Below, one piece after another: positions 1 through 64,000 of a DNA stretch of 64,000 nucleotides. The DNA lies in the IMG/VR virus record IMGVR_UViG_3300033149_002985, positions 28,966-92,965 of that record; one strand, written 5' to 3'. Below the pieces are notes generated by a model, which made no database searches, had not been told where the DNA came from, and worked only from the letters and a program-made list of their open reading frames with translations. The translations under genes and the position numbers were made by a program. How positions within the stretch are numbered: position 1 is the stretch's first letter; each line of letters begins with the position of its first letter. This stretch comes from a virus.

Positions 1-2
1 GT

Positions 3-158
3 TCAAGTGCTGGTAATTTTCTTTATTTAAATGCTGGTAATGGAGCATTAAGTGGAGCAAAAACTTTATATGCTCAAATAAAATTGATATTTCCATCTTC
101 TCAAACAGAGGGAGGAGCAGAAGTCCCTATTTTGATATGTAAGTACACCACATTATGA
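3..158 (+). CDS. C-terminal fragment of a structural protein
   Basis: An open frame enters from the left edge and ends at TGA 156-158, giving about 51 residues rich in Gly, Ala, Ser and Asn. The composition and its place directly upstream of tail genes suggest a virion or tail-associated protein. The start lies outside the window and no family is recognised. Confidence 0.6.
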   Translation, partial: SSAGNFLYLNAGNGALSGAKTLYAQIKLIFPSSQTEGGAEVPILICKYTTL

Positions 159-175
159 TTTAATAGGAGATATTT

Positions 176-985
176 ATGAGAATTTGTATAGATTGCAGAA
201 ATCCTTTAGGACAAGGATCAAACAAGACAGGTAGATGTTGGCAATGTTATGTCAATCATCAAAAGAAATATGCAAAAAAATCTTATTGTATTGATTGTGA
301 TAAAGAAACTGTTAGAGGAGCAAAACACTGTAAATCTTGCGAAATGATTAGAATTAAAAAAGTTTATTTTTGTTATGATTGTAAAAAAACAGTCAGAAAT
401 AAAAATGTAAAACGATGTTGGGAATGCCATAAAAAACGTATTTATAAAGTAAAAAATAAATGCGTAGATTGTGAAAAAGAATTAAGTTTAAGAAATTGTA
501 CTCGATGTGTAAAATGCAATGGTATTTTTCATGCAAAAAATATTACAGGAAAAAAACATACAGAAGAACATAAAAAGAAAATAGGTAAAGCTTCTAAAAA
601 ACGATGGGCAGAAGAAAATTTTAGAAATAAAATTTTAAAAGCGCAAAGAGCAGGTATGTTTATAGCTCCAAATCGCCCAGAAACTAATTTAAATTCTTTA
701 TTAAATATTTTATTTTCTCAAGAATATAAATTTGTAGGTGATGGAAAAGTAATAATAGATGGCTTCAATCCTGATTTCATAAATTGTAATGGTCAAAAGA
801 AAATAATCGAACTTTACGGAGATTATTGGCATAATCTTCCTGGATATAAAGAAAGAGATATTAGAAGATTAAAATCTTATAAAAAATATGGCTATCAAAC
901 TCTGATTATTTGGGAACACGAATTAAAGAATTTAAATCGAATAAAGGAAAAAATAAAGAATTTTCATTATGACTTTAAATTTTAG
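176..985 (+). CDS. Zinc-ribbon/NUMOD3/EDxHD homing endonuclease
   Basis: A free-standing homing endonuclease of 269 residues. Residues 1-120 carry about nine CxxC knuckles (CIDC, CWQC, CKSC, CYDC, CVDC and others), arranged as four zinc-ribbon units. Residues about 123-150 match a NUMOD3 DNA-binding helix (GKKHTEEHKKKIGKAS). Residues about 165-269 look like the Vsr-related EDxHD nuclease core, with PETNLNSLL, DGFNPDFI, IELYGDYWHN and a final LIIWEHEL. Enzymes of this kind cut DNA and copy their own gene into unoccupied sites. It lies between virion genes, and its last 17 bases overlap the next gene, which suggests insertion at a gene junction. Confidence 0.8.
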   Translation: MRICIDCRNPLGQGSNKTGRCWQCYVNHQKKYAKKSYCIDCDKETVRGAKHCKSCEMIRIKKVYFCYDCKKTVRNKNVKRCWECHKKRIYKVKNKCVDCEKELSLRNCTRCVKCNGIFHAKNITGKKHTEEHKKKIGKASKKRWAEENFRNKILKAQRAGMFIAPNRPETNLNSLLNILFSQEYKFVGDGKVIIDGFNPDFINCNGQKKIIELYGDYWHNLPGYKERDIRRLKSYKKYGYQTLIIWEHELKNLNRIKEKIKNFHYDFKF

Positions 986-1577
986 AAATTATAATTTTGA
1001 TAAAAATCAAGTAACTGCTCTTGCCACAGATACTGTAAATGGAGAATTTTTGTGGATTGCTTTTGCTAAAGATGCGACAACAGGAAAATGTACTCTACGA
1101 AAAGTTAGTGCACATAATCCTAATCAAGTTTTTTATAATATCAATCTTTCTGTAGATAGTATTGTTAGATTAAAAATAAAAAGCAATTCGATTTATGTTG
1201 CAGTAGAACATTCTACTATTATGGGCTATAAAATATTAACTACAAATCCTTTGACATCACAAGTTCCTATTAATAGACCTATAAGTATAGTAGAAAATCC
1301 TATTGATATTGCCGTTGGTGCAACTTACGTATATTATTTGTTTCCTGGTGATACCAGTGGAGAAAATACTAAAATCGTACAAGTAGATACTGATGGAGTT
1401 ATAGAAGAAACGATTGATTTATATCAAAGTGCGGAAATAGTTATAAATGCAAGAAGTATCACTTATGAAAATTCTAATCTTTGGGTTATAACTTATACTG
1501 ATCCTGTTGATTTAATTAGAGTATATCAAAACAGTGGAGGAATTTGGACTTTTTCTGTTACTAGTATAGGGACATAA
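969..1577 (+). CDS. Beta-propeller-like structural protein
   Basis: A 202-residue protein of short alternating beta segments with repeated patterns such as FLWIAF, IYVAVEHSTIMGY, VYYLF and LWVITY. This resembles propeller-type blades and the propeller-like stretch near residues 555-650 of the tail protein at 2094. Its position in the tail operon suggests a virion accessory. The start ATG lies inside the end of the homing endonuclease, so the insertion probably created this overlap. Function is not established. Confidence 0.6.
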   Translation: MTLNFRNYNFDKNQVTALATDTVNGEFLWIAFAKDATTGKCTLRKVSAHNPNQVFYNINLSVDSIVRLKIKSNSIYVAVEHSTIMGYKILTTNPLTSQVPINRPISIVENPIDIAVGATYVYYLFPGDTSGENTKIVQVDTDGVIEETIDLYQSAEIVINARSITYENSNLWVITYTDPVDLIRVYQNSGGIWTFSVTSIGT

Positions 1578-1601
1578 ATATAATAAAAGGAGAAGAAAAT
1601 A

Positions 1602-2075
1602 ATGTCAAAAAAGAAAACAATACAAGCAGGAACTTTTATTACAAAAGAGAATTGGGTAATAAAAACTGTTAATAATGAAACTGGTAATGTTTTGAGTTAT
1701 GAAGAAAAAAATCTCATTGTTAATGATGGATTAACTCTTCTACGTAATTTGCTTGCTGGGGATGCTGTCGCTAATCCACAAGCAATAGGTATTGGAACTG
1801 GAACTACTTCACCTGTAAATGCGGATACAACATTAGAAACTGAATTAACACGAGCTTTAGCAATAATTACGAAACCAGCTAGTTACCAAGTTAAATATAG
1901 TAAAACTTTTACTTTTGGATCTGGAGTATCAGAAAATATTACAGAAGCAGGACTTTTTGATAGTGATACAGTATCAGGATCAATTATGTTAGCAAGAACA
2001 ACTTTTTCTGCAAAACCAGTAAGTGCAGTTGTTGATTTAATTGTACAAGCAATAATTACAATTTCAAGAGTATAA
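1602..2075 (+). CDS. Tail-fibre-type structural protein
   Basis: A 157-residue protein. The segment NLIVNDGLTLLRNLLAG followed by a Gly/Thr-rich stretch (IGIGTGTTSPVNADTTL) resembles a fold common in phage tail-fibre or receptor-binding proteins. The C-terminal half is beta-rich (SENITEAGLFD, then an IIVQAI-like strand). It has a good AAGGAG site just upstream and is followed 18 bases later by the large mosaic tail protein, so a part in host adsorption is likely. The exact family is not certain. Confidence 0.6.
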   Translation: MSKKKTIQAGTFITKENWVIKTVNNETGNVLSYEEKNLIVNDGLTLLRNLLAGDAVANPQAIGIGTGTTSPVNADTTLETELTRALAIITKPASYQVKYSKTFTFGSGVSENITEAGLFDSDTVSGSIMLARTTFSAKPVSAVVDLIVQAIITISRV

Positions 2076-2093
2076 TTAAGGAGATAATTTATT

Positions 2094-5000
2094 ATGGCTT
2101 TTAAAGCAGGATGGTCTTATAGAAAAAAATTAACTATAGATTCTACTAAAATAGATTCAGTTTTAACAGATTTTCCAATTTTAGTAAAATTAACTAGTTC
2201 TAATTTCGATTTCAGTAAAGCAGAATCAGATGGTATAGATGTTTGTTTTACCACTGATGACGGTACAACTTTATTAAAATTTGAAAGAGAAGACCATAAT
2301 ATAGATACTCAATATAATGTTGATTTAACAAGTCCGAGCACTATAGTAATTAAAGATACTGAAACAGGAGGCGAAGAAGCAACTAAAGCTTGGGATAATG
2401 GTGCTTCTAGTTTTTGGGGATCTTCTACTGGAGCTTTCCCTCATTATATTGGAGTAGATTTTGGAGTTGGTAATTCGGAAATTATTAATCAATATACTAT
2501 TAGTGCAAGAACTGATGGTGGATATATTGAAACTCCTTATGATTGGAAATTACAAGGAAGTAATACTGGTGCATGGGGCGGAGAAGAAGTTGATTTAGAT
2601 ATTCGTACAAGTGAAGTTTTCGCACAAAGTCAAAAAAGAACTTTTAATAATTTTTCTGAAGGTCAAAATTCTACTGCTTATAGATATTATCGAATCCGTA
2701 TTACTGATAATCAACCATCAGCAACCAATACAAAAGCCTCTATTGCTGAAGTAGAATTAATGGATATCTCTACAGAAGGCGAAGGTTTTTATTGGGTGAA
2801 GATTCCCTCAGTTTCTTCATCTATCGATACTGAATTTTATGTTTATTATGACAATACAGGAGCCTTGGATGGAGAAGATTCGCCAAACGTGTGGGATTCT
2901 GACTTCAAAGGAGTTTGGCATTTAAAAGAACTTGAAGGAGCAAGTGGAGGAACAGATTATTTAGATTCTACTTCAAATAATAATGATGGTATTGGTAACT
3001 TAGAACCAATTAGAACCAAAGCAAAAATATCTTATGGAGAATTATTTAATGGAACTAGTAAAAAATTAGAAATTCCAGATTCTGCCAATTTAGAACTCGG
3101 TACAAGTGATTTCACAATTAACGCTACAATTAGTTTTTCAACTACAGTAGGAAATCAAGCTATTTTAGGAAGATTTGCAAACAGTGGAAGTTATTTTTAT
3201 TTTGCTTGGGAGTCTGGAGCCATACGATTTCGAGATTATGGAGGGAGTATTGATTTTTGGAGATTATGGTCACCTTCTGCTGGAGTTTATTATGATATTG
3301 AAGTTACAAGAAATGGTAATGATTTTAAAATCTTTGTTGATGGTGCTCAATTAGGAGCTACATATACTTCTGGTGCTTCTTTAGTTGACCGACCAGAAGA
3401 TTGGAATATAGGTTCTTTCGGAACAAATTATTATTTTAACGGTTTAATTGATGAAGTTAGAATTACTGTTGGAACAGATCGAGGACAAGATTATCGAGAT
3501 GCTAATATTGATTCTTTAAATGATAGTTTATTAAGTTTTGGAAATGAAGAAGCTGGAGAAACTGCATTAATTCCAGATACTATTGAAGTAGCCGATGATT
3601 GGACTATTCTTACTAATCCTGACTTGGTTGATTTGATTGAAGATGTTAATATTAATGACGATTGGTCTATTATTTCAAATCCAGAATCGGCAGAGATTTT
3701 AGATTCTGTTTTATTATCTGATAGTTGGACTATCGAAAGTTTTGGTACAGCGTCTTATGCTACGAAAATTATAAGTTATAATCCTCTAGTTTTTATTACC
3801 GATACTACTCCTATGAGAATAGTTAAAGTAGATATTAGTGATCGGGAAAATCCTACTTGGGATGTTTATGAAATATCAGGTCTAAGTGGAGCAACAGATA
3901 TCATATATAATGATTTGTTTGGTCTTATTTATGTTTCTACAGCAGACGGAAAAATTCTGGAAATAGACGCTTCTGATTTTACAATTACAACGATACGAGA
4001 TACAGGAGACACAGATGATTTATTACAAATTGCTTCTTTAGATAGTTTTCATAATATTTATGTAGGTACAGAAGATTTAGATGGAGAAGTTATAATGATG
4101 GACAAATCTGAGATAGAATCTTTGGGTTTAGATATTAGATTTCTTCAAGAAGTTCAAACATCAATAGGTTTATCTATTAATAGTATAAATGGAGTGTCTA
4201 TTGGTACAGATATTAGATTTTTAGGAGAAAATACCCAAACTATTGGTATGGATATCAGATTCCATCCCCAAACAAATCATCCTTTTGATCCTCAAACAAA
4301 TAATCCTTTTCCTACATCTGGAGCTCCAGCAGAGCCTATTAAAAGAGAAGATTTTCACATTTATATTAATTCGGTAGAAATCGATGATGCGAAATTAGAT
4401 TCTATTTTAATTTACCATACTATTGATAATAAAAGTACAGCTTCATTTATTTTAAATAGAAAACATGACCAGTTAGATTTTTATTTAGATGGTACTCCAT
4501 CTCAAATTACAAACCAAAATGAAGTAAAAATTTATATTCAAAGTGTTTTAGAATTTATTGGAAACATAGAAACTATTGATTGTCAAAGTGATACTGAGAC
4601 TGTTAAAATAGAAGCTATTGGAGATTTTAAACAAGACGATAGGAAAACTGTTACGCTATCATTACCAACTATAGATGAACAATTACATTTATATCATGCT
4701 TTAATTCATAATCCAGTTATATATACTCCAATAATTGATGAAGATGAAGAAAATCCTAAATTAGCCAAAGGGATTAAAGTTAATCTAGGTAAAATTACAG
4801 AACAAAGTATCTATCGTAATATACAATTTGATAGTGCTCCTGGAGTTGTAGGAGGAAATAGAGCAGAACAAATTATGGAAGGAACATTTCAACCTACTCA
4901 AAATTATACCTATTTTTGGGGAAGTATAAATGCAGATAATTTTTTCACAGGTCAAACTATTAGTGTTCCTTATGTTGGAACAAGTCTAGCAGGATTTACA

Positions 5001-5663
5001 ACAGATCTATGGTTTTTAAATTCAGTTGCTTATAGAAAACAACGAGAACGTGATGATATAATTACTGATAGATTTACATTAAACAATGCTTCTCCAGGAA
5101 GTACTGAACAAATTGAATTAGAAGATGGTACTTATGAAACTTATTATTTAATTGGGGAAACTCCTTATGAAGAAATAAATGTTAGAAGTGGTAAACTTAT
5201 TACAAAAAATAAATGGGTAGATAAACCTAATGGGTTATATAGAGAAAAAGATGCTGGATATGATTTTTTAAATTATGCAAAACAGGTTGCTGACTTAGAA
5301 TATGATAAATTAAAAAATATTAATGGAGATATTTTTCCAAAATCTTCAGCAGAGATTGGAATTTTTATAGATGGATACTATTATTATGGACTATCATTGT
5401 TGACAAGAATAAATATTGATAATACTACTACTGCATCTATTTATAATTCCAATAACGGTTTTCCTGTAAGTGTTAAAGGAATAGAAATCAATTCTTCTAC
5501 TATGAGAGTAACGCTACGAACAGATAATTCCTTTTCAGATTTAGAGCTATTAGAAATAGATGAACAAATGCCAGATGAAGATTCAGACGAATTTAATTTT
5601 GAAGCGGAATCTGCTTTACAATTTGCAAAATATGATCCTGCTAAAAATTCTTTTCCAGAGTAA
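2094..5663 (+). CDS. Mosaic tail protein: DUF2341, discoidin-like, LamG-like and hub-like domains
   Basis: The largest virion protein here, 1189 residues. Residues 1-70 and about 229-280 form a DUF2341 domain (WSYRKKLTID; later FYWVKIPSVSSSIDTEFYVY). A discoidin/F5-8C-like beta domain (about 90-228) interrupts it. Residues about 285-480 look like a LamG/concanavalin domain (GELFNGTSKKLEIPDS; YFNGLIDEVRI). Next come three short repeats around DDWTI/DDWSI/DSWTI, a propeller-like stretch, and three repeats ending in DIRF. From about residue 750 a different domain (REDFHIYINSVEIDDAKLD onward) resembles baseplate-hub or late-control-D proteins. The lectin-like modules suggest glycan binding, and the C-terminus may attach to the baseplate. 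Confidence 0.75.
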   Translation: MAFKAGWSYRKKLTIDSTKIDSVLTDFPILVKLTSSNFDFSKAESDGIDVCFTTDDGTTLLKFEREDHNIDTQYNVDLTSPSTIVIKDTETGGEEATKAWDNGASSFWGSSTGAFPHYIGVDFGVGNSEIINQYTISARTDGGYIETPYDWKLQGSNTGAWGGEEVDLDIRTSEVFAQSQKRTFNNFSEGQNSTAYRYYRIRITDNQPSATNTKASIAEVELMDISTEGEGFYWVKIPSVSSSIDTEFYVYYDNTGALDGEDSPNVWDSDFKGVWHLKELEGASGGTDYLDSTSNNNDGIGNLEPIRTKAKISYGELFNGTSKKLEIPDSANLELGTSDFTINATISFSTTVGNQAILGRFANSGSYFYFAWESGAIRFRDYGGSIDFWRLWSPSAGVYYDIEVTRNGNDFKIFVDGAQLGATYTSGASLVDRPEDWNIGSFGTNYYFNGLIDEVRITVGTDRGQDYRDANIDSLNDSLLSFGNEEAGETALIPDTIEVADDWTILTNPDLVDLIEDVNINDDWSIISNPESAEILDSVLLSDSWTIESFGTASYATKIISYNPLVFITDTTPMRIVKVDISDRENPTWDVYEISGLSGATDIIYNDLFGLIYVSTADGKILEIDASDFTITTIRDTGDTDDLLQIASLDSFHNIYVGTEDLDGEVIMMDKSEIESLGLDIRFLQEVQTSIGLSINSINGVSIGTDIRFLGENTQTIGMDIRFHPQTNHPFDPQTNNPFPTSGAPAEPIKREDFHIYINSVEIDDAKLDSILIYHTIDNKSTASFILNRKHDQLDFYLDGTPSQITNQNEVKIYIQSVLEFIGNIETIDCQSDTETVKIEAIGDFKQDDRKTVTLSLPTIDEQLHLYHALIHNPVIYTPIIDEDEENPKLAKGIKVNLGKITEQSIYRNIQFDSAPGVVGGNRAEQIMEGTFQPTQNYTYFWGSINADNFFTGQTISVPYVGTSLAGFTTDLWFLNSVAYRKQRERDDIITDRFTLNNASPGSTEQIELEDGTYETYYLIGETPYEEINVRSGKLITKNKWVDKPNGLYREKDAGYDFLNYAKQVADLEYDKLKNINGDIFPKSSAEIGIFIDGYYYYGLSLLTRINIDNTTTASIYNSNNGFPVSVKGIEINSSTMRVTLRTDNSFSDLELLEIDEQMPDEDSDEFNFEAESALQFAKYDPAKNSFPE

Positions 5664-5674
5664 GAGGTCATAAA

Positions 5675-6325
5675 ATGTTTCAGTCTTTTAAAAATAATAA
5701 ATATAAATTAAATAAATTATGGAATCAAACTACAGAAAACGAAGTTAATTCTGATAGAATTAATAAAGAAGAAATAAATGTTCATCCAGTTACTATTATT
5801 AAAAAAACAAGAGAATTAATTTTAGATTTTGATACTATGTATTATGACCTATATGATTTTTTAGGAATAACTTACCAAGGAGGAGGTTCCTCTCCTCAAC
5901 CCGAATCCGCATATATAGAAGATCGTCCTAATCATTGGTATTTTAAATACCCATCTCATAGCTTCAAAGTTCCTCAAGGAGAAAAGCCTGAAGACATTAC
6001 AGGAACTTCGGCAGAAGATTGGAATTATGTTAAAACTATAGGAAGTATTAAACAAACCTATCATTTTGAATTGTTTCCAGATTGGGCTATTCCATATATA
6101 AAAATTAAAACTTATATTTATTCTATAGATGATATAGGAATTCCTGTCGAGATAGAGGATTTATCTACTTTTCATAGATGGATTAAAAAGGAACCAGGGT
6201 ATGATTTTGAATTTCATGGATTTTTTACATTACCAGAAGAACAAGAATTATTGCTTCAAGTAAGTCTAGTTGGATTAAATAAGGGAGTTATGAATGCAAT
6301 ACAAGGAAACCAAATACAAAGTTAA
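5675..6325 (+). CDS. Tail/baseplate protein, unknown
   Basis: A 216-residue protein with an N-terminal helical part (NKLWNQTTENEV) and a beta-rich middle with PQPESAY and WYFKYPSHSF. The same pattern (PQPVDAY; WTFKYPITDF) recurs in the next gene, so the two appear to share a module. It starts 11 bases after the mosaic tail protein and overlaps the next gene by 32 bases, so it is part of the same operon. A virion role is inferred from position only. Confidence 0.6.
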   Translation: MFQSFKNNKYKLNKLWNQTTENEVNSDRINKEEINVHPVTIIKKTRELILDFDTMYYDLYDFLGITYQGGGSSPQPESAYIEDRPNHWYFKYPSHSFKVPQGEKPEDITGTSAEDWNYVKTIGSIKQTYHFELFPDWAIPYIKIKTYIYSIDDIGIPVEIEDLSTFHRWIKKEPGYDFEFHGFFTLPEEQELLLQVSLVGLNKGVMNAIQGNQIQS

Positions 6326-7556
6326 TACAATAAAATCAAGACAAAATAATACTGAACAAGTTCTTATTCAGAAAGATCAGAAAAGTTTAGATTCTAGAGA
6401 TGCTAGAAAAGTTATAAAAAAACCTGTATTGTTATATGATTCTGACTGGATACTTGCAGAAAAAGAAGATATCTCAAGTGCTATATCTCAAGAAGAAGGT
6501 ACTCTTTTACCTGAACGAGCTCTTTATGATTTTGAAACTACTTTAAATGTACCAGAGAAATTTCTCCAAGATTTAAAAATAGAAGTATTAACTAGATCAG
6601 AACCAGAAGCCAATATACAAGGAGTATTTCCTTATATTGGTAGTGCCAAAAGAGAACTATCTTTTCAATTATATGATTGGCATGGTATTACATATACCAA
6701 TACTATTGTTATTTGGTTATTTGAAACTTATTGGGAAAATGGTATTTTAATTATTACAGATATTTTAAGTCCTCAATATTTTGGATGTTTGGAACCTCCT
6801 CAACCAGTAGATGCCTATGATTTTGAGTATACTATTAATTATTACGGAGAAGAATATGATGAACATTATGTATGGACTTTTAAATATCCTATTACAGATT
6901 TTCCAGTTCCAATAGGACAAGATCCAACATATCATCTTCCTGTTGCAGAAGAATATGTGTATCCAAATGTATTAGAATATACTAGATGTGGTGATCCTGC
7001 TCCAGATAGTTATTGGACACAAGGCGCAACTAAACAATTTTATGAAGTTGTTGCTATTTATGGATTACAAGAAGCTAAAGATCTTTTAAATGAATCTTAT
7101 AATAATATTACTTATTCTGACGAATCTGATAGTTTTAAAGGAGAAGTTCCAAATAAAGAATCTCTCCCATTAACTGGAAATGAAAGAGGAGATTATTATA
7201 TTTCTACAGATATTTCTGTTTATTATGTTTGGTCTATTGATGAACCAGATGGAACGATAGATGATTGGGTATCTGCTGGTGCATCTATTTATAAAGCTTA
7301 TGAGACAATTTTTACACCTGAAGTTGCTACTTCTAATCAAATTAAAAAAATTACAAAGTTGTCTGGAACTAGTGCAATTTTAAATGTTTCTGGAGATGTT
7401 TTACTTATCTCTCCTGCGAATACAGAAACTATATATTCTGATCCTTTATTTCCTACTTATCAAGCAACAACTGGAGGAGATGTAGAAATTCGTTTAAAAG
7501 TTTATATCGATAATCCAAATTATTTTACAGAAACAAAAGGTTATAGTCGTGTCTAA
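6294..7556 (+). CDS. Tail protein with GN-GD-YI-W structural motif
   Basis: A 420-residue protein. The middle repeats the PQP/WTFKYP module of the preceding gene. Residues about 283-330 contain LPLTGNERGDYYIS, followed by YYVW and then DDWVSAG, a motif often seen in phage fibre and baseplate proteins. The start overlaps the previous gene by 32 bases, and the stop overlaps the GTG start of the next gene. Likely a virion component; no enzymatic motif is visible. Confidence 0.65.
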   Translation: MQYKETKYKVNTIKSRQNNTEQVLIQKDQKSLDSRDARKVIKKPVLLYDSDWILAEKEDISSAISQEEGTLLPERALYDFETTLNVPEKFLQDLKIEVLTRSEPEANIQGVFPYIGSAKRELSFQLYDWHGITYTNTIVIWLFETYWENGILIITDILSPQYFGCLEPPQPVDAYDFEYTINYYGEEYDEHYVWTFKYPITDFPVPIGQDPTYHLPVAEEYVYPNVLEYTRCGDPAPDSYWTQGATKQFYEVVAIYGLQEAKDLLNESYNNITYSDESDSFKGEVPNKESLPLTGNERGDYYISTDISVYYVWSIDEPDGTIDDWVSAGASIYKAYETIFTPEVATSNQIKKITKLSGTSAILNVSGDVLLISPANTETIYSDPLFPTYQATTGGDVEIRLKVYIDNPNYFTETKGYSRV

Positions 7557-8067
7557 TCCTATTTATAAATATATTATTAAACGTCTTTGGGAACAAGATG
7601 AAGCTAATAGGCTAGAAACTTTATCTACAAATGATATTGCTGTAAAGAATGTAGAATTGCGAAAACAAGCTCAAGTTTTACTTTCTGTATTTAAAAAACT
7701 TAGAGATCTTTCTTCTGATTGGGAATATATGGATAGTTTAATTGTAAATGAAGAAACAAAATATTTATATAAACAATGGGAGATAGAGATTGTCTCGGTA
7801 AGTTTTGTTCAATTAGAATATGTTACCCATATATTATTACCACTTATAAGTTATAATATTATATATGATGAACCTATTACCAATGATTTAGATTTTTATA
7901 ACACTGGATTGGAATTAAAAAATAATTTCTTTTATGATATGAAAGGAGAAACTTTGATATTAAAAGCTTCTGTTTTGATAGAAAAGGTATATGGAACTGA
8001 GGAATTAGTAGTTCCACAAGTAAAACTATTAGTTGATATTGATAGTTCTTTTTTAGAATTACATTAA
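7549..8067 (+). CDS. Tail operon protein, unknown (GTG start)
   Basis: A 172-residue protein starting at GTG 7549 inside the end of the previous gene. Its N-terminus (KYIIKRLWEQDEANR) resembles that of the gene at 5675 (KYKLNKLWNQTTENE), again suggesting shared ancestry. It is the last rightward gene. Its stop TAA shares bases 8064-8066 with the stop of the convergent gene, leaving no intergenic space. Confidence 0.6.
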   Translation: MSNPIYKYIIKRLWEQDEANRLETLSTNDIAVKNVELRKQAQVLLSVFKKLRDLSSDWEYMDSLIVNEETKYLYKQWEIEIVSVSFVQLEYVTHILLPLISYNIIYDEPITNDLDFYNTGLELKNNFFYDMKGETLILKASVLIEKVYGTEELVVPQVKLLVDIDSSFLELH

Positions 8068-8465
8068 TTTTTAGGTTTCATTTTAGGAGTAATATTTTTA
8101 TCCCATTTTCCCTTATGCCAACTTCCGTCTTTCTGTCCTTGATTTTCCTCGCCATAGTTTACTAGTTTAGTATAAACTTTTCCTTCCTGAAAATCATAAA
8201 CAGTCTGATATACGTTATTTTTCCATTTTCCCATAATAATGACATAAGGAATAGTTTTAAACCCTATATTTACCCCATCAACCCTGGCTACAATGTGCCC
8301 ATATGCTTCAAATCCTTCTAATACGAGGACTTTTTTAGTTAAACTATACTCAATCCTAATAATTGGTTTATCAGGCATTTTATCCCATTTACTGTCTGAA
8401 TAATGTCCTCCTTGCCACTCTGTTCCATCTTCAAAAAATACTAAATATGAAGTGTTATTTAACAT
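8064..8465 (-). CDS. Conserved phage-type protein, unknown
   Basis: A 133-residue soluble protein with a beta-rich N-terminus (YLVFFEDGTEWQGG) and a basic, Trp-containing tail (GSWHKGKWDK). It is the last gene of the leftward block and converges with the tail operon, overlapping it by four bases. Its ATG overlaps the TAA of the gene upstream, and an AAGGAAA ribosome site precedes it. The family is not recognised. Confidence 0.65.
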   Translation of the reverse strand: MLNNTSYLVFFEDGTEWQGGHYSDSKWDKMPDKPIIRIEYSLTKKVLVLEGFEAYGHIVARVDGVNIGFKTIPYVIIMGKWKNNVYQTVYDFQEGKVYTKLVNYGEENQGQKDGSWHKGKWDKNITPKMKPKN

Positions 8466-8652
8466 AATTTTCCTTTTTTATAGAATAATAAATATGTCCT
8501 AATTTTTCAAATTGAGTATCTGAAATTCCAAGATGAAAATCTTCATCCAGAATAGATCGAATTTTGTTAAAGGTATCTAATCCGTTTGGATTTATATCTA
8601 ATTTGAGTTTATGTAACAATCTAGCTATTTTTAAATGTCTTTCTAATTTCAT
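8455..8652 (-). CDS. Small helical protein, unknown
   Basis: A 65-residue, mostly helical, charged protein. An AGGAAAGGA site precedes the ATG, and the stop overlaps the start of the following gene, suggesting coupled translation. Nothing in the sequence gives a function. Confidence 0.6.
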   Translation of the reverse strand: MKLERHLKIARLLHKLKLDINPNGLDTFNKIRSILDEDFHLGISDTQFEKLGHIYYSIKKENYVK

Positions 8653-8666
8653 ATTATCCTTTCCTA

Positions 8667-8736
8667 CTAGCCTTCGGCTAGGGGGGCTCTGCCCCCTTGG
8701 TTAACCCCCGTTCTTAGGGAGCGAAGCTCCTTTTTT
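8667..8736 (+). terminator. Three GC-rich triloop hairpins, the last with a T-run (rightward terminator)
   Basis: Three perfect stems sit side by side in a very AT-rich genome: CTAGCC/GGCTAG at 667-681, GGGGGC/GCCCCC at 682-696 and GGAGC/GCTCC at 718-730 (add 8000), the last followed by TTTTTT. The last is a good rho-independent terminator for rightward transcripts, placed about 650 bases past the tail operon and beyond two leftward genes. The other two lack a T-run and may be RNA-processing or palindromic elements. Confidence 0.65.
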
Positions 8737-8998
8737 AAATATCCCTAAATTCTTGAGTTTCTATACAATAAATTTTTTTAGCTTTTTTCCCATATGGAGT
8801 TTCATCATATCTATCTTTAATATATTTTTGTCTCTTACGACTATAATAAGAAGTATAATGTAAATATTCCCATTCTACAACAATCCATGTCTTATTTGCG
8901 TATTTTTCAAGATGTTCTTGTGCCAGTTGTCTGGCGACTTTATAAACTTCTTCTGTTATGCCCATTTCTTTTAATTGATCTTCACTTAGTTTAATCAT
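8735..8998 (-). CDS. Small phage protein, unknown
   Basis: An 87-residue protein with an acidic helical N-terminus (KLSEDQLKEMGITEEVYKVA) and a Tyr-rich basic C-terminus (YYSRKRQKYIKDRYDE). A strong GGAGG site precedes it. It lies between two hairpin-rich spacers, so it may be a separately processed unit. No family is recognised. Confidence 0.65.
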   Translation of the reverse strand: MIKLSEDQLKEMGITEEVYKVARQLAQEHLEKYANKTWIVVEWEYLHYTSYYSRKRQKYIKDRYDETPYGKKAKKIYCIETQEFRDI

Positions 8999-9045
8999 TT
9001 AATACCTCCTTTAATGTGCCGTATTTAGCCCCTGTGGGACGTTTA

Positions 9046-9087
9046 TGGCTTTTGCCACCATCTTCCCTTAATATGGGCGAAATCGCC
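9046..9087 (-). ncRNA. Hairpin-rich spacer, possible leader element
   Basis: The 98-base spacer 8999-9096 holds perfect stems TGGC-TTTT-GCCA (9046-9057) and GGCGA-AA-TCGCC (9076-9087), plus a weaker CCC/GGG pairing near 9029-9038. It sits directly upstream of the gene ending at 8735, so it would be in that gene's 5' leader. No known riboswitch class is recognised. Confidence 0.35.
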
Positions 9088-9096
9088 TGTTTTCGG

Positions 9097-9294
9097 TCAT
9101 GGATAAAACTGTGAAATAACAGCATTATGATGTATTCCATATTTGGTTATTAAAGCGTTAAAATCCCTCTCCTTATAAATGGGAGGAAGTTTTGATGCTG
9201 TTCTTCTTAAATTTTCTGCCTTCATAGCTTCCATTTCAATTAGAGCACAGGCTACTTGAGCGTTTACATATGCGACGGTTTGTTCATCTGTCAT
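9097..9294 (-). CDS. Small protein, unknown
   Basis: A 65-residue protein with a helical N-terminal half (NAQVACALIEMEAMKAENL). An AGAGGAAA site precedes the ATG, which overlaps the upstream stop as ATGA. No function can be assigned. Confidence 0.6.
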   Translation of the reverse strand: MTDEQTVAYVNAQVACALIEMEAMKAENLRRTASKLPPIYKERDFNALITKYGIHHNAVISQFYP

Positions 9295-9530
9295 TTTTTC
9301 CTCTCTTTTTTTAAGTCATCTAAAAAAGCTGAAATATCATTTAAACATTCATTATTCCAAATTGTTCCCGTTTCTGGAAAGAAGGTATATTGTCTCCATC
9401 TTGGAAACCATTTAATAATGGCTAAACGATCCCCATGTAATTTAGAGTATACAGCGTAAACTTGCGTTTTTGGTTTGTTTTCTATTATTTTAAATGTAAG
9501 ATATTTAGAGTCCATATTTAATTTATCCAT
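9291..9530 (-). CDS. Small protein, unknown
   Basis: A 79-residue protein with a beta-rich aromatic core (IIKWFPRWRQYTFFPETG) and a charged tail. The start could be the first Met (9530) or MDSKY at 9515; neither has a strong ribosome site, and the first overlaps the upstream stop. It is coupled to its neighbours by short overlaps. No family is recognised. Confidence 0.6.
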   Translation of the reverse strand: MDKLNMDSKYLTFKIIENKPKTQVYAVYSKLHGDRLAIIKWFPRWRQYTFFPETGTIWNNECLNDISAFLDDLKKERKK

Positions 9531-9822
9531 TAAATTTATGAATTAGACAAACTTTTCTTCCACCCATTGTTCCACAAAGACATCTTTCTCTTTGTTCTTT
9601 GAGTTCATATTCTTTAATAATTTCTGCAACTTTATCAGGATCAATTTCGTTTAAATAATCAAAAACTGCTCTTTCCAATGGATTGCTTTTTATTTCTTGT
9701 ATTTCCCACCAGGCATTCATAATTTCTAAACCTTCATTATAAACTTTATCTTCTTGGCTTTGTTGGAATCCATCGAAATGAGTCGAAGGATCATGGATTC
9801 TTTTCTTCGGTTTTTCAATCAT
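9523..9822 (-). CDS. Small protein with C-terminal Cys/His cluster
   Basis: A 99-residue, mainly acidic, helical protein ending in CLCGTMGGRKVCLIH, a likely single zinc-binding knuckle. A GGAG-type site precedes the ATG. Zinc-knuckle mini-proteins recur through this window. Function is not known. Confidence 0.65.
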   Translation of the reverse strand: MIEKPKKRIHDPSTHFDGFQQSQEDKVYNEGLEIMNAWWEIQEIKSNPLERAVFDYLNEIDPDKVAEIIKEYELKEQRERCLCGTMGGRKVCLIHKFNG

Positions 9823-9835
9823 TAATACAATCTCC

Positions 9836-10006
9836 TTATCTTTGTATCGTCCAATAACTTATTCCAGTACAAACTATTCCAATGGAACCCATGATTTTTC
9901 CTATTAAAGGAAAGGTTGTCCATGCGCCTATGAGTCCTACAGTCATGAGAACAAACCCTGCTATCAATAAATATAAGAATATAGTAAAATAAGTTAAGAT
10001 TGTCAT
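9836..10006 (-). CDS. Small membrane protein
   Basis: A 56-residue frame with two hydrophobic segments (about 8-27 and 36-50) separated by GAWTTFPLIGK. Its ATG overlaps the upstream stop as TAATG, supporting a genuine coupled gene. A phage inner-membrane protein of unknown role. Confidence 0.6.
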   Translation of the reverse strand: MTILTYFTIFLYLLIAGFVLMTVGLIGAWTTFPLIGKIMGSIGIVCTGISYWTIQR

Positions 10007-10155
10007 TATTTATCTTCTCTAATTAATTTTGCAATCGTTTTCCAATAATTTATTTTCTTTTTAAGTATAGGTGCAATTTTTATGGTTTTTCCATCTCGTA
10101 TCACAAATCCAGCACATAAATAAGAAGTAGTTACTTGATATAACCCATCTTTCAT
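10006..10155 (-). CDS. Widespread small phage protein (TTSYLCAGF type)
   Basis: A 49-residue protein with VTTSYLCAGFVIRDGK and then APILKKKINYW. This pattern recurs in small proteins of many unrelated phages, usually without a known function. It has an AAGGATAA-type ribosome site and overlaps the next gene by one base. Real by conservation of pattern; role unknown. Confidence 0.7.
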   Translation of the reverse strand: MKDGLYQVTTSYLCAGFVIRDGKTIKIAPILKKKINYWKTIAKLIREDK

Positions 10156-10157
10156 TA

Positions 10158-10379
10158 TTATCCTTTTTGATTTTTAACTTGAATATAAAGTTTTTTATGT
10201 TTTAATGCATCATCAGCCATACTTTTTAATTCATCAACCAAGCCTTTCATTTGTTTTGCAGATTTTGGATTATAACAATCATAATTCCAAGCTACTGCTG
10301 AAATATTAAATAATACATCTCTATAATATTTTGCGGAACCAGGTTTGTAAAGATTACATTTCGTCATTTTCTTAGTCAT
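10158..10379 (-). CDS. Small protein, unknown (internal start chosen)
   Basis: A longer frame opens at 10448, but the ATG at 10379 follows a perfect AAAGGAGAA site and overlaps the upstream lipoprotein stop, so 10379 is preferred. The 73-residue product is basic (KKMTKCNLYKPGSAKYYRDV) with a helical C-terminus. No family is recognised. Confidence 0.65.
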   Translation of the reverse strand: MTKKMTKCNLYKPGSAKYYRDVLFNISAVAWNYDCYNPKSAKQMKGLVDELKSMADDALKHKKLYIQVKNQKG

Positions 10380-10563
10380 ACTTCTCCTTTTGTAACTCTT
10401 CATATATAGACCAAAATATGGAAGTTCGTTTATAAAGATCATTATCATATTTTTGGTAAAATTTAATTCTATTATACATATAATTAGTTAAAGTTTGTGT
10501 CTTATTACATCCCATACAAAGACATAAAATAACAATTAAGATTAAATATGATATTTTATTCAT
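10372..10563 (-). CDS. Small lipoprotein
   Basis: A 63-residue protein with an N-terminal hydrophobic signal and a lipobox (LCMGC, Cys at about residue 19), followed by a short polar domain. It is predicted to be lipid-anchored in the host envelope. A superinfection-exclusion or lysis role is possible, but nothing shows which. Confidence 0.65.
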   Translation of the reverse strand: MNKISYLILIVILCLCMGCNKTQTLTNYMYNRIKFYQKYDNDLYKRTSIFWSIYEELQKEKYD

Positions 10564-11060
10564 TTTTCATCTCTCATATAAACATTTAAAATTTTTCGAT
10601 AAACAAGCATATTGGGTAAGTAATGATCAAAATAATATTGATCTGTTTTATTATAAATTAAAGATAAAGCTCCTGCTACTCCTGCACTTCTTGAAATACC
10701 TGCTTCACAATGAACAACAATTAAATCAACTTCCCATTCATATGTTTGAACAAATTCTAAAATATCTTTCGCTTGTTTTTCAGTAAACAGTTTAACTTCA
10801 AATTGATCAGTACAAGCATAACAATGACCATTATTAATATTAATATATTCTTGTCTAATACCTGTTCCATTACAATCCTTACAGTCTTTTCTATTAACTA
10901 AAGATTTAGCAATATCATGAAATTGAAGAGAAAGAATATCTAAATAAGTCTTACTTGGTTTTACTTTTTCAGAATTAGGATCTGTAATAGATATTACTAT
11001 ATAAGGTTCGTCACTTATAAATTTTTCGAAGGATTCTCTGCTTAATACCTTGATTTTCAT
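10560..11060 (-). CDS. Cys-based protein phosphatase with zinc-knuckle insertion
   Basis: A 166-residue protein. Residues 115-127 (VVHCEAGISRSAG) are the HCx5R active site of dual-specificity/tyrosine phosphatases, with Cys118 as nucleophile and Arg124. Residues 60-83 hold CKDCNGTG and then CYAC, a DnaJ-like zinc knuckle inserted ahead of the catalytic loop, which is unusual. Phosphatases of this family remove phosphate from protein, RNA 5' ends or small molecules; the substrate here is unknown. Neighbours are small accessory genes. Confidence 0.8.
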   Translation of the reverse strand: MKIKVLSRESFEKFISDEPYIVISITDPNSEKVKPSKTYLDILSLQFHDIAKSLVNRKDCKDCNGTGIRQEYININNGHCYACTDQFEVKLFTEKQAKDILEFVQTYEWEVDLIVVHCEAGISRSAGVAGALSLIYNKTDQYYFDHYLPNMLVYRKILNVYMRDEK

Positions 11061-11067
11061 GATTTCT

Positions 11068-11220
11068 TTACCAATCTATTTGAATACAAAAATTTAAGAT
11101 AGTTAATGATATTCCACAAAAAACCGTATCCAAACTCCATTCAATTTGAAAAAGAATGAAAGTTCCTGATGTGATACCATCAATAATGTTTGTCCAACCT
11201 TGGTAAAATGAAATACGCAT
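11068..11220 (-). CDS. Small hydrophobic protein
   Basis: A 50-residue frame with two hydrophobic stretches around FILFQIEW and FCGISLTILNFCI. It fills the space between two convincing genes. No clear signal peptide is seen; probably a membrane peptide. Confidence 0.5.
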   Translation of the reverse strand: MRISFYQGWTNIIDGITSGTFILFQIEWSLDTVFCGISLTILNFCIQIDW

Positions 11221-11223
11221 TAT

Positions 11224-11487
11224 TTATTTTTCCTTTTCATATTCCTTAACTAATTTAATTAAAATATCTCCATGACAGAGTTTCGGAGCACACCAACATC
11301 CAAGTACCTTTCCTTTTAATTCATGTAAATCTTTTAAAAGATTTGGATTATTTCTAATCCATTGTTCATATTTTTTGATAACATCTACTCTTGTACCATC
11401 TTTGCCAATAGAAAAAGGATTTCCCCATTTATTTGGGCGACCAATATAAATATCATATGACTCTTTTTTACAATGAACTATTTTCAT
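11224..11487 (-). CDS. DUF4326 domain protein
   Basis: An 87-residue protein matching the DUF4326 pattern: IGRPNKWGNPFSIGKDGTR near the N-terminus and LKGKVLGCWCAPKLCHGDIL near residues 58-77. DUF4326 is common in phages and bacteria. Its conserved Cys/His residues hint at metal binding or catalysis, but the role is unknown. Confidence 0.85.
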   Translation of the reverse strand: MKIVHCKKESYDIYIGRPNKWGNPFSIGKDGTRVDVIKKYEQWIRNNPNLLKDLHELKGKVLGCWCAPKLCHGDILIKLVKEYEKEK

Positions 11488-11490
11488 AAT

Positions 11491-11751
11491 TTATATTCTT
11501 TGTGTCAAAGCACGATTATTAGCAACCTTGAAAGCTTTACTATTTTTCGGATTTTTACGTACTTTAGATACAGCAGAGGATACTCTTTTATTTATTCTTC
11601 TTGCTTTGAATTGAATAAATGCTCTCCCAATTGAATCTTTAATTAATCTAAAATCTAAAGCATGAACTAATCCACAATCACAGCACTTCATATAATAATT
11701 TTTTCGCCTTGGTTGTATCCATTCACCATCTTTTACGTTATGATATCTCAT
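11491..11751 (-). CDS. Zinc-ribbon phage protein
   Basis: An 86-residue protein beginning RYHNVKDGEWIQPRRKNY and followed by MKCCDCGLVHALDFR, a pattern seen in many phage genomes. The C-terminal half is highly basic and helical (KARRINKRVSSAVSKVRK), suggesting nucleic-acid binding. Its start lies just downstream of a leftward terminator, so it may need its own promoter or readthrough. Confidence 0.7.
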   Translation of the reverse strand: MRYHNVKDGEWIQPRRKNYYMKCCDCGLVHALDFRLIKDSIGRAFIQFKARRINKRVSSAVSKVRKNPKNSKAFKVANNRALTQRI

Positions 11752-11770
11752 TTATTATTCCTTTGCAAAA

Positions 11771-11794
11771 GAAAAGGGAGACTAATGTCTCCCT
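11771..11794 (-). terminator. Rho-independent terminator, leftward
   Basis: An 8-bp stem, AGGGAGAC/GTCTCCCT with loop TAAT (11775-11794), is followed on the minus strand by TTTTCTTTT. It directly follows the stop of the coiled-coil gene at 11808 and separates two leftward transcription units. Confidence 0.85.
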
Positions 11795-11807
11795 AAATCT
11801 TTATTCT

Positions 11808-12086
11808 TTAACTGTTTTCATCTTTTTTATCATCAGGCGGTGGTGTATTTTCAGGGGCCTTGTCTTCTTTTGGTGCAAGTTTATCTAGTAATGCCTTTAA
11901 CGCTTGAAAAGCTCCTACTTTTTTGAGAAGTTCTTCATCTACGTTTCGAAGTTGTGCGCCTAATTGTTGTTTCTGTTGAACAAGACCTTTATATTGAATA
12001 TTTAAATCCTGTATTTCTTTTTCAATTGTTTGTCTTTCACTGGAAGTCTCTTTTCCAAGATCCTTATTTTTCTCATCTTTGTCCAC
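11808..12086 (-). CDS. Coiled-coil protein with acidic/proline tail
   Basis: A 92-residue protein. Residues about 20-70 form a coiled coil (IEKEIQDLNIQYKGLVQQKQ). The C-terminus is a disordered proline/acidic tail (APENTPPPDDKKDENS). It is the last gene before a strong terminator. A scaffolding or assembly role is possible but unsupported. Confidence 0.65.
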   Translation of the reverse strand: MDKDEKNKDLGKETSSERQTIEKEIQDLNIQYKGLVQQKQQLGAQLRNVDEELLKKVGAFQALKALLDKLAPKEDKAPENTPPPDDKKDENS

Positions 12087-12102
12087 GTAATCACCTTCCT
12101 TT

Positions 12103-12594
12103 CTATTTAATATTATCTATCCAATTTTCATCATTCCAAATTTTATTGAATTCCTCTTTCATCACAAACGCTAGCCAGAGTTGTTCCATTGACCATCCAA
12201 ATTTCCAAAAGTCAATATTTTTATTTAACCATAATGAAAAATATGTTGCTAATCCTGCCTTATCTCTATGTTTTGGTAACTCAATCATCTTCTGCAATCG
12301 GTCTTGTCGAGGAAGCCAAATATAAGATAAGTATTCTGGAGTTCTTTCATTATAAAAAGCATGAAAAGTACATGTATCTGCATCTCTTACTAATTTAGCA
12401 TAAGGCTCATAAACATTTGTTAAATCCCTTTTATTTATCGAATCCATATCATAATCATGAATATGATAAATAGTCGAATGATCTCCACAAGCATTACAAG
12501 CACAAAAATATCTATCGCCAATAGCAGGTTTATGAAGTCTTTGTATTTCAATAGCTTTTCTACATTGTAAAATATATTCTTTTAAGTTATTCAT
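12103..12594 (-). CDS. Conserved phage protein with Cys motif
   Basis: A 163-residue protein with YFCACNACGDHSTIYHIHDY near residues 29-48, a probable metal site, and an aromatic helical C-terminus (SLWLNKNIDFWKFGWSMEQL). Similar proteins are familiar from phage accessory regions, but I cannot name a function. It begins three bases from the stop of the homing endonuclease at 12597. Confidence 0.6.
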   Translation of the reverse strand: MNNLKEYILQCRKAIEIQRLHKPAIGDRYFCACNACGDHSTIYHIHDYDMDSINKRDLTNVYEPYAKLVRDADTCTFHAFYNERTPEYLSYIWLPRQDRLQKMIELPKHRDKAGLATYFSLWLNKNIDFWKFGWSMEQLWLAFVMKEEFNKIWNDENWIDNIK

Positions 12595-12596
12595 TA

Positions 12597-13247
12597 TTAA
12601 ACCTTTGTTGTTTTATATTTGGCTCTAATGTTTTTAAATTTCCAAATAAATCCACCACAAGAATTAACTTTATTAAGACAACATGAACTAATATTTCCTT
12701 GAAATAATTTTAATTTTTTAGATGCTTCTGTAGCACTTTTCCATTCTTTTATAAAAACACCATTTAAATCAAATTGTAATACAGATTTAATATTACTTTC
12801 TTTATTTGATTTAATTATATTTTTCTTTAACTCTATAAATCTACAATTTGAAAATTCATAATGTTGATTACTATTTTTTCTATCAATACTAGGTTGTTTC
12901 ATGAGATAAGCCTTATCTCTATACCAAAGAAATTTAATATTTTCTAAACTAAGATGATTTTTAATTCCTTTTCCACCGTAATATTTATATGAAATGTGAT
13001 TTGGATTTACACAACGATTATGAATATTATGCCATATTATTTTCCAAGGACATTTTTCTTTATATTCTTTTTGGTATTTTGTTATTTTTTCTTTGTTTTG
13101 ATTATAATATTCCACTTGATGTTTATTGTGACAAATGATACAATCATTTCTATATTTTCCAGAATCCTTCCGAAAATTGAAAAATTCTTCCGTTTCTGGT
13201 TTTTCTTGTTCACAAAGAATACAGATTTTATTTAGAGATTTTTTCAT
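12597..13247 (-). CDS. HNH-type homing endonuclease with NUMOD1
   Basis: A 216-residue mobile endonuclease. Residues 9-40 hold a zinc finger (CILCEQEKPETEEFFNFRK, later CIICH). Residues about 68-130 carry a nuclease region with HNRCVNPNHISYKYYGGKGI and PSIDRKNSNQHYEFSNCRF. Residues about 160-205 form a NUMOD1 DNA-binding repeat (VLQFDLNGVFIKEWKSATEA, later GGFIWKFK). It is clearly a paralogue of the protein at 24956. Its start lies inside the end of the KTSC gene. It probably spreads itself rather than serving phage replication. Confidence 0.85.
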   Translation of the reverse strand: MKKSLNKICILCEQEKPETEEFFNFRKDSGKYRNDCIICHNKHQVEYYNQNKEKITKYQKEYKEKCPWKIIWHNIHNRCVNPNHISYKYYGGKGIKNHLSLENIKFLWYRDKAYLMKQPSIDRKNSNQHYEFSNCRFIELKKNIIKSNKESNIKSVLQFDLNGVFIKEWKSATEASKKLKLFQGNISSCCLNKVNSCGGFIWKFKNIRAKYKTTKV

Positions 13248-13443
13248 ATGAATATTTACCTTTTATGTGACTAAAAAAATATTTACCAAGACTTTTACTT
13301 TCTATAAAATCCATCCAAACTTTCCTAGGAACATCTTTATATTCATAAGTTCCACCAGATTTGAACTCTACTCTCAATTTCATTTTTAATTCATTGTATC
13401 CAACTGCTTTTATGTTGGAAGATTTAACTGGAATTAGTTTCAT
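13228..13443 (-). CDS. KTSC domain protein
   Basis: A 71-residue protein with the KTSC-domain pattern SNIKAVGYNELKMKLRVEF, then GGTYEYKDVPRKVW and ESKSLGKYF. KTSC domains occur alone in phages or fused to lysyl-tRNA synthetases; their role is not established. Overlaps neighbours on both sides. Confidence 0.85.
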   Translation of the reverse strand: MKLIPVKSSNIKAVGYNELKMKLRVEFKSGGTYEYKDVPRKVWMDFIESKSLGKYFFSHIKGKYSYEKISK

Positions 13444-13760
13444 TTTAATATCTCCTTTAAAATTTTAGCAAATATAGTTAAATTTTTAAATACATCATGA
13501 ATAGTAGCCAAAGGATGATCATTAATTATTAATTCTGCTCCATCAAAAACATTATTTTTATTACGATGGATTTGACACCAAATAACATATGGAGATTCTT
13601 TAAAAGTTATTCTAATCTCTTCAATATTATCTACTTCGACATAATCTTCTAAACGTCCCTCCTCGAATCTTTCTAACCAATCTATAATTTCTTTAAGAGA
13701 TATCGCTTTTCTGTAACTTCGAAATTGTTTTTGCCATCTATATCTATATTCAATTATCAT
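13440..13760 (-). CDS. Small protein, unknown
   Basis: A 106-residue protein with an N-terminal basic segment, an acidic helix (IIDWLERFEEGRLEDYVEVD) and beta-rich middle (IRITFKESPYVIWCQIHR). It is coupled to the KTSC gene by a four-base overlap. No family is recognised. Confidence 0.6.
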   Translation of the reverse strand: MIIEYRYRWQKQFRSYRKAISLKEIIDWLERFEEGRLEDYVEVDNIEEIRITFKESPYVIWCQIHRNKNNVFDGAELIINDHPLATIHDVFKNLTIFAKILKEILK

Positions 13761-13764
13761 AATA

Positions 13765-14547
13765 TTACCTCTTATATTTTTTTGGAATAAAAGTTAATTC
13801 TTCTCTAATTTCTTCTCTTAATTTATTTTGATCATAAGTTTGTTTATTTAATTTATTAAAAAATGTAGAATAATTTATCTTTTCAAATGTAGGGATTTTT
13901 GAGTTAGGTGAAACATTCCAAATTTTCACATTATTTTCATTTTTATAAACTCCATATTCATGTTCTGCTCTTGAGATTCTTTTATTGTTTTCTAACTGAG
14001 TAGCTTGATACCAATTAACTTTTCCTATACCTCTATGCTTTAATGTTAAAGGCTTACCAGTATAACGACTTATTATATTTCCGTATTGATAAAAATGAGT
14101 TAAAGCTCTACCTTGAGAATCGTGAACTAAACTATCCTTATCTTCACCTTTTTGACTTGAATTATCAAATCCTAATAAAAATATTTCCCCTTCATCTAAA
14201 ATATAAATAGCTAAACTCAATGCAAATAATCCTGTCAAAGTAGCAGAATAAACGCCATGATGACAATCTCTGACATATTTAGAAGCCGTAATTAATTCAA
14301 TATTGTTAGGTTTTGTAGGAACATTAGTATGTAATCTTCCAACTGTTAATGGAAGTTTTTCTAAGTATTTTATTTCGTTTAAATAATAAGTATCATCTAC
14401 ATACATCCAACAAGTGCTATCCACAAAATGATGCGAATAATTTAATCCAATTATAAATTTATCTTTAAGTTTAGAAAATAAATCTTTATCGATTCCTTCT
14501 AATACGGAGCAACCACCGCCCAAGATTATTGCTTGTTTAGCTAACAT
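13765..14547 (-). CDS. DUF115-like Rossmann-fold protein
   Basis: A 260-residue protein starting AIILGGGCSVLEGID, typical of the DUF115/MptE-like and sialyltransferase-related Rossmann fold. Later segments include FIIGLNYSHHFV, WMYVDDTYYL, YSATLTGLFALSLAIYI and EIFLLGFDNSS. The same layout is seen in the protein at 26272, so the phage carries two. The family takes part in sugar or pterin transfer, for example protein glycosylation. Its ATG overlaps the stop of the exonuclease gene. The precise reaction is unknown. Confidence 0.7.
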   Translation of the reverse strand: MLAKQAIILGGGCSVLEGIDKDLFSKLKDKFIIGLNYSHHFVDSTCWMYVDDTYYLNEIKYLEKLPLTVGRLHTNVPTKPNNIELITASKYVRDCHHGVYSATLTGLFALSLAIYILDEGEIFLLGFDNSSQKGEDKDSLVHDSQGRALTHFYQYGNIISRYTGKPLTLKHRGIGKVNWYQATQLENNKRISRAEHEYGVYKNENNVKIWNVSPNSKIPTFEKINYSTFFNKLNKQTYDQNKLREEIREELTFIPKKYKR

Positions 14548-15095
14548 TATAATATCCTATCAGGATTGATTCTTTTTAATAATTCATGATATATTAAAAA
14601 GGTATTTTTAGCATCATCTTTTGCATTATGTTTTTTACCATCAAATCGCATGCCTAAACGGATTAATGATTTTGCTAATCCCGACCGATGGCTTTCTCCT
14701 TTAGAAAACATATAAGATATAAAAAGAGTTTTTACATCTATCCAACGGCGACCAAATAAAAAAATTTCATCATCTAAGTCTAATGCCTTCCGCAAATCTT
14801 GACTATCTCCTCCACCCCAAGTTAAAGGATTACGAAAACATTTATAATGAGCATGAAGAGCCTTTAAATCTTCATAAATTTCAGGAAAAGAAATTCCATG
14901 ATCTATATCTCTTTGTTTAATTCCAGTTAATTTTTTAATATATTCTGATAATAGAAGAGTTACTTTAACATGTTCGCAATATTCTTCTAAAATCTTCCCC
15001 GATTTTAAATTGCCTATAACAACCCCTATTTGAATAATAGTTTGGCAAGGTTGTTCATATTCCATGTCTAAAGAAACAATATTAATATCTTTCAT
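14547..15095 (-). CDS. DnaQ-like 3'-5' exonuclease (DEDDh)
   Basis: A 182-residue DEDDh-type exonuclease. Exo I is IVSLDMEYEQP (residues 5-15), with Asp and Glu. A TGIKQRDIDHG segment follows at about 57-67. Exo II is around WGGGDSQDLRKAL, and Exo III is HNAKDDAKNTFLIYHEL, with His and Asp. Enzymes of this family remove nucleotides from DNA or RNA 3' ends. It is separate from the polymerase, which has its own exonuclease domain, so it may act on host nucleic acid or in repair. Confidence 0.85.
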   Translation of the reverse strand: MKDINIVSLDMEYEQPCQTIIQIGVVIGNLKSGKILEEYCEHVKVTLLLSEYIKKLTGIKQRDIDHGISFPEIYEDLKALHAHYKCFRNPLTWGGGDSQDLRKALDLDDEIFLFGRRWIDVKTLFISYMFSKGESHRSGLAKSLIRLGMRFDGKKHNAKDDAKNTFLIYHELLKRINPDRIL

Positions 15096-15097
15096 TT

Positions 15098-15421
15098 TTA
15101 TTCTGGAAAGAATTTATTTTCCCATCCTCTTATAAAATTAATACCATACTCTAAAATACCATAACAATCATTCATTATTTCATTATATATTTCTTCTGCT
15201 TCTTTTAAAGCTTCTATTTCAGTTTCGAATATTTTACATTCTCCAAAATAATCTTTTAATACTTTAGGATTTATTTCATTGCGTTTTTCATGTTTAGGTA
15301 AATGACCTCCACAATGTTGACATTGATGTTGTCCATTACTAATACATTTAGGTATTGGATTATTACAACAAGTAAAAATTTCCCACCAATAGAGATTATC
15401 AATAGCTTGTGCATGAGTCAC
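15098..15421 (-). CDS. Conserved zinc-ribbon protein; true start probably upstream at a non-AUG codon
   Basis: The GTG at 15421 gives 107 residues with CCNNPIPKC and CQHCGGH zinc-binding segments. However, the frame stays open upstream to 15487 and encodes EISSDNGIYILQSLDGFRV, which looks like native protein and joins smoothly to THAQAIDNLYWWE. An AAAGGAGG site (about 15483-15489) lies nine bases before an in-frame ATC (15472) with no AUG, GUG or UUG nearby. The real product probably starts upstream by a rare start codon or after a local sequence error. Function unknown. Confidence 0.65.
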   Translation of the reverse strand: MTHAQAIDNLYWWEIFTCCNNPIPKCISNGQHQCQHCGGHLPKHEKRNEINPKVLKDYFGECKIFETEIEALKEAEEIYNEIMNDCYGILEYGINFIRGWENKFFPE

Positions 15422-15487
15422 TCTAAAACCATCTAAAGACTGTAAAATGTAGATCCCGTTGTCTGAACTGATCTCTACTGCCCTCCT

Positions 15488-15595
15488 TTATACTTTTTTA
15501 ACACTTCCAGGTCTTACTCTGCCTTTCTTATCATCAAGAGCATCATAAACCTTTTGTTTCCTTAATAGTCTATTTACTTTATTTCTATGTTTCAT
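15488..15595 (-). CDS. Small basic conserved phage peptide
   Basis: A 35-residue peptide, basic, with RLLRKQKVYDALDDKKGRVR and then PGSVKKV, a pattern I associate with small phage proteins. Its ATG overlaps the upstream stop (ATGA). Its TAA is in frame with, and six codons ahead of, the extended frame of the next gene. Confidence 0.55.
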   Translation of the reverse strand: MKHRNKVNRLLRKQKVYDALDDKKGRVRPGSVKKV

Positions 15596-15930
15596 TTGAG
15601 TCCCTCTTTGAGTTGAGCTATACGCTCTATTACAGAACTAGCACAGTTGAAACAATCGTTATGCAATTCTAACTCCTCTATCCTCGCCTTGATTGTCTCT
15701 TTCTTATGATGAAGAGATTGCTCGTTAATACATTCCTTTTGTGTGTTAATTAATTCTAAATCTTCTTCGGCATTTCTTTCATACATTTTCTCTTGTTTTT
15801 CCAATGCAGAACGTAGAAAGAATTTAACTTCCTCACCACAACTCACCCAACCATCTTCGCACTTCTTATCTAAGCCATGTGGAAACTTCTCATCGAATTC
15901 TTTCATCTTCTGGTCTATATATTCATTCAT
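15592..15930 (-). CDS. Helical protein with C-terminal Cys pair
   Basis: Start chosen at MNEYIDQKM (15930), because the longer frame from 15954 lies within the upstream gene. The 112-residue product is mostly charged helix, ending with HNDCFNCASSVIERIAQLKE, a likely CxxC metal site. Unknown function. Confidence 0.6.
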   Translation of the reverse strand: MNEYIDQKMKEFDEKFPHGLDKKCEDGWVSCGEEVKFFLRSALEKQEKMYERNAEEDLELINTQKECINEQSLHHKKETIKARIEELELHNDCFNCASSVIERIAQLKEGLK

Positions 15931-16090
15931 TATACCCCTTTGCATATAGCGCATCTACTATTAAATATTCAACCCCATACATAATATCCCCAACTTCTTC
16001 TCTTGCATTTTCATTTGTAAAAGAAACCTGTTTGTGAAGATGTTGTTGTATGCAATCACATACAATATCTGCTATTTTTTCTTTATCCAT
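15923..16090 (-). CDS. Small protein, unknown
   Basis: A 55-residue frame from ATG 16090, preceded by AAGGAG that belongs to the end of the upstream mini-gene. The sequence is acidic and helical, with VCDCIQQHLHKQ. It overlaps its downstream neighbour by eight bases. Confidence 0.6.
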   Translation of the reverse strand: MDKEKIADIVCDCIQQHLHKQVSFTNENAREEVGDIMYGVEYLIVDALYAKGYNE

Positions 16091-16096
16091 TATTTT

Positions 16097-16189
16097 TTAC
16101 TCCTTCCACATCCATAACATAAAATAGAAACTAAATATAAATAGCCATCCACTTATAAATGTTCCAAGAATAATTTTAAGAAATTCCAT
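16097..16189 (-). CDS. Single-span membrane peptide
   Basis: A 30-residue peptide that is nearly all one hydrophobic helix (IILGTFISGWLFIFSFYFML), ending in WKE. Its last codons contain the AAGGAG site for the next gene, a compact arrangement typical of real phage mini-genes. Confidence 0.5.
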   Translation of the reverse strand: MEFLKIILGTFISGWLFIFSFYFMLWMWKE

Positions 16190-16317
16190 TATTGTTTATT
16201 TCCTTTTTTATTATTAGAAAGAGCTTTAACATATGACCATTCATTATATGTTTTTTGAGGAAATCCATTTTCTTTTAATTCTTTAGCTATTGCTAAATCT
16301 ACTGTATATTCTTTCAT
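16189..16317 (-). CDS. Small protein, KELKENGFPQ type
   Basis: A 42-residue protein with LAIAKELKENGFPQKTYNEW. This KLKE-x-GFPQ pattern is common in small phage proteins of unknown function. It is tightly coupled by single-base overlaps to genes on both sides. Confidence 0.65.
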   Translation of the reverse strand: MKEYTVDLAIAKELKENGFPQKTYNEWSYVKALSNNKKGNKQ

Positions 16318-17042
16318 GATTGTCCTTTTGGTTTTTCATCGTTCAAAATTGTTTTTTTATATAAATGACCAGAAGCTGTGTGATAGATACAAATTCCCTC
16401 CGCATTCATAAAACCTGGAACAGCTTTACTTCCTTCCATTTTTAAACGCATTAAAATAGTATCAATTGTAATAGTATTAAACATCCCTTCATATAAAATA
16501 GGAACAACTTTACAGCATTTTGGAGCGGGGGAAGTATATTTTTCTTCTTTTGTTTTAGAGTTAATACTAATTAATCTTTTCTCTTTATTATGTTGATGCC
16601 ATTTTTTAACATTAAATAATGCAAGTCTTTTTTCGTCTAATCCATAATTTCTATTTATTCCTTTACCGTAAAATTCTCCAAAATGCCTCCCTTTTCCTAG
16701 TTTGAGAAGTTCTTCTGCGTTTTCTTTAACCCATCGAGCAAAACCATGATTATCACAATTTTTTCCGCTATCTACCGAAAGCCATCTTGTACGAGAACCA
16801 GCAAACATATATAAAATATCATTTTCATCCGTCATTGCGAGTGTTTTATAAAGACAATATTTATCAATAAATTCTTTCATAGCTTCATCTGTGCCTACTC
16901 CTTGATTCCATTCAGTAAAAAATGAATTATGTAAATCTTGTCTACGCATAATAACAATTTGTCCATTAGTTCCATCAATTTTTTCGCTGATTACTATATC
17001 TCTACTTAATCGAGGTATTTTATTAAATTTTTGGAATTCCAT
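16314..17042 (-). CDS. RNA ligase (nucleotidyltransferase superfamily)
   Basis: A 242-residue protein. Residues 19-28 (SEKIDGTNGQ) contain the KxDG adenylation motif, with Lys21 as the AMP acceptor. Later motifs follow in order: GRHFGEFYGKGINRNYG (motif III region), AEGICIYHTA (motif IV) and HLYKKT (motif V). The order and length fit the Rnl2/DRB0094 RNA-ligase-like family, which seals breaks using ATP. Phages use such enzymes to repair tRNA cut by host defences. A good AAGGAG site precedes the ATG. With RtcB at 61053, this phage has two ligase types. Confidence 0.8.
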   Translation of the reverse strand: MEFQKFNKIPRLSRDIVISEKIDGTNGQIVIMRRQDLHNSFFTEWNQGVGTDEAMKEFIDKYCLYKTLAMTDENDILYMFAGSRTRWLSVDSGKNCDNHGFARWVKENAEELLKLGKGRHFGEFYGKGINRNYGLDEKRLALFNVKKWHQHNKEKRLISINSKTKEEKYTSPAPKCCKVVPILYEGMFNTITIDTILMRLKMEGSKAVPGFMNAEGICIYHTASGHLYKKTILNDEKPKGQS

Positions 17043-17343
17043 TTTTACTCCTTATAAAATAAAAAATACTTGTTAAAATGATTCCTATAAATAATAATGC
17101 AATAACAGCAATAGCTGTAATTTCTCCTAAAAATTCTGAAGTTATGACATTCATAAAACCTTTAATAAAATTAGTCGTTTTTGTTCCTTGTATAATAATA
17201 CCTGAAAATATCATCCAAAAACCTAAATTAAAAAAATTTTGTAAAGTTAAATATTCAACACATCCTTCTTTATATTTTATACTTTTAACATAAGTGAAAT
17301 ACATAATAATTCCACCTAATACAATTATTATATTAAATAACAT
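17023..17343 (-). CDS. Membrane protein, three predicted spans
   Basis: A 106-residue protein with hydrophobic helices at about 1-18, 37-52 and 72-97. An AAGGAAAT site precedes the ATG. It overlaps the RNA ligase start by 20 bases. A phage membrane protein of unknown role. Confidence 0.65.
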   Translation of the reverse strand: MLFNIIIVLGGIIMYFTYVKSIKYKEGCVEYLTLQNFFNLGFWMIFSGIIIQGTKTTNFIKGFMNVITSEFLGEITAIAVIALLFIGIILTSIFYFIRSKNGIPKI

Positions 17344-17519
17344 TAATTATTTCCTTCTTCACAAACAAATTTAAAATCTAATAAATTATATAAAATTGAA
17401 CTAAGCATAAAACCATTAAAAATATGTATCCAATGTATATCAAAAAATTTAGCAGAGAAATTAGCAATGAAAGTGTATAAAATAATTCCTATTAAATGTA
17501 TTTTTTGTGCTTGAGTCAT
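17343..17519 (-). CDS. Small membrane protein
   Basis: A 58-residue frame with two hydrophobic stretches (HLIGIILYTFIANF; HIFNGFMLSSILYNLL). The start overlaps the upstream mini-gene stop, and the stop TAA overlaps the next ATG. Confidence 0.55.
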   Translation of the reverse strand: MTQAQKIHLIGIILYTFIANFSAKFFDIHWIHIFNGFMLSSILYNLLDFKFVCEEGNN

Positions 17520-17614
17520 TCCAATATTCTCTTTTTAATATCTTTCCTAATATTCCAAAAACCTGCAAGAGAAATGAGTATTAAAATAGATGCAATTATT
17601 TGATAGATATTCAT
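17516..17614 (-). CDS. Single-span membrane peptide, first gene after a promoter
   Basis: A 32-residue peptide with one helix (IIASILILISLAGFW) and a basic tail. It is the first gene downstream of the promoter at 17634-17663. It is preceded by GGGAAGAAAG, a fair ribosome site. Confidence 0.55.
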   Translation of the reverse strand: MNIYQIIASILILISLAGFWNIRKDIKKRILE

Positions 17615-17633
17615 GATCTTTCTTCCCTATATA

Positions 17634-17663
17634 AGTATAACATACGCTTTAGAAGGCTGTCAA
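17634..17663 (-). promoter_or_regulatory. Sigma-70-type promoter, leftward
   Basis: On the minus strand, TTGACA (17663-17658), an 18-base spacer ending in TATGT, and TATACT (17639-17634). The -10 box is extended by TG one base upstream. It overlaps the stop of the gene at 17660 and lies 20 bases before the next start. It probably drives the leftward genes from 17614. Confidence 0.85.
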
Positions 17664-17857
17664 GAGCTCAACCTGATAATAATATGAGTAGGAAAAGCAT
17701 AGTCATTTAAGAACACTTTTATACAATTATCATCTTCATCATGCAAAAGTCTCCAAACATTACTACCTCCAGATTCTTCATAACCCTCTGCAATTAAACC
17801 ATTTACAGTAGCTCGTAATAATTTTTTATAAAATTCTAAATTCTCAAGAACGTCCAT
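17660..17857 (-). CDS. Small protein, unknown
   Basis: A 65-residue, acidic helical protein (ENLEFYKKLLRATVNGLIAE). Its TGA lies inside the -35 box of the promoter for the next operon. It overlaps the glycosyltransferase upstream by one base. Confidence 0.6.
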   Translation of the reverse strand: MDVLENLEFYKKLLRATVNGLIAEGYEESGGSNVWRLLHDEDDNCIKVFLNDYAFPTHIIIRLSS

Positions 17858-18456
17858 TAAGATCTCCTATTTTTAAATTCCCTACTTTTCTGCCAATGTA
17901 TAATTACAGGCTCTTTAATGTAATTAGGAACTTCTTTTTTCATATTTATCACAACACAATAGCTGGCTGGTAATTTATAAATATTCAAATCAACTTGTTT
18001 TTCGATTATTCGTTCCAAAATTTTTTGTTCCCAAACATTAGGAGCTTCTTTACAATCTCTAATACATTGTTCGAAAATTTTAATCATTTTTTCATTATAT
18101 TTTATAAACATTGTGCCAGATAATAGATGGAAATTATCCCCCCCTGTTTGATTCCTCCAATTTAAATACCAATCTAGCCAATGAGCTCCAAAATCTGTTT
18201 CTTTTGGCAAATCAAAAAGTAATTGGGGATAAGATTCTATTATTGCATCTGCATCTAAGAATACGACATCTTCTTTAAATTTATTCATTGTATTCAATAT
18301 AAAAGTAGGTTTATATGATGTATTTGCATTCCAGTTTTGAAGATCAATAACTTTTTCAATATGATAATCTAACTTCCACTTTTTTAAAGAAGGTAATAAA
18401 TAAGTATTCATTACATTTTCATAATTTCCTGGAGTGTAATATGAAATAAATTTCAC
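17857..18456 (-). CDS. Glycosyltransferase-like protein (GT-A, DxD)
   Basis: A 199-residue protein with MKFISYYTPGNYENVM at the start and VVFLDADAIIESYP at about residues 64-77, whose DADA is the metal-binding DxD of GT-A nucleotide-sugar transferases. HLLSGTMFIKYNEKM and VIIHWQKSREF fit the acceptor half of nucleotide-diphospho-sugar transferases. It would transfer a sugar from a nucleotide donor to an unknown acceptor. First in a run of sugar genes. Confidence 0.75.
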   Translation of the reverse strand: MKFISYYTPGNYENVMNTYLLPSLKKWKLDYHIEKVIDLQNWNANTSYKPTFILNTMNKFKEDVVFLDADAIIESYPQLLFDLPKETDFGAHWLDWYLNWRNQTGGDNFHLLSGTMFIKYNEKMIKIFEQCIRDCKEAPNVWEQKILERIIEKQVDLNIYKLPASYCVVINMKKEVPNYIKEPVIIHWQKSREFKNRRS

Positions 18457-18614
18457 TTTTTAACCTCAACTAATTTATATATTTTTCCATTTTTAAGTAT
18501 TATTTTAGCATCTTTGGCTTCTTCTAAAGTTAAAGAACCGCCTATTAATTCTCTCCCATCAGATAATCTAATATATCCTTCAGCTAATACACCAATTACA
18601 TATTGATTTTTCAT
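18453..18614 (-). CDS. Small protein, unknown
   Basis: A 53-residue protein, beta-rich, with GYIRLSDGRELIGGSLTLEE and KIILKNGKIYKLVEVKK. It overlaps both flanking glycosyltransferases by four bases (ATGA), so it is co-translated with them. Not recognised. Confidence 0.6.
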   Translation of the reverse strand: MKNQYVIGVLAEGYIRLSDGRELIGGSLTLEEAKDAKIILKNGKIYKLVEVKK

Positions 18615-19489
18615 AATCCTACCTCCTTTAATTTTTTAAATAATTCTTGAATCCTAATACTAATATCGTGGTCTTGATAACATATTTTTTGAGTTTGTTT
18701 TCCAATATATCCTAAATATTCATATTGTAATAAAAAAATTAATTTTTTAATCATAGAAAACGAATCATCGTAAAAAAATATTTCTTCATTTTCTTTAAAT
18801 AACATACGAGTATCTTCTCTATTATATGTTAATACAGGAGTGCCACAGGCACTACTTTCAAAAATCCGATGAGCCAAAGCAGAAGTATCATTTGTAATAT
18901 CTAAAACAATATGGGTTTTATTAATTTCTTCTATTAATTGTTCTCCTTCTATAAATCCGTGAGTATCTTCGTTTTTGTCCCACTCATGACCAAAAACTTT
19001 TACATTAAATCCTAATTCTCGTAGTTTATTAACTACTTCATTTCGATTAGGAATAAAGCTATGTTTGCCAACTCCAATTACTAATATATCTGTTTCTTTT
19101 TTTAAATGGAGATTTTTATGATAGCGTTTATCACAAGAAGTTGGATTATAAATAACTAATTTTTTATTTTTTAAATCATTGTATAATCTCCAATCATTAG
19201 TAACATAAATATCACAATTTTCCATATGTTCTTCAGAATAAAGATTAGGATCAGATAATCCAAATGCTATTACAGGTATTTTGATTTTTTCGAATTCTTC
19301 TTCTGTAATTTTAGTTCCTGCACCTACAAGCCAAACTTGATCATATTTATTGTAATCTATTTTAGGATTTTGATTTTTATTAAATAAATCTACTTTATGT
19401 CCAAGAATTTGCAAATATTCATAAGTTGCTCTTGTTGTAGGAAAGCTATTCCAATTATAGAAAAATGGTATTACCATACAAATTTTCAT
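18611..19489 (-). CDS. GT-B glycosyltransferase, CgeB-like
   Basis: A 292-residue protein. The N-terminal Rossmann domain begins MKICMVIPFFYNWNSFPTTR. The C-terminal donor-binding half has VIGVGKHSFIPNRNEVV, HIVLDITNDTSALAHRIFES and SACGTPVLTYNREDTR. This is typical of the glycosyl-transferase 1_2 / CgeB group, whose conserved ExxxCGTP-type loop holds the nucleotide sugar. Acceptor unknown. Preceded by GGAGG. Confidence 0.85.
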   Translation of the reverse strand: MKICMVIPFFYNWNSFPTTRATYEYLQILGHKVDLFNKNQNPKIDYNKYDQVWLVGAGTKITEEEFEKIKIPVIAFGLSDPNLYSEEHMENCDIYVTNDWRLYNDLKNKKLVIYNPTSCDKRYHKNLHLKKETDILVIGVGKHSFIPNRNEVVNKLRELGFNVKVFGHEWDKNEDTHGFIEGEQLIEEINKTHIVLDITNDTSALAHRIFESSACGTPVLTYNREDTRMLFKENEEIFFYDDSFSMIKKLIFLLQYEYLGYIGKQTQKICYQDHDISIRIQELFKKLKEVGL

Positions 19490-19492
19490 CTT

Positions 19493-20770
19493 TTATCCTT
19501 TATTATAATTAGTTTGTTTGATTACTCGTTCCATTTCTCCAACCACCCATTTTTGTTCTTCCATTGTAAGAAATTTGTTATGAATAAGAGGAGTATACTC
19601 TCTTTTTTTAGCTTCTTCGCCTATTTTTTGGTAAAAATCTTTATTATATTGTCGAAAATTTTTACTAAGTATTTCACAATTAAAAGAATCAGGATCATTA
19701 AAGATCGGAGTTCCAGGAAGAGGAATAAAAGTACTAAGCGTAGCATAATCTATTGGGAAAACTTTTAATAAAGTTTCATTAATAAGAGGCGAATCTAGTC
19801 GTTCGCCAGGCACACCTGCCATAAAAAGACCTCTAACCTTTAATCCTGCTCTTTGAGCATTAATACAACCCTTAAACATTTTTTCAACTGTTGTATTCTT
19901 ATGTAAGAAATCCAATACTCTCTGATCTAAATTTTCAATACCAGGAGACATTTCTCTTGCTCCTGAATCATACATTGCGTTAGCAATTTCTTCTGTTACA
20001 GATTCGGCTCTAATACTACATCTCCAAAGTATTTTCAACGGTTTAACTTTCTTACAAAATTCTAAACATCTCTTAGAATTAGAAGTTAAATTATCATCGG
20101 CTAATCTAAATTGATTGATGTTATACTTCTTTTTAAGTAATTCCATTTCTTCTATAATACTATCAATGGAGCGATAGCGAACTTTCCGTGTCCACATAGC
20201 TTGAGAAGCACAGAAACTACAATTAAAAGGACATCCTCTGCTAGTTAAAAAATTGATACTATCTCCTTCTTTTTTATCAAAGAAAATTCCTTTACCTAAT
20301 TTAGTTTCAACTAAATCATAGTTTATAAAAGGAAGAGAATCCAAATCTTTTACGTATTCTTTCATAAAATAAACAGGTTTTAATTGATTTTTTTCAACAT
20401 CGTTTATCATTTCAAGAATTAAATTTTCCCCTTCTCCTACGCAAATAGCGTCAAATAGTTTGGTTTCGTTAACTTCTTTAAACATAGATGAAACATGAAC
20501 TCCACCTATAAAAATCTTTGTCTTAGGAAAATGTTTCCTAATTAATTTAGCACAATCCTCGTTCATAGGATATTCCAAGGTAGTACCTCCCAAGCAAATA
20601 ATGTCATAATCGGGATAATTTAACAATTCTTTTTTAAGCATGGGTCGAATAAATTTAACTTCATGTCCTGCGTTTTGGGCAATAGTGGCTACCATTAGTA
20701 GTCCCACAGGAATCTGTACGTGTTGGCGCACGAGATATGGTGCTGGAGACTCTAGAAAAAGAATTCTCAT
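19493..20770 (-). CDS. B12-binding radical SAM enzyme
   Basis: Start chosen at MRILFLESP (20770), which has an AAAAGGAGA site and overlaps the methyltransferase stop (ATGA). The 425-residue protein has an N-terminal cobalamin-binding-type domain (about 1-150; YDIICLGGTTLEYPM, IFIGGVHVS), then a radical SAM core with FLTSRGCPFNCSFCASQA holding the CxxxCxxC cluster ligands. Later segments (FRLADDN, PGIENLDQRVL, AGVPGE) fit the TIM barrel. Enzymes of this class methylate or rearrange unactivated carbons in lipids, sugars or cofactors. Such a gene on a phage, inside a sugar operon, is unusual. Confidence 0.9.
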   Translation of the reverse strand: MRILFLESPAPYLVRQHVQIPVGLLMVATIAQNAGHEVKFIRPMLKKELLNYPDYDIICLGGTTLEYPMNEDCAKLIRKHFPKTKIFIGGVHVSSMFKEVNETKLFDAICVGEGENLILEMINDVEKNQLKPVYFMKEYVKDLDSLPFINYDLVETKLGKGIFFDKKEGDSINFLTSRGCPFNCSFCASQAMWTRKVRYRSIDSIIEEMELLKKKYNINQFRLADDNLTSNSKRCLEFCKKVKPLKILWRCSIRAESVTEEIANAMYDSGAREMSPGIENLDQRVLDFLHKNTTVEKMFKGCINAQRAGLKVRGLFMAGVPGERLDSPLINETLLKVFPIDYATLSTFIPLPGTPIFNDPDSFNCEILSKNFRQYNKDFYQKIGEEAKKREYTPLIHNKFLTMEEQKWVVGEMERVIKQTNYNKG

Positions 20771-21252
20771 GAAATATCTCCTTTTAACCAATTTAACCAA
20801 TTTGCTTTATAATTTTTCTGAAAATGAACAATACCAAATTGAAAACCCATAGGTGGAAATTCTTTTGGAGTATTAATTAATAAAATTTCTTTAATATCAA
20901 AACCATGATTTTGCATATCTCGAACTCTTGCTTTTGTCCAAATATGATTAATTGTGATTAAAAAAACAATATTTTGTGAAATTTCAAAAGAATGAATTAA
21001 AAATTTTCGCATTTTGGAATAAGGTGGATTTGTAATAATCCAATCAACTTTTTTATTATAATTAAAAAAATCTTTTCCTTCTTCTATTTCACACCAATCT
21101 GCTTTCATATATTTTAAAAAATTACCAGTTCCTTTACATGGTTCAAGAATTTTACCAGAAGGTTTAAAATGTTCAACAATAGCTTTACACAAATAATCTG
21201 GAGTCATTATAACATCATTACTTGAATAATTTCTATTTGGTTGATTTTTCAT
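20767..21252 (-). CDS. DNA methyltransferase (NPPY type)
   Basis: A 161-residue protein with motif I as ILEPCKGTGNFLKYM (about 35-49) and motif IV as DWIITNPPYSK (about 71-81). It fits an amino-methyltransferase acting on adenine N6 or cytosine N4, probably on DNA. It is smaller than most restriction-modification enzymes and no specificity domain is visible. It sits among sugar genes, which may point to a DNA-modification role. Confidence 0.75.
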   Translation of the reverse strand: MKNQPNRNYSSNDVIMTPDYLCKAIVEHFKPSGKILEPCKGTGNFLKYMKADWCEIEEGKDFFNYNKKVDWIITNPPYSKMRKFLIHSFEISQNIVFLITINHIWTKARVRDMQNHGFDIKEILLINTPKEFPPMGFQFGIVHFQKNYKANWLNWLKGDIS

Positions 21253-21416
21253 TTTTCCACCTTTTCTTTACATGGATCAACTTCTGCTAATAATTTACCA
21301 TCTAATGCCCAATATTGAGTTATTCTTCTAGCAACTCCACCATTATTTTGTTCTTGTTGACTTGCTCCACGAACTTCGATATCTGTTACTATAACCTGTA
21401 TTAATTTCGCACTCAT
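21249..21416 (-). CDS. Small conserved phage protein (LIQVIVT type)
   Basis: Start at 21416 (MSAKLIQV) is preferred because AAAGGAG precedes it. The 55-residue product contains KLIQVIVTDIEVRG and then RRITQYWALDGKLLAEVDPC, a pattern recurring in very diverse phages without a known role. Confidence 0.75.
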   Translation of the reverse strand: MSAKLIQVIVTDIEVRGASQQEQNNGGVARRITQYWALDGKLLAEVDPCKEKVEK

Positions 21417-22189
21417 GATTTCTCCTTTGGTTTGAAAGGACAAGCATCCCATAGAGGATTCAAATTTATTTCTGATTTATTATATTGTTTGAATTTTTGA
21501 TCAATTAATAAAAAATTAGTTTCCTTATTTATTATTAAAGGAATATCGTCTTTACGATTTACAGAAGTAAAATAATCTCGAAATTTAAATCCTTTACCTA
21601 GAACTTTTTCAGATAATCGAACCCAAATATTAGGAATTCCGTATGCATCTGCTATTATTAACCCATGCAAAGCAGAACTCATAACTTGTTCACTTGCACA
21701 AATTTCATCTATAAATTGATAGAGATCTCCTGTAATATCAATAAAATGAATATTTTTAAATCGTTTTTTAAGAATAGGAATTAATTCTCTATCTATATGG
21801 TGTGGAATAATAGATAAGGCATATTTTTTATCCATCCTTGGCTTATAAAATCTTGACATTAATAATGCTGGATCACCATAAATTTTTGGACAGTCATAAC
21901 CTCTTTTAATTAATTCTTCTCTAGTTAATTTACCCCTTACTGCACAAATTTTTTTAGGTTTTTCTTGAAACATTGTATTATCTGTTTCAGACATTTTACC
22001 AGTGCCCCAAATTATAGTATTTTTATCAGCCCATCCAATCACACTTCCAATTGCCATATAAATTGTTTCGTTTTCTGGATTCAGAAAACTATTATTAACA
22101 ATAGTTGGAGCATGTCCAGTAATTAGACGAATTAATTCGCTATTTAAAGTATCACCAAAATTTCTTAATTTACAAGCTCTAAGTAACAT
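21413..22189 (-). CDS. Polysaccharide pyruvyl transferase family protein
   Basis: A 258-residue protein. NFGDTLNSELIRLI (10-23), IWGTGKMSE (60s), AVRGKLTREELIKRG, IYGDPALLMSRF and SSALHGLIIADAYGIPNIWV match the PS_pyruv_trans fold in order. Enzymes of this family move a pyruvate ketal from phosphoenolpyruvate onto a sugar, giving acidic glycans in capsules, S-layer polymers or exopolysaccharide. The start overlaps no ribosome site of note. In a phage it could alter host surface glycan, or the phage's own. Confidence 0.85.
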   Translation of the reverse strand: MLLRACKLRNFGDTLNSELIRLITGHAPTIVNNSFLNPENETIYMAIGSVIGWADKNTIIWGTGKMSETDNTMFQEKPKKICAVRGKLTREELIKRGYDCPKIYGDPALLMSRFYKPRMDKKYALSIIPHHIDRELIPILKKRFKNIHFIDITGDLYQFIDEICASEQVMSSALHGLIIADAYGIPNIWVRLSEKVLGKGFKFRDYFTSVNRKDDIPLIINKETNFLLIDQKFKQYNKSEINLNPLWDACPFKPKEKS

Positions 22190-22205
22190 TTTTTAAAATC
22201 CTCTA

Positions 22206-22691
22206 TTATTTTTGTGCGTATTTTCTTAAATCCACAAATTTAATTTTTCTTTGTTTACTTTTGGGTTTAAAAATAATAATAGCAGAAGCAAATGGAGCAG
22301 TTGTTTTTTTACCTCCAAACTTTACTTTGCCTCTCATAAACCAGATTTCATCTGCATTATTGCAAATAATATCATGCCAATAGGTTCTATCTGTAGCGGA
22401 AACAATTAAAAATACTACAGTAGCATTATTATTTTCTGATTCTGCATATCCTTTTTCTAACCATTCTCTAGTATGTCCACCATAGGGAGGATTAACGAAA
22501 ACAATCTCATCTTTCCAAGATTTAATTAATCCATTATCTTTTATAGTATAATGTTTTTTACATTTTGTATTTTCATGAGTACAACAAGGATCAAGGGTAA
22601 AATTAAATATAGAATCTAAATAATTAAATAAATTTAAAGGAGTAGCCCATTCGTTACTTTTAGATGAAACCATCGCCTTTTGTAATGACAT
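22206..22691 (-). CDS. DNA N6-adenine methyltransferase (phage Dam type)
   Basis: A 161-residue protein with EWATPLNLFNYLDSIFNFTL and DPCC, EIVFVNPPYGGHTREWLEKG and VVFLIVSATDRTYWHDII. This is the layout of the compact phage Dam family (PF05869), with NPPY as catalytic motif IV. It is expected to methylate adenine in a short target site, protecting phage DNA from host nucleases. It lies in a cluster with two other methyltransferases. Confidence 0.88.
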   Translation of the reverse strand: MSLQKAMVSSKSNEWATPLNLFNYLDSIFNFTLDPCCTHENTKCKKHYTIKDNGLIKSWKDEIVFVNPPYGGHTREWLEKGYAESENNNATVVFLIVSATDRTYWHDIICNNADEIWFMRGKVKFGGKKTTAPFASAIIIFKPKSKQRKIKFVDLRKYAQK

Positions 22692-22703
22692 AATTATACT
22701 CCT

Positions 22704-23303
22704 TTATTTAGCATTAGCTTTTATTCTCCAAAAATAATAACCTTTTCCTTTTTCCTTTTTAATACTTATAATATGATATTGTTTAAATAATTCTTTAATT
22801 TCTTTAGGGGAATATTCTATCAAAGGTTCGGGTTTTTTACAATACCTTTTTTGAGTTCCTATCCTAAATAAAATATCAATTTCCCCCTCAGGGGTTAAAA
22901 CTCTTCTAAAAAAATCTAAATATTGTTTACAAAGTTTAGGAGAAATATGTTGAAAAACATGCCTAGCATAAACAAAATCTATAGGTAATAATATTTTCTT
23001 TTCATAATGTTCTGCAAGAACTAATTTAACCTTATATATATCTCCGTGCATTTTGATAAAATCAAAAGCTTCATTTAATATCTTAGATGACACTTCAATC
23101 CCATAAACTTTTTTAGCGTATTTAGAAAAATAATATGTTTCCCTGCCATACCCACAGCCAATATCAACAATAACTTTATCCTTAATCTTTTCAATAATTT
23201 CTGAATCTTCAAGTGCTAATTGAAAATTTTTATATTGTTTATGATTGGCAAAATAATCATTTTGCTGAAGTTTTTTCCAAACACGTAAGTTGTGGTCGAT
23301 CAT
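22704..23303 (-). CDS. Class I SAM-dependent methyltransferase
   Basis: A 199-residue protein with VIVDIGCGYGRETYYFSK (about 44-61, motif I), KVYGIEVSSKILNEA and FVYARHVFQHISPKL. It is a small-molecule, sugar or protein-type methyltransferase rather than a DNA enzyme, since it lacks an NPPY motif. Its place among sugar genes suggests a sugar or lipid substrate, but this is inference. Confidence 0.82.
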   Translation of the reverse strand: MIDHNLRVWKKLQQNDYFANHKQYKNFQLALEDSEIIEKIKDKVIVDIGCGYGRETYYFSKYAKKVYGIEVSSKILNEAFDFIKMHGDIYKVKLVLAEHYEKKILLPIDFVYARHVFQHISPKLCKQYLDFFRRVLTPEGEIDILFRIGTQKRYCKKPEPLIEYSPKEIKELFKQYHIISIKKEKGKGYYFWRIKANAK

Positions 23304-23471
23304 TTATTTCCTTTTTCTTAAATCGTATTTGCTCTCAATTAAAGATAACAAATCTCCTCTAGCATCTTCCATCTCTCCGTTTAACATATCAGCAAAATAG
23401 TCAAGATAATATTCTGACCAACATGATAAAATATCTTCTTTGGTTATTTTATAATCACTATTTCTATCCAT
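23304..23471 (-). CDS. Small acidic protein, unknown
   Basis: A 55-residue frame (YKITKEDILSCWSEYYLDYF, then a basic end). It overlaps the glycosyltransferase above it by eight bases and stops at the start of the methyltransferase gene. Confidence 0.6.
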   Translation of the reverse strand: MDRNSDYKITKEDILSCWSEYYLDYFADMLNGEMEDARGDLLSLIESKYDLRKRK

Positions 23472-24135
23472 TATACTCTCTTTTATATTTTTCTATGACT
23501 TCTTTATATGATAAATGTTCAATATCTTTTAAATTGTATTTTCCGCCCCATTCTTTATCTATTTTTCTCTTCCAAGAACCAATTCTATTACTATGGAAAT
23601 CAATACTATATAAAACTTTATTAACATCAGTTGTAGGATAAACTTTCTCCATTACTTCTCGCCATTTTGCGTCTTCTGCACCAAAATTCATATTTTCTGG
23701 AAAACGAATAGTTTTATTTACTGGAAAGAGCAAGGTAGCAAAACCCCTAGTTGTACCAGGTTTCTTAGTTTTTAAATTTTCCCATGTACAATAAACCATT
23801 TTATCTTCTGTCATTTCTTTTAATTGTAGTTCAATTCTTTCAGGATGAGAAACGTCGTCAGAATCCATCCACATAGCGTATTTTGTATTGCATAAATCTA
23901 ATAAACGATTCCTAGCATGACCTACACCCCAATTTTCATCCCAATAATAATATTTAATTCTATTATCTTGTTGACTTAACTTTTCAACAATTTGTTTAGT
24001 ATTATCTGTTGATCCGTCATCATAAATAATCAATTCAAAATTTGTATATGTTTGATTGAGAATACTTTGAATAGATCGCTCTATAAAATCTTCTCTATTA
24101 TAAACTGGCATTAATACACTTATTTTTTCATTCAT
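23464..24135 (-). CDS. Family 2 glycosyltransferase (GT-A)
   Basis: A 223-residue protein with ISVLMPVYNREDFIERSIQS (5-24), FELIIYDDGSTDNT (33-46), NWGVGHARNRLLD and MWMDSDDVSHPERI, where DSDD is the DxD metal site. This is a textbook GT2 enzyme that transfers a sugar from a nucleotide sugar. The C-terminus (AEDAKWREVMEKVYPTTDVN) is short and lacks a membrane anchor. Confidence 0.92.
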   Translation of the reverse strand: MNEKISVLMPVYNREDFIERSIQSILNQTYTNFELIIYDDGSTDNTKQIVEKLSQQDNRIKYYYWDENWGVGHARNRLLDLCNTKYAMWMDSDDVSHPERIELQLKEMTEDKMVYCTWENLKTKKPGTTRGFATLLFPVNKTIRFPENMNFGAEDAKWREVMEKVYPTTDVNKVLYSIDFHSNRIGSWKRKIDKEWGGKYNLKDIEHLSYKEVIEKYKREYNG

Positions 24136-24379
24136 AATAAACTCCTTTAAATTTATTCCCTTTTAAATAATTACGAACTTGTGTAGCTTTAATTAAAATC
24201 TCTTCATATTGACATCTAATACAAGAATTACACTCATCTATACAATCACCATGATGCTCATTTTGCGATTCTTTAATAAATTGAGCCCATGTTCTTAATG
24301 TTTCACATCTATCAGGTTTTTTATCCATATAAATACAATAAACTAAATAAGTAATATCTCTTAATAATAATTTTTTCAT
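24128..24379 (-). CDS. Small Cys-rich protein
   Basis: An 83-residue protein with HHGDCIDECNSCIRCQYEE (about 42-60), four closely spaced Cys that suggest metal binding. The N-terminal part is helical. It overlaps both flanking genes by a few bases. Confidence 0.65.
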   Translation of the reverse strand: MKKLLLRDITYLVYCIYMDKKPDRCETLRTWAQFIKESQNEHHGDCIDECNSCIRCQYEEILIKATQVRNYLKGNKFKGVYYE

Positions 24380-24966
24380 ATTAATTTATCCTCTCTTGGT
24401 ATCCCTTCATAAACAATCTCGAATTTTTCAGGATGTGCAATAACATATTTATATAAAGACCAAGTTGTGAGTTCACTATGAGTTTTTGCACCAAAGGTTT
24501 CGCTAAGTGATTTTTTTGCCCAGTATGCAATACGATTAATACATATATCTTGATTAGGTAATTGCATGTATCTAGCAAATAATTTTATCCCTGTCAACCA
24601 AGTTAAGAGATTTCCAAAACAATTAAGAATATCGTATCCTTCATCTAAATCTTCCATTGTTATTTTACATAAATAACTTCTTTCAATGCTACTCATTCCT
24701 TTTATTCTAAAAATAAAAAGATTATTATTGGTATTCAAAAGTTTTGTTGAAGAATTAATTTGCACTTTACTTTGTTGTTCAATAATAGAATCTTTATTTA
24801 AAAACATTAAAGCATGATAGTGCAGAGGTTTTTCCAATTTTCCAACTATCATTCTAAAAAAATCATGCCAAATTGTCGGGCTTCGCATTAAATATTTAAC
24901 AAATTTAGGACAAATTTTTTTACTATCTACTAATGCGAAATCGCCTGGTAAAATATTAATTTTCAT
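24376..24966 (-). CDS. Permuted papain-like amidase/peptidase (YiiX/NlpC-like)
   Basis: The start at 24966 (MKINILPGDFALVD) has a strong GGAGG site; a longer frame overlaps the homing endonuclease and is rejected. The 196-residue protein fits the permuted NlpC/P60 layout: ILPGDFALVDSKK early, LHYHALMFLNKD (about 49-60) with the His, and a possible catalytic Cys in NQDICINRIAYWAKK. Members cleave lipids or peptidoglycan peptides. It may remodel the host wall or lipids. The assignment is by motif only. Confidence 0.55.
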   Translation of the reverse strand: MKINILPGDFALVDSKKICPKFVKYLMRSPTIWHDFFRMIVGKLEKPLHYHALMFLNKDSIIEQQSKVQINSSTKLLNTNNNLFIFRIKGMSSIERSYLCKITMEDLDEGYDILNCFGNLLTWLTGIKLFARYMQLPNQDICINRIAYWAKKSLSETFGAKTHSELTTWSLYKYVIAHPEKFEIVYEGIPREDKLI

Positions 24967-25438
24967 TTTTATACCTCCAAATAAAATTACCTGCGTTTGG
25001 TTTATTACTTTTACAACATTGACATATATTAGAATGATTAATTTTAAGGGTTTTACTTGCAAATATAAGACTTTCCCATTCATTAATAAATTTCCCATTT
25101 AAATCATATTGTAAAATTGGTATACTGGAAACTCTTTTATTTCTTTCTGCACTATTTAATCTTTTTTCAATATATCTGCAATTTTTAAAAGTATAATTAT
25201 TATCATTTTTTATTCTATCAATAGTGGGTTGTTTCATTTCGTAAGCTTTATCAAAATACCATAACTCCCTTAATTGATTTTCTGTTATTAGACATTTAAT
25301 CCCTCTACCTCCATAATCTTTATAGGACTTATTATTGGGATTGGTACATCGTTGTTTAATAACAACTAATGTTTTTCGCCAAGGAAATCTCTTGTAATAA
25401 TTTAAAATATCTTTATTTATTTTATCTTGATTTTTCAT
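24956..25438 (-). CDS. HNH-type homing endonuclease with NUMOD1 (paralogue)
   Basis: A 160-residue protein parallel to the one at 12597: RCTNPNNKSYKDYGGRGIKC, LWYFDKAYEMKQPTIDRIKN and NYTFKNCRYIEKRLN, then a NUMOD1 part (ILQYDLNGKFINEWESL, later NFIWRYKNEN). It lacks the N-terminal zinc finger of its paralogue. Its stop lies ten bases inside the next gene. A selfish element. Confidence 0.85.
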   Translation of the reverse strand: MKNQDKINKDILNYYKRFPWRKTLVVIKQRCTNPNNKSYKDYGGRGIKCLITENQLRELWYFDKAYEMKQPTIDRIKNDNNYTFKNCRYIEKRLNSAERNKRVSSIPILQYDLNGKFINEWESLIFASKTLKINHSNICQCCKSNKPNAGNFIWRYKNEN

Positions 25439-25440
25439 AA

Positions 25441-25956
25441 TTAAATCAGCATTAATAAATAACCAGTAAATATAAATCCATAGTTTATTAAATCACTAAC
25501 TAATAAATTATTTCCAAATACTTTAATTTCTCCCCATCCTCGATAACTAAATATTGTTTGTCCTATAATTATGAACAAGCATCCTATAATATAGAACAGC
25601 CAATTTGCTTTTAAAATAGGACATACTAAACCTATTAAACACATTCCTAATCCAATTGTACCACGCACAAAAATATCAGTTAAACGATGGTTCTGATTTA
25701 AAATCTTATACCAAAATCTTCCAAGAGTAGAACCTGCATCTGTCGCATCAGGAATACCATATCCCATGCTGACCCATATCCCAAATGTACCTAAAAGAAT
25801 ACCTAACCATGATTGTAAAGAGATAACTCCTATTGTTGCTAAAATAATGGGTAATATTACTCTTCTCCATTCTTTAACTCCTTGACCTCCTAAAGCTCCT
25901 AAATAGGCTCCGATAAGGGGCAATAGATATTTTAATTGTTTAAAAAATTTGAACAT
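25441..25956 (-). CDS. Multi-span membrane protein
   Basis: A 171-residue protein with about five hydrophobic helices (LLPLIGAYLGALGG; IILATIGVISLQSWLGILLG; GTIGLGMCLIGLVCPIL; FYIIGCLFIIIGQTIF; GFIFTGYLLMLI). The polar loop GYGIPDATDAGSTLGRFWYK between helices may be functional. Probably an inner-membrane protein. A holin is possible but the span count is high. Its ATG sits inside the end of the upstream gene. Confidence 0.6.
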   Translation of the reverse strand: MFKFFKQLKYLLPLIGAYLGALGGQGVKEWRRVILPIILATIGVISLQSWLGILLGTFGIWVSMGYGIPDATDAGSTLGRFWYKILNQNHRLTDIFVRGTIGLGMCLIGLVCPILKANWLFYIIGCLFIIIGQTIFSYRGWGEIKVFGNNLLVSDLINYGFIFTGYLLMLI

Positions 25957-26111
25957 TCGTTTATCTCCTCTAATTCATTTTCTGTTATTGAAATACAAAC
26001 CTCGTTGTCTGGACTTAAATAAGGATTATAACCTTGTCTACAAAGCGAAACAATTAATTGATCTGCATAATCTTCATTTAGAATTTCTATTTTAAATTCA
26101 TATTTTTTCAT
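25932..26111 (-). CDS. Small protein, unknown
   Basis: A 59-residue frame (KKYEFKIEILNEDYADQLIV). Its end overlaps the first 25 bases of the membrane-protein gene and supplies that gene's GAGGAG site, so it is plausible as a coupled upstream gene. Confidence 0.55.
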   Translation of the reverse strand: MKKYEFKIEILNEDYADQLIVSLCRQGYNPYLSPDNEVCISITENELEEINECSNFLNN

Positions 26112-26275
26112 TTATGAGTCTCCCAATCAAATTTTAAAATATCTTTCTTTTTTGGTGGTTTATCAAATCTAATAGTATTATCCCCTGTATATTCCCAGGG
26201 ATTTAAAAAATCAGGAACTCTAATAGTAAATGTCCATTTAAAAATTTTTATAATTCTATACATTTCTACTTTCAT
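26108..26275 (-). CDS. Small protein, unknown
   Basis: A 55-residue frame, beta-rich and basic (VEMYRIIKIFKWTFTIRVPD), overlapping its neighbours by four bases at each end. Not recognised. Confidence 0.55.
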   Translation of the reverse strand: MKVEMYRIIKIFKWTFTIRVPDFLNPWEYTGDNTIRFDKPPKKKDILKFDWETHK

Positions 26276-26934
26276 TTTAAAATTTCCTCTATATCTTTGT
26301 ATTCAATAAATTTATTTAATCGACTTGTTTTTGAACAACTAATAATTTTAATATCTGGGCGTTCTTTATTAAGTTTTTTTAAGACTTCTGCAAAATGAGG
26401 GTAATAATTACTCAAATTTTTATTGAATTTTTCAACACTACGTCCATATCCTCCATGATAATGAGTTTCTTCTGTTGAACACATATCCATCCCAAGCAGG
26501 TAGATCTTTTTGAATTTTTTAATAATGGTATACTGGAATGCACAGAAGCCACTATTATAACCACTGTGGAAGTTATCGAAATTATATCCTACGTCTTTTG
26601 CTGAACGGCAAATAATAATCTGGTTAAAATCTGTCAGATTGTACGTTAAATTATAACGAGTATCAGTAATTTTTCCATTTTTAAGTTGCATAAAGGAAGC
26701 AATGAGATTCACGACAAATATCTTCTTGGACGGCGTTAGCTTCCAGCGATTGTAAAGGTTATACTTTTTCAAATAATTCAAAAAAGTGATATCCGTCGTA
26801 ATAAAAAAGTTTGCGTTCGGGACATCCAAAAATGATTTATTACTAACTATAGTAATTTTGTCTTTCAATTTGTTAAAATCGAATTCTTTTAAACTCGACC
26901 CCCCTGCCACAATAAATATAGAATTGTTATTCAT
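26272..26934 (-). CDS. DUF115-like / GT29-42-like sugar-transfer protein
   Basis: A 220-residue protein beginning SIFIVAGGSSLKEFDFNKLK, then ITIVSNKSFLDVPNANFFIT, GYNSGFCAFQYTIIKKFKKI and YLLGMDMCSTEETHYHGGY. The layout matches DUF115 and the sialyltransferase-like fold, as in the protein at 13765. It is probably a glycosyl or phosphosugar transferase. The local base composition (about 26490-26900) looks less AT-rich than its neighbours, a possible sign of recent transfer. Confidence 0.7.
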   Translation of the reverse strand: MNNNSIFIVAGGSSLKEFDFNKLKDKITIVSNKSFLDVPNANFFITTDITFLNYLKKYNLYNRWKLTPSKKIFVVNLIASFMQLKNGKITDTRYNLTYNLTDFNQIIICRSAKDVGYNFDNFHSGYNSGFCAFQYTIIKKFKKIYLLGMDMCSTEETHYHGGYGRSVEKFNKNLSNYYPHFAEVLKKLNKERPDIKIISCSKTSRLNKFIEYKDIEEILK

Positions 26935-27640
26935 ATTTGTCCGATTTTCTTAAATTATCTTCAGCCCACATCGGTTGAAGATTAGTATAATTAAAACATT
27001 TTAATTGCTCTTCTGGCTTGCTTAAATCAAACAAGACACATGGTTTAATATGGTCTATAACCCACTCTTTTTTACCATTCCAACCTCCACCATAATTATC
27101 CCAATTCATACCTTCTACAAATTGTTCTTCTAAATGTTGTTTTAATTGTTCTATAGAACAACCTAATAGCTCGATTGTTCTTTTACTTTTTGAGTTTATT
27201 TTCAACGCCTGTCCGATGCGCCTTCTTAAATTGTTTGTAATTCTAAAATTAATATCTGTTTTTCTTCTATTTCTTTGATACTTACTTGTTTGTTTATTAA
27301 TTTTTTCTTTGTTTTTATCTTGGTATTCTTTATTGTATTTCGCAAACCTTTCTCTATTTTTTCCTTGATAGTCTTTTTGATATTTTGCAACTTTTGCTTT
27401 ATTTTTATCTCTATACTCTTTTGCGTATTTTAATGATTTCTTTTTGTTTTCTGGCTTGGCAAGGTATTTTTTATTTCGTTTAGCGATTTTATCCTTATTA
27501 TTGTCGTTGTATTTTTTTACACATTCTTTACATTCAGGTCGTAATCCGTCTTTCATGCTTTTATTCTTACTAAATGCACTCAGAGGTTTTACGGGTTGTT
27601 TACAGTTTTTGTTATTACAAATTTTAGTTTCTTTATCCAT
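26927..27640 (-). CDS. HNH endonuclease with basic repeat arm
   Basis: A 237-residue protein. Residues 8-41 hold zinc-binding Cys (ICNNKNCKQP; CKECVKKY). Residues about 45-125 are a basic repeat built on the unit Y-x-K-D/E-x-N-K (KYAKEYRDKNKAKVAKYQKD and so on), a likely DNA-gripping arm. The C-terminus (WVIDHIKPCVLFDL, then FNYTNLQPMWAEDNLRKSD) is an HNH core. A free-standing homing-type nuclease. Its start overlaps the cupin gene stop. Confidence 0.85.
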   Translation of the reverse strand: MDKETKICNNKNCKQPVKPLSAFSKNKSMKDGLRPECKECVKKYNDNNKDKIAKRNKKYLAKPENKKKSLKYAKEYRDKNKAKVAKYQKDYQGKNRERFAKYNKEYQDKNKEKINKQTSKYQRNRRKTDINFRITNNLRRRIGQALKINSKSKRTIELLGCSIEQLKQHLEEQFVEGMNWDNYGGGWNGKKEWVIDHIKPCVLFDLSKPEEQLKCFNYTNLQPMWAEDNLRKSDKYE

Positions 27641-28038
27641 TACAAATCCAGTAAGCCTTTTATTTTTAAAATATCAATAGTATATTCTTTTCCATCGATT
27701 ATTTTACCACCTAAACTTTTTCTATTAATATCATTGGGATCGATTTTTCCTTCTTCAACATAAGCCATTTCAATCATTACTGTATCTGTGTCAGCAACAA
27801 AACGATGTTTGGTTGGACATCTGACTACCCAACTTTCATTTTCCATTAATGATGCGCTTCCAAATTCTGTTTCAATTCTGACGTTTCCTGAAATAACAAT
27901 AAATTTATTAATTTTATTTTTATGTGTATGGGTTGAACAAAATGTGTTAGCTTTTAAATATAGCAAATCAACTTCATTTTTATCATCTAAATGTATTCTT
28001 CTTCGTGTTCCCCAAATCTTATTTATATTTTCGCTCAT
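27640..28038 (-). CDS. Cupin-fold protein, mannose-6-phosphate isomerase-like
   Basis: Start at MSENINKIWG (28038), which has AAAAAGGAGA before it. The 132-residue product is a single cupin: FCSTHTHKNKINKFIVISGN (about 34-53) holds the metal-binding His pair, and ENESWVVRCPTKHRFVADTD the second motif. It resembles the C-terminal cupin of type II mannose-6-phosphate isomerases, so a sugar isomerase or sugar-nucleotide role fits the island. Confidence 0.75.
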   Translation of the reverse strand: MSENINKIWGTRRRIHLDDKNEVDLLYLKANTFCSTHTHKNKINKFIVISGNVRIETEFGSASLMENESWVVRCPTKHRFVADTDTVMIEMAYVEEGKIDPNDINRKSLGGKIIDGKEYTIDILKIKGLLDL

Positions 28039-28183
28039 TATTCTCCTTTTTGGAATGATATTTTGGATTACACCAAATACAACCATTTTTTGTAAAAAAT
28101 TTATCACTAGGTAATATTCTAAAACAAGTCTTACATTCTAATTCATTTTCAAACCAAGGGCGTGTAAAAATATCATTTTTCAT
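28019..28183 (-). CDS. Zinc-finger mini-protein
   Basis: A 54-residue protein with CKTC and CIWC pairs (ELECKTCFRILPSDKFF; NGCIWCNPKYH), forming one zinc ribbon. The form resembles the N-terminal finger of phage HNH endonucleases, so it could be a remnant or a small DNA-binding factor. Overlaps both neighbours. Confidence 0.6.
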   Translation of the reverse strand: MKNDIFTRPWFENELECKTCFRILPSDKFFTKNGCIWCNPKYHSKKENNERKYK

Positions 28184-28844
28184 AATACAAAGTATTAACT
28201 CCCTTTATTTTTTCTAATTTTAAAGTTTGTATTTGTCCATTTCTTATCCATTGCGAAATTGAGCATATTGCATTCTTATCTGTTCTATAATGATGATTGA
28301 TTTTAATAATGGCATCTTTTAATTTAATACCAGGTTCTTGTTTCACTAATTCTTCTAATTGTCTCAAAGTGTTTTTATAAGGTGTATATCTTTCTCCATA
28401 AGAATTTCCAGCTTTTGCAAAATTTTTTTGATGTTCATTTAATCTATCCTTTAAAATTTCTAATGGATCATTACATTCTTTAGGTGAAGTACGCTCCTTA
28501 ATTATAAATTCTTCTTTATAATTATGTTTTCTAACAGTAAGAACCCCTATCCCTAATAAACTTGCAATTCGTTCTCTAAAAAGATTGGTATATTTACAAG
28601 GAATGCCAATAGACACATAATGTGCATAATCTATCCAACCATCAGCTTGAGCTAAAACTTTAAATCCAAAATTTAATTTTGTTTCTATTACCCAAATTTT
28701 ATCATTTTTAACAGCAACTATATCTGCTATACTATCATAAGACCTTATTTGTACTTCTTGATAAACTTCCCATCCTTTGGATTTTAACCAAGTTACAATC
28801 TGTTCTGCTAATTGCTCTTCATTACTAAATTTAAAAGATATCAA
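28173..28844 (-). CDS. PD-(D/E)xK nuclease-like protein with winged-helix tail
   Basis: The ATG at 28859 lies upstream of its own GGAGG site, so the in-frame TTG at 28844, six bases after GGAGGAAAAT, is the likely start (223 residues). Residues about 35-60 (SYDSIADIVAVKNDKIWVIE, then TKLNF) hold the D...ExK nuclease core. The C-terminal 70 residues look like a winged helix (LKDAIIKINHHYRTDKNAIC). Possibly a restriction-like or repair nuclease. The TTG overlaps the upstream TGA. Confidence 0.7.
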   Translation of the reverse strand: MISFKFSNEEQLAEQIVTWLKSKGWEVYQEVQIRSYDSIADIVAVKNDKIWVIETKLNFGFKVLAQADGWIDYAHYVSIGIPCKYTNLFRERIASLLGIGVLTVRKHNYKEEFIIKERTSPKECNDPLEILKDRLNEHQKNFAKAGNSYGERYTPYKNTLRQLEELVKQEPGIKLKDAIIKINHHYRTDKNAICSISQWIRNGQIQTLKLEKIKGVNTLYYEK

Positions 28845-29002
28845 AATTTTCCTCCACATTTAATTCCTATATATTGTCCATTGATATCAAATTCAGGATA
28901 ACATTTTATTATATCACATCCACTTAATAATAATCCTGTAATTATTCCAATAATAATTAAAAATCCTATAGTTTTCCACATATCAGTTTCATTCATATAC
29001 AT
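28841..29002 (-). CDS. Small lipoprotein
   Basis: A 53-residue protein with a hydrophobic helix followed by a lipobox (LLLSGC, Cys at about residue 29) and a short polar end with CxxxxC-type Cys. GAGGAAA precedes the ATG. Predicted to be envelope-anchored; role unknown. Confidence 0.6.
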   Translation of the reverse strand: MYMNETDMWKTIGFLIIIGIITGLLLSGCDIIKCYPEFDINGQYIGIKCGGKF

Positions 29003-29020
29003 ATTATTTTTCCTCTTTAT

Positions 29021-29095
29021 TTAAATCAATAATCTTTTACATTTAGAAAATTCTTTACATGTTGATTTTCTTAAACAAGTATCGTATTTATTCAT
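29021..29095 (-). CDS. Putative 24-residue Cys peptide
   Basis: A very short frame (NKYDTCLRKSTCKEFSKCKR) overlapping the upstream stop as ATGA. Three Cys and a basic character suggest it is real, but it is too short to be sure. Confidence 0.35.
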   Translation of the reverse strand: MNKYDTCLRKSTCKEFSKCKRLLI

Positions 29096-29355
29096 ACTTT
29101 CTTTTTTATCTGAATACTTTTTTTCCATTTTTTAAAATCTTTTTGATTAAAATTTGCCATCAAACATTCTTTACCTTCTAACTCTCTTGCCCAACTCAAA
29201 ATTGTTTCTAGAACACTTATTGCATATCTCCTTTCAATTTCATCAAGTAAACGCATTCTCTCAGTATCTTCCATATTAGGACATGTTCTGTGCATTTCTA
29301 ATTCTTCTTCAATTATTTTAACAAACCTTTTATAAATTTTTCTATAATTTAACAT
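29092..29355 (-). CDS. Small helical protein, unknown
   Basis: An 87-residue charged helical protein (YKRFVKIIEEELEMHRTCPN). Its start overlaps the stop of the Rad50-like C-terminal half by one base, so it is co-translated with the recombination genes. Confidence 0.6.
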   Translation of the reverse strand: MLNYRKIYKRFVKIIEEELEMHRTCPNMEDTERMRLLDEIERRYAISVLETILSWARELEGKECLMANFNQKDFKKWKKSIQIKKKV

Positions 29356-30011
29356 TATTCTATATCCTTTTTTTTGACCTTTTTAAGCTGTATAGCTTTA
29401 TCTGCACAATTTTTATAAATACTATTGTGAGTAACCATAATAATTTGTCTATTGAATTTTTGACTAATTTCTTTTAAAAACTGTCCTGCTTTTTGGTCAT
29501 AAATTTCATCCTCTTCTTCTTCACCAGAAAGTCCAGTAAAAGGTTCGTCAAGTAAAAGAAATCCTTCGTTTTTTGGTAAAAAAGTTTCAAGTAAAACTAA
29601 TCGCAAAGCGAAAGAAACAATACTAATAACTCCACCTGAATCAGTATCAATAATATCTGCTTTCTCTTGTAGTTCTGGAGTCTTAATATTAAAATCTAAA
29701 GTCCCTAATGAACCTCTTCTATCAAATTCTAAAGCAAACTCAAATCCATCTTCTTCAAATACATATTGCATAGCATAAGTAACTAACTTTTCAAACTGTT
29801 GTTTAGTCTTTTCACGTGTAACTCGTTGAACTAAATTTAAAAGTTCAACAGCCTTACTTTCTCGCTCTTTTTGTTCCTTTAATTCAATAATAGTAAGTTC
29901 AGCATTTTCAATAGTATTAGAAATAGCAATATGCTGACCGTTTAAGTTGCCTAATTTAATATTAATATCATTAAAAGTTTGGTCTAAATTTTGTAAAGTA
30001 ATATTATCCAT
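29355..30011 (-). CDS. Rad50/SbcC-like ATPase, C-terminal half
   Basis: A 218-residue protein. Residues 1-65 are coiled coil. TDSGGVISIVSFALRLVLLE (about 125-144) is the ABC signature loop, GFLLLDEPFTGLS (about 153-165) is Walker B plus D-loop, and IIMVTHNSIY (about 193-202) is the H-loop. There is no Walker A; that lies in the separate gene at 31754. Together the two would make one functional ATPase head acting with the Mre11-like nuclease at 30611 in DNA-end processing. Confidence 0.88.
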   Translation of the reverse strand: MDNITLQNLDQTFNDINIKLGNLNGQHIAISNTIENAELTIIELKEQKERESKAVELLNLVQRVTREKTKQQFEKLVTYAMQYVFEEDGFEFALEFDRRGSLGTLDFNIKTPELQEKADIIDTDSGGVISIVSFALRLVLLETFLPKNEGFLLLDEPFTGLSGEEEEDEIYDQKAGQFLKEISQKFNRQIIMVTHNSIYKNCADKAIQLKKVKKKDIE

Positions 30012-30171
30012 TTTTTAAAATCTCTTTCAAATCTAAGCCTATAGTTAAAGATTTTGCTTCTTGTTCCATTTCTTTTTCACATACAGAACAGTTACATAAA
30101 GGATCATGAATAAGACCCTTTTCAATCTTATTAAGATGCTCTAACATTTCTTTTATTGTTATTTTATCCAT
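30004..30171 (-). CDS. Small Cys-cluster protein in the Rad50 locus
   Basis: A 55-residue helical protein with DPLCNCSVCEKEM (about 24-36). The Cys cluster between two helices resembles one side of a zinc hook, but this is speculative. It overlaps the genes on both sides by eight bases. Confidence 0.55.
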   Translation of the reverse strand: MDKITIKEMLEHLNKIEKGLIHDPLCNCSVCEKEMEQEAKSLTIGLDLKEILKNG

Positions 30172-30397
30172 TAACCAATCCATTTATTTTTGTTAACTCT
30201 TCTTCGATTTCTTTAGTAGATTCCCCAATAATTTTCTTTAGTTCTTCTGGTTTAACTTCTAAAGGAATTAACTCTTCAACAAGTTTCACCCTATGTTCTT
30301 CTGTAGATTTAAGTTGTTGCTCAAAACGGATTTTATCTTCCTTATTTTTTTGGGCTTTTTCTTTTAAATCTTTAAGCTGTTTAACATAATTACTCAT
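30164..30397 (-). CDS. Coiled-coil protein in the Rad50 locus
   Basis: A 77-residue, almost wholly coiled-coil protein (VKQLKDLKEKAQKNKEDKIR). It overlaps its neighbours by four to eight bases. It may be part of, or bind to, the split Rad50 arms; no domain is recognised. Confidence 0.6.
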   Translation of the reverse strand: MSNYVKQLKDLKEKAQKNKEDKIRFEQQLKSTEEHRVKLVEELIPLEVKPEELKKIIGESTKEIEEELTKINGLVNG

Positions 30398-30618
30398 TTC
30401 TTTTTCTCCTTAATTATAAATATTGCTTCTCCGTATGGGTTCCAAAAAATATGTTTACGAGTATGCCATAAACAAACATTTGTTCCATCTATTCTCTGTA
30501 AAGAAACTTCGCATTTATTAGATGGATGTGGTCTTTGTTCTTTTACTTCTGGAATATCTTCCCATTCTTTAGGAGCAGGTGCTGAACTTGTTCTATAAAT
30601 ATTTATTCCTCTATCCAT
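30394..30618 (-). CDS. Small protein, unknown
   Basis: A 74-residue protein (RTSSAPAPKEWEDIPEVKEQ; NVCLWHTRKHIFWN) coupled to the Mre11-like gene by an eight-base overlap. No domain recognised. Confidence 0.6.
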   Translation of the reverse strand: MDRGINIYRTSSAPAPKEWEDIPEVKEQRPHPSNKCEVSLQRIDGTNVCLWHTRKHIFWNPYGEAIFIIKEKKK

Positions 30619-31537
30619 TTTCTAATTCTCCTATTTTATCCATTATACAATCCACTACCGCTTTTTCTATATTATTCTCATTCGCTACCATTTGAATAGC
30701 ATTCATAGTATCCATCTGTTGAAATTTAACATCATTAATCATATCAACAAAATTATCTATACTCTGATTAAATTCTTTCTTTTCTTCATGTTTTTCTATA
30801 TCAAATAATTCTGAACCATTTTTAGCAACTTTTATTTTTTCAATTCTAATAGGTTTTCCTGTTTCATAAATTAAATAAGAAGGTTCAATAACAGATTCGT
30901 CAATTTTTCTTCTCCCCAAACATCCGACGTTGATATATTTTGTACCATCAATTTCTTTAGTTTTCCATGCCTTGTGATTGTGTGCAATTAATAAATAATC
31001 GTAATTAGTTTTAAATTTTCCCACAACACAATGAGGAATATGTTTAAAAAAAGGTTTTTCTGTAATTAAGGCATGAACAATGCCTATTTTAATTTTTGTA
31101 GAAGTATTACACATTAACCCATTTTCATTAATATCGTTTTCAATTCCAAAATAATAATCATGCCCGTTTATAGTTTCGTCCTCCGTTTCTATTCCTGTTA
31201 AAATTTCAATGTTTTTTGACCGTCTAAACATATGAGCAAGAGAAGCAGTAGAAGAATTTTCTACACTCGCACCAATTTCACAATGATTCCCATAAAGCAG
31301 TTTCATTTTAATATTATATTTTTCAAGCAAGTCCAAAAATTTATCTATCAATCCATAACTTACAATAGGAATTTCAAAAAGATCACCGCCATCAATCCAA
31401 CAATCGCATTTTTCTTTTTGATAAATTTGACAAACTTCTTCTAATTTAGCCATTACAGAATCACAATAATTATCAATACGATTAGTAGGATTCTTTCTTT
31501 TTAAATGAATGTCTTGAGTATATATAAACTTAATCAT
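30611..31537 (-). CDS. sbcD: Mre11/SbcD-like nuclease
   Basis: A 308-residue calcineurin-type phosphoesterase. Metal motifs appear in order: TQDIHLK (7-13), WIDGGDLFEIP (46-56), LLYGNHCEIG (79-88), IGIVHA (about 150) and LLIAHNHKAW (about 177-186). This is the nuclease subunit of Mre11-Rad50/SbcCD (T4 gp47 type), which trims DNA ends for recombination and repair. It lies between the genes for the two Rad50-like halves. Confidence 0.9.
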   Translation of the reverse strand: MIKFIYTQDIHLKRKNPTNRIDNYCDSVMAKLEEVCQIYQKEKCDCWIDGGDLFEIPIVSYGLIDKFLDLLEKYNIKMKLLYGNHCEIGASVENSSTASLAHMFRRSKNIEILTGIETEDETINGHDYYFGIENDINENGLMCNTSTKIKIGIVHALITEKPFFKHIPHCVVGKFKTNYDYLLIAHNHKAWKTKEIDGTKYINVGCLGRRKIDESVIEPSYLIYETGKPIRIEKIKVAKNGSELFDIEKHEEKKEFNQSIDNFVDMINDVKFQQMDTMNAIQMVANENNIEKAVVDCIMDKIGELENG

Positions 31538-31556
31538 TATAAATATTTCTTCAAAT

Positions 31557-31757
31557 TTATATTGAATGTGTTATATCCATTTCTTTTAAATCTCGCCATC
31601 TATACAATTTCTTACAAACAGGACATAATAATTTTTCATTCGGAAAATCTTTATTCCGTAATCCTTGGGGAAAACTGATGAAAATTCTCATTTTACATGA
31701 AGGTGTAGCATCTATTGGACATCTGTATTTTTTAATTGAAATAAATTTATCTGTCAT
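31557..31757 (-). CDS. Zinc-ribbon protein
   Basis: A 66-residue protein with YRCPIDATPSCKMRIF and LCPVCKKLYRWRDL, making a four-Cys ribbon. It overlaps the Rad50-like N-terminal half by four bases. Probable nucleic-acid-binding accessory. Confidence 0.65.
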   Translation of the reverse strand: MTDKFISIKKYRCPIDATPSCKMRIFISFPQGLRNKDFPNEKLLCPVCKKLYRWRDLKEMDITHSI

Positions 31758-32884
31758 AATTTAATCCTTTCCAAACATTCTTCCGTAATTGGATTGTTGC
31801 AAGTTGGGCAAATTTTCGATTCTTCTAATAATCGTTTATATTCAGTTTCTTGTCCTTCAAATTCTATCTCAACTTCCTCTAATGCTATTTCTGTTTCTTT
31901 TTTTGTCTGACTTAGAGCATTATTATCCTTAATCCACGATTTTAAGGTGTTTAACCTCTCTATTTTAGCTTGTAATGGGATAAAATCAACCTCAGTTAAG
32001 CGAATTTCGCCTATTTTAGCCCGTATATCCTTTATTTCCTTTTCATTGCTTACAAGCGATTCTCGCAAGGATTCTAGTTTCTCTAATTTCTTTGCTTTTT
32101 GTATTGCTTGGTTAAAAATTTCAACATTAACAGTCTTAATACTTTTCAACTGTTCTTTGGCAATTTCTATTTCTTCTTCATTAATTTCTAACTCTTCTTG
32201 AATTTTGGTTAATTTATCCAATCTTTCTTTTAATTTCTTAACCCTTTCATAATGAATCTTAAAACTATCAACAATCTTTTGGTAATTGTTCCTTTCTTTT
32301 TCTATCTCAATCAAATCGTCTTTAGATTTTTCTACTATTTCATCTTGAGATTTAACTGAACGCCCTACATTTAATAAACTCTTATTGAAAGCCCCTAATA
32401 ATTTATCTTGTAATTCATTTCCTGTTAATAAATTAAATAACTTCATCCTAAAAGAACCAGGCTTATCCAACAAAAAGGGTAACGTAATTTGCTCTGCTAT
32501 GTTTAAATTTATAGATTCTTTATCGATTTCTATAGGGTTTAAATTAATAACATCTTTAATTTCTTGAGGAATTTCTTTACCTATAGAATTAAATTCGGAT
32601 TCTTTTCCATTAACAGTTAAAATATACCTATTTATTGATGAAGAACGTACTTTCTCTAAAATAATGTTATCAGAGAAAAATATTTTAACGGAGGTTTTTT
32701 TAGTGCCTTCTTTACGCACAGCATCAATCTTCTTATTGTTGACTACCCAATCAATTGAACGGCGTAAACAAGATTTTCCTGTGCGACTAGCACCACAAAT
32801 TACGTTGACCCCTTTAACAAAGTCAATGTTTAGTTTAGAATGTTTTTGAAAATTAATTATTTCCAAGCGATCAATGGTTTGCAT
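31754..32884 (-). CDS. sbcC: Rad50/SbcC-like ATPase, N-terminal half ending in a zinc hook
   Basis: A 376-residue protein. It begins TIDRLEIINFQKHSKLNIDF and has Walker A VICGASRTGKSCLRRS (29-44). About residues 170-350 are coiled coil. It ends KICPTCNNPITEECLERIKL, a CxxC zinc-hook half, and then stops. Walker B and signature motifs are missing here but present in the gene at 29355. The SMC-type protein therefore seems divided at its hook into two polypeptides. Confidence 0.88.
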   Translation of the reverse strand: MQTIDRLEIINFQKHSKLNIDFVKGVNVICGASRTGKSCLRRSIDWVVNNKKIDAVRKEGTKKTSVKIFFSDNIILEKVRSSSINRYILTVNGKESEFNSIGKEIPQEIKDVINLNPIEIDKESINLNIAEQITLPFLLDKPGSFRMKLFNLLTGNELQDKLLGAFNKSLLNVGRSVKSQDEIVEKSKDDLIEIEKERNNYQKIVDSFKIHYERVKKLKERLDKLTKIQEELEINEEEIEIAKEQLKSIKTVNVEIFNQAIQKAKKLEKLESLRESLVSNEKEIKDIRAKIGEIRLTEVDFIPLQAKIERLNTLKSWIKDNNALSQTKKETEIALEEVEIEFEGQETEYKRLLEESKICPTCNNPITEECLERIKL

Positions 32885-33370
32885 TTATTTTCCTTCTTCT
32901 GTTTTCACATTTGCTTTATCATTGATTTCTTTAGCCTTTTCAACTATTTCTTCATCTGTTAATCCTTCAACAACGGGTTTTTCAGTTTTATCTTCTTCTT
33001 TAGGTACAACCACAGTTGCTGTCTTAGCAGATTCTTTTAATTCTTCTTGTGTTAAGGGTCGTCCTGCGGTTACTTCTTTTTCAACAACAGGGTCTTCGAC
33101 CTTTGTTTCTTCCTTCGGTTTTTCCTCAACTTTAACATCTTCTTTTTTTGGTTCCTCCTTCTTAACTTCTTCTTTCTTTTCAACAGAAAAATCAAATGCT
33201 ATTTGTGAAGCCTTGCCTTCTTCTTTATTAGGAACTAAATAAAGATTAACTTCGACATTAGCATCTGTTTCTCTAACCTTTTCAAGTTTTTCTGCTAATT
33301 CTTTTAACCTACGAGCAGAAATTTCTACCTTTCCTACTTTTTTAACATCGGTTGATTTAAATTCTACCAT
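32885..33370 (-). CDS. Protein with long Lys/Glu-rich disordered tail
   Basis: A 161-residue protein. Residues 1-65 form a small charged domain (VKKVGKVEISARRLKELAEK). The rest is low-complexity KEE/VEE/KPE repeat, highly charged. It directly precedes the Rad50-like gene (one-base spacing). Perhaps a flexible DNA-mimic or scaffold; no family recognised. Confidence 0.6.
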   Translation of the reverse strand: MVEFKSTDVKKVGKVEISARRLKELAEKLEKVRETDANVEVNLYLVPNKEEGKASQIAFDFSVEKKEEVKKEEPKKEDVKVEEKPKEETKVEDPVVEKEVTAGRPLTQEELKESAKTATVVVPKEEDKTEKPVVEGLTDEEIVEKAKEINDKANVKTEEGK

Positions 33371-33390
33371 TGTTTTATTCTCCTTTTTCT

Positions 33391-33573
33391 TTAAATAATC
33401 TGATTTTGTTCTAAAATTAAGGTTATGTCATTTTCGTTGTTTTCATCACAAAGATTCCCAAAATCAATTCCTTCTTTAGTTATTCGATAATTAACATCTT
33501 CAATTTGTCTTTGACCATTTCGGAATACTTCTTTGACCTTTTGATTATTATTTAATCTAATAATTTTACTCAT
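33391..33573 (-). CDS. Small protein, unknown
   Basis: A 60-residue protein (RLNNNQKVKEVFRNGQRQIE), with AAAAGGAGAA just upstream. Not recognised. Confidence 0.6.
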   Translation of the reverse strand: MSKIIRLNNNQKVKEVFRNGQRQIEDVNYRITKEGIDFGNLCDENNENDITLILEQNQII

Positions 33574-33586
33574 ACGTTTTCTCCTT

Positions 33587-33787
33587 TTAAACTACTCTTT
33601 TTCCATTAATATAAAGTTCCATTTTTTTATTTACATGAAGATAATTTTTACCCAACCAAAAACTAATATTATCTGGATTAAGAACTTGTGTAATATAATT
33701 TTTTAATTTTCCCGGAATTACAACAATTTTTGTAAATGTCCCTATTGGTTTATTCTTTACTTTTTTCCCATTCAATTGATAAATCAT
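33587..33787 (-). CDS. Small basic protein, first gene after a promoter
   Basis: Start set at MIYQLNGKKV (33787), since AAAAAGGAGA precedes it and the longer frame runs back into the promoter at 33808. The 66-residue product is basic and beta-rich. It is the first gene of the recombination operon. Confidence 0.7.
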   Translation of the reverse strand: MIYQLNGKKVKNKPIGTFTKIVVIPGKLKNYITQVLNPDNISFWLGKNYLHVNKKMELYINGKRVV

Positions 33788-33807
33788 CTTATTTCTCCTT
33801 TTTATTA

Positions 33808-33836
33808 AGTATACCACATTTCAATGAGTTTAGCAA
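33808..33836 (-). promoter_or_regulatory. Sigma-70-type promoter, leftward
   Basis: On the minus strand, TTGCTA (33836-33831), a 17-base spacer ending TGTGG, and TATACT (33813-33808), with the TG just upstream of the -10 as in the other promoters here. It sits between two leftward genes and probably drives the Mre11/Rad50 block. Confidence 0.75.
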
Positions 33837-33848
33837 ATATTATTACCT

Positions 33849-35084
33849 TTACACTACGTTAGACATTATCCTTTTCTTTTTTGCTTTGTTTAAGCTTTTG
33901 GCGTTATAAGCTTCTAATTCTTTAACAATATCATATCCTTTAATACCTTCAGTAACTTGTAAATCGACTTTTATGGAATCCCTAGTACCATTTTGGTAAA
34001 AAATATGTAGATTTTGACTTGCTCTGCTTTCTAATTGTAAAGCACTATCACTAAAAGCATTTGCTCCAACTAAAGATGAACCTCTAGCATAAACATCACC
34101 AATCCTAGCCGAATGAAGATGTCCACTTATTACAAAATCCACATTTATTTTTTGTGATGTGTATTTACCCTTTATTTTTTGAATTGACTGTTCCATACTA
34201 TTTGATTTTAATTGGTTCCCATGTAACAATAAAAGATTTTGACCAGATACTTCTATTATCTGTTCTAATAAATTACCATTTAATAATTTAATATTTGAAT
34301 TCCTAAAAATTAATTTAAGAATGTTATAAATGGTAAAATCATAGTTATCAGAAGCCATCATTTCTGTCCAGCCAATATCTTTAGCTATTCTGCTTTCATT
34401 CCCAACAACATTAGCAACCGTTACTTGAAAATCTTTAGAAATATCTAAAATAAACTGTTCTAATATATTAACGGCTAAAAAAGTGGCTTTACTTCTATTA
34501 GTGGCTTCGCTTAATAATTCATCTAACCTACGATCACTGTTCAAAAGATCGCCAGTCATTGCAATAAGAATTTTTTTAATTCCTAAAGGCTTAAAATATT
34601 GTTTCGTTTTAGTTGCAAATAATTGTAACCTTTGCGAAGCAATAGGAAAATCATATTTATTATGAACTAAGTTCACTAGCTCATTAAAATGGGTATCTGT
34701 AATATGAATAATGCCCGTAGCTCCTTTAGATAAACTTTTACTCTTCTTAACTGCAAAAGCAGGTAATTTATAATTAGAAAAAACATCAATTAAATTTTTA
34801 TTATATTCAATTAAAGCATTGTCTAATTTAATTTTTTCCCTTAATTGTTTTCTTCCTATTCGGGTCAAATCTTTATAACGCTGATTAGAAGCTATTAACT
34901 GTGTATTTTGTTTAGTGATTTCAAAATCTTCGTCATAATCAACTGAACCTTTTAATCTTAAATTTGTTAAATGGGAATATACAGTTCGTTCTCCACAATC
35001 AAGAACATAGGCAATTTCTGTTGCGGATTTGCCTTCTTTGTATAACTCAATTAACATTTTATCATTTATTTTGGTTTTTTTCAT
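33849..35084 (-). CDS. Metallophosphoesterase with N-terminal helix-turn-helix
   Basis: Start set at MKKTKINDKM (35084), after AAGGAAG. Residues 1-55 look like a helix-turn-helix (MLIELYKEGKSATEIAYVLD). The rest is a calcineurin-like phosphoesterase: IHITDTHFNEL, AMTGDLLNSDR, NVVGNESRI, LLLHGNQL and FVISGHLHSAR supply metal ligands in order. Phage proteins of this form are commonly present near replication genes; the substrate (DNA, RNA or nucleotide) is not known. 411 residues. Confidence 0.8.
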   Translation of the reverse strand: MKKTKINDKMLIELYKEGKSATEIAYVLDCGERTVYSHLTNLRLKGSVDYDEDFEITKQNTQLIASNQRYKDLTRIGRKQLREKIKLDNALIEYNKNLIDVFSNYKLPAFAVKKSKSLSKGATGIIHITDTHFNELVNLVHNKYDFPIASQRLQLFATKTKQYFKPLGIKKILIAMTGDLLNSDRRLDELLSEATNRSKATFLAVNILEQFILDISKDFQVTVANVVGNESRIAKDIGWTEMMASDNYDFTIYNILKLIFRNSNIKLLNGNLLEQIIEVSGQNLLLLHGNQLKSNSMEQSIQKIKGKYTSQKINVDFVISGHLHSARIGDVYARGSSLVGANAFSDSALQLESRASQNLHIFYQNGTRDSIKVDLQVTEGIKGYDIVKELEAYNAKSLNKAKKKRIMSNVV

Positions 35085-35088
35085 AGTT

Positions 35089-35325
35089 TTAGTCTTCCTT
35101 TTTATTATCCTTAACACGTTCATCTTGAACCAATGGAATTTTATTATGTTCCATTATTCTCGTTTGATTTGTTCTTATATCTCGGATCAATTTAACTGTT
35201 AAACCAACAGCTTTAAGTAAACTTTTAAGAAGTATAACTTTGGTAAAACCTATATCGCCTTTTTTAATTACAGCATTTTCGTCAATAACTTTTAATTCTT
35301 TATTAACATCTTTACTTTTAATCAT
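35089..35325 (-). CDS. Small protein, unknown
   Basis: The start at 35325 has GGGAGGAG upstream. A longer frame from 35391 lies inside the upstream mini-gene. The 78-residue product has an amphipathic segment (ILLKSLLKAVGLTVKLIRDI) and a charged tail. Confidence 0.6.
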   Translation of the reverse strand: MIKSKDVNKELKVIDENAVIKKGDIGFTKVILLKSLLKAVGLTVKLIRDIRTNQTRIMEHNKIPLVQDERVKDNKKED

Positions 35326-35443
35326 TATATTCTCCTCCCTGTCTTTCAATTTCACGAAGTATTTCGTTGTATTCTTGAATATTAATTTCATTTCTATTAA
35401 GTTTTTCTTCTAATAATCTTAATTCATCAATATACGCACTCAT
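35318..35443 (-). CDS. Small coiled-coil peptide
   Basis: A 41-residue helical peptide (AYIDELRLLEEKLNRNEINI). Its final codons form the ribosome site of the next gene. A good AAGGAAAT site precedes it. Confidence 0.55.
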   Translation of the reverse strand: MSAYIDELRLLEEKLNRNEINIQEYNEILREIERQGGEYND

Positions 35444-35455
35444 TATTTCCTTTCT

Positions 35456-35701
35456 TTAAATAAATTTACAACCATAATCCAATCCTTCTGGTCGTTGCTC
35501 ATCTATTAAATCTTCAATTAAATCTATAGAACTTTTAATTTTACCTATTTTTGTGATAGATATCAAACTATAATTTTTACTAACTGAGATTAAATCTAAT
35601 AATCGACCTAATTCTTTAACTCCAATAATTAAATATTTTTCATTTGAAATATCATTTGGACTGTATTTTAATTCTATTAAAAAAGTTTCTCGATTGTCCA
35701 T
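35456..35701 (-). CDS. Small protein, unknown
   Basis: Start set at MDNRETFLIELK (35701), after AAAGGAGA. 81 residues, mixed alpha/beta, with YLIIGVKELGRLLDLISVSK. Not recognised. Confidence 0.6.
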   Translation of the reverse strand: MDNRETFLIELKYSPNDISNEKYLIIGVKELGRLLDLISVSKNYSLISITKIGKIKSSIDLIEDLIDEQRPEGLDYGCKFI

Positions 35702-35711
35702 TATATCTCCT

Positions 35712-35861
35712 TTATAAATTAAAAACTTTGTCCTGTAAACTGCATAATTCATCAATAATCTCATAAGCTTCTTTTTGATTATTGGCAGTTACTAAACCAT
35801 GAATTTTACTACCTATTTCCATAATTTCGTCCATAATTTTTTCTTTATCTTCTTTAATCAT
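35712..35861 (-). CDS. Small helical protein
   Basis: A 49-residue acidic helical protein (KEDKEKIMDEIMEIGSKIHG). Its ATG overlaps the upstream TAA by one base. Unknown. Confidence 0.55.
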   Translation of the reverse strand: MIKEDKEKIMDEIMEIGSKIHGLVTANNQKEAYEIIDELCSLQDKVFNL

Positions 35862-35992
35862 TATATTTCCTTTTTTAAATCTATCTTTTCTTGTTGTCTT
35901 GATGTTCTCTTTTTATCTTTAATTTTAGTTCTCGGATTCATTTTCCAAGTTTTACGAATTGATTTATAAATTTCTAAAGGATTAAGTTTCAT
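35861..35992 (-). CDS. Small basic phage protein (RKTW-NPRTK type)
   Basis: A 43-residue basic protein with IRKTWKMNPRTKIKDKKRTS. The RKxW-x-NPxT pattern is common among short phage proteins of unknown role. Confidence 0.6.
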   Translation of the reverse strand: MKLNPLEIYKSIRKTWKMNPRTKIKDKKRTSRQQEKIDLKKEI

Positions 35993-35994
35993 AG

Positions 35995-36189
35995 TTACCA
36001 TTTATATTTTTTATCCTGTTTAGCTCTAATTTTGAATCCTTCTGGTGAATAATATGTTTTACTAATTAATAAATTAACTCCAGAACCAATGAACCAATAT
36101 CTAGGTATCATATATTTAATATCCATTTCGATTTTTGTAATAGGACATATTTTGACTTTACCAAATAATTTTAGAAAAAACCATCTCAT
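35995..36189 (-). CDS. Small protein, unknown
   Basis: A 64-residue basic protein (FFLKLFGKVKICPITKIEMD; IPRYWFIGSGVNLLI). It lies directly after the polymerase gene. AAGGAAAAG precedes it. Confidence 0.6.
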   Translation of the reverse strand: MRWFFLKLFGKVKICPITKIEMDIKYMIPRYWFIGSGVNLLISKTYYSPEGFKIRAKQDKKYKW

Positions 36190-36212
36190 ACTTTTCCTTT
36201 CTTCTTTTAATT

Positions 36213-38597
36213 TTAAAATTTATTTAAATCATCTTGCCAACCCATAGCTTCAAATAAAGTAACAAGTTTCATTCTAATATTTCTATCAATCATTTTTGCC
36301 CAATCAATCTTACGTAAATGGTCTTGTCTATCTTCATCAAAGGCTTGAACATCTCTTGGTTTTTTAACTTTTCTATTGGAGATATTCCAATGAATTCCAA
36401 GAGTTTTAATCTTTTCTTCATCCTCTGGAAATGGAGTTCCTACTAGTTCACTAGAATCTTTTCCATGTATATAATCCCCAATTTCTAAAGAGATTTCCTT
36501 TGCTGTTAGTCTTTGTTTTTTTGTAGTACCTTCTCGTTTACCTGGAACTACTTTATAATATGTAATTTCTTTTTTTTCTACAGTATAATATTCAGGTTCG
36601 ACATAAATATAAAAATAAGGTTCTCCGACTTCTTTATGGAAATTAGGAGTTTCTGCCAAAGCACGAGCAAATATTGGCAAATTCTTATATTGATCGGGTT
36701 TCTTTGCCAATTTACAAGGAAATGCAATATCCTGTAAAGGAGTTTTTTTAATCTCTTGGATTTGAGCCATAATCCATTCATAAATAGAATCTTTTGATTC
36801 TTCTTTTTTTCTTATTTTAAAAATTTTATCAATTAAAGTTTTCTGAAATTTTTTCATAAATTTAGTACTGTCTTTGCGTTTTGCTTCGACTCCTTTAATT
36901 TCTTCCTTAACTTCTCCTCGTTGGTTTCTTAAATATCCAATATATCTACATTTTGCCAAAATCAAAATATCATCAAAATGCCCCTCATAATCAAATTTAA
37001 TATCAATTAATTTTCCAAATCTAGTCTGCGCCCACTCATTAATCAATTGATTTAGCAATTCTTCTAAATTTTTTCCATTGTCTTTAATAAAGCAACTATC
37101 TGTATCTATATATATGACTTTATGACCGAGCTCTTCTAATTTATTAAAAACATAATGAAGTAAATCACGTACAATTCCTGTAGTCATTGATGCAATTCTT
37201 TTATCATAACGCCTAAAATACTTATTACCAATAACACCCCATGCAGATAAAACAACAGTTTTGAAAGCTTCATATCTTTTCTTTATATCTTCGTATTCTT
37301 TTGTATTAGAATTAGTTGCATTCATTAATTTTTTTAATTTATTTTTTTCGTCAACTAATTTTTTTACTACTTTTGGTAATAGAGTATTTGGGTTCTGAAT
37401 AACATTATAAGATTCTACAACTTCTTGTGTAAGTCTATCTTTAACATCAATTAAAATAGAATTATCAGTTGGCATATCTACAATATTGACAGAATCTAGA
37501 CAAAGATTAGTAATAGCATAACAATAAGCACCAGATAAATCATATTTTCCAATATTAGTAAATGCTCCTGTTTCTAAAGCATCACGAAAAGCCCCTTCAA
37601 AATCACTATCTTCGGCGTTATCTGCATTGGGTTTCATAGGCAATACTACATTAGATTCTTTAGCTTCTCTTAATAAAAACATATCTATAATACGAGAATT
37701 CCAAATCATATCTTCCCATTCAATATGAGAAATCCGTCTAATCATATCGTAATGAGGAATGAACCCCATCTTCTTCTCTAATTCTACCATCCCTTTAACG
37801 TCACCCATACATCTACCAACAATACTATCTTTATCTAATTTAGAAAAATCTACATGTTTATATTTCCCTTTATCATATCCTAAGTATTTCTCCATTAAAG
37901 TTTCTAATCCATAAGAAGGTTCTTTATTCAAAGTAAATTTTTTCCACCATTCTAAAGAATCAATGATTGAAATGCCAGCAGGGAACTTCATATCTTGCTT
38001 TCCATATCTTGATTGTCCTATTGGGCTAATTCTTTCTGCAAAATTTGGTATTCGATAATTTAAATAAGGATAATCGAAAAAATTCATATTATGCGCTATC
38101 AAAAGATCAGGTGGATTATTTTTAATAAAATTCATAAAATCAAACCATAAATCTGATTCTCTTTGATAATCTCCTAAATACCAAGTATGGCATTTATCCT
38201 CTAGATTATCATAAATAACAATACAAGAAATTGGATCTGGAGATTTTTTAGTTTCAAATGGCTTTGGTAATTTCTTGGATAATACTTCCATATCCATCAT
38301 GTACCATCTAAGTTTAGTTTTGTTTATTTCTTTAACTTTATCAATCAAATATCGTTTTGATAATGGGATATCTGCCTCATAAGAAGTATCTGAACGTCTT
38401 TCTCTAATATCTTTGGGATGGCTTACAAAAAGCTTTTTTAATTTAACCCCATCGTAACCAATGCAAGAACCTTCGGGGCAAATATCATAATAGTAAGGAA
38501 AGAAACTTTCATCTTCTTTAATTTCTAACTTTCCATTTTCATCTCTCAAAAAGAGAAATATTTTTTTCGCCTGAGTATATATGTTTGTAAGATTCAT
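36213..38597 (-). CDS. Family B DNA polymerase
   Basis: Start set at MNLTNIYTQA (38597), giving 794 residues; the longer frame begins with TTG. Exonuclease motifs are RWYMMDMEVLSK (Exo I), LLIAHNMNFFDYPYL (Exo II) and a later Exo III region. Polymerase motifs are KYDLSGAYCYAI (A), KTVVLSAWGVIGNKYFR (B, with the usual NS-x-YG altered to SAWG) and VIYIDTDSCF (C, catalytic DTD). The phage replicative polymerase, probably with proofreading. Confidence 0.93.
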   Translation of the reverse strand: MNLTNIYTQAKKIFLFLRDENGKLEIKEDESFFPYYYDICPEGSCIGYDGVKLKKLFVSHPKDIRERRSDTSYEADIPLSKRYLIDKVKEINKTKLRWYMMDMEVLSKKLPKPFETKKSPDPISCIVIYDNLEDKCHTWYLGDYQRESDLWFDFMNFIKNNPPDLLIAHNMNFFDYPYLNYRIPNFAERISPIGQSRYGKQDMKFPAGISIIDSLEWWKKFTLNKEPSYGLETLMEKYLGYDKGKYKHVDFSKLDKDSIVGRCMGDVKGMVELEKKMGFIPHYDMIRRISHIEWEDMIWNSRIIDMFLLREAKESNVVLPMKPNADNAEDSDFEGAFRDALETGAFTNIGKYDLSGAYCYAITNLCLDSVNIVDMPTDNSILIDVKDRLTQEVVESYNVIQNPNTLLPKVVKKLVDEKNKLKKLMNATNSNTKEYEDIKKRYEAFKTVVLSAWGVIGNKYFRRYDKRIASMTTGIVRDLLHYVFNKLEELGHKVIYIDTDSCFIKDNGKNLEELLNQLINEWAQTRFGKLIDIKFDYEGHFDDILILAKCRYIGYLRNQRGEVKEEIKGVEAKRKDSTKFMKKFQKTLIDKIFKIRKKEESKDSIYEWIMAQIQEIKKTPLQDIAFPCKLAKKPDQYKNLPIFARALAETPNFHKEVGEPYFYIYVEPEYYTVEKKEITYYKVVPGKREGTTKKQRLTAKEISLEIGDYIHGKDSSELVGTPFPEDEEKIKTLGIHWNISNRKVKKPRDVQAFDEDRQDHLRKIDWAKMIDRNIRMKLVTLFEAMGWQDDLNKF

Positions 38598-38601
38598 GAG
38601 T

Positions 38602-39030
38602 TTATAAACTCCCAAAAGTTATTACAGATTTACACAATCCTCTTAATTGTTCATAAATACAATATCTAACTTTTTTATCTGATAAAGATTTTCTATATCT
38701 TTCATCAGTTTTAATTAAATGTTGTAAAATATTTAAAGATTCTCTCCAAGCCATAAATTCAATGTTAATAACAGTAATTATGTTATAATTTTTACCATCT
38801 TGTTCAAATTTAAATCCACCATTATAACAAGAAAAATCTATTTTAATATTGTTTTTCTGTAAATATTCAAGAATAATATGTCTTTTACGTATACTCACAA
38901 CATAATCATAATCAGATTTATCTGAACTTATAATATAGTTTAAATCTTTATTATCTAAAGCCCTAGAACCTGTAAGAAAATATTCTTTTTCATTTATACC
39001 TAAATTATTAAATGTTTGTTTAATATCCAT
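38602..39030 (-). CDS. Minimal nucleotidyltransferase
   Basis: A 142-residue protein with EYFLTGSRALDNKDLNYI and SDKSDYDYVVSIRK: the GS and DxD catalytic pattern of the polymerase-beta-like nucleotidyltransferase fold. Such enzymes add a nucleotide to RNA, protein or antibiotics. There is no antitoxin-like partner beside it. It is coupled to the polymerase gene within five bases. Confidence 0.75.
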   Translation of the reverse strand: MDIKQTFNNLGINEKEYFLTGSRALDNKDLNYIISSDKSDYDYVVSIRKRHIILEYLQKNNIKIDFSCYNGGFKFEQDGKNYNIITVINIEFMAWRESLNILQHLIKTDERYRKSLSDKKVRYCIYEQLRGLCKSVITFGSL

Positions 39031-39034
39031 AAAA

Positions 39035-39478
39035 TTATTTCCTTTGTTTTAATATCTTCTCGTATTCCCAATAATCATAAACTTTTCCTAAATATTCAGA
39101 GCGTAGTTTTTTAATCTCTGTTTCTATTCCATAATATCCAGAAAAAACATAACACTTTTTTAATCCATCAATGGATTTTGCTGTAACAGAAATTATATTA
39201 TCATTTATAACTTCTCTAGCTTTTTTAGTAATACTATCCCACCATTGTCCATAACAATGTTCTACGGTTCCATCAGTTAGTTGTAAATCAAATTTTCTAC
39301 CTGCAAACGCCTCCCAAGTTTTTCCTGGACTTTCATAACCATAACAGCAAAGAAAACAACCGTCCGTTCCAACAATAGTATAACCCCCATACTTTGTATA
39401 TTCTAATTTAATGGGTTGTTCCATAACAAAGGCTTCGCCGTCATTAAATTTGACCACAGCAATGATTTTATTTTCCAT
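39035..39478 (-). CDS. Conserved protein, unknown
   Basis: A 147-residue protein with beta-rich start (VVKFNDGEAFVMEQPIKLEY), a CFLCCYGYESPGKTWEAF segment and CYGQWWDSITKKA. Its aromatic W/G motifs recall phage accessory proteins, but no name fits. Confidence 0.6.
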   Translation of the reverse strand: MENKIIAVVKFNDGEAFVMEQPIKLEYTKYGGYTIVGTDGCFLCCYGYESPGKTWEAFAGRKFDLQLTDGTVEHCYGQWWDSITKKAREVINDNIISVTAKSIDGLKKCYVFSGYYGIETEIKKLRSEYLGKVYDYWEYEKILKQRK

Positions 39479-39498
39479 TCTCTGTTCCTTTAATTAAA

Positions 39499-39603
39499 TT
39501 ACCAAAAAACAATTGCTTTGTGTAAGGTCTTTATTTCTTCTTGATCTTCTACATAAATATTGTATTTAACATCTCCTACTTCGGTTTGCACTTGAATTTT
39601 CAT
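39499..39603 (-). CDS. Small peptide, unknown
   Basis: A 34-residue frame (KIQVQTEVGDVKYNIYVEDQ), preceded by GGAGAAAATAA. It fills the gap between two clear genes. Moderately likely to be real. Confidence 0.5.
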   Translation of the reverse strand: MKIQVQTEVGDVKYNIYVEDQEEIKTLHKAIVFW

Positions 39604-39622
39604 AGTTTATTTTCTCCGTTTA

Positions 39623-39988
39623 TTATTGGTTTGGTTTATTTTTTAGTAAACTTTGATGAAGTGAAACGTAGTTTTCACGTGCCTTTAGCACTTTTTCCAA
39701 CCCTTTGTAATTCTGTTCTTCTTTAATCATGTTTCCATATTCTTCTTTAGCTTCTGAATTGTCAATAGTTAATTGAATATAAGCCTTTTCGATAGCTAAG
39801 GTTTCTTTAATTCCTGTTTTTGAATCTGCTCGATTTAGAGCATAAGCATCAACTAATCGTCCATCTATTTTTAATTTGGCAACTGCGTAAGCCATTCTAG
39901 CCTCTGAATATTCATCTGCAATAGCAACCGTTTCTCTTGCGAAAGCTTTTAATTTCTGATCTTCATCATAATCATAATTTTGTTCCAT
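39623..39988 (-). CDS. Helical protein upstream of the polymerase cluster
   Basis: A 121-residue, mostly helical acidic protein (ETVAIADEYSEARMAYAVAK). It lies directly after the RecA-like gene with a good AAGGAGAA site, so a recombination accessory is possible. Unknown family. Confidence 0.6.
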   Translation of the reverse strand: MEQNYDYDEDQKLKAFARETVAIADEYSEARMAYAVAKLKIDGRLVDAYALNRADSKTGIKETLAIEKAYIQLTIDNSEAKEEYGNMIKEEQNYKGLEKVLKARENYVSLHQSLLKNKPNQ

Positions 39989-39990
39989 TT

Positions 39991-41103
39991 TTATTTCTCC
40001 TTTTTAGGTCTACCTCTTCCACGTTTTTTCTTAGGTTTAACAGATTCTTCTTCTAATGCTTTTTTAAATTCAGGATCTCTTTCAGCACGCTTTTTTACAG
40101 TTTCTTTAAAATCTCTTGTAAGGGGTTTTTTTTTAAAATTTTCTTGCTCCGCAATTTCTTTTTCTTCTTCTTCGATTTCTTTTTTTAAATGTTCTGGTAA
40201 ATAAAATCCACTCTCATAATAATAAGGAAGTCTTAATTCTGTTCTCTCTTGTGCCATCCCATCAATTTGACACATATCCACTTTTAAAACAGATTCAAAT
40301 CCTGTTTGTATAGTTTCATACGATTTATTTCCAGTAGGTGTTAATTTTCCTGTATCTACTTTTTTATTTGGTGCATTCGCTTTCTGACCTCGCATTATAT
40401 GAACAATTCCCTTTGAATAATGAATCAATGCGTTCCCACCGCTTAATTTTTGAATTGGGAAAAATCCACCTAAATCTACTCTTGTTTGTCCAATTAAGAT
40501 AACAGCAACATTAGCCCTTTTAACAGGGTCAATTGCCATTTTAAAAAACTGAGATAACTTTCTTGCCAATAATGCCATCGTGTCTTTTGCAACACTTTTA
40601 TCACCCTTTTTATCTTCTTGTTCTCCCTTTGGAGACAAAGAATGGATCGAATCTAAAATAATCACATCTACTAATTTTTTCCTTGAAAATTCAATAATAG
40701 TATCTAAAGATTGTTCAGCTTGTGGAAATTCTCCAATCATAAGGAGGTCAGGATCAACCCCGAATTTCATGGCTCTAGCTTGGTCATAAGGCTCTAAAGC
40801 AATGTAATAGACTAGTTTACCCTCTTTTTGGGCGGAAGCTGTTATCATGTGTGCTAGGGTGCTTTTCCCTGTTCCGCTTGCCCCCCAAAATGTAAAGAAG
40901 TTGCCATAAGGCAACCCACCACCCAATAGGTTATCTATTGGTTCAAATCCCACAGGAATTTTTTCCACCTTACGGTGTTCATCCCCAAAATGAAGAGTAT
41001 CCATCCCATGTTCTTTGTTAATTTTTCGAGCCGTCTTTTTTAATATTGCTAATCGCTCTGCATTATCTTTATATTCATATGATTCAATAGGGTTTTTAGG
41101 CAT
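39991..41103 (-). CDS. RecA/UvsX-like recombinase with basic tail
   Basis: A 370-residue protein. FEPIDNLLGGGLPYGNFFTF leads into Walker A FWGASGTGKSTLAH (about 71-84), VDVIILDSIHSLSP is Walker B, and VAVILIGQTRVDLGGFFPIQ plus KLSGGNALIHYSKGI match the L1/L2 region of RecA-type strand-exchange proteins. The last 20 residues are basic with RGRGRPKK, an AT-hook-like minor-groove motif. Likely the phage recombinase. Confidence 0.88.
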   Translation of the reverse strand: MPKNPIESYEYKDNAERLAILKKTARKINKEHGMDTLHFGDEHRKVEKIPVGFEPIDNLLGGGLPYGNFFTFWGASGTGKSTLAHMITASAQKEGKLVYYIALEPYDQARAMKFGVDPDLLMIGEFPQAEQSLDTIIEFSRKKLVDVIILDSIHSLSPKGEQEDKKGDKSVAKDTMALLARKLSQFFKMAIDPVKRANVAVILIGQTRVDLGGFFPIQKLSGGNALIHYSKGIVHIMRGQKANAPNKKVDTGKLTPTGNKSYETIQTGFESVLKVDMCQIDGMAQERTELRLPYYYESGFYLPEHLKKEIEEEEKEIAEQENFKKKPLTRDFKETVKKRAERDPEFKKALEEESVKPKKKRGRGRPKKEK

Positions 41104-41854
41104 TATTGGTTCCTTTCAACATTAAATTATACTCAGTTGCCATGATATGATGATAATTATTTTTATGAATATCCGCTTCTATTGTATATCCTCTAATTTT
41201 TCGCCATTTAGTAATAGATTTTAATTTTGTTAATCTGATTCTTACTGAAGCATAATATCTAACATATTTATCAAAAGATACTGTTTGTTGTTTTGTTTTT
41301 AAATTCCATCGAATCTGATTTAAACATAGTAAAGTCACATCTGTATCATCAATCATAGTCATAACATCTTTTAACATTGTCCCTATCATTTGTTCCTGAA
41401 CTTTATAATCTCCAAAATCATTTTCTAATTCATTAATAGATGGTAATGCTGACATCGAATCAATAACAATTAAATCTACTAAATCATGTTCAACATGATA
41501 AACTATTATCTGTATTGCCATTTCTCCACATGTTGGAGTACATACTAATAATTTGTTTAAATTTATACCGGCATGTTTTGCATATATCTGACTAAGATTT
41601 CTTTCAGCATCAATATAAAGAACAATTAAATCTTGTTTCTGAGCATTAGCAATAATATCATATGCTAATAATGTTTTACCTGAACCTGCTTCTCCAGAAA
41701 TTTCTATTGTTTTTCCTTTAGGAATACCATTAATCCCTAATGCTTTATCTAGTTCTTCATGTCCTGTAGAAATAACTTTTAAATCTCTAGGCTTCTTTGG
41801 AAAAATTCCAAACTTTTTTTGAAAATCATTTAAAATATCATCTATTTTGGTCAT
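41096..41854 (-). CDS. Second RecA-like ATPase
   Basis: A 252-residue protein with ISTGHEELDKALGINGIPKG, Walker A EISGEAGSGKTLLAYD (about 51-66), VLYIDAERNLSQIYAKHAGI and Walker B LVDLIVIDSMSALP. It is shorter than the recombinase in the next gene and lacks the basic tail. The two overlap by eight bases. It may be a paralogue that loads or regulates the other. Confidence 0.85.
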   Translation of the reverse strand: MTKIDDILNDFQKKFGIFPKKPRDLKVISTGHEELDKALGINGIPKGKTIEISGEAGSGKTLLAYDIIANAQKQDLIVLYIDAERNLSQIYAKHAGINLNKLLVCTPTCGEMAIQIIVYHVEHDLVDLIVIDSMSALPSINELENDFGDYKVQEQMIGTMLKDVMTMIDDTDVTLLCLNQIRWNLKTKQQTVSFDKYVRYYASVRIRLTKLKSITKWRKIRGYTIEADIHKNNYHHIMATEYNLMLKGTNNA

Positions 41855-42176
41855 TAAAAGCCTTTCTTGCTAATTCAAAAAAATCATCTGCGTCCATAGT
41901 TACAAATTTGTCACCGTATTTATTCTCTGTAACAATAATCGGAATCTTTTTGGATTGTAAAGGCATCCTTGTTGTTAATATTAACCATTCGTTTTTGTAA
42001 TCAATAATAATATTTTCTTTAGTATGTTTAATTTTTGATTCTACAAAGAAAAATTTATTGGAAATATCACCATTACTCGCTCCACACCCTGAACCAGGAG
42101 TTTTTCTAGTATTAGGATCAATATCTTTTAAATTTTCTACTATGTATTCTTCTAAAGAATTATGTTTATCGCTCAC
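41838..42176 (-). CDS. PD-(D/E)xK nuclease, resolvase-like (GTG start)
   Basis: A 112-residue protein from GTG 42176. TPGSGCGASNGDISNKFFFV followed by ESKIKHTKENIII gives G-x-GD...E-x-K, the core of Hjc-type Holliday-junction resolvases and related nucleases. It overlaps the RecA-like gene. It could resolve branched DNA. Confidence 0.72.
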   Translation of the reverse strand: MSDKHNSLEEYIVENLKDIDPNTRKTPGSGCGASNGDISNKFFFVESKIKHTKENIIIDYKNEWLILTTRMPLQSKKIPIIVTENKYGDKFVTMDADDFFELARKAFNDQNR

Positions 42177-42313
42177 TATCTCTCACCTGTGCCTTTACAA
42201 GATTCACATTCTGTTTGAACGCCTCCACAATTACATTCTCCCGTTTCCCATCCAATGCATTCATTAGCATGTTCTATATACCACCCATCTCCAGAACAAT
42301 TAGAACATTTCAT
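42176..42313 (-). CDS. DnaJ-type zinc-finger mini-protein
   Basis: A 45-residue protein with CSNCSGDGWY, GECNCGG and CESCKGTG: the CxxCxGxG knuckles of DnaJ zinc fingers. It supplies the AGGTGAG site for the next gene. Role unknown. Confidence 0.65.
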   Translation of the reverse strand: MKCSNCSGDGWYIEHANECIGWETGECNCGGVQTECESCKGTGER

Positions 42314-42509
42314 TTTGATCCTCTCGATTCATTAAAGCTTGACAAACATTTGGATATAACTGTTTTTGAGTTTCTTGATCTAATGTGAGTTCTTTATTAG
42401 CCTCTAAAACTTCTTCAATTATTTTATTAATTAGAGATTTAGAAAACTGTGTTTTTCCTTTTAGGTTTTTAAGAACTTTCTTGATGATAAGATCTACCAT
42501 TGTTACCAT
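42300..42509 (-). CDS. Small helical protein
   Basis: A 69-residue, helical protein (LIIKKVLKNLKGKTQFSKSL). It overlaps the zinc mini-protein. No family recognised. Confidence 0.6.
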   Translation of the reverse strand: MVTMVDLIIKKVLKNLKGKTQFSKSLINKIIEEVLEANKELTLDQETQKQLYPNVCQALMNREDQNEMF

Positions 42510-42518
42510 TACAATCTC

Positions 42519-43082
42519 CTATTTAATAAATCCATTTAAAGCAAGAACAATAGCATCACAAATGTCATTATCTTTAATATCTATTTCTAATAAATTATTA
42601 ATGAAATTAACAACTTCTTTTTTTAATTTGAGCCCTTTAATATTTTTATGGCTTTTTTTAAACCCAACTTTTGATCGTGAAGACATTGGCATAATTAATT
42701 CAGATGTTTTTGAAAGACCTCTAAATCTATCATAAACAAGAATACCGCATCTAGCAAGCAATTTCAGAGTATTAACATTTCTTCCAAAAAAACAGTTCTC
42801 AATAATATTTTTATCTAATTTATATTGTTGGCTAATTTCATTCTTAAAACTATCTAGTTGTTCAATAAATAAATCAATAGTATCCATTTCAGTTATTTTT
42901 TTAGGAACCTTAATTTTATGAGTTCTCTCCAGAATTAAATAAGAATCAGTAGTTCTCATTAAAGCGATTCCAGTTTCATGTCCTGCTACATCCCATCCGA
43001 GAGAAATAAGATTTCTATTTAACTCTAATCCTAGTCTTTCTTCAACAGTTTTTAACGCTATTTTTTTAATATGATTAGACAT
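42519..43082 (-). CDS. RuvC-like Holliday-junction resolvase
   Basis: A 187-residue RNase-H-fold protein. SLGWDVAGHETGIALM (about 27-42) gives the first Asp, IIENCFFGRNVNTLKLL (about 92-108) the Glu, and DNDICDAIVLALNGF near the end the last Asp pair. Layout matches RuvC and phage/poxvirus resolvases that cut four-way junctions before packaging. Confidence 0.82.
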   Translation of the reverse strand: MSNHIKKIALKTVEERLGLELNRNLISLGWDVAGHETGIALMRTTDSYLILERTHKIKVPKKITEMDTIDLFIEQLDSFKNEISQQYKLDKNIIENCFFGRNVNTLKLLARCGILVYDRFRGLSKTSELIMPMSSRSKVGFKKSHKNIKGLKLKKEVVNFINNLLEIDIKDNDICDAIVLALNGFIK

Positions 43083-43090
43083 AAAATTCC

Positions 43091-43255
43091 TTAATTATTG
43101 TTAAAAAACTTATTAAAAAAATCTGGTATGTCTTTTTCTTCAAAATCTTCTAAGCTATTATCCGAAATTTCATAAATGTTTTTTTTACAAATATGACAAT
43201 AATCCCCCAATATAAATATTTTACATTTAGGGCATTTGTTTGCAGAACTAGACAT
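43091..43255 (-). CDS. Zinc-ribbon mini-protein
   Basis: A 54-residue protein with CPKCKIF and YCHICKKN pairs and an acidic helical C-terminus (DNSLEDFEEKDIPDFF). Similar short ribbon proteins occur near phage recombination genes. Overlaps its upstream neighbour by eight bases. Confidence 0.65.
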   Translation of the reverse strand: MSSSANKCPKCKIFILGDYCHICKKNIYEISDNSLEDFEEKDIPDFFNKFFNNN

Positions 43256-43541
43256 TTAATTGCCTTCCATTATATTTCTTTTCACTAAATTTTATTAAAT
43301 CTAATCCTAATCTTTTTGCAGTTATTTGATTCAACATAACCATATCGTGCCAAGGTTGTCCTATTTTTAAAATATGATAACACCATCTAACTTTTTGAAA
43401 GAAAGATAACTTCCTACCATCAAAACCTTCTCTAAAATATGCTAAGTCTACAAAAGGAACACCTTCTTTTTCTCTTTCATAACTCATCATTATACCTTCA
43501 GAACCACAATCGCATTGGTAAAATTTTTCAAAATATTCCAT
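43248..43541 (-). CDS. Small protein with Cys pair
   Basis: A 97-residue protein (FYQCDCGSEGIMMSYERE; FFQKVRWCYHILKIGQPWHD). The CxC near the start suggests metal binding. Its stop and start overlap neighbours. Unknown. Confidence 0.6.
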   Translation of the reverse strand: MEYFEKFYQCDCGSEGIMMSYEREKEGVPFVDLAYFREGFDGRKLSFFQKVRWCYHILKIGQPWHDMVMLNQITAKRLGLDLIKFSEKKYNGRQLNV

Positions 43542-43852
43542 TATAAAGACCTCTCTGTTTTTCTCAAATAATCATCTAAATCTTTTGTTTCTCCGTTATC
43601 AAATTTAATACCCTCAATAGCAATTAAACCCTCATTTTGTTGTCTAATTCCATCTCCCTCGTTATTACAAATAATGATACAATATAAATATTGTTCACCT
43701 TTTTTTAATTGTTTACCAAATAAATCAACAAATCTACTTTCTTTTGTTCGATAAACCCACCATTCAGAAAATTCTTTATAATGTTTTAAAAAAACTGATT
43801 TACCTATATCTGCTTTTTTGATATTGAAAGCATCGCTGTTCCTTGTTCCCAT
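43541..43852 (-). CDS. Small protein, unknown
   Basis: A 103-residue protein with mixed structure (IGKSVFLKHYKEFSEWWVYR; YLYCIIICNNEGDGIRQQNE). It abuts both neighbours by single-base overlaps. Not recognised. Confidence 0.6.
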   Translation of the reverse strand: MGTRNSDAFNIKKADIGKSVFLKHYKEFSEWWVYRTKESRFVDLFGKQLKKGEQYLYCIIICNNEGDGIRQQNEGLIAIEGIKFDNGETKDLDDYLRKTERSL

Positions 43853-44079
43853 TATTGCTCCAATTGTTTTGATTGAATTAATTTAATTGTTCTTGAATAA
43901 TTTCCAATTCCAACATAATCTCCATCACATTGAAAAAATTCTAAATCTTCAATACCTATTTTTTGTTGCATTTCTTTTTCTAAAATACCCACTTGACCGT
44001 AGAATTCATCTTCTAAATCTTGTAATTTTTTCCAATAAGGTTTTAATTTTTTAACCATATCTCTAGATAACTTTTTCAT
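43852..44079 (-). CDS. Small helical protein
   Basis: A 75-residue protein (LKPYWKKLQDLEDEFYGQVG). Coupled to the PrimPol-helicase gene by a four-base ATGA overlap. No family recognised. Confidence 0.6.
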   Translation of the reverse strand: MKKLSRDMVKKLKPYWKKLQDLEDEFYGQVGILEKEMQQKIGIEDLEFFQCDGDYVGIGNYSRTIKLIQSKQLEQ

Positions 44080-46106
44080 GGTTTATCCTTTTCTATTTTA
44101 TCTAATCTTGTTAATTTACCAGTTTTCCAATCATAAACCATAGGAATTTCAAATACTTTACCTTTAACTTTTGGTTCTCTTATTTTATCAATTTTAAATT
44201 TTCCATAAGTACCATCATCAGATTCGTATAAATATTTACAAGCAAGCGCAGGTCTTTGTTTAATCATGTTTGGTGCAAACCAACCTGGTTCTGGATGTTC
44301 TTTAGTAGGTTCTTTTAATTGGACAAATACAATTAGAATACCTTTGGCTTTTTCAACTTTTTTTGCCAGTTCTTTAAAAAGCTTATTAGTTTCTGCAAAG
44401 TTTGGGGGGTCTATCCAATCCCAAATTACAACAGATCCTTTTTTAAATTCCACATCATCAACATCATCAGTAACTGTTTCTGGACGATAAAAATCACCAT
44501 CTTTTAAACCCAAAGATAATGCTTTGTTTTTAAATCTTCCTCCATTTTCAGAATAAATATAGTACGGTTTAATTCCTTGTTGAATAAAATTTTCAACAAA
44601 ATTCATAGCAATTGTGGTTTTTCCAACTGCCGTCAATCCTCCTAAAATTATCATGTCCCCAAAATTAAAATGAGCATAGTCATCAAAATAAGGCATTTTA
44701 AAATCAATCGGAATACCTACTTCAGTAATATTGTCAGACCAATTCATGTCCTCTACAATTTTATAATATCTACGTTCAGACTTTAATTTCCCTTGTTTTA
44801 TTAATTGAACAAGAGTAGCATCTATTTTTTTCTTTTCTTCACCTTTGACTCTACCTCCTAATACTGCAATTTCAATATCGGTTTTTGAAGTTGTTCCTGC
44901 CCTACTAACATATTCTAAAATTTCCATTTCTAGTTTTGTTTGGTAAGCATCATCATATTTATTTAAGCTTCTCATCATGGCTCGGATTTCTTGAGTATCA
45001 AGTGGAGTTTTACATATTCTAGGATTTAATCCATGTAAAGTATATTCTACTTGGTCAGGGCTCATTCTCTTTAATAAATAACCACCTAAACTAGTAAAAA
45101 AAGAATTTCTTCCATCCCCATCATCCAATAAATCTAAATGAATAACTTCTGCTTTTATATTGTTATTAGCTTCTGCTAATGTGTGATTATCATCATAAGT
45201 CTGAGTAGGAGCATGTTCTATCAATAAATCTTCTAGAACTTCTGGCATTTGTGAAATAGGATTATCATTTATAAATCTTCTAGAGGCATATCCAACAATA
45301 CGTTTTCGCTTTACTTCATTTTCAATATATTCTTCTTTAACAGCTACTTCTGGAGCAGGTTCTACTACTATTTGTCCACCATCATTTTCTACATCTATAG
45401 CATAAGCATCAAATTTAATTCGACATTTTCTAATATTAATATATTTATAAATTAAATGAAACCCTCCTAATGTTTCTTGAATCCAAGGATCTCCCATTAT
45501 TTTTTTAATTTCCTCTGGAATTTTCTTTTTAGCTAAAATTTTATCTTTAACTTTTTGTGGAGTATCTTCTTTCACCAATAAAATTTTTTCTTCATTTGTT
45601 AAAATATCGATATCAACAACTGTTATTCCACTGACTTCTCCTGTTCTTACTCCTACGTTCAATCCATTAACAATCCAACTTGCCCATTCTTCTTTATTTC
45701 GATTTTCTTTATTTGTCCAATTACTTTGGACTGGATTTTTATCTTTTTTCGCAAGAGGTACTAAACAAAAATTCTCTTTTTCATATCTGTTTAAAATAGC
45801 TTCTAATTTTTCTTGATCCTTTTTTGTTTGTACATCTAATTCTAAAAGACCTCGTAAATATTCTAAAATCTCCTCATCGGAATCATTTCTACATTCGTGT
45901 TCTCTAACAAGTTCAATTAAATTAAATTTTTTATGAGAACATTTTAAACAATTAATCAAAGAAGTATTCGGAATAACACTAGCTGTTAGATCATGAGTAT
46001 CACAATATGGACATTCCAACATAATTATATTTCCAGTTTTTTTCGCTGGATATCCAATTTTTTTACAATATTCTAATATTTTTGATAAAATAATTTGACG
46101 GTACAC
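44076..46106 (-). CDS. Primase-polymerase/helicase fusion protein
   Basis: A 676-residue replication protein. Residues 30-60 have LECPYCDTHD and INCLKCSH, a zinc-binding primase-type finger. Residues about 108-255 form a PrimPol domain (FCLVPLAKKDKNPVQSNW; VGVRTGEVSGITVVDIDI with catalytic DxD; GGFHLIYKY). A helical primase C-terminal part and winged helix follow. Residues about 480-660 are a RecA-type ATPase with ILGGLTAVGKTTIAMNF (Walker A) and VVIWDWIDPP. It probably primes and unwinds DNA for the polymerase. Confidence 0.88.
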   Translation of the reverse strand: MYRQIILSKILEYCKKIGYPAKKTGNIIMLECPYCDTHDLTASVIPNTSLINCLKCSHKKFNLIELVREHECRNDSDEEILEYLRGLLELDVQTKKDQEKLEAILNRYEKENFCLVPLAKKDKNPVQSNWTNKENRNKEEWASWIVNGLNVGVRTGEVSGITVVDIDILTNEEKILLVKEDTPQKVKDKILAKKKIPEEIKKIMGDPWIQETLGGFHLIYKYINIRKCRIKFDAYAIDVENDGGQIVVEPAPEVAVKEEYIENEVKRKRIVGYASRRFINDNPISQMPEVLEDLLIEHAPTQTYDDNHTLAEANNNIKAEVIHLDLLDDGDGRNSFFTSLGGYLLKRMSPDQVEYTLHGLNPRICKTPLDTQEIRAMMRSLNKYDDAYQTKLEMEILEYVSRAGTTSKTDIEIAVLGGRVKGEEKKKIDATLVQLIKQGKLKSERRYYKIVEDMNWSDNITEVGIPIDFKMPYFDDYAHFNFGDMIILGGLTAVGKTTIAMNFVENFIQQGIKPYYIYSENGGRFKNKALSLGLKDGDFYRPETVTDDVDDVEFKKGSVVIWDWIDPPNFAETNKLFKELAKKVEKAKGILIVFVQLKEPTKEHPEPGWFAPNMIKQRPALACKYLYESDDGTYGKFKIDKIREPKVKGKVFEIPMVYDWKTGKLTRLDKIEKDKP

Positions 46107-46337
46107 TTATTTTCCTCCATTATCAACATCAAAAGCAATTTTCTGTCCATTGGGTTGTGTTGTAATTAATAAATAACTATCTTGTTTATATTTTCCAGTA
46201 CCATTACATTTTTTACAATTTCGAAATATTCCCGTTGCAAAAACTCCTTTTTCAAAAATTTCATGAGCTCCTGTTCCTTCACATTCATAACATTCTTTTT
46301 CTTGAGATTTATCAATAATTTCTACTTTTTTAACCAT
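46107..46337 (-). CDS. DnaJ-type zinc-finger protein
   Basis: A 76-residue protein with CYECEGTGAHE and CKKCNGTGKYK, two CxxCxGxG units. It sits immediately after the PrimPol gene. Similar finger proteins accompany phage replication genes but the role is unknown. Confidence 0.7.
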   Translation of the reverse strand: MVKKVEIIDKSQEKECYECEGTGAHEIFEKGVFATGIFRNCKKCNGTGKYKQDSYLLITTQPNGQKIAFDVDNGGK

Positions 46338-46346
46338 AATAATCTC

Positions 46347-46496
46347 CTATATAATCCCTAATATTCGTAAAATAGCTAAAGTTCCAGCTAATCCTGCAAT
46401 AGTATTTCCGATTGTTCTTATCAATTCAAGTTTATGATTATGACGATCCAAATAATTTTCTAATTTATCTCTTCTATATTTTCGTTTCTTTTTCAT
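46347..46496 (-). CDS. Small protein with one membrane span
   Basis: A 49-residue protein with a basic start (KKKRKYRRDKLENYLDRH) and a C-terminal hydrophobic helix (GNTIAGLAGTLAILRILGII). A tail-anchored membrane peptide. Confidence 0.55.
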   Translation of the reverse strand: MKKKRKYRRDKLENYLDRHNHKLELIRTIGNTIAGLAGTLAILRILGII

Positions 46497-46505
46497 AATA
46501 TATTC

Positions 46506-46823
46506 CTATCTATTATCTCCCGAACCATGTATTTTATTTCGTTTTTCTCTATCAACTAATTTCTTAATATTCATTTCAGCTACTTCTTCCAAAGTCAATC
46601 CATAATATTCTGCTATTCTTGTTAAATAATATAAACAGTCTCCTAATTCTTTTCCCATTTCGGTTGGATTTATTTGAATTTCATCTCTATAAGATTTTTT
46701 TAGTTTTTCAGCAATCTCACCTGCTTCTCCGAATAATCCTAATACTGCTCGGAAAAAATCTTCTTTATAATTCATTTTCCAAGTTTTAAAAGATTCATGT
46801 TGATAAGTATTAAAAGTTAGCAT
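46506..46823 (-). CDS. MazG-like nucleotide pyrophosphohydrolase
   Basis: A 105-residue protein with GLFGEAGEIAEKLKKSYRDE (29-48), KELGDCLYYLTRIAEYYGLT (57-76) and VAEMNIKKLVDREKR. This is the single-domain MazG fold, with EExxE/ExxD metal ligands. It hydrolyses nucleoside triphosphates and in phages may alter nucleotide pools or the stringent signal. Confidence 0.88.
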   Translation of the reverse strand: MLTFNTYQHESFKTWKMNYKEDFFRAVLGLFGEAGEIAEKLKKSYRDEIQINPTEMGKELGDCLYYLTRIAEYYGLTLEEVAEMNIKKLVDREKRNKIHGSGDNR

Positions 46824-46834
46824 TATTTTCCTTT

Positions 46835-46993
46835 CTAATATATAATCATCGTATCTGAATTTGAAACCTGTTCTTTATAGGAGTTATGATTAGCTTCTGC
46901 TTTTTGAATTCTTTCTTTATCACCTGAGAGCCTTGCTTCTCCTAGTTCTTTTGCATACATCATGAGTGTTTTAAAAAAAGTAACGGTTTTCAT
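46835..46993 (-). CDS. Small helical protein
   Basis: A 52-residue protein (VTFFKTLMMYAKELGEARLS). Overlaps the peptidase start by four bases. Unknown. Confidence 0.55.
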   Translation of the reverse strand: MKTVTFFKTLMMYAKELGEARLSGDKERIQKAEANHNSYKEQVSNSDTMIIY

Positions 46994-48069
46994 TTTTCTA
47001 TTACACTCCTCAATTTAGATGATAATAAGAAATTAGTTAATAATTTTGTACCTGATAATAAATCACCAAAATTAATAGTTTCAACGGGCGTATGCATTGA
47101 TCGTAGAGGTATACCCATAACTAAAGCCCTTATTCCTTTAGCCTCTCCTGTCATATCAACAGAAGTATAACCTACATTATCATAACATGCTTGGTATTGT
47201 ACTTTCACTTTACTATTTTTTGCTACATTTGTCATTAAATTTAAAGATGGCTCGTGAATCCCTAATCCTCTATATAGTGTCATTCCTTTTCCAAGATGAC
47301 ATTTACCAACTTCCAAATCCATATCTGAACCTTTTCCGTAATCGGTTGCAAAGGTCACATCCGCTTCAATAATTAAATCTGGTTTATGTTCCCTAACAAT
47401 GGGGCGTAATTTACTTGTTCCTGTTTCTTCTTGTGAACTAAACGTAAATATTAAATTAACAGGTGGTTTTTTCTTACTTGCTACTATTTGTCTGATTGTT
47501 TCTAATAAAATAAAACAGCCAGATTTATCATCAAAGCCGTATCCTGCATAATAATTGTTAACTAATTGATGAAATGATGGCTTATAAACTACAGGATCTC
47601 CTATTTTTACATGTCTAGATACTTCTCGACGTTTTCGAATTCCAATATCAACTTGTGCATCAGCAATACTAACAATGGTTTCATTGTCTTCATCATTGAC
47701 TAAGTGTGCATGCTTTCTGTTTACAACCGCATTAATATTTCCTTTGTTACCCAAAATAGTTAAATGGCGTGCACTAAGAATTGAATTGTCACCACCGCCA
47801 ATGTAATTAATGCTAATATATCCCTCATCGGAAATGTTAGTAACCATAAAACCGATTTCATCGGCATGAGCATCTATAATTACTGTTCTATCAGTTTTTC
47901 CTGGAATTGTTGCAATAACATTTTTTTGAAAATCTATTTGTACCTTAGATTTAGGTAAAAATTTCAACAGTTCTTGTCGAATAAAACCAGCAATATCATC
48001 CTCAAATCCAGATGGAGAAGGTATCTCTATCAAGGATCGTAATAAATTAAGTTGTCTATTTGTTCGCAT
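46990..48069 (-). CDS. M42-family metallo-aminopeptidase
   Basis: A 359-residue di-zinc peptidase. VIIDAHADEIGFMV (63-76) has His68 and Asp70, YGFDDKSGCFILLE (177-190) the bridging Asp, SSQEETGTSK (211-220) the catalytic Glu pair, IEADVTFATDY (234-244) an Asp ligand, and RSMHTPVETI near residue 330 the final His. The full set fits the PepA/FrvX group, which removes N-terminal residues and assembles as large shells. Such a gene is unexpected in a phage. It heads a run of peptidase genes. Confidence 0.9.
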   Translation of the reverse strand: MRTNRQLNLLRSLIEIPSPSGFEDDIAGFIRQELLKFLPKSKVQIDFQKNVIATIPGKTDRTVIIDAHADEIGFMVTNISDEGYISINYIGGGDNSILSARHLTILGNKGNINAVVNRKHAHLVNDEDNETIVSIADAQVDIGIRKRREVSRHVKIGDPVVYKPSFHQLVNNYYAGYGFDDKSGCFILLETIRQIVASKKKPPVNLIFTFSSQEETGTSKLRPIVREHKPDLIIEADVTFATDYGKGSDMDLEVGKCHLGKGMTLYRGLGIHEPSLNLMTNVAKNSKVKVQYQACYDNVGYTSVDMTGEAKGIRALVMGIPLRSMHTPVETINFGDLLSGTKLLTNFLLSSKLRSVIEK

Positions 48070-48081
48070 AATCTCTCCTTT

Positions 48082-48210
48082 TTATACCCAAAATAACATA
48101 GCATTAACTATAGTTAAAAGAACTCCTATGAATTTTAATTTAAGAGTTGGGGCTTGAATTGATACTCCAAAATATCCTATTAACATTAACCAGTAAAATA
48201 ATTTATACAT
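48082..48210 (-). CDS. Small membrane peptide
   Basis: A 42-residue, strongly hydrophobic frame with two helices (LFYWLMLIGYFGVSIQ; KFIGVLLTIVNAMLFWV). It overlaps the next membrane-protein gene by eight bases. Confidence 0.55.
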   Translation of the reverse strand: MYKLFYWLMLIGYFGVSIQAPTLKLKFIGVLLTIVNAMLFWV

Positions 48211-48469
48211 GATTTTTCCTTATATCCTTTTTCTTCCAACAAAAAATTGCTTTTATGTTCAATAATATTAATAATGAAGATAACACAAATAAACTAGGAA
48301 TAACTAGCATTAAACTTTGAATAATATACATAAAATTGCCTAAAATATTTGCATAAAATCCTTTAATATTTTTATTTCCTATCATACAAATACCCCATAG
48401 AAAAAATATATTACCTATCCAACCTGCAATATCAGGAATATTATCAATGTAAGATGAAAATATATTCAT
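48203..48469 (-). CDS. Three-span membrane protein, semiSWEET/PnuC-like layout
   Basis: An 88-residue protein with three hydrophobic helices (IAGWIGNIFFLWGICMIGNK; ANILGNFMYIIQSLMLVIPS; LFVLSSLLILLNIKAIFCWK). The GxxxF, GN and N positions recall small transporters of the semiSWEET or PnuC type, but this is only a resemblance. Sits among peptidase genes. Confidence 0.5.
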   Translation of the reverse strand: MNIFSSYIDNIPDIAGWIGNIFFLWGICMIGNKNIKGFYANILGNFMYIIQSLMLVIPSLFVLSSLLILLNIKAIFCWKKKDIRKNHV

Positions 48470-49032
48470 TATTTTGGCTTTTTCTTGTAATATCCTTGTT
48501 GTAATCTATTCAATAAAGTAATTAAATTTATAGGTGTATAATTAAGATGTTCGGCACTAACATTAATAAATGTACATCTTCTTTTCTTTTGAATAAATGG
48601 TGTTGAATTATGTTGATGTCCATGAATCACATAATGATATTTAGTTAAATCTGGAGTTTTTACATCATGAGGACTATGAACAAATAAAATTTTCTTGTTA
48701 TTAAAATCCCACGAAAAAGTATCACAAATAAAATCAATTCCATGAGTCAAATACCAAGAATATGTTTTACGATCATGATTACCATGCACAAGAATTTTAC
48801 GTCCATTTAAAGTCATAATAATTTTTGCAATCTCTTGGCTCGTTCCTTTTGTGAATACCAAATCACCAACAATTATAACGATATCATGTGGTCTTACTAT
48901 CGTATTCCATCTTTTAATTTGTGTATCGTCCATATGTTTAAGAGATTTAAATCCTCTATTACATAATTTATTAACATTCCAATCATTGAAATGAGAATCA
49001 CTGATGATATATATATTTATTAAAGGTTTCAT
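48469..49032 (-). CDS. Calcineurin-like phosphoesterase
   Basis: A 187-residue protein. YIISDSHFNDWN (8-19), IVIIVGDLVFTKG (about 51-63), KILVHGNHDRKTY (about 79-91), ILFVHSPHD and YVIHGHQHNSTP carry the metal ligands in order. A compact phosphoesterase related to bacterial small-phosphoesterase proteins; the substrate is not known. It starts one base from its neighbour. Confidence 0.85.
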   Translation of the reverse strand: MKPLINIYIISDSHFNDWNVNKLCNRGFKSLKHMDDTQIKRWNTIVRPHDIVIIVGDLVFTKGTSQEIAKIIMTLNGRKILVHGNHDRKTYSWYLTHGIDFICDTFSWDFNNKKILFVHSPHDVKTPDLTKYHYVIHGHQHNSTPFIQKKRRCTFINVSAEHLNYTPINLITLLNRLQQGYYKKKPK

Positions 49033-49042
49033 ATTTTCTTTT

Positions 49043-49693
49043 CTAAAACCATACCCAAATAAGTAAAGGAATTTGAATTAGTAATAATATCCAAAAACAA
49101 ATCTTAGTAATTATAGTATATCTTTTAATAAATTTTTCTTTCCATATTTTTTCCATTAACACTAACCATAAATGACCTCCATCTAAAGCAGGAATAGGTA
49201 AAATATTTGCAATAGCACAGAAGAAATTAAGCAATCCTAATTGTAAAAGTGTAAAATTTGCACCAACATTATTAGATGCAAGAAATAATATATCCATATT
49301 CGTATATGTTTTTACAAATGTAGATTTAATCAACATCCAATCTATTTGCATTCCGATTAAGATTGATTTATAATTTATCAAATAACAAATACAAGCTATA
49401 ATAAAATTAACTGCGATACCTGCTATAAGGATTAAAAATTTCTTAAAATATTTTTGATTTAGAAAATCATCAGAACATTTTTTTGAATCCATTCCTTTTA
49501 AATCACAATATCCTCCTATTAACCAAGGACTTATTCTATAATCAATCCCTTTAATAGTTTTATGTAAATAAGGTTTCCAAAATCCTACTGAAAAAGTTTT
49601 TACTCCAACTCCACATTTTAGCGCAACAAGCATATGTGCTAGTTCATGGATGAAAATTGTAAATAATAAACAAGCAAAAAATTCGAACCACAT
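49043..49693 (-). CDS. Site-2-type intramembrane metalloprotease (M50)
   Basis: A 216-residue, four-span protein. TIFIHELAHMLVAL (12-25) contains the HExxH zinc site (His16, Glu17, His20) within the first helix. AGIAVNFIIACICY (91-104) is the conserved second segment. NILPIPALDGGHL (163-175) holds the NPxPxxDGG-type motif with Asp171. No PDZ domain is present. M50 proteases cut membrane anchors of regulators. Its ATG overlaps the S1 protease stop. Confidence 0.88.
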   Translation of the reverse strand: MWFEFFACLLFTIFIHELAHMLVALKCGVGVKTFSVGFWKPYLHKTIKGIDYRISPWLIGGYCDLKGMDSKKCSDDFLNQKYFKKFLILIAGIAVNFIIACICYLINYKSILIGMQIDWMLIKSTFVKTYTNMDILFLASNNVGANFTLLQLGLLNFFCAIANILPIPALDGGHLWLVLMEKIWKEKFIKRYTIITKICFWILLLIQIPLLIWVWF

Positions 49694-50430
49694 TAATTTT
49701 CCTCAATTTCTTTCTCGGTTTTTTCTTCGATTGGATCGGGAATATTTTTAAAAGTATTAACTTTTTCAGAATATTCAATGTCTAATAATTCAGAAATATC
49801 TTCTAAAAAATCTCTTATATCTGAAGTTGGTTCATATAGAACAATTTCTTCTTTATAAGTATCAAATCCGCCCCATAAAACCCCAGTTAATTCTGATTGG
49901 TTATTAAAAATTCCACCACCAGAACAACCGCCACGACTATTTAAATATGCAAAATGATCTCTATCTGTTTTTCTATAAACTACTCCAGAGGATAAATATT
50001 GATGTCCTTCTGGATATCCCAAATGATGAATTTCTTGATCTAAATATGCAGTATATTTTGATAAAACTGCTACTTTTTTATTTTTAATCATACCATCAAC
50101 TATTACATAAGCCAAATCATCTGTTGTAGAAGTAATAATTAATCGTGCTTTCTTATGATCGACATAGAATTCTTCGGTTCGATGAATACAATGTTTAGCA
50201 GTTAATACATGATGATTACCTTTGACTTCATTTATAATAGTGCCACTACAAGAGCCAAGTCTAGCATCACCAACACTAAAAAATTCTACTGTTATTTGTT
50301 CTAATTCTTTTTTTAAACTTTGAGTGCCACTGTAAACAGGTTTTTTTTCACCAAATAAAATAGACAAATCAAATTGGGGTGTTATAATAGCTATAGCAAA
50401 TATCATTAAATAAGATAATAATTTTTTCAT
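49693..50430 (-). CDS. Secreted trypsin-like serine protease (S1)
   Basis: A 245-residue protein. Residues 1-26 form a signal peptide or membrane anchor (LLSYLMIFAIAIITPQF). The catalytic triad is His80 in VLTAKHCIH, Asp105 in STTDDLAYV and Ser170 in SRGGCSGGGIF, with oxyanion GxSGG. The C-terminal 40 residues are acidic and disordered. It overlaps the deformylase gene by four bases and the M50 gene by one. Likely acts outside the cytoplasmic membrane, perhaps as a site-1 partner of the M50 protease. Confidence 0.85.
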   Translation of the reverse strand: MKKLLSYLMIFAIAIITPQFDLSILFGEKKPVYSGTQSLKKELEQITVEFFSVGDARLGSCSGTIINEVKGNHHVLTAKHCIHRTEEFYVDHKKARLIITSTTDDLAYVIVDGMIKNKKVAVLSKYTAYLDQEIHHLGYPEGHQYLSSGVVYRKTDRDHFAYLNSRGGCSGGGIFNNQSELTGVLWGGFDTYKEEIVLYEPTSDIRDFLEDISELLDIEYSEKVNTFKNIPDPIEEKTEKEIEEN

Positions 50431-50891
50431 AATTGCTCCTTTATTCTATCTATAAAAAGAATCCCATCCCAATGATCTAATTCATGTTGTACAACGATAG
50501 CTTCATAACCAGAAAATGTAAGAATTTCTTCATCTCCATTTTTTATTAAAATCCAATTATAGCGCATAGTATCTTCAAATTTTCCTGGTAAGGATAGACA
50601 ACCTTCTCCTTTAAACATTCCTAATTGTTTTTTATTCAAGATTTTTGCATTATAAAGATTATAAGAATTTAACTTTTTTTCTTTTTTTCCAAATCGTTTA
50701 TAAGTTTGTTCTATTCGTATTACTGTAACTTGATAAGGAATACTTATTTGAATAGCACTTAATCCACTTCCTTTGACTTTATGAGTAGATAACTCATGAT
50801 CTAAACAATCAAAAAGAGATTGTAATTCTTCTTTCGTACCTTTGAAAGATTCACTTACTTGTCTCAATGTTTCTAAATTTTCAGTTATCAT
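50427..50891 (-). CDS. def: Peptide deformylase
   Basis: A 154-residue protein with all three PDF motifs: GSGLSAIQ (41-48), GEGCLSLPG (95-103) and VVQHELDHWDG (133-143). Cys98, His136 and His140 bind the metal and Glu137 is catalytic. It would remove N-formyl groups from new proteins. Motif I differs (SAIQ for AAPQ), as in some phage enzymes. Phage deformylases are known from marine cyanophages. Confidence 0.92.
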   Translation of the reverse strand: MITENLETLRQVSESFKGTKEELQSLFDCLDHELSTHKVKGSGLSAIQISIPYQVTVIRIEQTYKRFGKKEKKLNSYNLYNAKILNKKQLGMFKGEGCLSLPGKFEDTMRYNWILIKNGDEEILTFSGYEAIVVQHELDHWDGILFIDRIKEQL

Positions 50892-51469
50892 TTATTTTTC
50901 CTTTTTCTAGCAATAAAATCAACTACTCCTTTTGCTTTAGCTTCATTAGCCCATAAATGAAGTTCTGTATTTTTAGATTTTTCTATATCGTCGTTGGTTA
51001 AACAGGTACGAGATTTTATATATTTTTCCATCATTTTTCGTCTTGGTTTAATATATTGAGACATTCTTGCCTCTTCTTTTCCAACCCAATCACCGCCACT
51101 ATCTATCCAAAGATCGTGAATCATCCAATATGAGTGCTCTGTTATAACCCGTTTAGATCCTGCAAGGGAAATTAGAGCACCCATACTTGAAGCCGCCCCA
51201 TTTATAAAAGTATAAACAGGAGATGCTAATCCAAAAATAGTGTCAATAATAGCAAAACCACAGTCAACCGAACCTCCGACAGAGTTAATCCAGAGACCAA
51301 TTGGTTCATTGTTTATTTCATTTAAACCAATCAAATCTTCACAGACCCGTTTGCCCATATTCACATCTATTGTACCATGTAACAGGATATTTCTTGAGTG
51401 TAATAAGAGTTGAGGTATATCTATCTCATATTCTAATTTGTCAAATTTATTTTTGTCTTTTTCAGACAT
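50888..51469 (-). CDS. clpP: ClpP-like serine protease
   Basis: A 193-residue protein with IGLWINSVGGSVDCGFAIID (57-76), INGAASSMGALISLAG (89-104; Ser95 nucleophile) and YWMIHDLWID (114-123; His118). The usual Asp position near ELHLWANEAKAKGVVDFIA reads ELH instead of RDx, so the third triad residue is uncertain. Phage ClpP homologues usually mature capsids, but no capsid gene is nearby; it may work with host chaperones. Sits next to the deformylase gene by a four-base overlap. Confidence 0.85.
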   Translation of the reverse strand: MSEKDKNKFDKLEYEIDIPQLLLHSRNILLHGTIDVNMGKRVCEDLIGLNEINNEPIGLWINSVGGSVDCGFAIIDTIFGLASPVYTFINGAASSMGALISLAGSKRVITEHSYWMIHDLWIDSGGDWVGKEEARMSQYIKPRRKMMEKYIKSRTCLTNDDIEKSKNTELHLWANEAKAKGVVDFIARKRKNK

Positions 51470-51478
51470 TAAAACTCC

Positions 51479-52006
51479 TTATTTTTTGACGTTAGTCAAC
51501 CCTCTTTGATAAATAGCATCGATAACATCATTAATACTATTTAAATCAACTTGTCCAGTTAATGCTTTAACAGCTTCACAAGCAGAAGCATAAACACTCA
51601 ATCTCATAATCTGAGCACTTTCTTTTGGAGTTTTGGGATTCATATAATTTTTTGCTGGTGCAGGTATTCCAGTTGATACAGGAGGTACATACGTCTGTTG
51701 TACTTGCTGATTAACAGGAGGCGTATATGGCTGTTGTGTTACTGGTGCAGATTGGGGTTGTTGATAACCCTGTGGAGCTCCGCCTGCTGGTTCAATTCGA
51801 CTGACATTATATTTATTATTTACAAAATCAGCAGTTAAAATAACAGCTTGACCTTCCTGAAATGCTTTGCTTGCAAAATTTTTAACATTTTGCGGACAAT
51901 CTGCCCATTCGCCTTCAGGTTTACGACCTGGAATAATAACTTTAATCATTTCACATCCTGGCTTTTTTGCCGACCTAATAAATTGTGCTTGTACTTGTTG
52001 ACTCAT
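51479..52006 (-). CDS. OB-fold-like protein, possible ssDNA-binding
   Basis: A 175-residue protein. The N-terminal part (AVILTADFVNNKYNVSRIEP) is beta-rich and OB-like. A Pro/Gln-rich linker (about 78-125) follows, then a conserved helical tail (MRLSVYASACEAVKALTGQV). The layout, folded N-terminus plus flexible linker and C-terminal tip, recalls single-stranded DNA-binding proteins. Role inferred, not proved. Confidence 0.6.
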   Translation of the reverse strand: MSQQVQAQFIRSAKKPGCEMIKVIIPGRKPEGEWADCPQNVKNFASKAFQEGQAVILTADFVNNKYNVSRIEPAGGAPQGYQQPQSAPVTQQPYTPPVNQQVQQTYVPPVSTGIPAPAKNYMNPKTPKESAQIMRLSVYASACEAVKALTGQVDLNSINDVIDAIYQRGLTNVKK

Positions 52007-52020
52007 AATTATTCTCCTTT

Positions 52021-52872
52021 TTAATTTTTACTTAATGATTTTTTGGCTTCTCTTTTTTTCTTTGCCTTATCCTTAATTTTTTTCTTTTTGTTCAATGCTT
52101 TTTTAACACTTTGTTCATAAGTAACTATCTTCGATTTATCACTATAAATTTCATTGTATTTATCACGCATTTTTTGAAAAGGTAATAAAGAAATATTGGG
52201 GACTTTGTAATTAACTAGTTTGAGTTTTTCTATTACTGAATTTTCAACCCAATCTGGGAGCTTTGTTAAATCCATTATTAATCGCCGATCATCATAATCT
52301 TTGGTATTTATAATTTCAGATGTAACCTGATCTTTTGCTTCTTTTTTAATTTTCTTGGAAAGTAATTTATAGATATCAAAATTATCTGGTTTGATTTTAT
52401 ATCGTTTTAATTTTTTGTGGGGGGAAAAGATTTTTACATTGTCATAAATCCAAAGTTGTTCCATGTCGCAATCTGAGCTAATAATAATAATGTCTTTATT
52501 TGTAAAAAATCTACTAGCTACAGAAGCTATATCATCAAATTCAAGATGGTCTAATAATATTACATGCCATTCCGTAGCCATTTGTATTTTGGCAAGAAGT
52601 TCATTAAGTTCTTTATATATTTCGGTAGGTAATTTTGCTCTGCCTTCTTTATATTCCGTAGAATATTGTTTTCTCCAGCTAGAATAATCATCTCCATGAA
52701 AATCAACCCCGACAATAACAGTGTCTTCGGGTTCAATTCCAACTTTCATTAAATCACTAATCATCATATTTAAACAAGTGTATGACACAGGAAGTCCTGG
52801 ATTGGCAACAGCACACCATCCAGAAGCATGTAAATAATATCCATAATCCATAACAATAACTTTATCTTTCAT
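52021..52872 (-). CDS. FEN/PIN-type 5'-3' exonuclease (RNase H-like)
   Basis: A 283-residue protein from ATG 52872. IVGVDFHGDDYSSWRKQYST (about 53-72), YKEGRAKLP, LLDHLEFDDIASVASRFF (about 105-122) and IIISSDCDMEQLW supply the Asp/Glu cluster of flap endonucleases (T4 RNase H, T5 exonuclease group). It removes RNA primers or flaps. The C-terminus is very basic (KKKIKDKAKKKREAKKSLSK). Confidence 0.85.
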   Translation of the reverse strand: MKDKVIVMDYGYYLHASGWCAVANPGLPVSYTCLNMMISDLMKVGIEPEDTVIVGVDFHGDDYSSWRKQYSTEYKEGRAKLPTEIYKELNELLAKIQMATEWHVILLDHLEFDDIASVASRFFTNKDIIIISSDCDMEQLWIYDNVKIFSPHKKLKRYKIKPDNFDIYKLLSKKIKKEAKDQVTSEIINTKDYDDRRLIMDLTKLPDWVENSVIEKLKLVNYKVPNISLLPFQKMRDKYNEIYSDKSKIVTYEQSVKKALNKKKKIKDKAKKKREAKKSLSKN

Positions 52873-52891
52873 CAAAAACTCCTTAAAATTT

Positions 52892-52974
52892 AAAGCGACT
52901 AGCGTCTTACGCTCTTTTATTTTAAGGGCAAACGCCTTATACTCAATGTTAACGTGACTGCCCTAGTCGCCTTT
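52892..52974 (-). ncRNA. Candidate structured leader RNA
   Basis: On the minus strand, an 8-bp outer stem GCGACTAG/CTAGTCGC (52963-52970 with 52895-52902), extendable by AAAG/CTTT with one bulge, encloses two small hairpins: AGCGT/ACGCT (52901-52913) and TAAGG/CCTTA (52923-52939). The 3' end lies 20 bases before the FEN-type nuclease start, upstream of GGAG. The outer stem includes the stop codon of the preceding gene. It resembles no known riboswitch to me. Confidence 0.45.
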
Positions 52975-53127
52975 ATTATCAGTATCTAAATCTTCATTAT
53001 CTCCGAAAGAATCACAATAAGAATTTTTCTGTTCTAAACAAAATGGGTGAAAAATTTCTGAACCTTCTATTTCAAATTCTTCGGTTTCTAAAATTTCATT
53101 TTTGCAATATGCACAATATTTTTTCAT
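52963..53127 (-). CDS. Zinc-ribbon mini-protein
   Basis: A 54-residue protein with KKYCAYCKNE (CxxC) and an HPFCLEQKNSYC segment, then an acidic tail. The stop codon is part of the leader stem described for 52892-52974. Two bases separate it from the DUF5664-like gene. Confidence 0.6.
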   Translation of the reverse strand: MKKYCAYCKNEILETEEFEIEGSEIFHPFCLEQKNSYCDSFGDNEDLDTDNKGD

Positions 53128-53128
53128 T

Positions 53129-53569
53129 TTATTTTTTCTTTAATTCTTCGTGAGCATAACCATCTACATTAAATTTCAATGCCATTAATGCTTCGATCAT
53201 TGTAATTTTCTTACCAGTTTTTTTATCAACTCTTTTATATCCTCTATGTAAAGCCCACACATCAAGATAATGACGAAACATAGATTTAATATAAGCATTT
53301 TGGGGGATACCTTTTTGCCAATTATCAGAATCTCTTAATTCACCATTAGACTGTTTTCTATGAACAGTCATATAATCACCAAATGCTTCTAAAACAGGAT
53401 AACTCAAAAAACCTTCATAATCGTTTTTTCCTTCATCTGTATCTCTTGTAGCTCCTGATTTAAATTCTCTAATCTTTTTCTTAGATTTTTCCACAAAAGG
53501 GTTTTTTACTTTTGAATTAATTCGTCTTTTTTTTGATGCACCAGCTATAAATAATTTATTTTTTGTCAT
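53129..53569 (-). CDS. DUF5664/dATP-dGTP diphosphohydrolase-like protein
   Basis: A 146-residue protein with SGATRDTDEGKNDYEGFLSY (38-57), FGDYMTVHRKQSNGELRDSD (about 63-82), NWQKGIPQNAYIKSMFRH and DVWALHRGYK. These match the phage family annotated DUF5664 or dATP/dGTP diphosphohydrolase N-terminal region. It may adjust nucleotide pools with MazG and the deoxyribosyltransferase. The enzymatic label is from memory of the family, not shown here. Confidence 0.65.
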   Translation of the reverse strand: MTKNKLFIAGASKKRRINSKVKNPFVEKSKKKIREFKSGATRDTDEGKNDYEGFLSYPVLEAFGDYMTVHRKQSNGELRDSDNWQKGIPQNAYIKSMFRHYLDVWALHRGYKRVDKKTGKKITMIEALMALKFNVDGYAHEELKKK

Positions 53570-53882
53570 TAGTATCCTTCTTTGGTTTGTATTCTAATTT
53601 TAAAATTCCATTTACTTCATCTCTCAAAATCTTCAAATTATCAACTCTCATAATCTCTAAATAATCAATTACTTTTTTACAATTTTCACAGATTTCATAA
53701 TGCTTAGTACTTTTTTCATATATATCATTTTTCTTTTGAAACATGTTAAGAGCTTTTTCCAAAGTCACAAATTCAAGTAACTTATTTGTTAGTTTTGGAA
53801 TCTCTGCTTCAGTAATCGATAAATAATAAATTTTCTTTACAATGATTTCTTTACAGAAATCACATAATTTTTGATCAGCCAT
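53556..53882 (-). CDS. Zinc-binding protein with two CxxC pairs
   Basis: Start set at MADQKLCDFC (53882); a longer frame overlaps the upstream gene. 108 residues with CDFCKEII and YEICENCKKVIDYL, a four-Cys ribbon at long spacing around a helical segment. Unknown. Confidence 0.6.
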   Translation of the reverse strand: MADQKLCDFCKEIIVKKIYYLSITEAEIPKLTNKLLEFVTLEKALNMFQKKNDIYEKSTKHYEICENCKKVIDYLEIMRVDNLKILRDEVNGILKLEYKPKKDTNDKK

Positions 53883-53893
53883 TTGTAATCCAA

Positions 53894-54514
53894 TTATTTT
53901 AATTTGCAGTCTGCTTTGACTTGAGTAACACATTCATTGATTGTACGAAATACTCTAATTGCTTTATTATTTGAAATTTGCGTACCAAATATTAAAGATG
54001 AATTTGATTCTGTTGGTGGAGCATCAGGTACAACCAAATAAATAGGAATTCTAAATAAAAAAGCAAAAACAACTTCGAAATGGGTTCCTACTGTTTTAAT
54101 TGAAGTAGGATGATAAACAATAATAAAATCGCTCCGAATAACTGCCTCAAAATCTCCCCAACTAACAATTTCACTTCTGCGATTACCATCAATATGTTTT
54201 CTCATTCTCAGATTAATTCCTAATTGGATTAAATCTGTATTTTGATTAATATTACCAAACCAAATTTTCCACATTCTTTCAAAGAAAATATCCCAATGAC
54301 CACCTCTTTTAAGCCCTTGAATATGTTTTATATGATCCCCTGGATTTGCTCCGACTTTACTTGCTTCTTGAGCCACAGGACTATAGATTAAAAGATCTTC
54401 ATGTTGTAATTTTTTCATAAAGGTTTCTCTGAAATCTATCATTTCTTTTTTGCTAACATTTTCCATTCCGCCTGCTAAGTAGGTTGTCCATTTTATTGGT
54501 TGTTCTTCTGACAT
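53894..54514 (-). CDS. Nucleoside 2-deoxyribosyltransferase-like protein
   Basis: A 206-residue protein with TTYLAGGMENVSKKEMIDFR (10-29), YSPVAQEASK, SWGDFEAVIRSDFIIVYHPT (about 127-146) and VGTHFEVVFAFLFRIPIYLV. The order fits the NDT fold, which exchanges bases on deoxynucleosides or cleaves nucleoside bonds. In phages it could feed or alter dNTP pools. The Glu in GTHFEV is a good candidate catalytic residue. Confidence 0.78.
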   Translation of the reverse strand: MSEEQPIKWTTYLAGGMENVSKKEMIDFRETFMKKLQHEDLLIYSPVAQEASKVGANPGDHIKHIQGLKRGGHWDIFFERMWKIWFGNINQNTDLIQLGINLRMRKHIDGNRRSEIVSWGDFEAVIRSDFIIVYHPTSIKTVGTHFEVVFAFLFRIPIYLVVPDAPPTESNSSLIFGTQISNNKAIRVFRTINECVTQVKADCKLK

Positions 54515-54528
54515 TTTGTCTCCATTAT

Positions 54529-54627
54529 TTAATCTTCATTTCTTGTACAAGTCCATGCAACAAAGCTAAAAGAAAGCATCATCATACAAAAACAAAATAA
54601 CATTAAATAAAATGCTCCATCTTCCAT
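54529..54627 (-). CDS. Single-span membrane peptide
   Basis: A 32-residue peptide, one helix (FYLMLFCFCMMMLSFSFVAW). It fills the gap between two clear genes. Moderately likely to be real. Confidence 0.45.
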   Translation of the reverse strand: MEDGAFYLMLFCFCMMMLSFSFVAWTCTRNED

Positions 54628-54972
54628 TTAAACATCTCCATTTTCAAGAATTTTATCATTCTCATACATTGCTATTTCATCATCATAACTTTCCATGATG
54701 TCTATAAATTCTGTCTTTAAATTTATATTTAATCTTCTTTTTATTTCTTTGTGGCATCTTATTAAACATCCTGTCATATCATTATATTTTTGATAATTTG
54801 GAACTGCCCCTAAAAAATCATCGACATAACAAACAATTGCTCTAATACTATAGTTTAGTTGATTATTTTTAATATAAGAAAAAATCTGGTAATTTAATTC
54901 TCCAGCGTTTTTCGCTATAGCAATAGTTCTTAATTCTTGTCGTCTATTATTTTCATCTCTAATATAAGGCAT
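54628..54972 (-). CDS. Conserved phage protein (GELNYQI...ENGDV type)
   Basis: A 114-residue protein beginning MPYIRDENNRRQELR, with AKNAGELNYQIFSYIK, MTGCLIRCHKEIKRRLN and ending YENDKILENGDV. This is a widespread phage and plasmid family (DUF6899-like) of unknown function. It overlaps no neighbour. Confidence 0.75.
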   Translation of the reverse strand: MPYIRDENNRRQELRTIAIAKNAGELNYQIFSYIKNNQLNYSIRAIVCYVDDFLGAVPNYQKYNDMTGCLIRCHKEIKRRLNINLKTEFIDIMESYDDEIAMYENDKILENGDV

Positions 54973-54974
54973 AA

Positions 54975-55211
54975 TTATTTCTCCGTGATTTCTCCATTTT
55001 TTAAATGTCCACCATAAGTTTTACCATTTTTCTCTTGGACATCTTTCATCTCTTCCATATCTCGATAAAGACGATCAACCAAATCTTGAGTAAGTCCACA
55101 AGCAAATTCTCTGTTTGTTGGATTGTTTTCATCTCTAACAATTTTTATTGATTTAGAGATTAATTTTATATCATCAAGTAATTTTTCAAAATCATAACGA
55201 TTAAGAGACAT
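54975..55211 (-). CDS. Small acidic protein
   Basis: A 78-residue helical protein (RYDFEKLLDDIKLISKSIKI; RLYRDMEEMKDVQEKNG). AATGTCTC-type spacing places it two bases from the next gene. Not recognised. Confidence 0.6.
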   Translation of the reverse strand: MSLNRYDFEKLLDDIKLISKSIKIVRDENNPTNREFACGLTQDLVDRLYRDMEEMKDVQEKNGKTYGGHLKNGEITEK

Positions 55212-55213
55212 GT

Positions 55214-55684
55214 TTAATCTTTCGTTTTTGCTTCTTTAAGTTTGGATTCAAAATCATAATCATAAAGATATTTCAAATCATCATAATTCTGAATATCACG
55301 AACATTATCAAAAATTTCCCTTAATATCTTTCGGAAACCAGTTGCTTTGCCTGTTTCAAACATACGTTCATAATTTCTTTGATATCTTGCAAATTTTCCG
55401 TTCTTTAACCACGTATTACCATAGAGATTACAAACCTCATGTCGTAAATCCCTACTTAATAAACTTATATCTTTTAAAACATCACCAAATGTTTTTTCCT
55501 CTGTCTTCTTTTCTTTAATAATTTTAACTAAAGAACGGATTGTTTCACCACACCTTAAACTATTATTAAACTGCTTGAGTATCTCTTTAGTGTCTATTTC
55601 TGCCGTTTTCATTGAATCTACTTTAAGAGTTTCTTCCCACTCACTATGGGCGTCTTTTATGATACATCTTATTTCCATCGACAT
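55214..55684 (-). CDS. Helical protein, unknown
   Basis: A 156-residue protein with charged helices (TAEIDTKEILKQFNNSLRCG; FARYQRNYERMFETGKATGF). It is in the operon behind the promoter at 56429. No family recognised. Confidence 0.6.
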   Translation of the reverse strand: MSMEIRCIIKDAHSEWEETLKVDSMKTAEIDTKEILKQFNNSLRCGETIRSLVKIIKEKKTEEKTFGDVLKDISLLSRDLRHEVCNLYGNTWLKNGKFARYQRNYERMFETGKATGFRKILREIFDNVRDIQNYDDLKYLYDYDFESKLKEAKTKD

Positions 55685-55688
55685 CCTT

Positions 55689-56297
55689 TTATTCTTCTGC
55701 TCTTAATTTATTAATAATCTTTTTAGATTCTTTGCTTGATATAGACTTAGAAATTTCTGCCATCATATCATCTGCGCCTTGTTGATAAATTTTTCTTTCT
55801 ACGTCAGAATATTTATCACCGTTGCTTCGAATATATCTTTTACCTTTAGATATACCTCTTACTAAATCTCTTGCAACTCTTCCAGTGCCTCTTATAAGAC
55901 TAAAAATTGCACCAATAACCCAACCAAAACCACTCAAAGAAAGAGCTATCATTATAATAATTCCCCATAACACATAACCTTGAACATTTAAAATAAACTG
56001 TGAAATTTTTTCACGCCATCTTAATTTTCTTTCTTGTTGGTTAAAAGTCTTTTCATACGAATAATAATTTTGTCCGCATTTCAGAACTCTTCCCATAGAA
56101 TCTAAGATAATTTCTCCTTTACATTTGATCCTTTTTTCTGATTTTTCAATTTTTTCGGGAACTTTTGAAACGGTATTTTTGAAAGGTTGGGAAGCAATTT
56201 TAAGGAGGGAACAGCCTGTTAATGTAGACATAAAAATACATAACATCATTAATTGCAACATGTTATGCTTAAAAAGGTGGTAAATTTGATTTTTCAT
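55689..56297 (-). CDS. Lipoprotein with internal membrane span
   Basis: A 202-residue protein from ATG 56297. Residues 1-28 are a signal ending in a lipobox (TLTGC, Cys29). Residues about 102-133 are a long hydrophobic segment (YVLWGIIIMIALSLSGFGWV). A basic linker and helical C-terminus follow. One lipid anchor plus one membrane span is like unimolecular spanins, but here the span is internal, so that is only a possibility. First gene after a strong promoter. Confidence 0.65.
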   Translation of the reverse strand: MKNQIYHLFKHNMLQLMMLCIFMSTLTGCSLLKIASQPFKNTVSKVPEKIEKSEKRIKCKGEIILDSMGRVLKCGQNYYSYEKTFNQQERKLRWREKISQFILNVQGYVLWGIIIMIALSLSGFGWVIGAIFSLIRGTGRVARDLVRGISKGKRYIRSNGDKYSDVERKIYQQGADDMMAEISKSISSKESKKIINKLRAEE

Positions 56298-56428
56298 CAA
56301 TTATCCTTACGTTTATGATGTAACTATATATAAATAAATAAGTTAGCAGAAAACTAGTGATAATATTAAAGACCTTTATTCTTACCTCTCGGAACGGTCA
56401 AAATGTGACTAGATTTTGCACTACTATA

Positions 56429-56458
56429 AGTATACCATACCTTGACCCAGGGTGTCAA
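56429..56458 (-). promoter_or_regulatory. Sigma-70-type promoter with overlapping palindrome, leftward
   Basis: On the minus strand, TTGACA (56458-56453), 18-base spacer ending TATGG, and TATACT (56434-56429). A perfect inverted repeat CCTTGAC/GTCAAGG (56440-56460, loop of 7) covers the -35 and could be an operator. The transcript would start about 56422, giving a leader of about 125 bases before the lipoprotein. Confidence 0.85.
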
Positions 56459-56462
56459 GGGT

Positions 56463-56861
56463 TCAAGGGGTTTTTTTCAAAAAAATCAATTCAGTGTCCA
56501 TATAAGCCACTTTATAACCTTGTTCTTCCAATTCTTTTAAAGTTTTTTTTATCATATTAAGAGCAAAATCAGTGGTTTTCGATGCTTTTCCATATGCACT
56601 ATTTAACTCTACTTTGGATTTTTGCAAAAGAGCTTGTTCATGAATATTTAAATCGGGTAATTTCTTAGCACAAATTAAATGAAATCTCTTATAATCTTTT
56701 AAATGATATCCTTCTCCATCTGAGCTTCTAATCAATTGATCTCCATATTCTTTGACCCTAGCAAAACAACTTTCACCTATTACTATTTCTTTCCAACATT
56801 TATCACATTGCCAAGTTTTCTTGGCTTTAATAATATAAGTTCCAGTTTTATAATCGGGCAT
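56463..56861 (-). CDS. Zinc-finger protein with family-B polymerase palm-like tail
   Basis: Start set at MPDYKTGTYI (56861), which has CGGAGAG before it; a longer frame from 56909 is unlikely. 132 residues. Residues 19-64 hold a zinc-binding core (CDKCWKE, a further Cys32, then FHLIC). Residues 81-92 (KSKVELNSAYGK) match the K-x3-NSxYG motif B of family-B polymerases, and 116-126 (KVAYMDTELIF) matches motif C, with YxDTD changed to YMDTE. The protein ends right after it. It is not a polymerase; it may be a captured palm fragment or a chance resemblance. Confidence 0.65.
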   Translation of the reverse strand: MPDYKTGTYIIKAKKTWQCDKCWKEIVIGESCFARVKEYGDQLIRSSDGEGYHLKDYKRFHLICAKKLPDLNIHEQALLQKSKVELNSAYGKASKTTDFALNMIKKTLKELEEQGYKVAYMDTELIFLKKTP

Positions 56862-57012
56862 TTTTCTCTCCGTTTTTGAAATCATTATCAAACATTCCAT
56901 GAGTATCAAATATTATAATTCCTGGCTTTGTATCTTTTAATAGTTCATTTAATGTTTTTTCACATTTTTTTAACATTTGCTCTAATTCAAAATAACAAAT
57001 AATTTCATCCAT
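56848..57012 (-). CDS. Small protein, first gene after the switch-like leader
   Basis: A 54-residue protein (DEIICYFELEQMLKKCEKTL; GIIIFDTHGMF). It has a perfect AAAGGAG site, which also lies in a self-complementary leader at 57021-57046. Its stop overlaps the next start by 14 bases. Confidence 0.6.
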   Translation of the reverse strand: MDEIICYFELEQMLKKCEKTLNELLKDTKPGIIIFDTHGMFDNDFKNGEKNARL

Positions 57013-57020
57013 TCTTCTAA

Positions 57021-57046
57021 CTCCTTTAAGGAGGGTTAAAACCCTC
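57021..57046 (-). promoter_or_regulatory. Mutually exclusive hairpins around the ribosome-binding site
   Basis: In the leader of the gene at 56848, GAGGGTT/AACCCTC (57031-57046, plus-strand positions) forms one hairpin, and CTCCTT/AAGGAG (57021-57033) forms another that includes the ribosome site. The two share the CTCC/GGAG bases, so only one can form at a time. Pairing of CTCCTT with AAGGAG would hide the ribosome site. Candidate translational switch. Confidence 0.5.
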
Positions 57047-57112
57047 TCTCCACCCTAAAAATTTTCTCCACAGATACGCCTTCTATCATTGAAAAATAAC
57101 ATGTTTATATGA

Positions 57113-57152
57113 ACGTAGTGAATATAATATATTCACTACGTATGTAGTGAAT
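57113..57152. repeat. Three copies of GTAGTGAAT forming alternative palindromes
   Basis: ACGTAGTGAATAT (57113-57125) and its exact inverse ATATTCACTACGT (57129-57141) flank three bases. A third near-copy (ATGTAGTGAAT, 57142-57152) pairs with the inverse to form a second palindrome (ATTCACTAC-GTAT-GTAGTGAAT, 57131-57152). They lie between promoter and gene. Most likely operator sites for a dimeric regulator, or a replication-origin element. Confidence 0.7.
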
Positions 57153-57188
57153 TATATACGTTAGTTTATTAATCAATGAATTATATAA

Positions 57189-57203
57189 TATATACTGTAT
57201 ATA
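57189..57203. repeat. Perfect AT-rich palindrome
   Basis: TATATAC-T-GTATATA, a 7-bp-armed palindrome, lies about 35 bases downstream of the predicted transcription start of the promoter at 57243. It could be a second operator or part of a melting region. Confidence 0.45.
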
Positions 57204-57212
57204 CGCAGTTGT

Positions 57213-57392
57213 TCAATCAAATTTTCTTTTTTGTCTAATTAAAGTATAACATATTGATTGTCCAAGTGTCAATAGAAACAATAAAAATTTAAAAATCCAC
57301 CAAAGTAGACAATAAAAAAATAAACTAATTATACCTCCTACCATAAGGACTAAAGTTAAAAATATCCAATTAGTTGGGTATATGTAATTCAT
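57213..57392 (-). CDS. Putative small membrane protein overlapping a promoter
   Basis: A 59-residue frame with a strong hydrophobic helix (WIFLTLVLMVGGIISLFFYC) and a second (WWIFKFLLFLLTL), followed by a basic end. A weak AAAGAG site precedes it. The promoter at 57243-57272 lies inside it, so either the gene is real and the promoter internal, or the frame is chance. Confidence 0.45.
   Translation of the reverse strand: MNYIYPTNWIFLTLVLMVGGIISLFFYCLLWWIFKFLLFLLTLGQSICYTLIRQKRKFD
57243..57272 (-). promoter_or_regulatory. Sigma-70-type promoter, leftward
   Basis: On the minus strand, TTGACA (57272-57267), an 18-base spacer ending TATGT, and TATACT (57248-57243), with TG just upstream of the -10. 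Same architecture as the promoters at 17634 and 56429. Its transcript would run through the palindromes and switch-like leader to the gene at 57012. Confidence 0.85.
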
Positions 57393-57393
57393 T

Positions 57394-57744
57394 TTAATTC
57401 TCTTTAATTTTTAATAATTTTACAATTTCTTTTTTATTTCCTGAATTTAATATTTCTTGTTTTTCTTTATATGATGGGGTCATTATATCGTAATATTTAT
57501 TAATTTCTTCTACTGGCACTTCACAAGAAACCGCCATTGGGGAAAATTTTATTTTAATCTCAGTCCCTTTTTTTATCTCCCATTTTTGGATTCTTTCTTT
57601 TAATTCTTGTGTTATCTGTATCCAAGTATCTTCATAACCATAAAAACTTACTTTCATCATATTACGAGATGGTTGATTTGCTAATCTAATAAAAATACAT
57701 TTTAATGAATGGATTAATTTAAGTTCTGTTTTTGGTATATTCAT
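57394..57744 (-). CDS. Protein of unknown function
   Basis: A 116-residue protein with basic and beta-rich segments (KVSFYGYEDTWIQITQELKE; TEIKIKFSPMAVSCEVPVEE). It overlaps the upstream gene by one base. Not recognised. Confidence 0.6.
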   Translation of the reverse strand: MNIPKTELKLIHSLKCIFIRLANQPSRNMMKVSFYGYEDTWIQITQELKERIQKWEIKKGTEIKIKFSPMAVSCEVPVEEINKYYDIMTPSYKEKQEILNSGNKKEIVKLLKIKEN

Positions 57745-58001
57745 TATATAACCTCCAATTCTACTCGTTTAATAAGATAATCAGGTTTCTTTCCAAAAGC
57801 TCCTTTTGTAATAATTTTCTTCTTTTTTGATTTCAAAAATAAATGTTTAAATTTTAACTTAGCTGATTTTAATTGACCAATTTTTTCTTGGTTTTCTATC
57901 CTAGCTAATTCTTTTTTTACATTTGGTAATTCTGGGTGCTCTTCGAAAAACTTTTTCCTACGTGCTCTATTTTTCATTGAAGGTGGTGTTAATTTAATCA
58001 T
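57744..58001 (-). CDS. Small basic protein
   Basis: An 85-residue, very basic, helical protein (KLKFKHLFLKSKKKKIITKG), with AAAAGGAG before its ATG. Probably binds nucleic acid. Unknown. Confidence 0.6.
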   Translation of the reverse strand: MIKLTPPSMKNRARRKKFFEEHPELPNVKKELARIENQEKIGQLKSAKLKFKHLFLKSKKKKIITKGAFGKKPDYLIKRVELEVI

Positions 58002-58042
58002 AATTCTCCTTTTTAATCAAAATTAGATAATTATTATAGATT

Positions 58043-58300
58043 TTAAGATTTTTTAGTAACATACCAAATTTTTTGGTTTTCATCTCCTTGATTAATCATA
58101 ACTTTTTCTAAATATGATCTTGTTTTTAATGCTTGTACTAAATGAATTCTAAAATCTTTGCAAGAATTTTCAAAAGTAATTTTTAAACTTTCATTAATTG
58201 TAATGTTAGATAAATTTTCAAATATTTCATCATATTCTTTAGTTTTACTGTGATTTTTTCGATGAGGAATATCTGTTTTGTTTATTTTTTCAATTTGCAT
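58043..58300 (-). CDS. Protein of unknown function
   Basis: An 85-residue protein (IFENLSNITINESLKITFEN; HLVQALKTRSYLEKVMINQG). A good AGGAGAAAT site lies upstream. Resembles a small phage regulatory protein in size, but no motif supports that. Confidence 0.55.
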   Translation of the reverse strand: MQIEKINKTDIPHRKNHSKTKEYDEIFENLSNITINESLKITFENSCKDFRIHLVQALKTRSYLEKVMINQGDENQKIWYVTKKS

Positions 58301-58312
58301 AATATTTCTCCT

Positions 58313-58651
58313 TTATTTTTTATGATAATTTCTAAATTTTGATGAAGATATAGTTACAGAAATAGTTTGTTTTTCTAATATTGTTAATTTTTTTTCATAT
58401 TTAACTTTCTGTATAATATTTCTATATTTTATAATTAATTTTTCAAATCTTTTTATATTTTTTTTAAGACGATTGATTTTAATTATATTTGTTGGATCTG
58501 TAATAATAGTCATTTGAAGAGCATCTTTGTAAATATTAAATTTTTTCTGAGCAGAACAACTTCTTGAAAACATTGGATAAATATTTGTATCTGTGTTATT
58601 ATCCCAATCAAAATAAAAATCCATATTAAGTTTTTCATGTTTTCTATTCAT
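58313..58651 (-). CDS. Protein of unknown function
   Basis: The frame from 58699 begins inside the recombinase gene, so the ATG at 58651 is preferred (112 residues). The sequence has an acidic aromatic start (MDFYFDWDNNTDTNIYPMF) and a basic helical middle (RLKKNIKRFEKLIIKYRNII). No ribosome site is clear. Unknown. Confidence 0.5.
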   Translation of the reverse strand: MNRKHEKLNMDFYFDWDNNTDTNIYPMFSRSCSAQKKFNIYKDALQMTIITDPTNIIKINRLKKNIKRFEKLIIKYRNIIQKVKYEKKLTILEKQTISVTISSSKFRNYHKK

Positions 58652-58653
58652 TT

Positions 58654-59439
58654 TTATTTTATCTTTTTTAAATATTTTTTCTTTAATTCTTCTGTGCATA
58701 TTTTAAGATATTTTTGAGTAGATTTTAAATTTTTATGCCCAAGAAGTTTTTGGATTTCTGGAAGACTAAATCCTTCTTTTAATAACCATGTTGCAAACGA
58801 ATGACGCAATAAATAAGGTCGTAAATTAAAATCAGGAAAATGTTTTTTGATTTTTTCACACATTCTTCCTAATGCTCTTGTCGTGGTATTAAAAGCATTG
58901 GTTTTTTCATATTCCAAAATAAAATATATCTTCATTAAATCACTTACTTTTTCTGGAAACAGAAAAATATGTTCAGTTTTTGTTTTTTGCCTATAAATCT
59001 TTCCCTGTAAATTTTTTAAATCAAAGTTTTTCCTTTTTAAAGCAACAATTTCACCTGGACTTAATCCACTATAAAAAATTAAATAAAAAATGGCTATAAT
59101 TTTTTCATTTTTTCTCCAATTTTGTTTAATAATTGGAACAATTTCTTTTTCAAATTGTTCGATAGTAATAGCATCTACCAATTTTTCATCTTCATCTAAT
59201 GCTGGAGGCATTTCAATATCTATTTTTTTCCATTCTATATAAGCACAAATAGCATTTCGATAACAATTGATTGTTTTATTTACATGTGTTCCTTGTAATC
59301 CAAGTAAATATCTATCTACAGTTTCTTTAATAACGACATTATTAGTCGCTTTTAAAAAATCTCTTATCCTTTGACAATATCCTCTTCGAGTATTATGAGA
59401 TCGTCCTTTTAATTTTAACCAATCATTAAAATTATTCAT
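58654..59439 (-). CDS. Tyrosine recombinase (integrase/XerC-like)
   Basis: A 261-residue protein. Residues 1-75 are a SAM-like core-binding domain. The catalytic part has IFYSGLSPGEIVALKR (121-136), QKTKTEHIFLF (151-161), RPYLLRHSFATWLL (207-220; Arg212), LLGHKNLKSTQKYL (232-245; His235, nucleophile Tyr244). The position of the first catalytic Arg (GLR) reads GLS, so catalysis may be impaired or rerouted. Roles could be integration, dimer resolution or end processing. No attachment-site pair was found beside it. Confidence 0.85.
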   Translation of the reverse strand: MNNFNDWLKLKGRSHNTRRGYCQRIRDFLKATNNVVIKETVDRYLLGLQGTHVNKTINCYRNAICAYIEWKKIDIEMPPALDEDEKLVDAITIEQFEKEIVPIIKQNWRKNEKIIAIFYLIFYSGLSPGEIVALKRKNFDLKNLQGKIYRQKTKTEHIFLFPEKVSDLMKIYFILEYEKTNAFNTTTRALGRMCEKIKKHFPDFNLRPYLLRHSFATWLLKEGFSLPEIQKLLGHKNLKSTQKYLKICTEELKKKYLKKIK

Positions 59440-59756
59440 TATAAATCTATACCCTTTTTATTTGCCGATACAATAATTTCATTAGCTTTGATTAATGCTT
59501 CTAAAGGATCAACAGAGAAATGTATTTGATTACCACATAAAGTTATTTTGGCTTTGCCTTCTCGTTTTAATTGCCAAGCAGATAATTCAAACATACGAGA
59601 GTTTATCCATTTGTCTAGCATTTTATATCCATCTTTTAAAAGTTTATCCATATATCCCTTAATTTCTGTTACTTGTCCTTTTGATAGTTCAGGATGAGTT
59701 TTTAAATATTCTTCTAATTGTTTGTGATTATAATTTGATAGATTAGATATTGTCAT
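59439..59756 (-). CDS. Small protein, unknown
   Basis: A 105-residue protein (LSKGQVTEIKGYMDKLLKDG; KITLCGNQIHFSVDPLEALI) overlapping the recombinase start by one base. AGGAAAAATAA is a fair ribosome site. Perhaps a partner of the recombinase; no domain recognised. Confidence 0.6.
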   Translation of the reverse strand: MTISNLSNYNHKQLEEYLKTHPELSKGQVTEIKGYMDKLLKDGYKMLDKWINSRMFELSAWQLKREGKAKITLCGNQIHFSVDPLEALIKANEIIVSANKKGIDL

Positions 59757-59832
59757 TTATTTTTCCTTTCTTTTCTCTATAAGCAACCCATATACCGCCA
59801 AGCGGTAAATATAAAGTTTTTTCGCCTTTCAT
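59743..59832 (-). CDS. Putative 29-residue peptide
   Basis: A short frame (KGEKTLYLPLGGIWVAYREK) running inside the end of the HNH remnant and overlapping the next start. The composition looks protein-like, but the ribosome site is weak. Confidence 0.35.
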   Translation of the reverse strand: MKGEKTLYLPLGGIWVAYREKKGKINDNI

Positions 59833-59983
59833 CAAATTTTTTCTTACATATTTCACATTTAGGAAGTCCACCTTTCCAATTATAATGATTCTTTCCTTTT
59901 ATTGATTTAATAAAATGTTTTCTACAATAAACACATGTGTTCCTACTTAATTTTTTATTACATATCTTACAATAACTTGACAT
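59777..59983 (-). pseudogene. Remnant of an HNH-type homing endonuclease
   Basis: A 68-residue frame with SYCKICNKKLSRNTCVYCRK (zinc finger) and KGKNHYNWKGGLPKCEICKK, the opening segment of phage HNH endonucleases (NxPNWKGG type). It ends soon after, with no HNH catalytic core. It overlaps the RuvB-like gene by 17 bases. It may be a decayed homing gene or a stand-alone finger protein. Confidence 0.6.
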
Positions 59984-61049
59984 TTTTTAATTCCTCTAAT
60001 AACTCTTTACCTTTTTTAGTAATAATTCTACTTGGTATTCTATTCAAATATCCAAATTCGCAGAGAAAGGGTTCAAACTCCCTAATGTATTCATTTTGAC
60101 TTAATCCACATTTTAAAGCTAGAGCGTTAGCTCCAATCGCCCTAGTGGATTTATTCAGGACAGAAAGTAATTTTATATCTAAAGTTGTTAATCCATCTTT
60201 TATTATATTGCAGTTCTGCAATACCTTTTCAATATCATGTTCAACAATATAATCTTCTAACAAGGCAATAGCCGAGCGAGGATTAAATTTACAGTTTTTT
60301 GATATAGTAATTAAAACTTCGCTAGGTAATTTTGTATTAGAATATAACTGTTTATGATACTGGCTCAAGATATTTGCTATTTCGCCAACATTATATCTTG
60401 CGAATTTTATATGATGAGCAATTCTATCAAGAGTATCAGGATTATTTTTGATAAGAATATGTTTATTGATTGTAGCTCCTGCAAAAATAAAAGGTTTTAT
60501 CCTTTTTCCAGTAATTTCAAAGCTTTCTATGATTGGATTTAATACCTTAATTACTTTCCAATCCATTGTATCAATTTCGTCAACAAAAAACATTACAAAT
60601 TGTTCTTGACTTGTATTTATTTCATTAATAATATCAACCAAATTTTCTTCATCAATTTGTTTACCAATTCTTTTGATTATTTTTGCTCCCATATCCTTTG
60701 CTAATAATTCTACAAATGTAGTTTTGCCATGCCCTTTGATACCATCTACTAAAAAATGAGCTTTCATTCCCATTCTAGCTTTTTGAATAATAGTTTTTGC
60801 TCGTTCTTTTGCTTCTGTTTGTCCGACAAATTGATTCCAAGTTTGAGGACGAAATTCAAATTTTTTAAGTTTATCACCTTTATATTCTATGATCTTGTTG
60901 GCGTTGAAACTAGACTCTTTGAGAATAACTTCTTGAGGTTTTTCTGGGCGACTGCTATTTAGAAATTTTTTTTCATCAAAATAGAAATCATCAGAATCTT
61001 CACTATTATCTTTTCCGCATAACCAATTTAAAGATTTTAATATACTCAT
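59967..61049 (-). CDS. ruvB: RuvB-like AAA+ helicase
   Basis: A 360-residue protein. RPQTWNQFVGQTEAKERAKT (about 67-86) is the RuvB-type start, VDGIKGHGKTTFVEL (about 101-115) Walker A, FVMFFVDEIDTM (about 150-161) Walker B, and IFAGATINKHIL sensor 1. The C-terminal half (GLTTLDIKLLSVLNKSTRAI; EPFLCEFGYLNRIPSRIITK) is the RuvB winged helix. RuvB moves Holliday junctions along DNA; an independent RuvA gene is not visible. Rare in phages. Confidence 0.88.
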   Translation of the reverse strand: MSILKSLNWLCGKDNSEDSDDFYFDEKKFLNSSRPEKPQEVILKESSFNANKIIEYKGDKLKKFEFRPQTWNQFVGQTEAKERAKTIIQKARMGMKAHFLVDGIKGHGKTTFVELLAKDMGAKIIKRIGKQIDEENLVDIINEINTSQEQFVMFFVDEIDTMDWKVIKVLNPIIESFEITGKRIKPFIFAGATINKHILIKNNPDTLDRIAHHIKFARYNVGEIANILSQYHKQLYSNTKLPSEVLITISKNCKFNPRSAIALLEDYIVEHDIEKVLQNCNIIKDGLTTLDIKLLSVLNKSTRAIGANALALKCGLSQNEYIREFEPFLCEFGYLNRIPSRIITKKGKELLEELKNVKLL

Positions 61050-61052
61050 TAC

Positions 61053-62315
61053 TTATCCTTTCACAACAGCTAATGGTTTTAATTTCACTACAATATCTAC
61101 TAAATCTTTTTGTTCTTCCATAATAACATCAATGTCTTTGTAAGCACTCGGAGCTTCATCTAAATTAGATTTATGTCGAACCGAATGGATAATCCCTTGA
61201 TCGTTTAATAATTTTTGTTCATCTTCTAAATTTAATTCGTTTCGTGCTTTCTTTCTACTCATTTTTCTACCTGCACCATGAGAGCATGAGGTAAAGGACT
61301 CAATATTTCCTTTCCCCTTAACAATATAAGATGATGTACCTTGTGAACCTGGAATAATACCTAATTCTCCTTCTTTAGCACTTGTAGCACCTTTTCTATG
61401 AATCCAAACATTTTTTCCAAAATGATTTTCTAACGAAGCATAATTATGATGGATATTGATTTCCTGTTCAAATTCTAATATTTTAGTTTTATTGAAATTA
61501 TGCACAACTTTAACAGTATTAAAACAAACTTTAATATCTAAGGCTTTACAAAATGCTTTTTTAATATTCTCTAACATATGTAATCTATTTGCATAGGCAA
61601 ACTCTAAACAATAATTCATTTCTCGAAGATAATTTTCGGCTTCTTTAGTTCCTATCGGAAGAAAAGCCAACCCATCTTCCCCTTTATATTCAGGGATATT
61701 TGAATGCCATTGTTTGCATAAATCCTGTGCTAATTTATTATAATGTTTAGCTACTTTATATCCTAAATTCCTACTTCCTGAATGGATCATTATCCAAATA
61801 AACCCATCATCTCCTTTTTGGATTTCTATAAAATGATTTCCACCACCTAATGTTCCTAACTGTTTTAAAGCCGATTTATATTCTTGTTCACAAATACTAA
61901 CATGTTCGCCTGTTTCATAACTTAATTCTATAATCTTCGGCATTAAAGATTCATTTTGAGCCTTTTTATGATGATTAAATCCAACAGGAATTAAACCTCT
62001 TATTCCTCCCTGATTTTCTTTAGAGCCACCTAAAATTGCTTTTAATTGTTCTGTTGATATCTCCTTCAAACTCGTTTTAACTGCACACATACCACAACCG
62101 ATATCAACCCCTACTGCATTAGGAATAATAACACCATTAGTAGCAATAACTCCTCCTATCGGCATTCCATAGCCTTGATGTACATCGGGCATTAATGCTA
62201 TATGCCTATAAATAAAAGGAAGAGAAGCCAAATTTCTAGCTTGATCTAAAGCCCCTTCTTCTGGATTATTACACCATGATTTAATAGGCACATTTTTGCC
62301 TTCAATTATTTTCAT
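61053..62315 (-). CDS. rtcB: RtcB-type RNA ligase
   Basis: Start set at MKIIEGKNVP (62315), after AAGGAGTAATAAA; a longer frame is rejected. The 420-residue protein has LMPDVHQGYGMPIGGVIA (41-58), GVDIGCGMCAVKT (69-81; Cys74 metal ligand), LGTLGGGNHFIEI, WIMIHSGSRNLGYK and SCSHGAGRKMSRKKA, whose His is the guanylylated residue. RtcB joins RNA 2',3'-cyclic phosphate to 5'-OH ends with GTP. It could repair tRNA cut by host anti-phage nucleases. Confidence 0.93.
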   Translation of the reverse strand: MKIIEGKNVPIKSWCNNPEEGALDQARNLASLPFIYRHIALMPDVHQGYGMPIGGVIATNGVIIPNAVGVDIGCGMCAVKTSLKEISTEQLKAILGGSKENQGGIRGLIPVGFNHHKKAQNESLMPKIIELSYETGEHVSICEQEYKSALKQLGTLGGGNHFIEIQKGDDGFIWIMIHSGSRNLGYKVAKHYNKLAQDLCKQWHSNIPEYKGEDGLAFLPIGTKEAENYLREMNYCLEFAYANRLHMLENIKKAFCKALDIKVCFNTVKVVHNFNKTKILEFEQEINIHHNYASLENHFGKNVWIHRKGATSAKEGELGIIPGSQGTSSYIVKGKGNIESFTSCSHGAGRKMSRKKARNELNLEDEQKLLNDQGIIHSVRHKSNLDEAPSAYKDIDVIMEEQKDLVDIVVKLKPLAVVKG

Positions 62316-62704
62316 TTTATTACTCCTTCTATACATGCCCGATATTCCATATCTACTGTTTGATCTATTGAACCTTTGGAAACAATAATACCAAGCCATT
62401 TATTAAGTTGTTGTTTTGTAATCCATTCTTCTGAGTCTTCCCTATTAGGAAACCAAGCAAAAGACCATGCTTTAGGAGGTATCATATCCAATTGTCTTTG
62501 TCTTTGTTTTTTGCGTTCTTTAAATGCCTTCTTTATAACAGATACCCCTAAGAAGTCAAGATACCCTAAACATTTAATCCCTATATCAATACCTCGTGCA
62601 GGGGCTTCAAAATGTGAGATTGTATGGCTTCCTTTACAATATTTAACTTTTAATCCTCTGCGAATTAGTTTTTTAACTATAACTTCTCGATCAAAGTTTG
62701 ACAT
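62312..62704 (-). CDS. Protein of unknown function upstream of RtcB
   Basis: A 130-residue protein (DREVIVKKLIRRGLKVKYCK; GSHTISHFEAPARGIDIGIK; FAWFPNREDSEEWITKQQLN). Basic and mixed alpha/beta. Its TGA overlaps the RtcB start, so the two are coupled. The family is not recognised. Confidence 0.6.
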   Translation of the reverse strand: MSNFDREVIVKKLIRRGLKVKYCKGSHTISHFEAPARGIDIGIKCLGYLDFLGVSVIKKAFKERKKQRQRQLDMIPPKAWSFAWFPNREDSEEWITKQQLNKWLGIIVSKGSIDQTVDMEYRACIEGVIK

Positions 62705-62751
62705 TTTTAACCCTCCTTTAAATTTGTTTTTTAAAATATATTAAATTTAGT

Positions 62752-62955
62752 TTATTCATCAGATTTTATACCATTTTTCCAAATCATATCTTCTGGACTA
62801 TCTTCATATTCGTTTAGACATTTGCTAATAACTACATCATTTAAGCCATTATTAATTAATTTTTTAGCATGTATTAATGCTTTTTTATAATTATCAATAT
62901 ATAATTCATCTTTTTCAATTCTTTCACTATAAACATGATACCATTTGCATTTCAT
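62752..62955 (-). CDS. Small protein, unknown
   Basis: Start set at MKCKWYHVYSE (62955), after AAAGGAGA. The 67-residue product is acidic (DELYIDNYKKALIHAKKLIN) with two Cys. Unknown. Confidence 0.55.
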   Translation of the reverse strand: MKCKWYHVYSERIEKDELYIDNYKKALIHAKKLINNGLNDVVISKCLNEYEDSPEDMIWKNGIKSDE

Positions 62956-63080
62956 TTTTGTTTCTCCTTTCTTAATTCTTTTAATTGACAATCAATACAA
63001 GGGCATTGTTTATTAGGTTCATTTACAGAAAACATTTTCATTTCTTTACCACAAATAATACAATTAAAAATCCACCACAT
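62952..63080 (-). CDS. Zinc-ribbon mini-protein
   Basis: A 42-residue protein with NCIICGKEM and CPCIDCQLKEL, giving four Cys. Its last codons hold the AAAGGAGA site for the next gene. Confidence 0.55.
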   Translation of the reverse strand: MWWIFNCIICGKEMKMFSVNEPNKQCPCIDCQLKELRKEKQK

Positions 63081-63087
63081 AAATTTT

Positions 63088-63255
63088 TTAACTCTTTATC
63101 TTCTTCCATAATTCCTTTAACATTAAATTTCTCATTTTAGGTATTTTAGAATATACTCTTTTAATTACTTCCTCAGTTCCTTCTATACCATAGAAAGATA
63201 TTGCCCTTTCTATACCTTCTTGTGTTAATAAATTTATAATATTATATTCTTTCAT
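63088..63255 (-). CDS. Small helical protein
   Basis: A 55-residue protein (NLLTQEGIERAISFYGIEGT). It lies in the same leftward operon. Unknown. Confidence 0.5.
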   Translation of the reverse strand: MKEYNIINLLTQEGIERAISFYGIEGTEEVIKRVYSKIPKMRNLMLKELWKKIKS

Positions 63256-63286
63256 TTTATTTTTCCAATTTTCATATCAAATGGCA

Positions 63287-63412
63287 TTAAAATATTATCC
63301 TCCCATCTATATCTTGATTTAGATTATGCAATTTTTTTCTACATCTGTAATATAGTTTTTCAAACATTTCTTTTTCTTTTTTTAATTTTTGATAAGAAGT
63401 TATAGTTTTCAT
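63287..63412 (-). CDS. Small basic peptide
   Basis: A 41-residue, basic, helical peptide (KLKKEKEMFEKLYYRCRKKL). Overlaps the upstream stop as ATGA. The 31 bases between it and the next gene hold nothing obvious. Confidence 0.5.
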   Translation of the reverse strand: MKTITSYQKLKKEKEMFEKLYYRCRKKLHNLNQDIDGRIIF

Positions 63413-63612
63413 TTTATTCCCTTTTTCAAATCTTTTAATGTTGAATGATGATATTCATGCCAAGTAGCAAAATGAGTTAGCCAAACCTTAATAATATTGT
63501 CATTATTTTTATGATGTTTTTTATAATATTCTTTTGCATCTTTTACAGTTAAATCTTTTGTTATTCTATAACATTTACCATTTTTTCCTTTTGTGCGATA
63601 TGTAATCCACAT
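63409..63612 (-). CDS. Small protein, unknown
   Basis: A 67-residue, aromatic, basic protein (WITYRTKGKNGKCYRITKDL; WLTHFATWHEYHHSTLKDLK). AAAAGGAG precedes the ATG. No family recognised. Confidence 0.6.
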   Translation of the reverse strand: MWITYRTKGKNGKCYRITKDLTVKDAKEYYKKHHKNNDNIIKVWLTHFATWHEYHHSTLKDLKKGIK

Positions 63613-63668
63613 AAATTTACTCCTTTTCTTTTTGAATTAGACGATCTGTCATTGTGGATAAGATTTTC

Positions 63669-63776
63669 CTATTTTATTTCTGAAAGACTATTATCCGATT
63701 TTCTAGTAACAATAAAATATTTGCATTTAATATTAATTGATTTACCAGATTTAAAATTAATTTTTATCTTCGCTAT
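63669..63776 (-). CDS. Putative 35-residue frame with non-AUG start
   Basis: A frame (AKIKINFKSGKSINIKCKYF) runs from ATA at 63776 to TAG at 63669. GAGG lies seven bases upstream, but no AUG, GUG or UUG is in frame. The sequence is protein-like. It may use a rare start codon or reflect a base error. Confidence 0.3.
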   Translation of the reverse strand: MAKIKINFKSGKSINIKCKYFIVTRKSDNSLSEIK

Positions 63777-63803
63777 AGTATATTCCTCTTTCTTTTATTA
63801 TCA

Positions 63804-63995
63804 TTATATTAAGGATTGAACAACTTTTTTAATATATCTAAATTCTGATAATAAGCATTCTGACTTAACAGAAGCATATTTTATTGTTTTAATATTTTTA
63901 ATAAAAAATTGATAACAATTAATTTGAACAGTATTATCACAAATACTTATATTAAATTGTAAACCTATTATATTAATAACTGCTTTTGTAGCCAA
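63804..63995 (-). CDS. Protein of unknown function, possibly cut by the window edge
   Basis: A 63-residue frame from TTG 63995 (ATKAVINIIGLQFNISICDN; KTIKYASVKSECLLSEFRYI). The frame is still open at base 64000, so the true start may lie outside. Unknown. Confidence 0.45.
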   Translation of the reverse strand: MATKAVINIIGLQFNISICDNTVQINCYQFFIKNIKTIKYASVKSECLLSEFRYIKKVVQSLI

Positions 63996-64000
63996 CGCCT

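Follow-up and report, generated by a model that had tools for sequence, protein, structure and literature searches.

A five-enzyme peptidase block in a tailed phage as a possible proteolysis cassette for host takeover

Introduction

Phages take over host transcription through sigma and anti-sigma factors. The cellular system closest to the locus described here is the cascade that activates σE in E. coli, in which DegS cuts RseA, RseP then cleaves the remaining stub within the membrane, and the domain set free is degraded by ClpXP (PMC10202637). When the PDZ region of RseP is disrupted, RseA is cut without site-1 cleavage, and site-2 proteases (S2Ps) of groups II and IV are naturally devoid of extra domains (PMC10202637). 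RseP also removes small membrane proteins, HokB among them (PMC10470546). Phages are known to encode peptide deformylase (PDF) singly, in a cyanophage (Frank 2013, cited in PMC7162821) and in huge phages, and large bS21-encoding phages carry a Clp protease with a proposed role in proteostasis (PMC9723584).

We describe a phage gene block that holds the same three protease families as the E. coli cascade, with motifs intact, and adds an M42 aminopeptidase and a PDF. Its S1 and M50 genes are adjacent. The block differs from its cellular counterpart in being phage-borne, in the lack of PDZ domains from both membrane enzymes and in having no recognised sigma factor or RseA/RseB-like gene. The PDF shares its motifs and phage origin with the known phage enzymes but is encoded alongside four proteases in an operon-like block. 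The ClpP, unlike the Clp protease of bS21 phages, has PDF, S1 and M50 as neighbours and a Glu at the position of the catalytic Asp. The parts are thus known families; their combination appears undescribed. Neither a phage site-2 protease nor the five-enzyme combination was described in the literature searched, subscription journals lying mostly outside its reach, in line with the initial annotation, which knew of no phage module with all five.

Results

The window analysed is a stretch of 64,000 nucleotides, bases 28,966–92,965 of a 92,965-base virus record (IMGVR_UViG_3300033149_002985). The record carries tape-measure, tail-fibre and neck genes as well as DNA polymerase, recombinase and clamp-loader genes, and so derives from a tailed phage. 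The five-enzyme block occupies 4.5 kb of the minus strand, from 51469 to 46990, and is listed here with its flanks in order of reading:

52021..52875 (−), upstream flank, FEN-type 5′–3′ exonuclease (5_3_exonuc_N, 7.3e-14)
51479..52006 (−), upstream flank, 175-aa protein with no Pfam match
50888..51469 (−), ClpP-type serine protease, 193 aa (CLP_protease, 3.6e-30)
50427..50891 (−), peptide deformylase, 154 aa (Pep_deformylase, 5.2e-27)
49693..50430 (−), HtrA/DegS-type S1 protease, 245 aa (Trypsin_2, 1e-7)
49043..49693 (−), RseP-type M50 intramembrane metalloprotease, 216 aa (Peptidase_M50, 3.8e-35)
48469..49032 (−), calcineurin-like phosphoesterase, 187 aa (Metallophos_2, 4.9e-10; phrog_547, 3.4e-33)
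48203..48469 (−), small membrane protein, 88 aa, with hydrophobic segments
48082..48210 (−), small membrane protein, 42 aa, with a hydrophobic segment
46990..48069 (−), M42 aminopeptidase, 359 aa (Peptidase_M42, 1.5e-58)
44076..46106 (−), downstream flank, primase/helicase-type replication protein (phrog_1156 DNA primase, 2.2e-12)

The reading frames of all five enzymes coincide with the minus-strand positions given in the initial annotation, each product scores above the curated Pfam cut-off, and the catalytic residues are invariant in alignments made with relatives. This bears out its claim of five enzymes with intact motifs in 4.5 kb, to which we add the third ClpP position, Glu169; the phosphoesterase and two small membrane proteins that it placed between them are there too. 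The genes are tightly packed, ClpP and PDF overlapping by 4 bases, PDF and S1 by 4, S1 and M50 by 1, the phosphoesterase and the 88-aa protein by 1 and the two small membrane proteins by 8, with gaps of 10 bases between M50 and the phosphoesterase and 12 between the 42-aa protein and M42. A GGAG/AGGA-like ribosome site precedes most starts.

The block is part of a longer same-strand series with spacings of −8 to +14 bases, which runs from the FEN exonuclease through the 175-aa protein, ClpP, PDF, S1, M50, the phosphoesterase, the two small membrane proteins, M42, small genes and MazG to the primase, and whose members may be co-expressed. A promoter scan was uninformative (38 found versus 43.7 expected). 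Five random positions on 93 kb would fall as close with p ~1e-5, and in a 70-kb relative with p ~5e-4, values that assume uniform placement in a test chosen after the fact; recurrence of the five-gene set in three other contigs is more telling. In pairwise comparisons the five genes have dN/dS values of 0.12–0.39 where computable, with synonymous sites near saturation, indicative of purifying selection.

The S1 and M50 proteases form a candidate membrane pair. The S1 triad, His80/Asp105/Ser170, is invariant in the alignment with relatives, and the S1 profile matches the catalytic domains of MucD, DegS, DegQ and HtrA1 at ~1e-18. Deg1 and DegS-deltaPDZ are the top fold matches of its AF2 model (pLDDT 79.8). 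Residues 4–26 form a hydrophobic segment, and an N-terminal hydrophobic segment is likewise found in all seven relatives examined, consistent with an export signal or membrane anchor; like E. coli DegS, the phage S1 is thus predicted to be an HtrA-type protease with an N-terminal membrane segment. No C-terminal PDZ domain was found with Pfam.

The M50 protease carries HELAH (residues 16–20) in its first transmembrane segment and LDG (170–172) in a later one, the arrangement of site-2 proteases, and H16, E17, H20 and L170-D171-G172 are invariant in six sequences. A profile search with it hits solved RseP with E values of 8e-25 to 5e-24, and its AF2 model (pLDDT 86.6) superposes on RseP in Foldseek at ~2 Å over ~110 columns with 26–33% identity. 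Sequence and model together predict an RseP-like core with a membrane-reentrant β-loop. In BFVD a single viral structural match is significant, UniProt A0A6J5SMS1, a Peptidase M50 of an uncultured Caudovirales phage that is likewise short (184 aa) and 20% identical to the window protein. There is no Pfam match to a PDZ domain between the core transmembrane segments, and 216 residues leave no room for one. The protein is for this reason not assigned to the group I (RseP-type) S2Ps; since group II and IV enzymes are naturally without extra domains, lack of a PDZ domain need not mean deregulation. The initial annotation had named the S1 and M50 families correctly; the DegS and RseP likeness and the missing PDZ domains are new here.

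S1 is followed directly by M50 in the window and in loci L002 and L018, in the first two of which the frames overlap, and a single 42-aa ORF lies between them in L003. S1 is present in 12 of the 14 tested records that bear this kind of M50, the two exceptions being fragments of 21.7 and 33.0 kb. The reverse does not hold: several relatives have S1 without M50, and in records G015 and G071 the two genes are far apart. One use for such a pair would be counter-defence, S1 and M50 destroying small membrane toxins or abortive-infection effectors while ClpP removes antitoxin or defence proteins. RseP removes HokB and other small membrane proteins (PMC10470546), and the M50 of the block is a core of that type lacking a PDZ domain. 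PADLOC gave the island proteins weak, partial matches, and we regard this explanation as improbable.

In ClpP, Ser95 and His118 are invariant and the third triad position is an invariant Glu169, which aligns with the catalytic Asp of solved chains. No AAA+ unfoldase gene was found among the genes annotated. ClpP-like head maturation proteases exist, and the window ClpP matches PHROG families of such enzymes, as would be expected if the block matured phage structural proteins, one of the roles suggested initially. Among solved chains, however, the profile is nearest to cellular ClpP, and the block lies among replication genes with the tail genes found at the record's other end, so that this role is not favoured and seems very improbable. 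The PDF has the motifs GSGLSAIQ, EGCLS and QHELDH, in agreement with the GxGLxAxQ, EGCLS and HExxH that define the family, and their residues are invariant in the alignment with relatives. As a deformylase, it is not strictly speaking a protease.

The M42 protein keeps His68, Asp181, Glu214/Glu215, Asp237 and His326 invariant in the alignment with relatives, so that the dinuclear metal site and catalytic Glu residues are predicted to be intact. Enzymes of this family form tetrahedral dodecamers. Its best solved relative is the putative aminopeptidase MJ0555 (1e-53), and it shares family and metal/catalytic residues with MJ0555, TET1 PH0519 and FrvX, but belongs to a distinct phage clade and shares about 30% identity with the cellular genes found. 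Among the interleaved genes, the phosphoesterase is conserved in some relatives (58% identity in L003) and the 42-aa protein has a homologue in L002 (58% identity over 41 aa). The 88-aa protein shows weak PnuC-like/PQ-loop-like similarity (NMN_transporter 0.0024, below the cut-off) and tentatively groups with a PQ-loop protein of L018.

M42 is more widespread than the other members of the block. Its relatives occur at 47–61% identity in eight other viral contigs; a total of 20 M42 loci was found, including three distant ones at ~30%. Family searches covered 21 records, to which G072 (L036) was added from an M50 scan. All five families are present in four records (G000, G014, G016 and G072), in each of which the five genes lie between FEN and primase; besides the window record, the full set therefore recurs in three diverged virus contigs, and four of the five families occur in two more. 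Order varies, from ClpP-PDF-S1-M50-...-M42 in the window to ClpP-S1-M50-PDF-...-M42 in L018 and ClpP-S1-...-PDF-M50-...-M42 in L020 and L036. Both flanks are conserved in relatives; the 175-aa protein adjoins ClpP in several and keeps its position in L003, L018, L020, L036 and L045.

Subsets are also found. L002 and L003 have ClpP, S1, M50 and M42 and lack PDF, L045 has ClpP, two S1 genes and PDF, and in L006, L019 and L021 M42 alone of the five lies between FEN and primase. In the more distant L064 and L038, PDF, M50 and ClpP are grouped with a BT1-type transporter, part of this group being present in L037/L076 and L039; L064, in which no M42 was found, has an M17 leucyl aminopeptidase between M50 and the transporter. 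Linkage, which the initial annotation proposed to check by neighbourhood search, recurs in three other contigs; outer relatives scatter the genes or miss some, so that its refuting condition, independent scattering in related phages, applies in part. In two huge phages, no island genes neighboured the M42 loci inspected. Annotated phage records gave few matches: those to M50 cover at most 64% of the protein and mostly lie in short fragments without annotation or bear the annotation of bacterial RseP, and many of those to M42 are short fragments deposited as phage.

The initial annotation had raised a host-derived assembly chimera as an alternative, and the enzymes do belong to cellular families. 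G+C is nevertheless even along the window (24–32%), the synteny recurs in independent contigs, and a search of a genome collection for a host returned only cellular M42 genes at about 25–34% identity. Such an artefact is extremely improbable.

The S1 tree shows that the block is not inherited as a fixed unit. Well-supported separate lineages occupy the same slot: L002, L003 and L018 in one, the window with L209, L029, L025 and others in another, and L020 and L036 in a third group. A single origin of all six slot S1s is rejected (p-AU 7e-7, log-likelihood cost 150), a p value to be read with care since the sequences are divergent and the group was named after identities had been seen. The slot has therefore been refilled, from at least two S1 lineages. 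Subsets, reordering and this tree rule out a fixed inherited five-gene unit; the block is a lineage-specific, exchangeable cassette. The M42 and primase trees differ in their placement of the window, and their agreement is not rejected (AU tests, p = 0.19 and 0.096); descent of the window M42 from the lineage of L005, L006 and L019 was not retained.

Part of the linkage is due to shared ancestry. The FEN–primase interval also gathers genes for MgtC, a BT1 transporter, LOG, an ImmA-like protein, GNAT and KdsA, and at another place in G004, G015 and G071 S1 lies beside MgtC, apart from M50 in those that carry it. The region might then be an accessory hot spot that collects useful single genes, which are neighbours by ancestry and local recombination. 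These unrelated genes, the varying order and content and the scattering in outer relatives fit such a hot spot. The other accessory genes of the interval and the small, fragmentary sampling count against a linkage that means more than ancestry. Conversely, S1 is found with M50 in nearly all M50 records tested while often occurring without it, which suggests more than ancestry, and refilling of the S1 slot together with substitution of M17 for M42 favours maintained function over hitch-hiking alone. In a control, M50 matched 4 of 50 PDF-bearing viral records and adjoined PDF only in the two belonging to this group. On balance, a hot spot by itself is an unlikely explanation.

Discussion

Drawing on the observed genes, predicted folds, intact motifs, linkage and recurrence, our leading interpretation, with a probability of roughly 0.45, is that the block is a host-takeover proteolysis cassette with a membrane arm and a cytosolic arm. 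The DegS-type S1, exported and PDZ-less, would cut single-pass membrane proteins of the host (or phage) in their outer part, after which the RseP-type M50, likewise PDZ-less, would cut the remaining stub inside the membrane. The pair may act constitutively, without a stress signal, because the PDZ domains that hold back DegS and RseP are missing. Anti-sigma factors, along with other regulators of the envelope, would be its natural targets. ClpP, presumably partnered by a host Clp unfoldase, would degrade the released fragments and other host proteins, M42 (M17 in one distant relative) would trim peptides to amino acids, and PDF would strip formyl groups that would block aminopeptidases, or keep up with translation.

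Recurrence, S1–M50 pairing, slot refilling, purifying selection, fold matches, M17 substitution, the DegS–RseP–ClpXP precedent in E. coli and the KdsA gene of L045 argue for such a cassette. Against it stand the separation of S1 and M50 in G015 and G071, S1 without M50 in several relatives, the Glu for Asp in ClpP and the lack of an annotated unfoldase. In addition, the record has no match to Sigma70_r2 (sigma-70 region 2) and no recognised anti-sigma-like protein, which counts against the cassette; a host partner is possible. Envelope signalling, among the roles proposed initially, is the best fit for the S1–M50 pair. The narrower idea that S1, M50 and ClpP form a signal-independent regulated-intramembrane-proteolysis cascade that frees host sigma factors or other envelope regulators during infection is put forward tentatively, as a possible but doubtful extension.

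Bulk recycling offers another account, in which host proteins are broken down to amino acids for phage synthesis with no signalling, S1 and M50 merely supplying envelope proteins or clearing signal-peptide remnants. ClpP with an aminopeptidase is a plausible route for recycling peptides, and the wide distribution of M42, the M17 that holds its place in L064, and the BT1 transporter of relatives with MazG nearby all fit a metabolic region. No oligopeptide transporter was seen, though, and this account leaves unexplained why S1 is repeatedly paired with an intramembrane protease. We consider bulk recycling on its own rather unlikely while giving it some weight.

If the cassette reading is right, a phage carrying proteolytic machinery directed at membrane-held regulators would represent a new takeover route, and the block would point to a means of rewiring or recycling host proteins. 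The S1–M50 pairs would then offer minimal S1P/S2P systems, naturally free of PDZ domains, in which the role of those domains could be probed. The reading is testable, since the block recurs in several diverged contigs.

The relatives also bear on where such a pair might act. L045 encodes KdsA, an enzyme of LPS Kdo synthesis, and G017 has a gene that belongs to the same Pfam family. This suggests that some hosts in the group bear LPS, while not being evidence on the host of the window phage. An LPS-bearing host would provide a periplasm in which the S1–M50 pair could work.

The third residue of the ClpP catalytic triad, aspartate in cellular ClpP, is glutamate in the window copy (50888-51469, minus strand) and is invariant across the aligned relatives. 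The S1 protease genes are present as a tandem pair in the related viral locus L045 (8173-9992), each member falling on a different branch of the phylogeny of HtrA/DegS-type S1 proteases. In the huge-phage record G019 (318,373 bases), genes of the island families lie at 53421-56009 and 63373-63801; those for peptide deformylase (PDF) and M50 are within ~2 kb of each other, with S1 ~8 kb off and M42 elsewhere in the record.

The interval between the FEN exonuclease and primase genes that holds the island genes also carries accessory genes in six related loci (L002, L003, L018, L020, L036 and L045), several of them encoding membrane proteins. The mix differs from locus to locus and draws on MgtC-family genes, a BT1-type (folate/biopterin family) transporter gene, and LOG-type, PQ-loop, ImmA/M48-like and GNAT genes. 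In L036 the FEN gene itself (4776-6626) is split by an intein that contains a LAGLIDADG domain, and in L002 it is adjoined by an acyl-carrier-protein-like gene (4637-4882).

L045 further encodes KdsA (3-deoxy-8-phosphooctulonate synthase; 12589-13440); in the viral record G017, another member of that Pfam family (33416-34180) lies close to an S1 gene. These two genes offer a clue that hosts within this group of phages may bear LPS.

Other genes in the window are:

19493-20800, radical-SAM protein that includes a B12-binding domain
39991-41854, a pair of neighbouring RecA/UvsX-like genes
58654-59439, tyrosine recombinase (Phage_integrase, 3.6e-18)
61053-62399, RtcB RNA ligase

Follow-up and report, generated by a model that had tools for sequence, protein, structure and literature searches.

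A tailed phage encodes an S1-family serine protease and an M50 intramembrane metalloprotease in adjacent genes that share one base. Both are known enzyme types, found here in an unusual stripped form, in an unusual bearer, and repeatedly paired. The M50 protein is an RseP-type core without its PDZ gate, and fold and profile support assigning the S1 protein to the DegS/HtrA type. We tentatively propose, as something a little short of an even chance, that the pair, coupled in one gene run with a ClpP homolog, forms an ungated module for the two-step proteolysis of membrane proteins. Many relatives of this uncultured virus carry the simplified enzymes as well. Bacteria employ enzymes of these two kinds in succession to relay alarm signals across the cell membrane, which suggests that the phage may degrade or rewire membrane proteins of its host.

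The protease pair closes a four-gene coupled run

The window analyzed here is a stretch of 64,000 nucleotides, bases 28966 to 92965 of a 92,965-base virus record. The record encodes tape-measure, tail-fiber, and virion proteins as well as phage DNA replication genes. It is a tailed phage, and host contamination is ruled out by the spread of phage structural and replication genes throughout. The two protease reading frames lie exactly where the original prediction had placed them, with the one-base overlap that it described, in the following neighborhood (window coordinates).

52021-52875, minus strand: 5'-3' exonuclease
51479-52006, minus strand: unknown protein
50888-51469, minus strand: ClpP-like serine protease, 193 aa (E = 3.6e-30), overlapping the PDF start by 4 nt
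50427-50891, minus strand: peptide deformylase (PDF), 154 aa (E = 5.2e-27), overlapping the S1 start by 4 nt
49693-50430, minus strand: S1-family serine protease, 245 aa (Trypsin_2, E = 1e-7; structure model; invariant triad)
49043-49693, minus strand: M50 site-2-type intramembrane metalloprotease, 216 aa (Peptidase_M50, E = 3.8e-35; structure model)
48469-49032, minus strand: calcineurin-like phosphoesterase, 10 nt downstream of M50
48203-48469, minus strand: small membrane protein
between the small membrane protein and the M42 aminopeptidase, minus strand: 42-aa ORF
46990-48069, minus strand: M42 aminopeptidase, 359 aa (E = 1.5e-58), transcribed the same way

The S1 stop and the M50 start have one base in common, in the sequence TAATG. 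Together with the 4-nt overlaps between ClpP and PDF and between PDF and S1, this makes S1 and M50 the last two genes of a coupled run of four, and a purine-rich, Shine-Dalgarno-like stretch precedes each of the four starts. Chance or miscalled reading frames are ruled out by the ORF calls, Pfam scores, and conserved residues; conservation and Pfam scores put both proteases far beyond chance. The alignment of the window ClpP shows that the Ser and His of the triad are kept and that the Asp position is Glu, and the protein also matches head maturation protease families.

A promoter scan returned 41 sites versus 49.9 expected and was uninformative. The primase of the phage had no match in the phage collection, and its DNA polymerase was matched only distantly. 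Elsewhere, the window encodes a tyrosine recombinase (58654-59439, minus strand), relatives of which occur in all seven M50 records compared. An RtcB-type RNA ligase (61053-62399, minus strand) and a second RNA ligase (16314-17042, minus strand) are present in this one phage.

Both proteases are cores without PDZ domains

The M50 protein scored above the gathering cutoff of Peptidase_M50 (PF02163; 121.7 versus 27.2 bits, E = 3.8e-35). It has four hydrophobic segments, the motifs HELAH (residues 16 to 20) and LDGG (170 to 173), and no PDZ insert. Residues H16, E17, H20, and D171 were invariant in all 16 aligned phage M50 proteins, the alignment covering 16 of 19 M50 records with G066, G067, and G068 omitted. 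An AlphaFold model built from 14 phage sequences (pLDDT 89.1, pTM 0.85) contains strands at residues 31 to 65, between the first two long helices, which are taken to correspond to the membrane-reentrant beta-loop of RseP (PMC4597795, in part). When the model was searched with Foldseek, all six PDB matches at E ≤ 0.001 were RasP/RseP, and structural realignment among the matches listed gave Z scores of 16.5 to 17.4 for RseP/RasP, 10.2 for M. jannaschii S2P, and 9.1 to 9.3 for SpoIVFB. The family profile gave E values of 1.5e-39 for RseP versus 0.005 for SpoIVFB. The NCBIfam RseP cutoffs were missed (TIGR00054, 99.8 versus 147.55; NF008046, 58.7 versus 477).

The PDZ tandem is missing from the M50 protein, where phage residues 115 to 147 cover residues 128 to 371 of Kangiella RseP in the alignment (about 32 versus about 243 residues). 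Phage M50 proteins are 191 to 240 aa long (16 of 16). A genome scan gave 80 cellular M50 loci, and the 78 ORFs that matched the phage profile all measured 333 to 593 aa. The eight cellular M50 rows shown have the halves of their match split by a stretch that the phage proteins lack; in cellular row L073, the profile positions of the two parts overlap. The RseP-like fold and profile, the missing PDZ tandem, and the longer cellular relatives thus identify an RseP-type core that has no gate.

The S1 protein scored above the gathering cutoff of Trypsin_2 (PF13365; 33.3 versus 27.6 bits, E = 1e-7). It consists of a helix at residues 2 to 19, which is an N-terminal hydrophobic anchor or signal peptide, a trypsin/HtrA-fold domain at about residues 35 to 217, and an acidic C-terminal tail. 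The triad H80/D105/S170 showed no variation among the 27 phage S1 proteins aligned, which come from 24 records; the alignment omits G063, G068, G079, and G071, the last being near-identical to G038. Ser170 and Glu17, singled out in the original prediction as residues of S1 and M50, respectively, are correctly named.

The S1 AlphaFold model (22 sequences; pLDDT 87.3, pTM 0.78) is a two-barrel protease. After structural realignment, the nearest solved structures among the matches listed were DegP, DegS, DegQ, AlgW, and Rv3671c (Z scores of 22 to 24); the comparison with DegS-deltaPDZ (2qf0) gave a Z score of 23.5 and an rmsd of 2.2 over 175 aligned residues. Identity to DegS/AlgW-type structures in the structural alignments was 16 to 24%. 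The family profile matched HtrA at E = 3.3e-28 and DegS at E of about 4e-23. As a plain sequence on its own, the window S1 was nearest to V8 glutamyl endopeptidase (8e-4), not DegS, and V8-like Esp ranked first when the model was searched with Foldseek. The window S1 had no HtrA or DegS match in NCBIfam; the S1 proteins of two relatives matched NCBIfam DegS below the cutoff. A link to defense systems was considered and dropped, the search having matched nothing but the general trypsin domain, and that weakly.

Hydropathy revealed an N-terminal hydrophobic core in 28 of 28 S1 proteins, with basic residues ahead of it in 27. Judged by eye, the N terminus resembles a cleavable signal peptide in G036, whereas in G038 and G039 it suggests an anchor with a helical linker behind it. 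From these sequence features, the protease domain is predicted to be extracytoplasmic, in agreement with the original prediction, which would have been contradicted by a cytoplasmic S1 protein. Just 44 to 75 residues follow the catalytic Ser in all 28 proteins, which is too little room for a PDZ domain. The structure comparison proposed in the original prediction placed the S1 model with DegP, DegS, and AlgW and the M50 model with RseP (Z score of about 17). The idea of a DegS-like and RseP-like pair is therefore borne out by fold and profile, but to call it exactly such a pair was an overstatement. Neither protein has the PDZ domain of DegS or RseP.

Gene order and co-occurrence in related phages

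S1 is the hub of the gene order. M50 comes immediately after it, on the same strand, in five records (the window's own, G037, G041, G042, and G049); the two genes overlap by 4 nt in G042 and G049, and the order in G042 is S1-S1-M50. S1 and M50 lie within 2.5 kb of each other, with PDF between, in G043, G047, and G001. They are far apart in 10 of the 17 primase-set records (defined below) that have both, for example by 20 kb in G003. G046, which is sister to three M50 carriers, keeps a ClpP-S1-PDF run without M50. ClpP adjoins S1 or sits one or two small ORFs upstream of it in G041, G042, G043, G045, G046, G047, G053, and G076, and also in G037. Among the M50 records, 6 of 7 have ClpP and 5 of 7 have PDF; among the other records, the counts are 4 of 33 and 0 of 33, respectively.

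Two different S1 genes stand in tandem in G042, G045, and G053, the latter two without M50. A 211-aa five-TM protein beside PDF in G045 (L293:2672-3307, minus strand), with no Pfam match, is a candidate M50 replacement; some relatives carry M50 at that place. We take the lineage to be rich in peptidases, with M42 in the window and, in relatives, an M17-like protein (L004:5655-6578), an M16-like protein (L057:5036-6190), and an M14-like protein adjoining S1 (L138/L139), these last three named by eye. Possible inteins were seen in a 1094-aa DNA polymerase ORF that contains an insertion (L005:2624-5908) and in a 1014-aa primase ORF (L300:7244-10288).

The first set of genomes comprised the window's own record and 35 records related to it by RtcB or DNA polymerase, and M50 and S1 both occurred in the same 3 of these 36. 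The RtcB and DNA polymerase relatives (co-occurrence 0 of 33) were discarded as an unfair control, many of the records being short or distantly related. Scans of viral contigs with the single M50 and S1 sequences gave no matches. A scan with an alignment-based M50 profile gave six loci, four of them in new records, and S1 was present in all seven M50 records known at that point. Clustering the ORFs of these seven records yielded eight families present in all seven, S1 among them and M50 by construction.

A less biased set comprised 48 of 79 primase loci (the first 47 listed plus L215), the 31 weaker loci lying outside it. M50 was present in 18 of these 48 records and S1 in 27; 17 had both, and 20 had neither. 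The association was strong by Fisher's test with kinship ignored (P = 4.8e-5); leaving out the 6 records that had initially come to light through M50 gave P = 1.4e-3. Among the 23 records of at least 40 kb, including the window's own, 11 had both genes, none had M50 only, 7 had S1 only, and 5 had neither (P = 0.037). The only record in the primase set with M50 and without S1 was G067, a 24-kb fragment. S1 occurred without M50 in 10 of 27 S1 records (G040, G045, G046, G048, G051, G053, G063, G070, G071, and G079), six of which span 44 to 90 kb (G045, G046, G048, G053, G070, and G079). Loss of one gene without the other in close relatives had been named beforehand as evidence against a functional pair. 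The outcome was divided: the S1-only records speak against a pair, and the presence of S1 in 17 of 18 M50 records speaks for one.

On a primase tree of 47 rows, from which the short rows G078 and G080 were dropped, at least 11 changes are needed for M50 and 6 for S1. Ancestry-controlled pairs were concordant in about three cases, opposed in none or one, and without difference in five or six (median P = 0.25). With so few independent changes, the association is not significant once ancestry is controlled, and it is possible that it arose through shared ancestry. G069 and G075 are without both proteases, and their respective sisters, G081 and G042, carry both. These absences are soft because the records of relatives are fragments or of unknown completeness. 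The asymmetry, in which M50 comes with S1 and S1 often comes without M50, is weakly consistent with a site-2 partner, given the fragments and the few events. The S1-only records indicate that S1 has a job of its own.

A proposed model of ungated two-step proteolysis

In the model that we favor, S1 would act at the outer face of the inner membrane, either as an anchored or as a released enzyme, and clip the extracytoplasmic part of its targets. M50 would then cut the leftover transmembrane stub, and the cytoplasmic fragments would pass to a Clp protease, which could be host ClpXP or the phage ClpP working with host ClpX. That S1 and M50 would act in this sequence on shared substrates is suggested by their folds, predicted topology, and co-occurrence. 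ClpP is attractive as a third step, but it has Glu in place of the catalytic Asp, and phage ClpP-like proteins may be head proteases. The likeliest targets would be single-pass host or phage membrane proteins, a host anti-sigma factor being one candidate among several. No sigma or anti-sigma gene was recognized among the proteins scanned.

Because both phage enzymes lack PDZ gates, the cascade would probably be constitutively active and, during infection, would need no envelope-stress signal to operate. Going by the title of a 2003 report by Walsh et al., DegS is said to be held off by its own PDZ domain. Efficient cleavage of RseA by Escherichia coli RseP requires prior trimming by DegS, the PDZ tandem of RseP serving as a size filter, and ClpXP carries out the last step of the RseA pathway (PMC10202637 and PMC8144685, each in part; the PDZ role in RseP is also treated in the available part of PMC4597795). 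RseP with its PDZ domains disrupted cuts RseA without site-1 cleavage (PMC10202637, in part), and dependence of the phage M50 on S1 therefore cannot be assumed. The PDZ-less SpoIVFB needs no site-1 protease partner, according to the available text of the same review.

Associated membrane proteins and alternative roles

A membrane-anchored protein with one or two hydrophobic segments near its N terminus, TM224 (alignment A8), was found in 16 of 49 records (G001, G037, G038, G039, G041, G043, G045 to G048, G051, G053, G070 to G072, and G076). Every one of these bears S1, so that TM224 is present in 16 of 28 records with S1 versus 0 of 21 without it (P = 9.5e-6, ancestry ignored). Phe is the last residue in 15 of the 16 proteins, and 10 of them end in aromatic-x-Phe. 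Such Phe-type C-terminal endings resemble those of outer membrane proteins, and by this analogy the TM224 ending would suggest a two-membrane host. A gene for an MgtC-like membrane protein adjoins S1 or lies near it in G003, G036, G051, and G081, sharing 4 nt with the end of S1 in G036 and G051; it occurs in further records as well and was found in 13 of 28 S1 records versus 1 of 21 others. Possible roles for TM224 are a spanin-like one, that of a substrate, and that of triggering host DegS.

These associations bear on a reading in which the pair controls phage membrane proteins, setting lysis timing, remodeling envelope proteins (holin/spanin-like, MgtC-like, or TM224), or destroying the small membrane lysis proteins of superinfecting phages. 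In keeping with it, overexpression of RseP blocks lysis by Sgl-PP7, for which the authors invoke Sgl-PP7 degradation (PMC10229422, in part). However, TM224 and the MgtC-like gene track S1 rather than M50, both are absent from the window's own record, and their association with S1 may reflect shared ancestry. We regard this reading as unlikely, if worth keeping in view.

Substrates of the two-step module favored here were also sought among lipoproteins of the window, which the original prediction had put forward.

55689-56300, minus strand: LIPO, conserved lipobox protein, weakly supported as a substrate

LIPO has two conserved cysteines and a basic C-terminal tail; a second hydrophobic segment lies inside the protein, around residue 110. 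It matched no family above cutoff. It was found (alignment A9) in G000, G003, G036, and G069 and weakly in G040. Its presence in G069, which is without both proteases, weakens the case for it. Site-2 proteases generally cut type II membrane proteins (PMC8144685, in part), and the predicted topology of LIPO is not type II. No regulatory domain was recognized in TM224 or LIPO.

The peptidase genes around the pair would also fit the clearing of host proteins for amino acid supply, with S1 and M50 handling the membrane proteins and no signaling involved. ClpP, PDF, S1, and M50 are coupled with M42 downstream, ClpP and PDF are enriched in M50 records as counted above, and the M17-, M16-, and M14-like proteins of relatives point the same way. 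Against this, S1 goes with M50 more faithfully (7 of 7) than ClpP (6) or PDF (5) does, and site-2 proteases usually cut selected single-pass proteins and are ill suited to bulk degradation. Such a role seems improbable to us, though not far-fetched.

A special case of the favored module is reprogramming of the host, in which the pair, with ClpP for the third step, would act as a constitutive DegS-RseP on a host anti-sigma factor and free an ECF sigma factor. The nearest folds among the matches listed are DegS/AlgW and RseP, each of the three proteolytic steps in the RseA pathway has a homolog in one gene run, and the site-1-independent cutting of RseA by PDZ-disrupted RseP (PMC10202637, in part) would allow it. 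The scanned proteins yielded no anti-sigma substrate, S1-only records exist, and a ClpP with Glu at the canonical Asp could have another role; we consider this version quite unlikely. The lineage might also use a signal-independent copy of DegS-RseP-ClpP, both PDZ gates discarded, to activate a host extracytoplasmic sigma factor or silence an envelope defense whenever infection calls for it, and TM224 could then serve as a substrate made for the purpose or as an additional trigger of host DegS. We hold this to be decidedly improbable.

Finally, M50 might remove remnant signal peptides while S1 matures exported proteins, the two being neighbors since both act at the membrane, as RseP and its Gram-positive relatives process such remnants (PMC4597795 and PMC10202637, each in part), PDZ-less site-2 proteases can do without a site-1 partner (PMC10202637, in part), and S1 and M50 are frequently unlinked in the genome, but M50 is without S1 in just 1 of 18 records, unlike an enzyme with a stand-alone job, and we doubt this explanation strongly.

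Relation to known proteases

The phage M50 resembles RseP in its HExxH and LDG motifs, reentrant beta-hairpin region, four hydrophobic segments, profile match (1.5e-39), and Z score of about 17; it differs in length (216 versus about 450 residues) and in falling below the NCBIfam RseP cutoffs. PDZ domains define the group I site-2 proteases (PMC10202637, in part), and the phage M50 has none. Like DegS and AlgW, S1 has an N-terminal hydrophobic stretch, an HtrA-type domain predicted to lie outside, a full triad, and Z scores of 22 to 24; unlike them, it has no C-terminal PDZ domain, shares only 16 to 24% identity, and is nearest to V8 protease in plain sequence. SpoIVFB of Bacillus subtilis, which is regulated through SpoIVB and SpoIVFA and whose activity is linked to SpoIVB as a serine protease, is likewise an M50 protease without a PDZ domain. 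It differs from the phage M50 in having a CBS domain (PMC10202637, in part), and the phage protein matches it with a profile E value of only 0.005 and a Z score of about 9.

A natural PDZ-less site-1/site-2 pair would offer a compact test of the role of the PDZ gate, both cores being already stripped. Phages act directly on sigma factors and RNA polymerase. If the proposal is true, phage takeover of transmembrane signaling by proteolysis would be a different route from such direct action.

A search of the open-access literature found no work on a phage-encoded site-2 protease, and words beginning with "phage" or "virus" are absent from the main text, as available, of a 2023 review of bacterial site-2 proteases (PMC10202637). 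Phage M50 proteins are known as database entries. Fourteen phage records have an M50 match, none covering 80% of the query; 3 are annotated as RseP, and 11 are unannotated. The UniProt entries A0A6J5SMS1 and A0A6J5RHB6 (uncultured Caudovirales phage) are likewise tailed-phage proteins annotated as M50. A0A6J5SMS1 (184 aa) matches the M50 model at E = 1.6e-6 with TM scores of 0.53 to 0.60, and among the structure matches are three viral entries with M50 or SpoIVFB as their name, of which one reached E ≤ 0.001.
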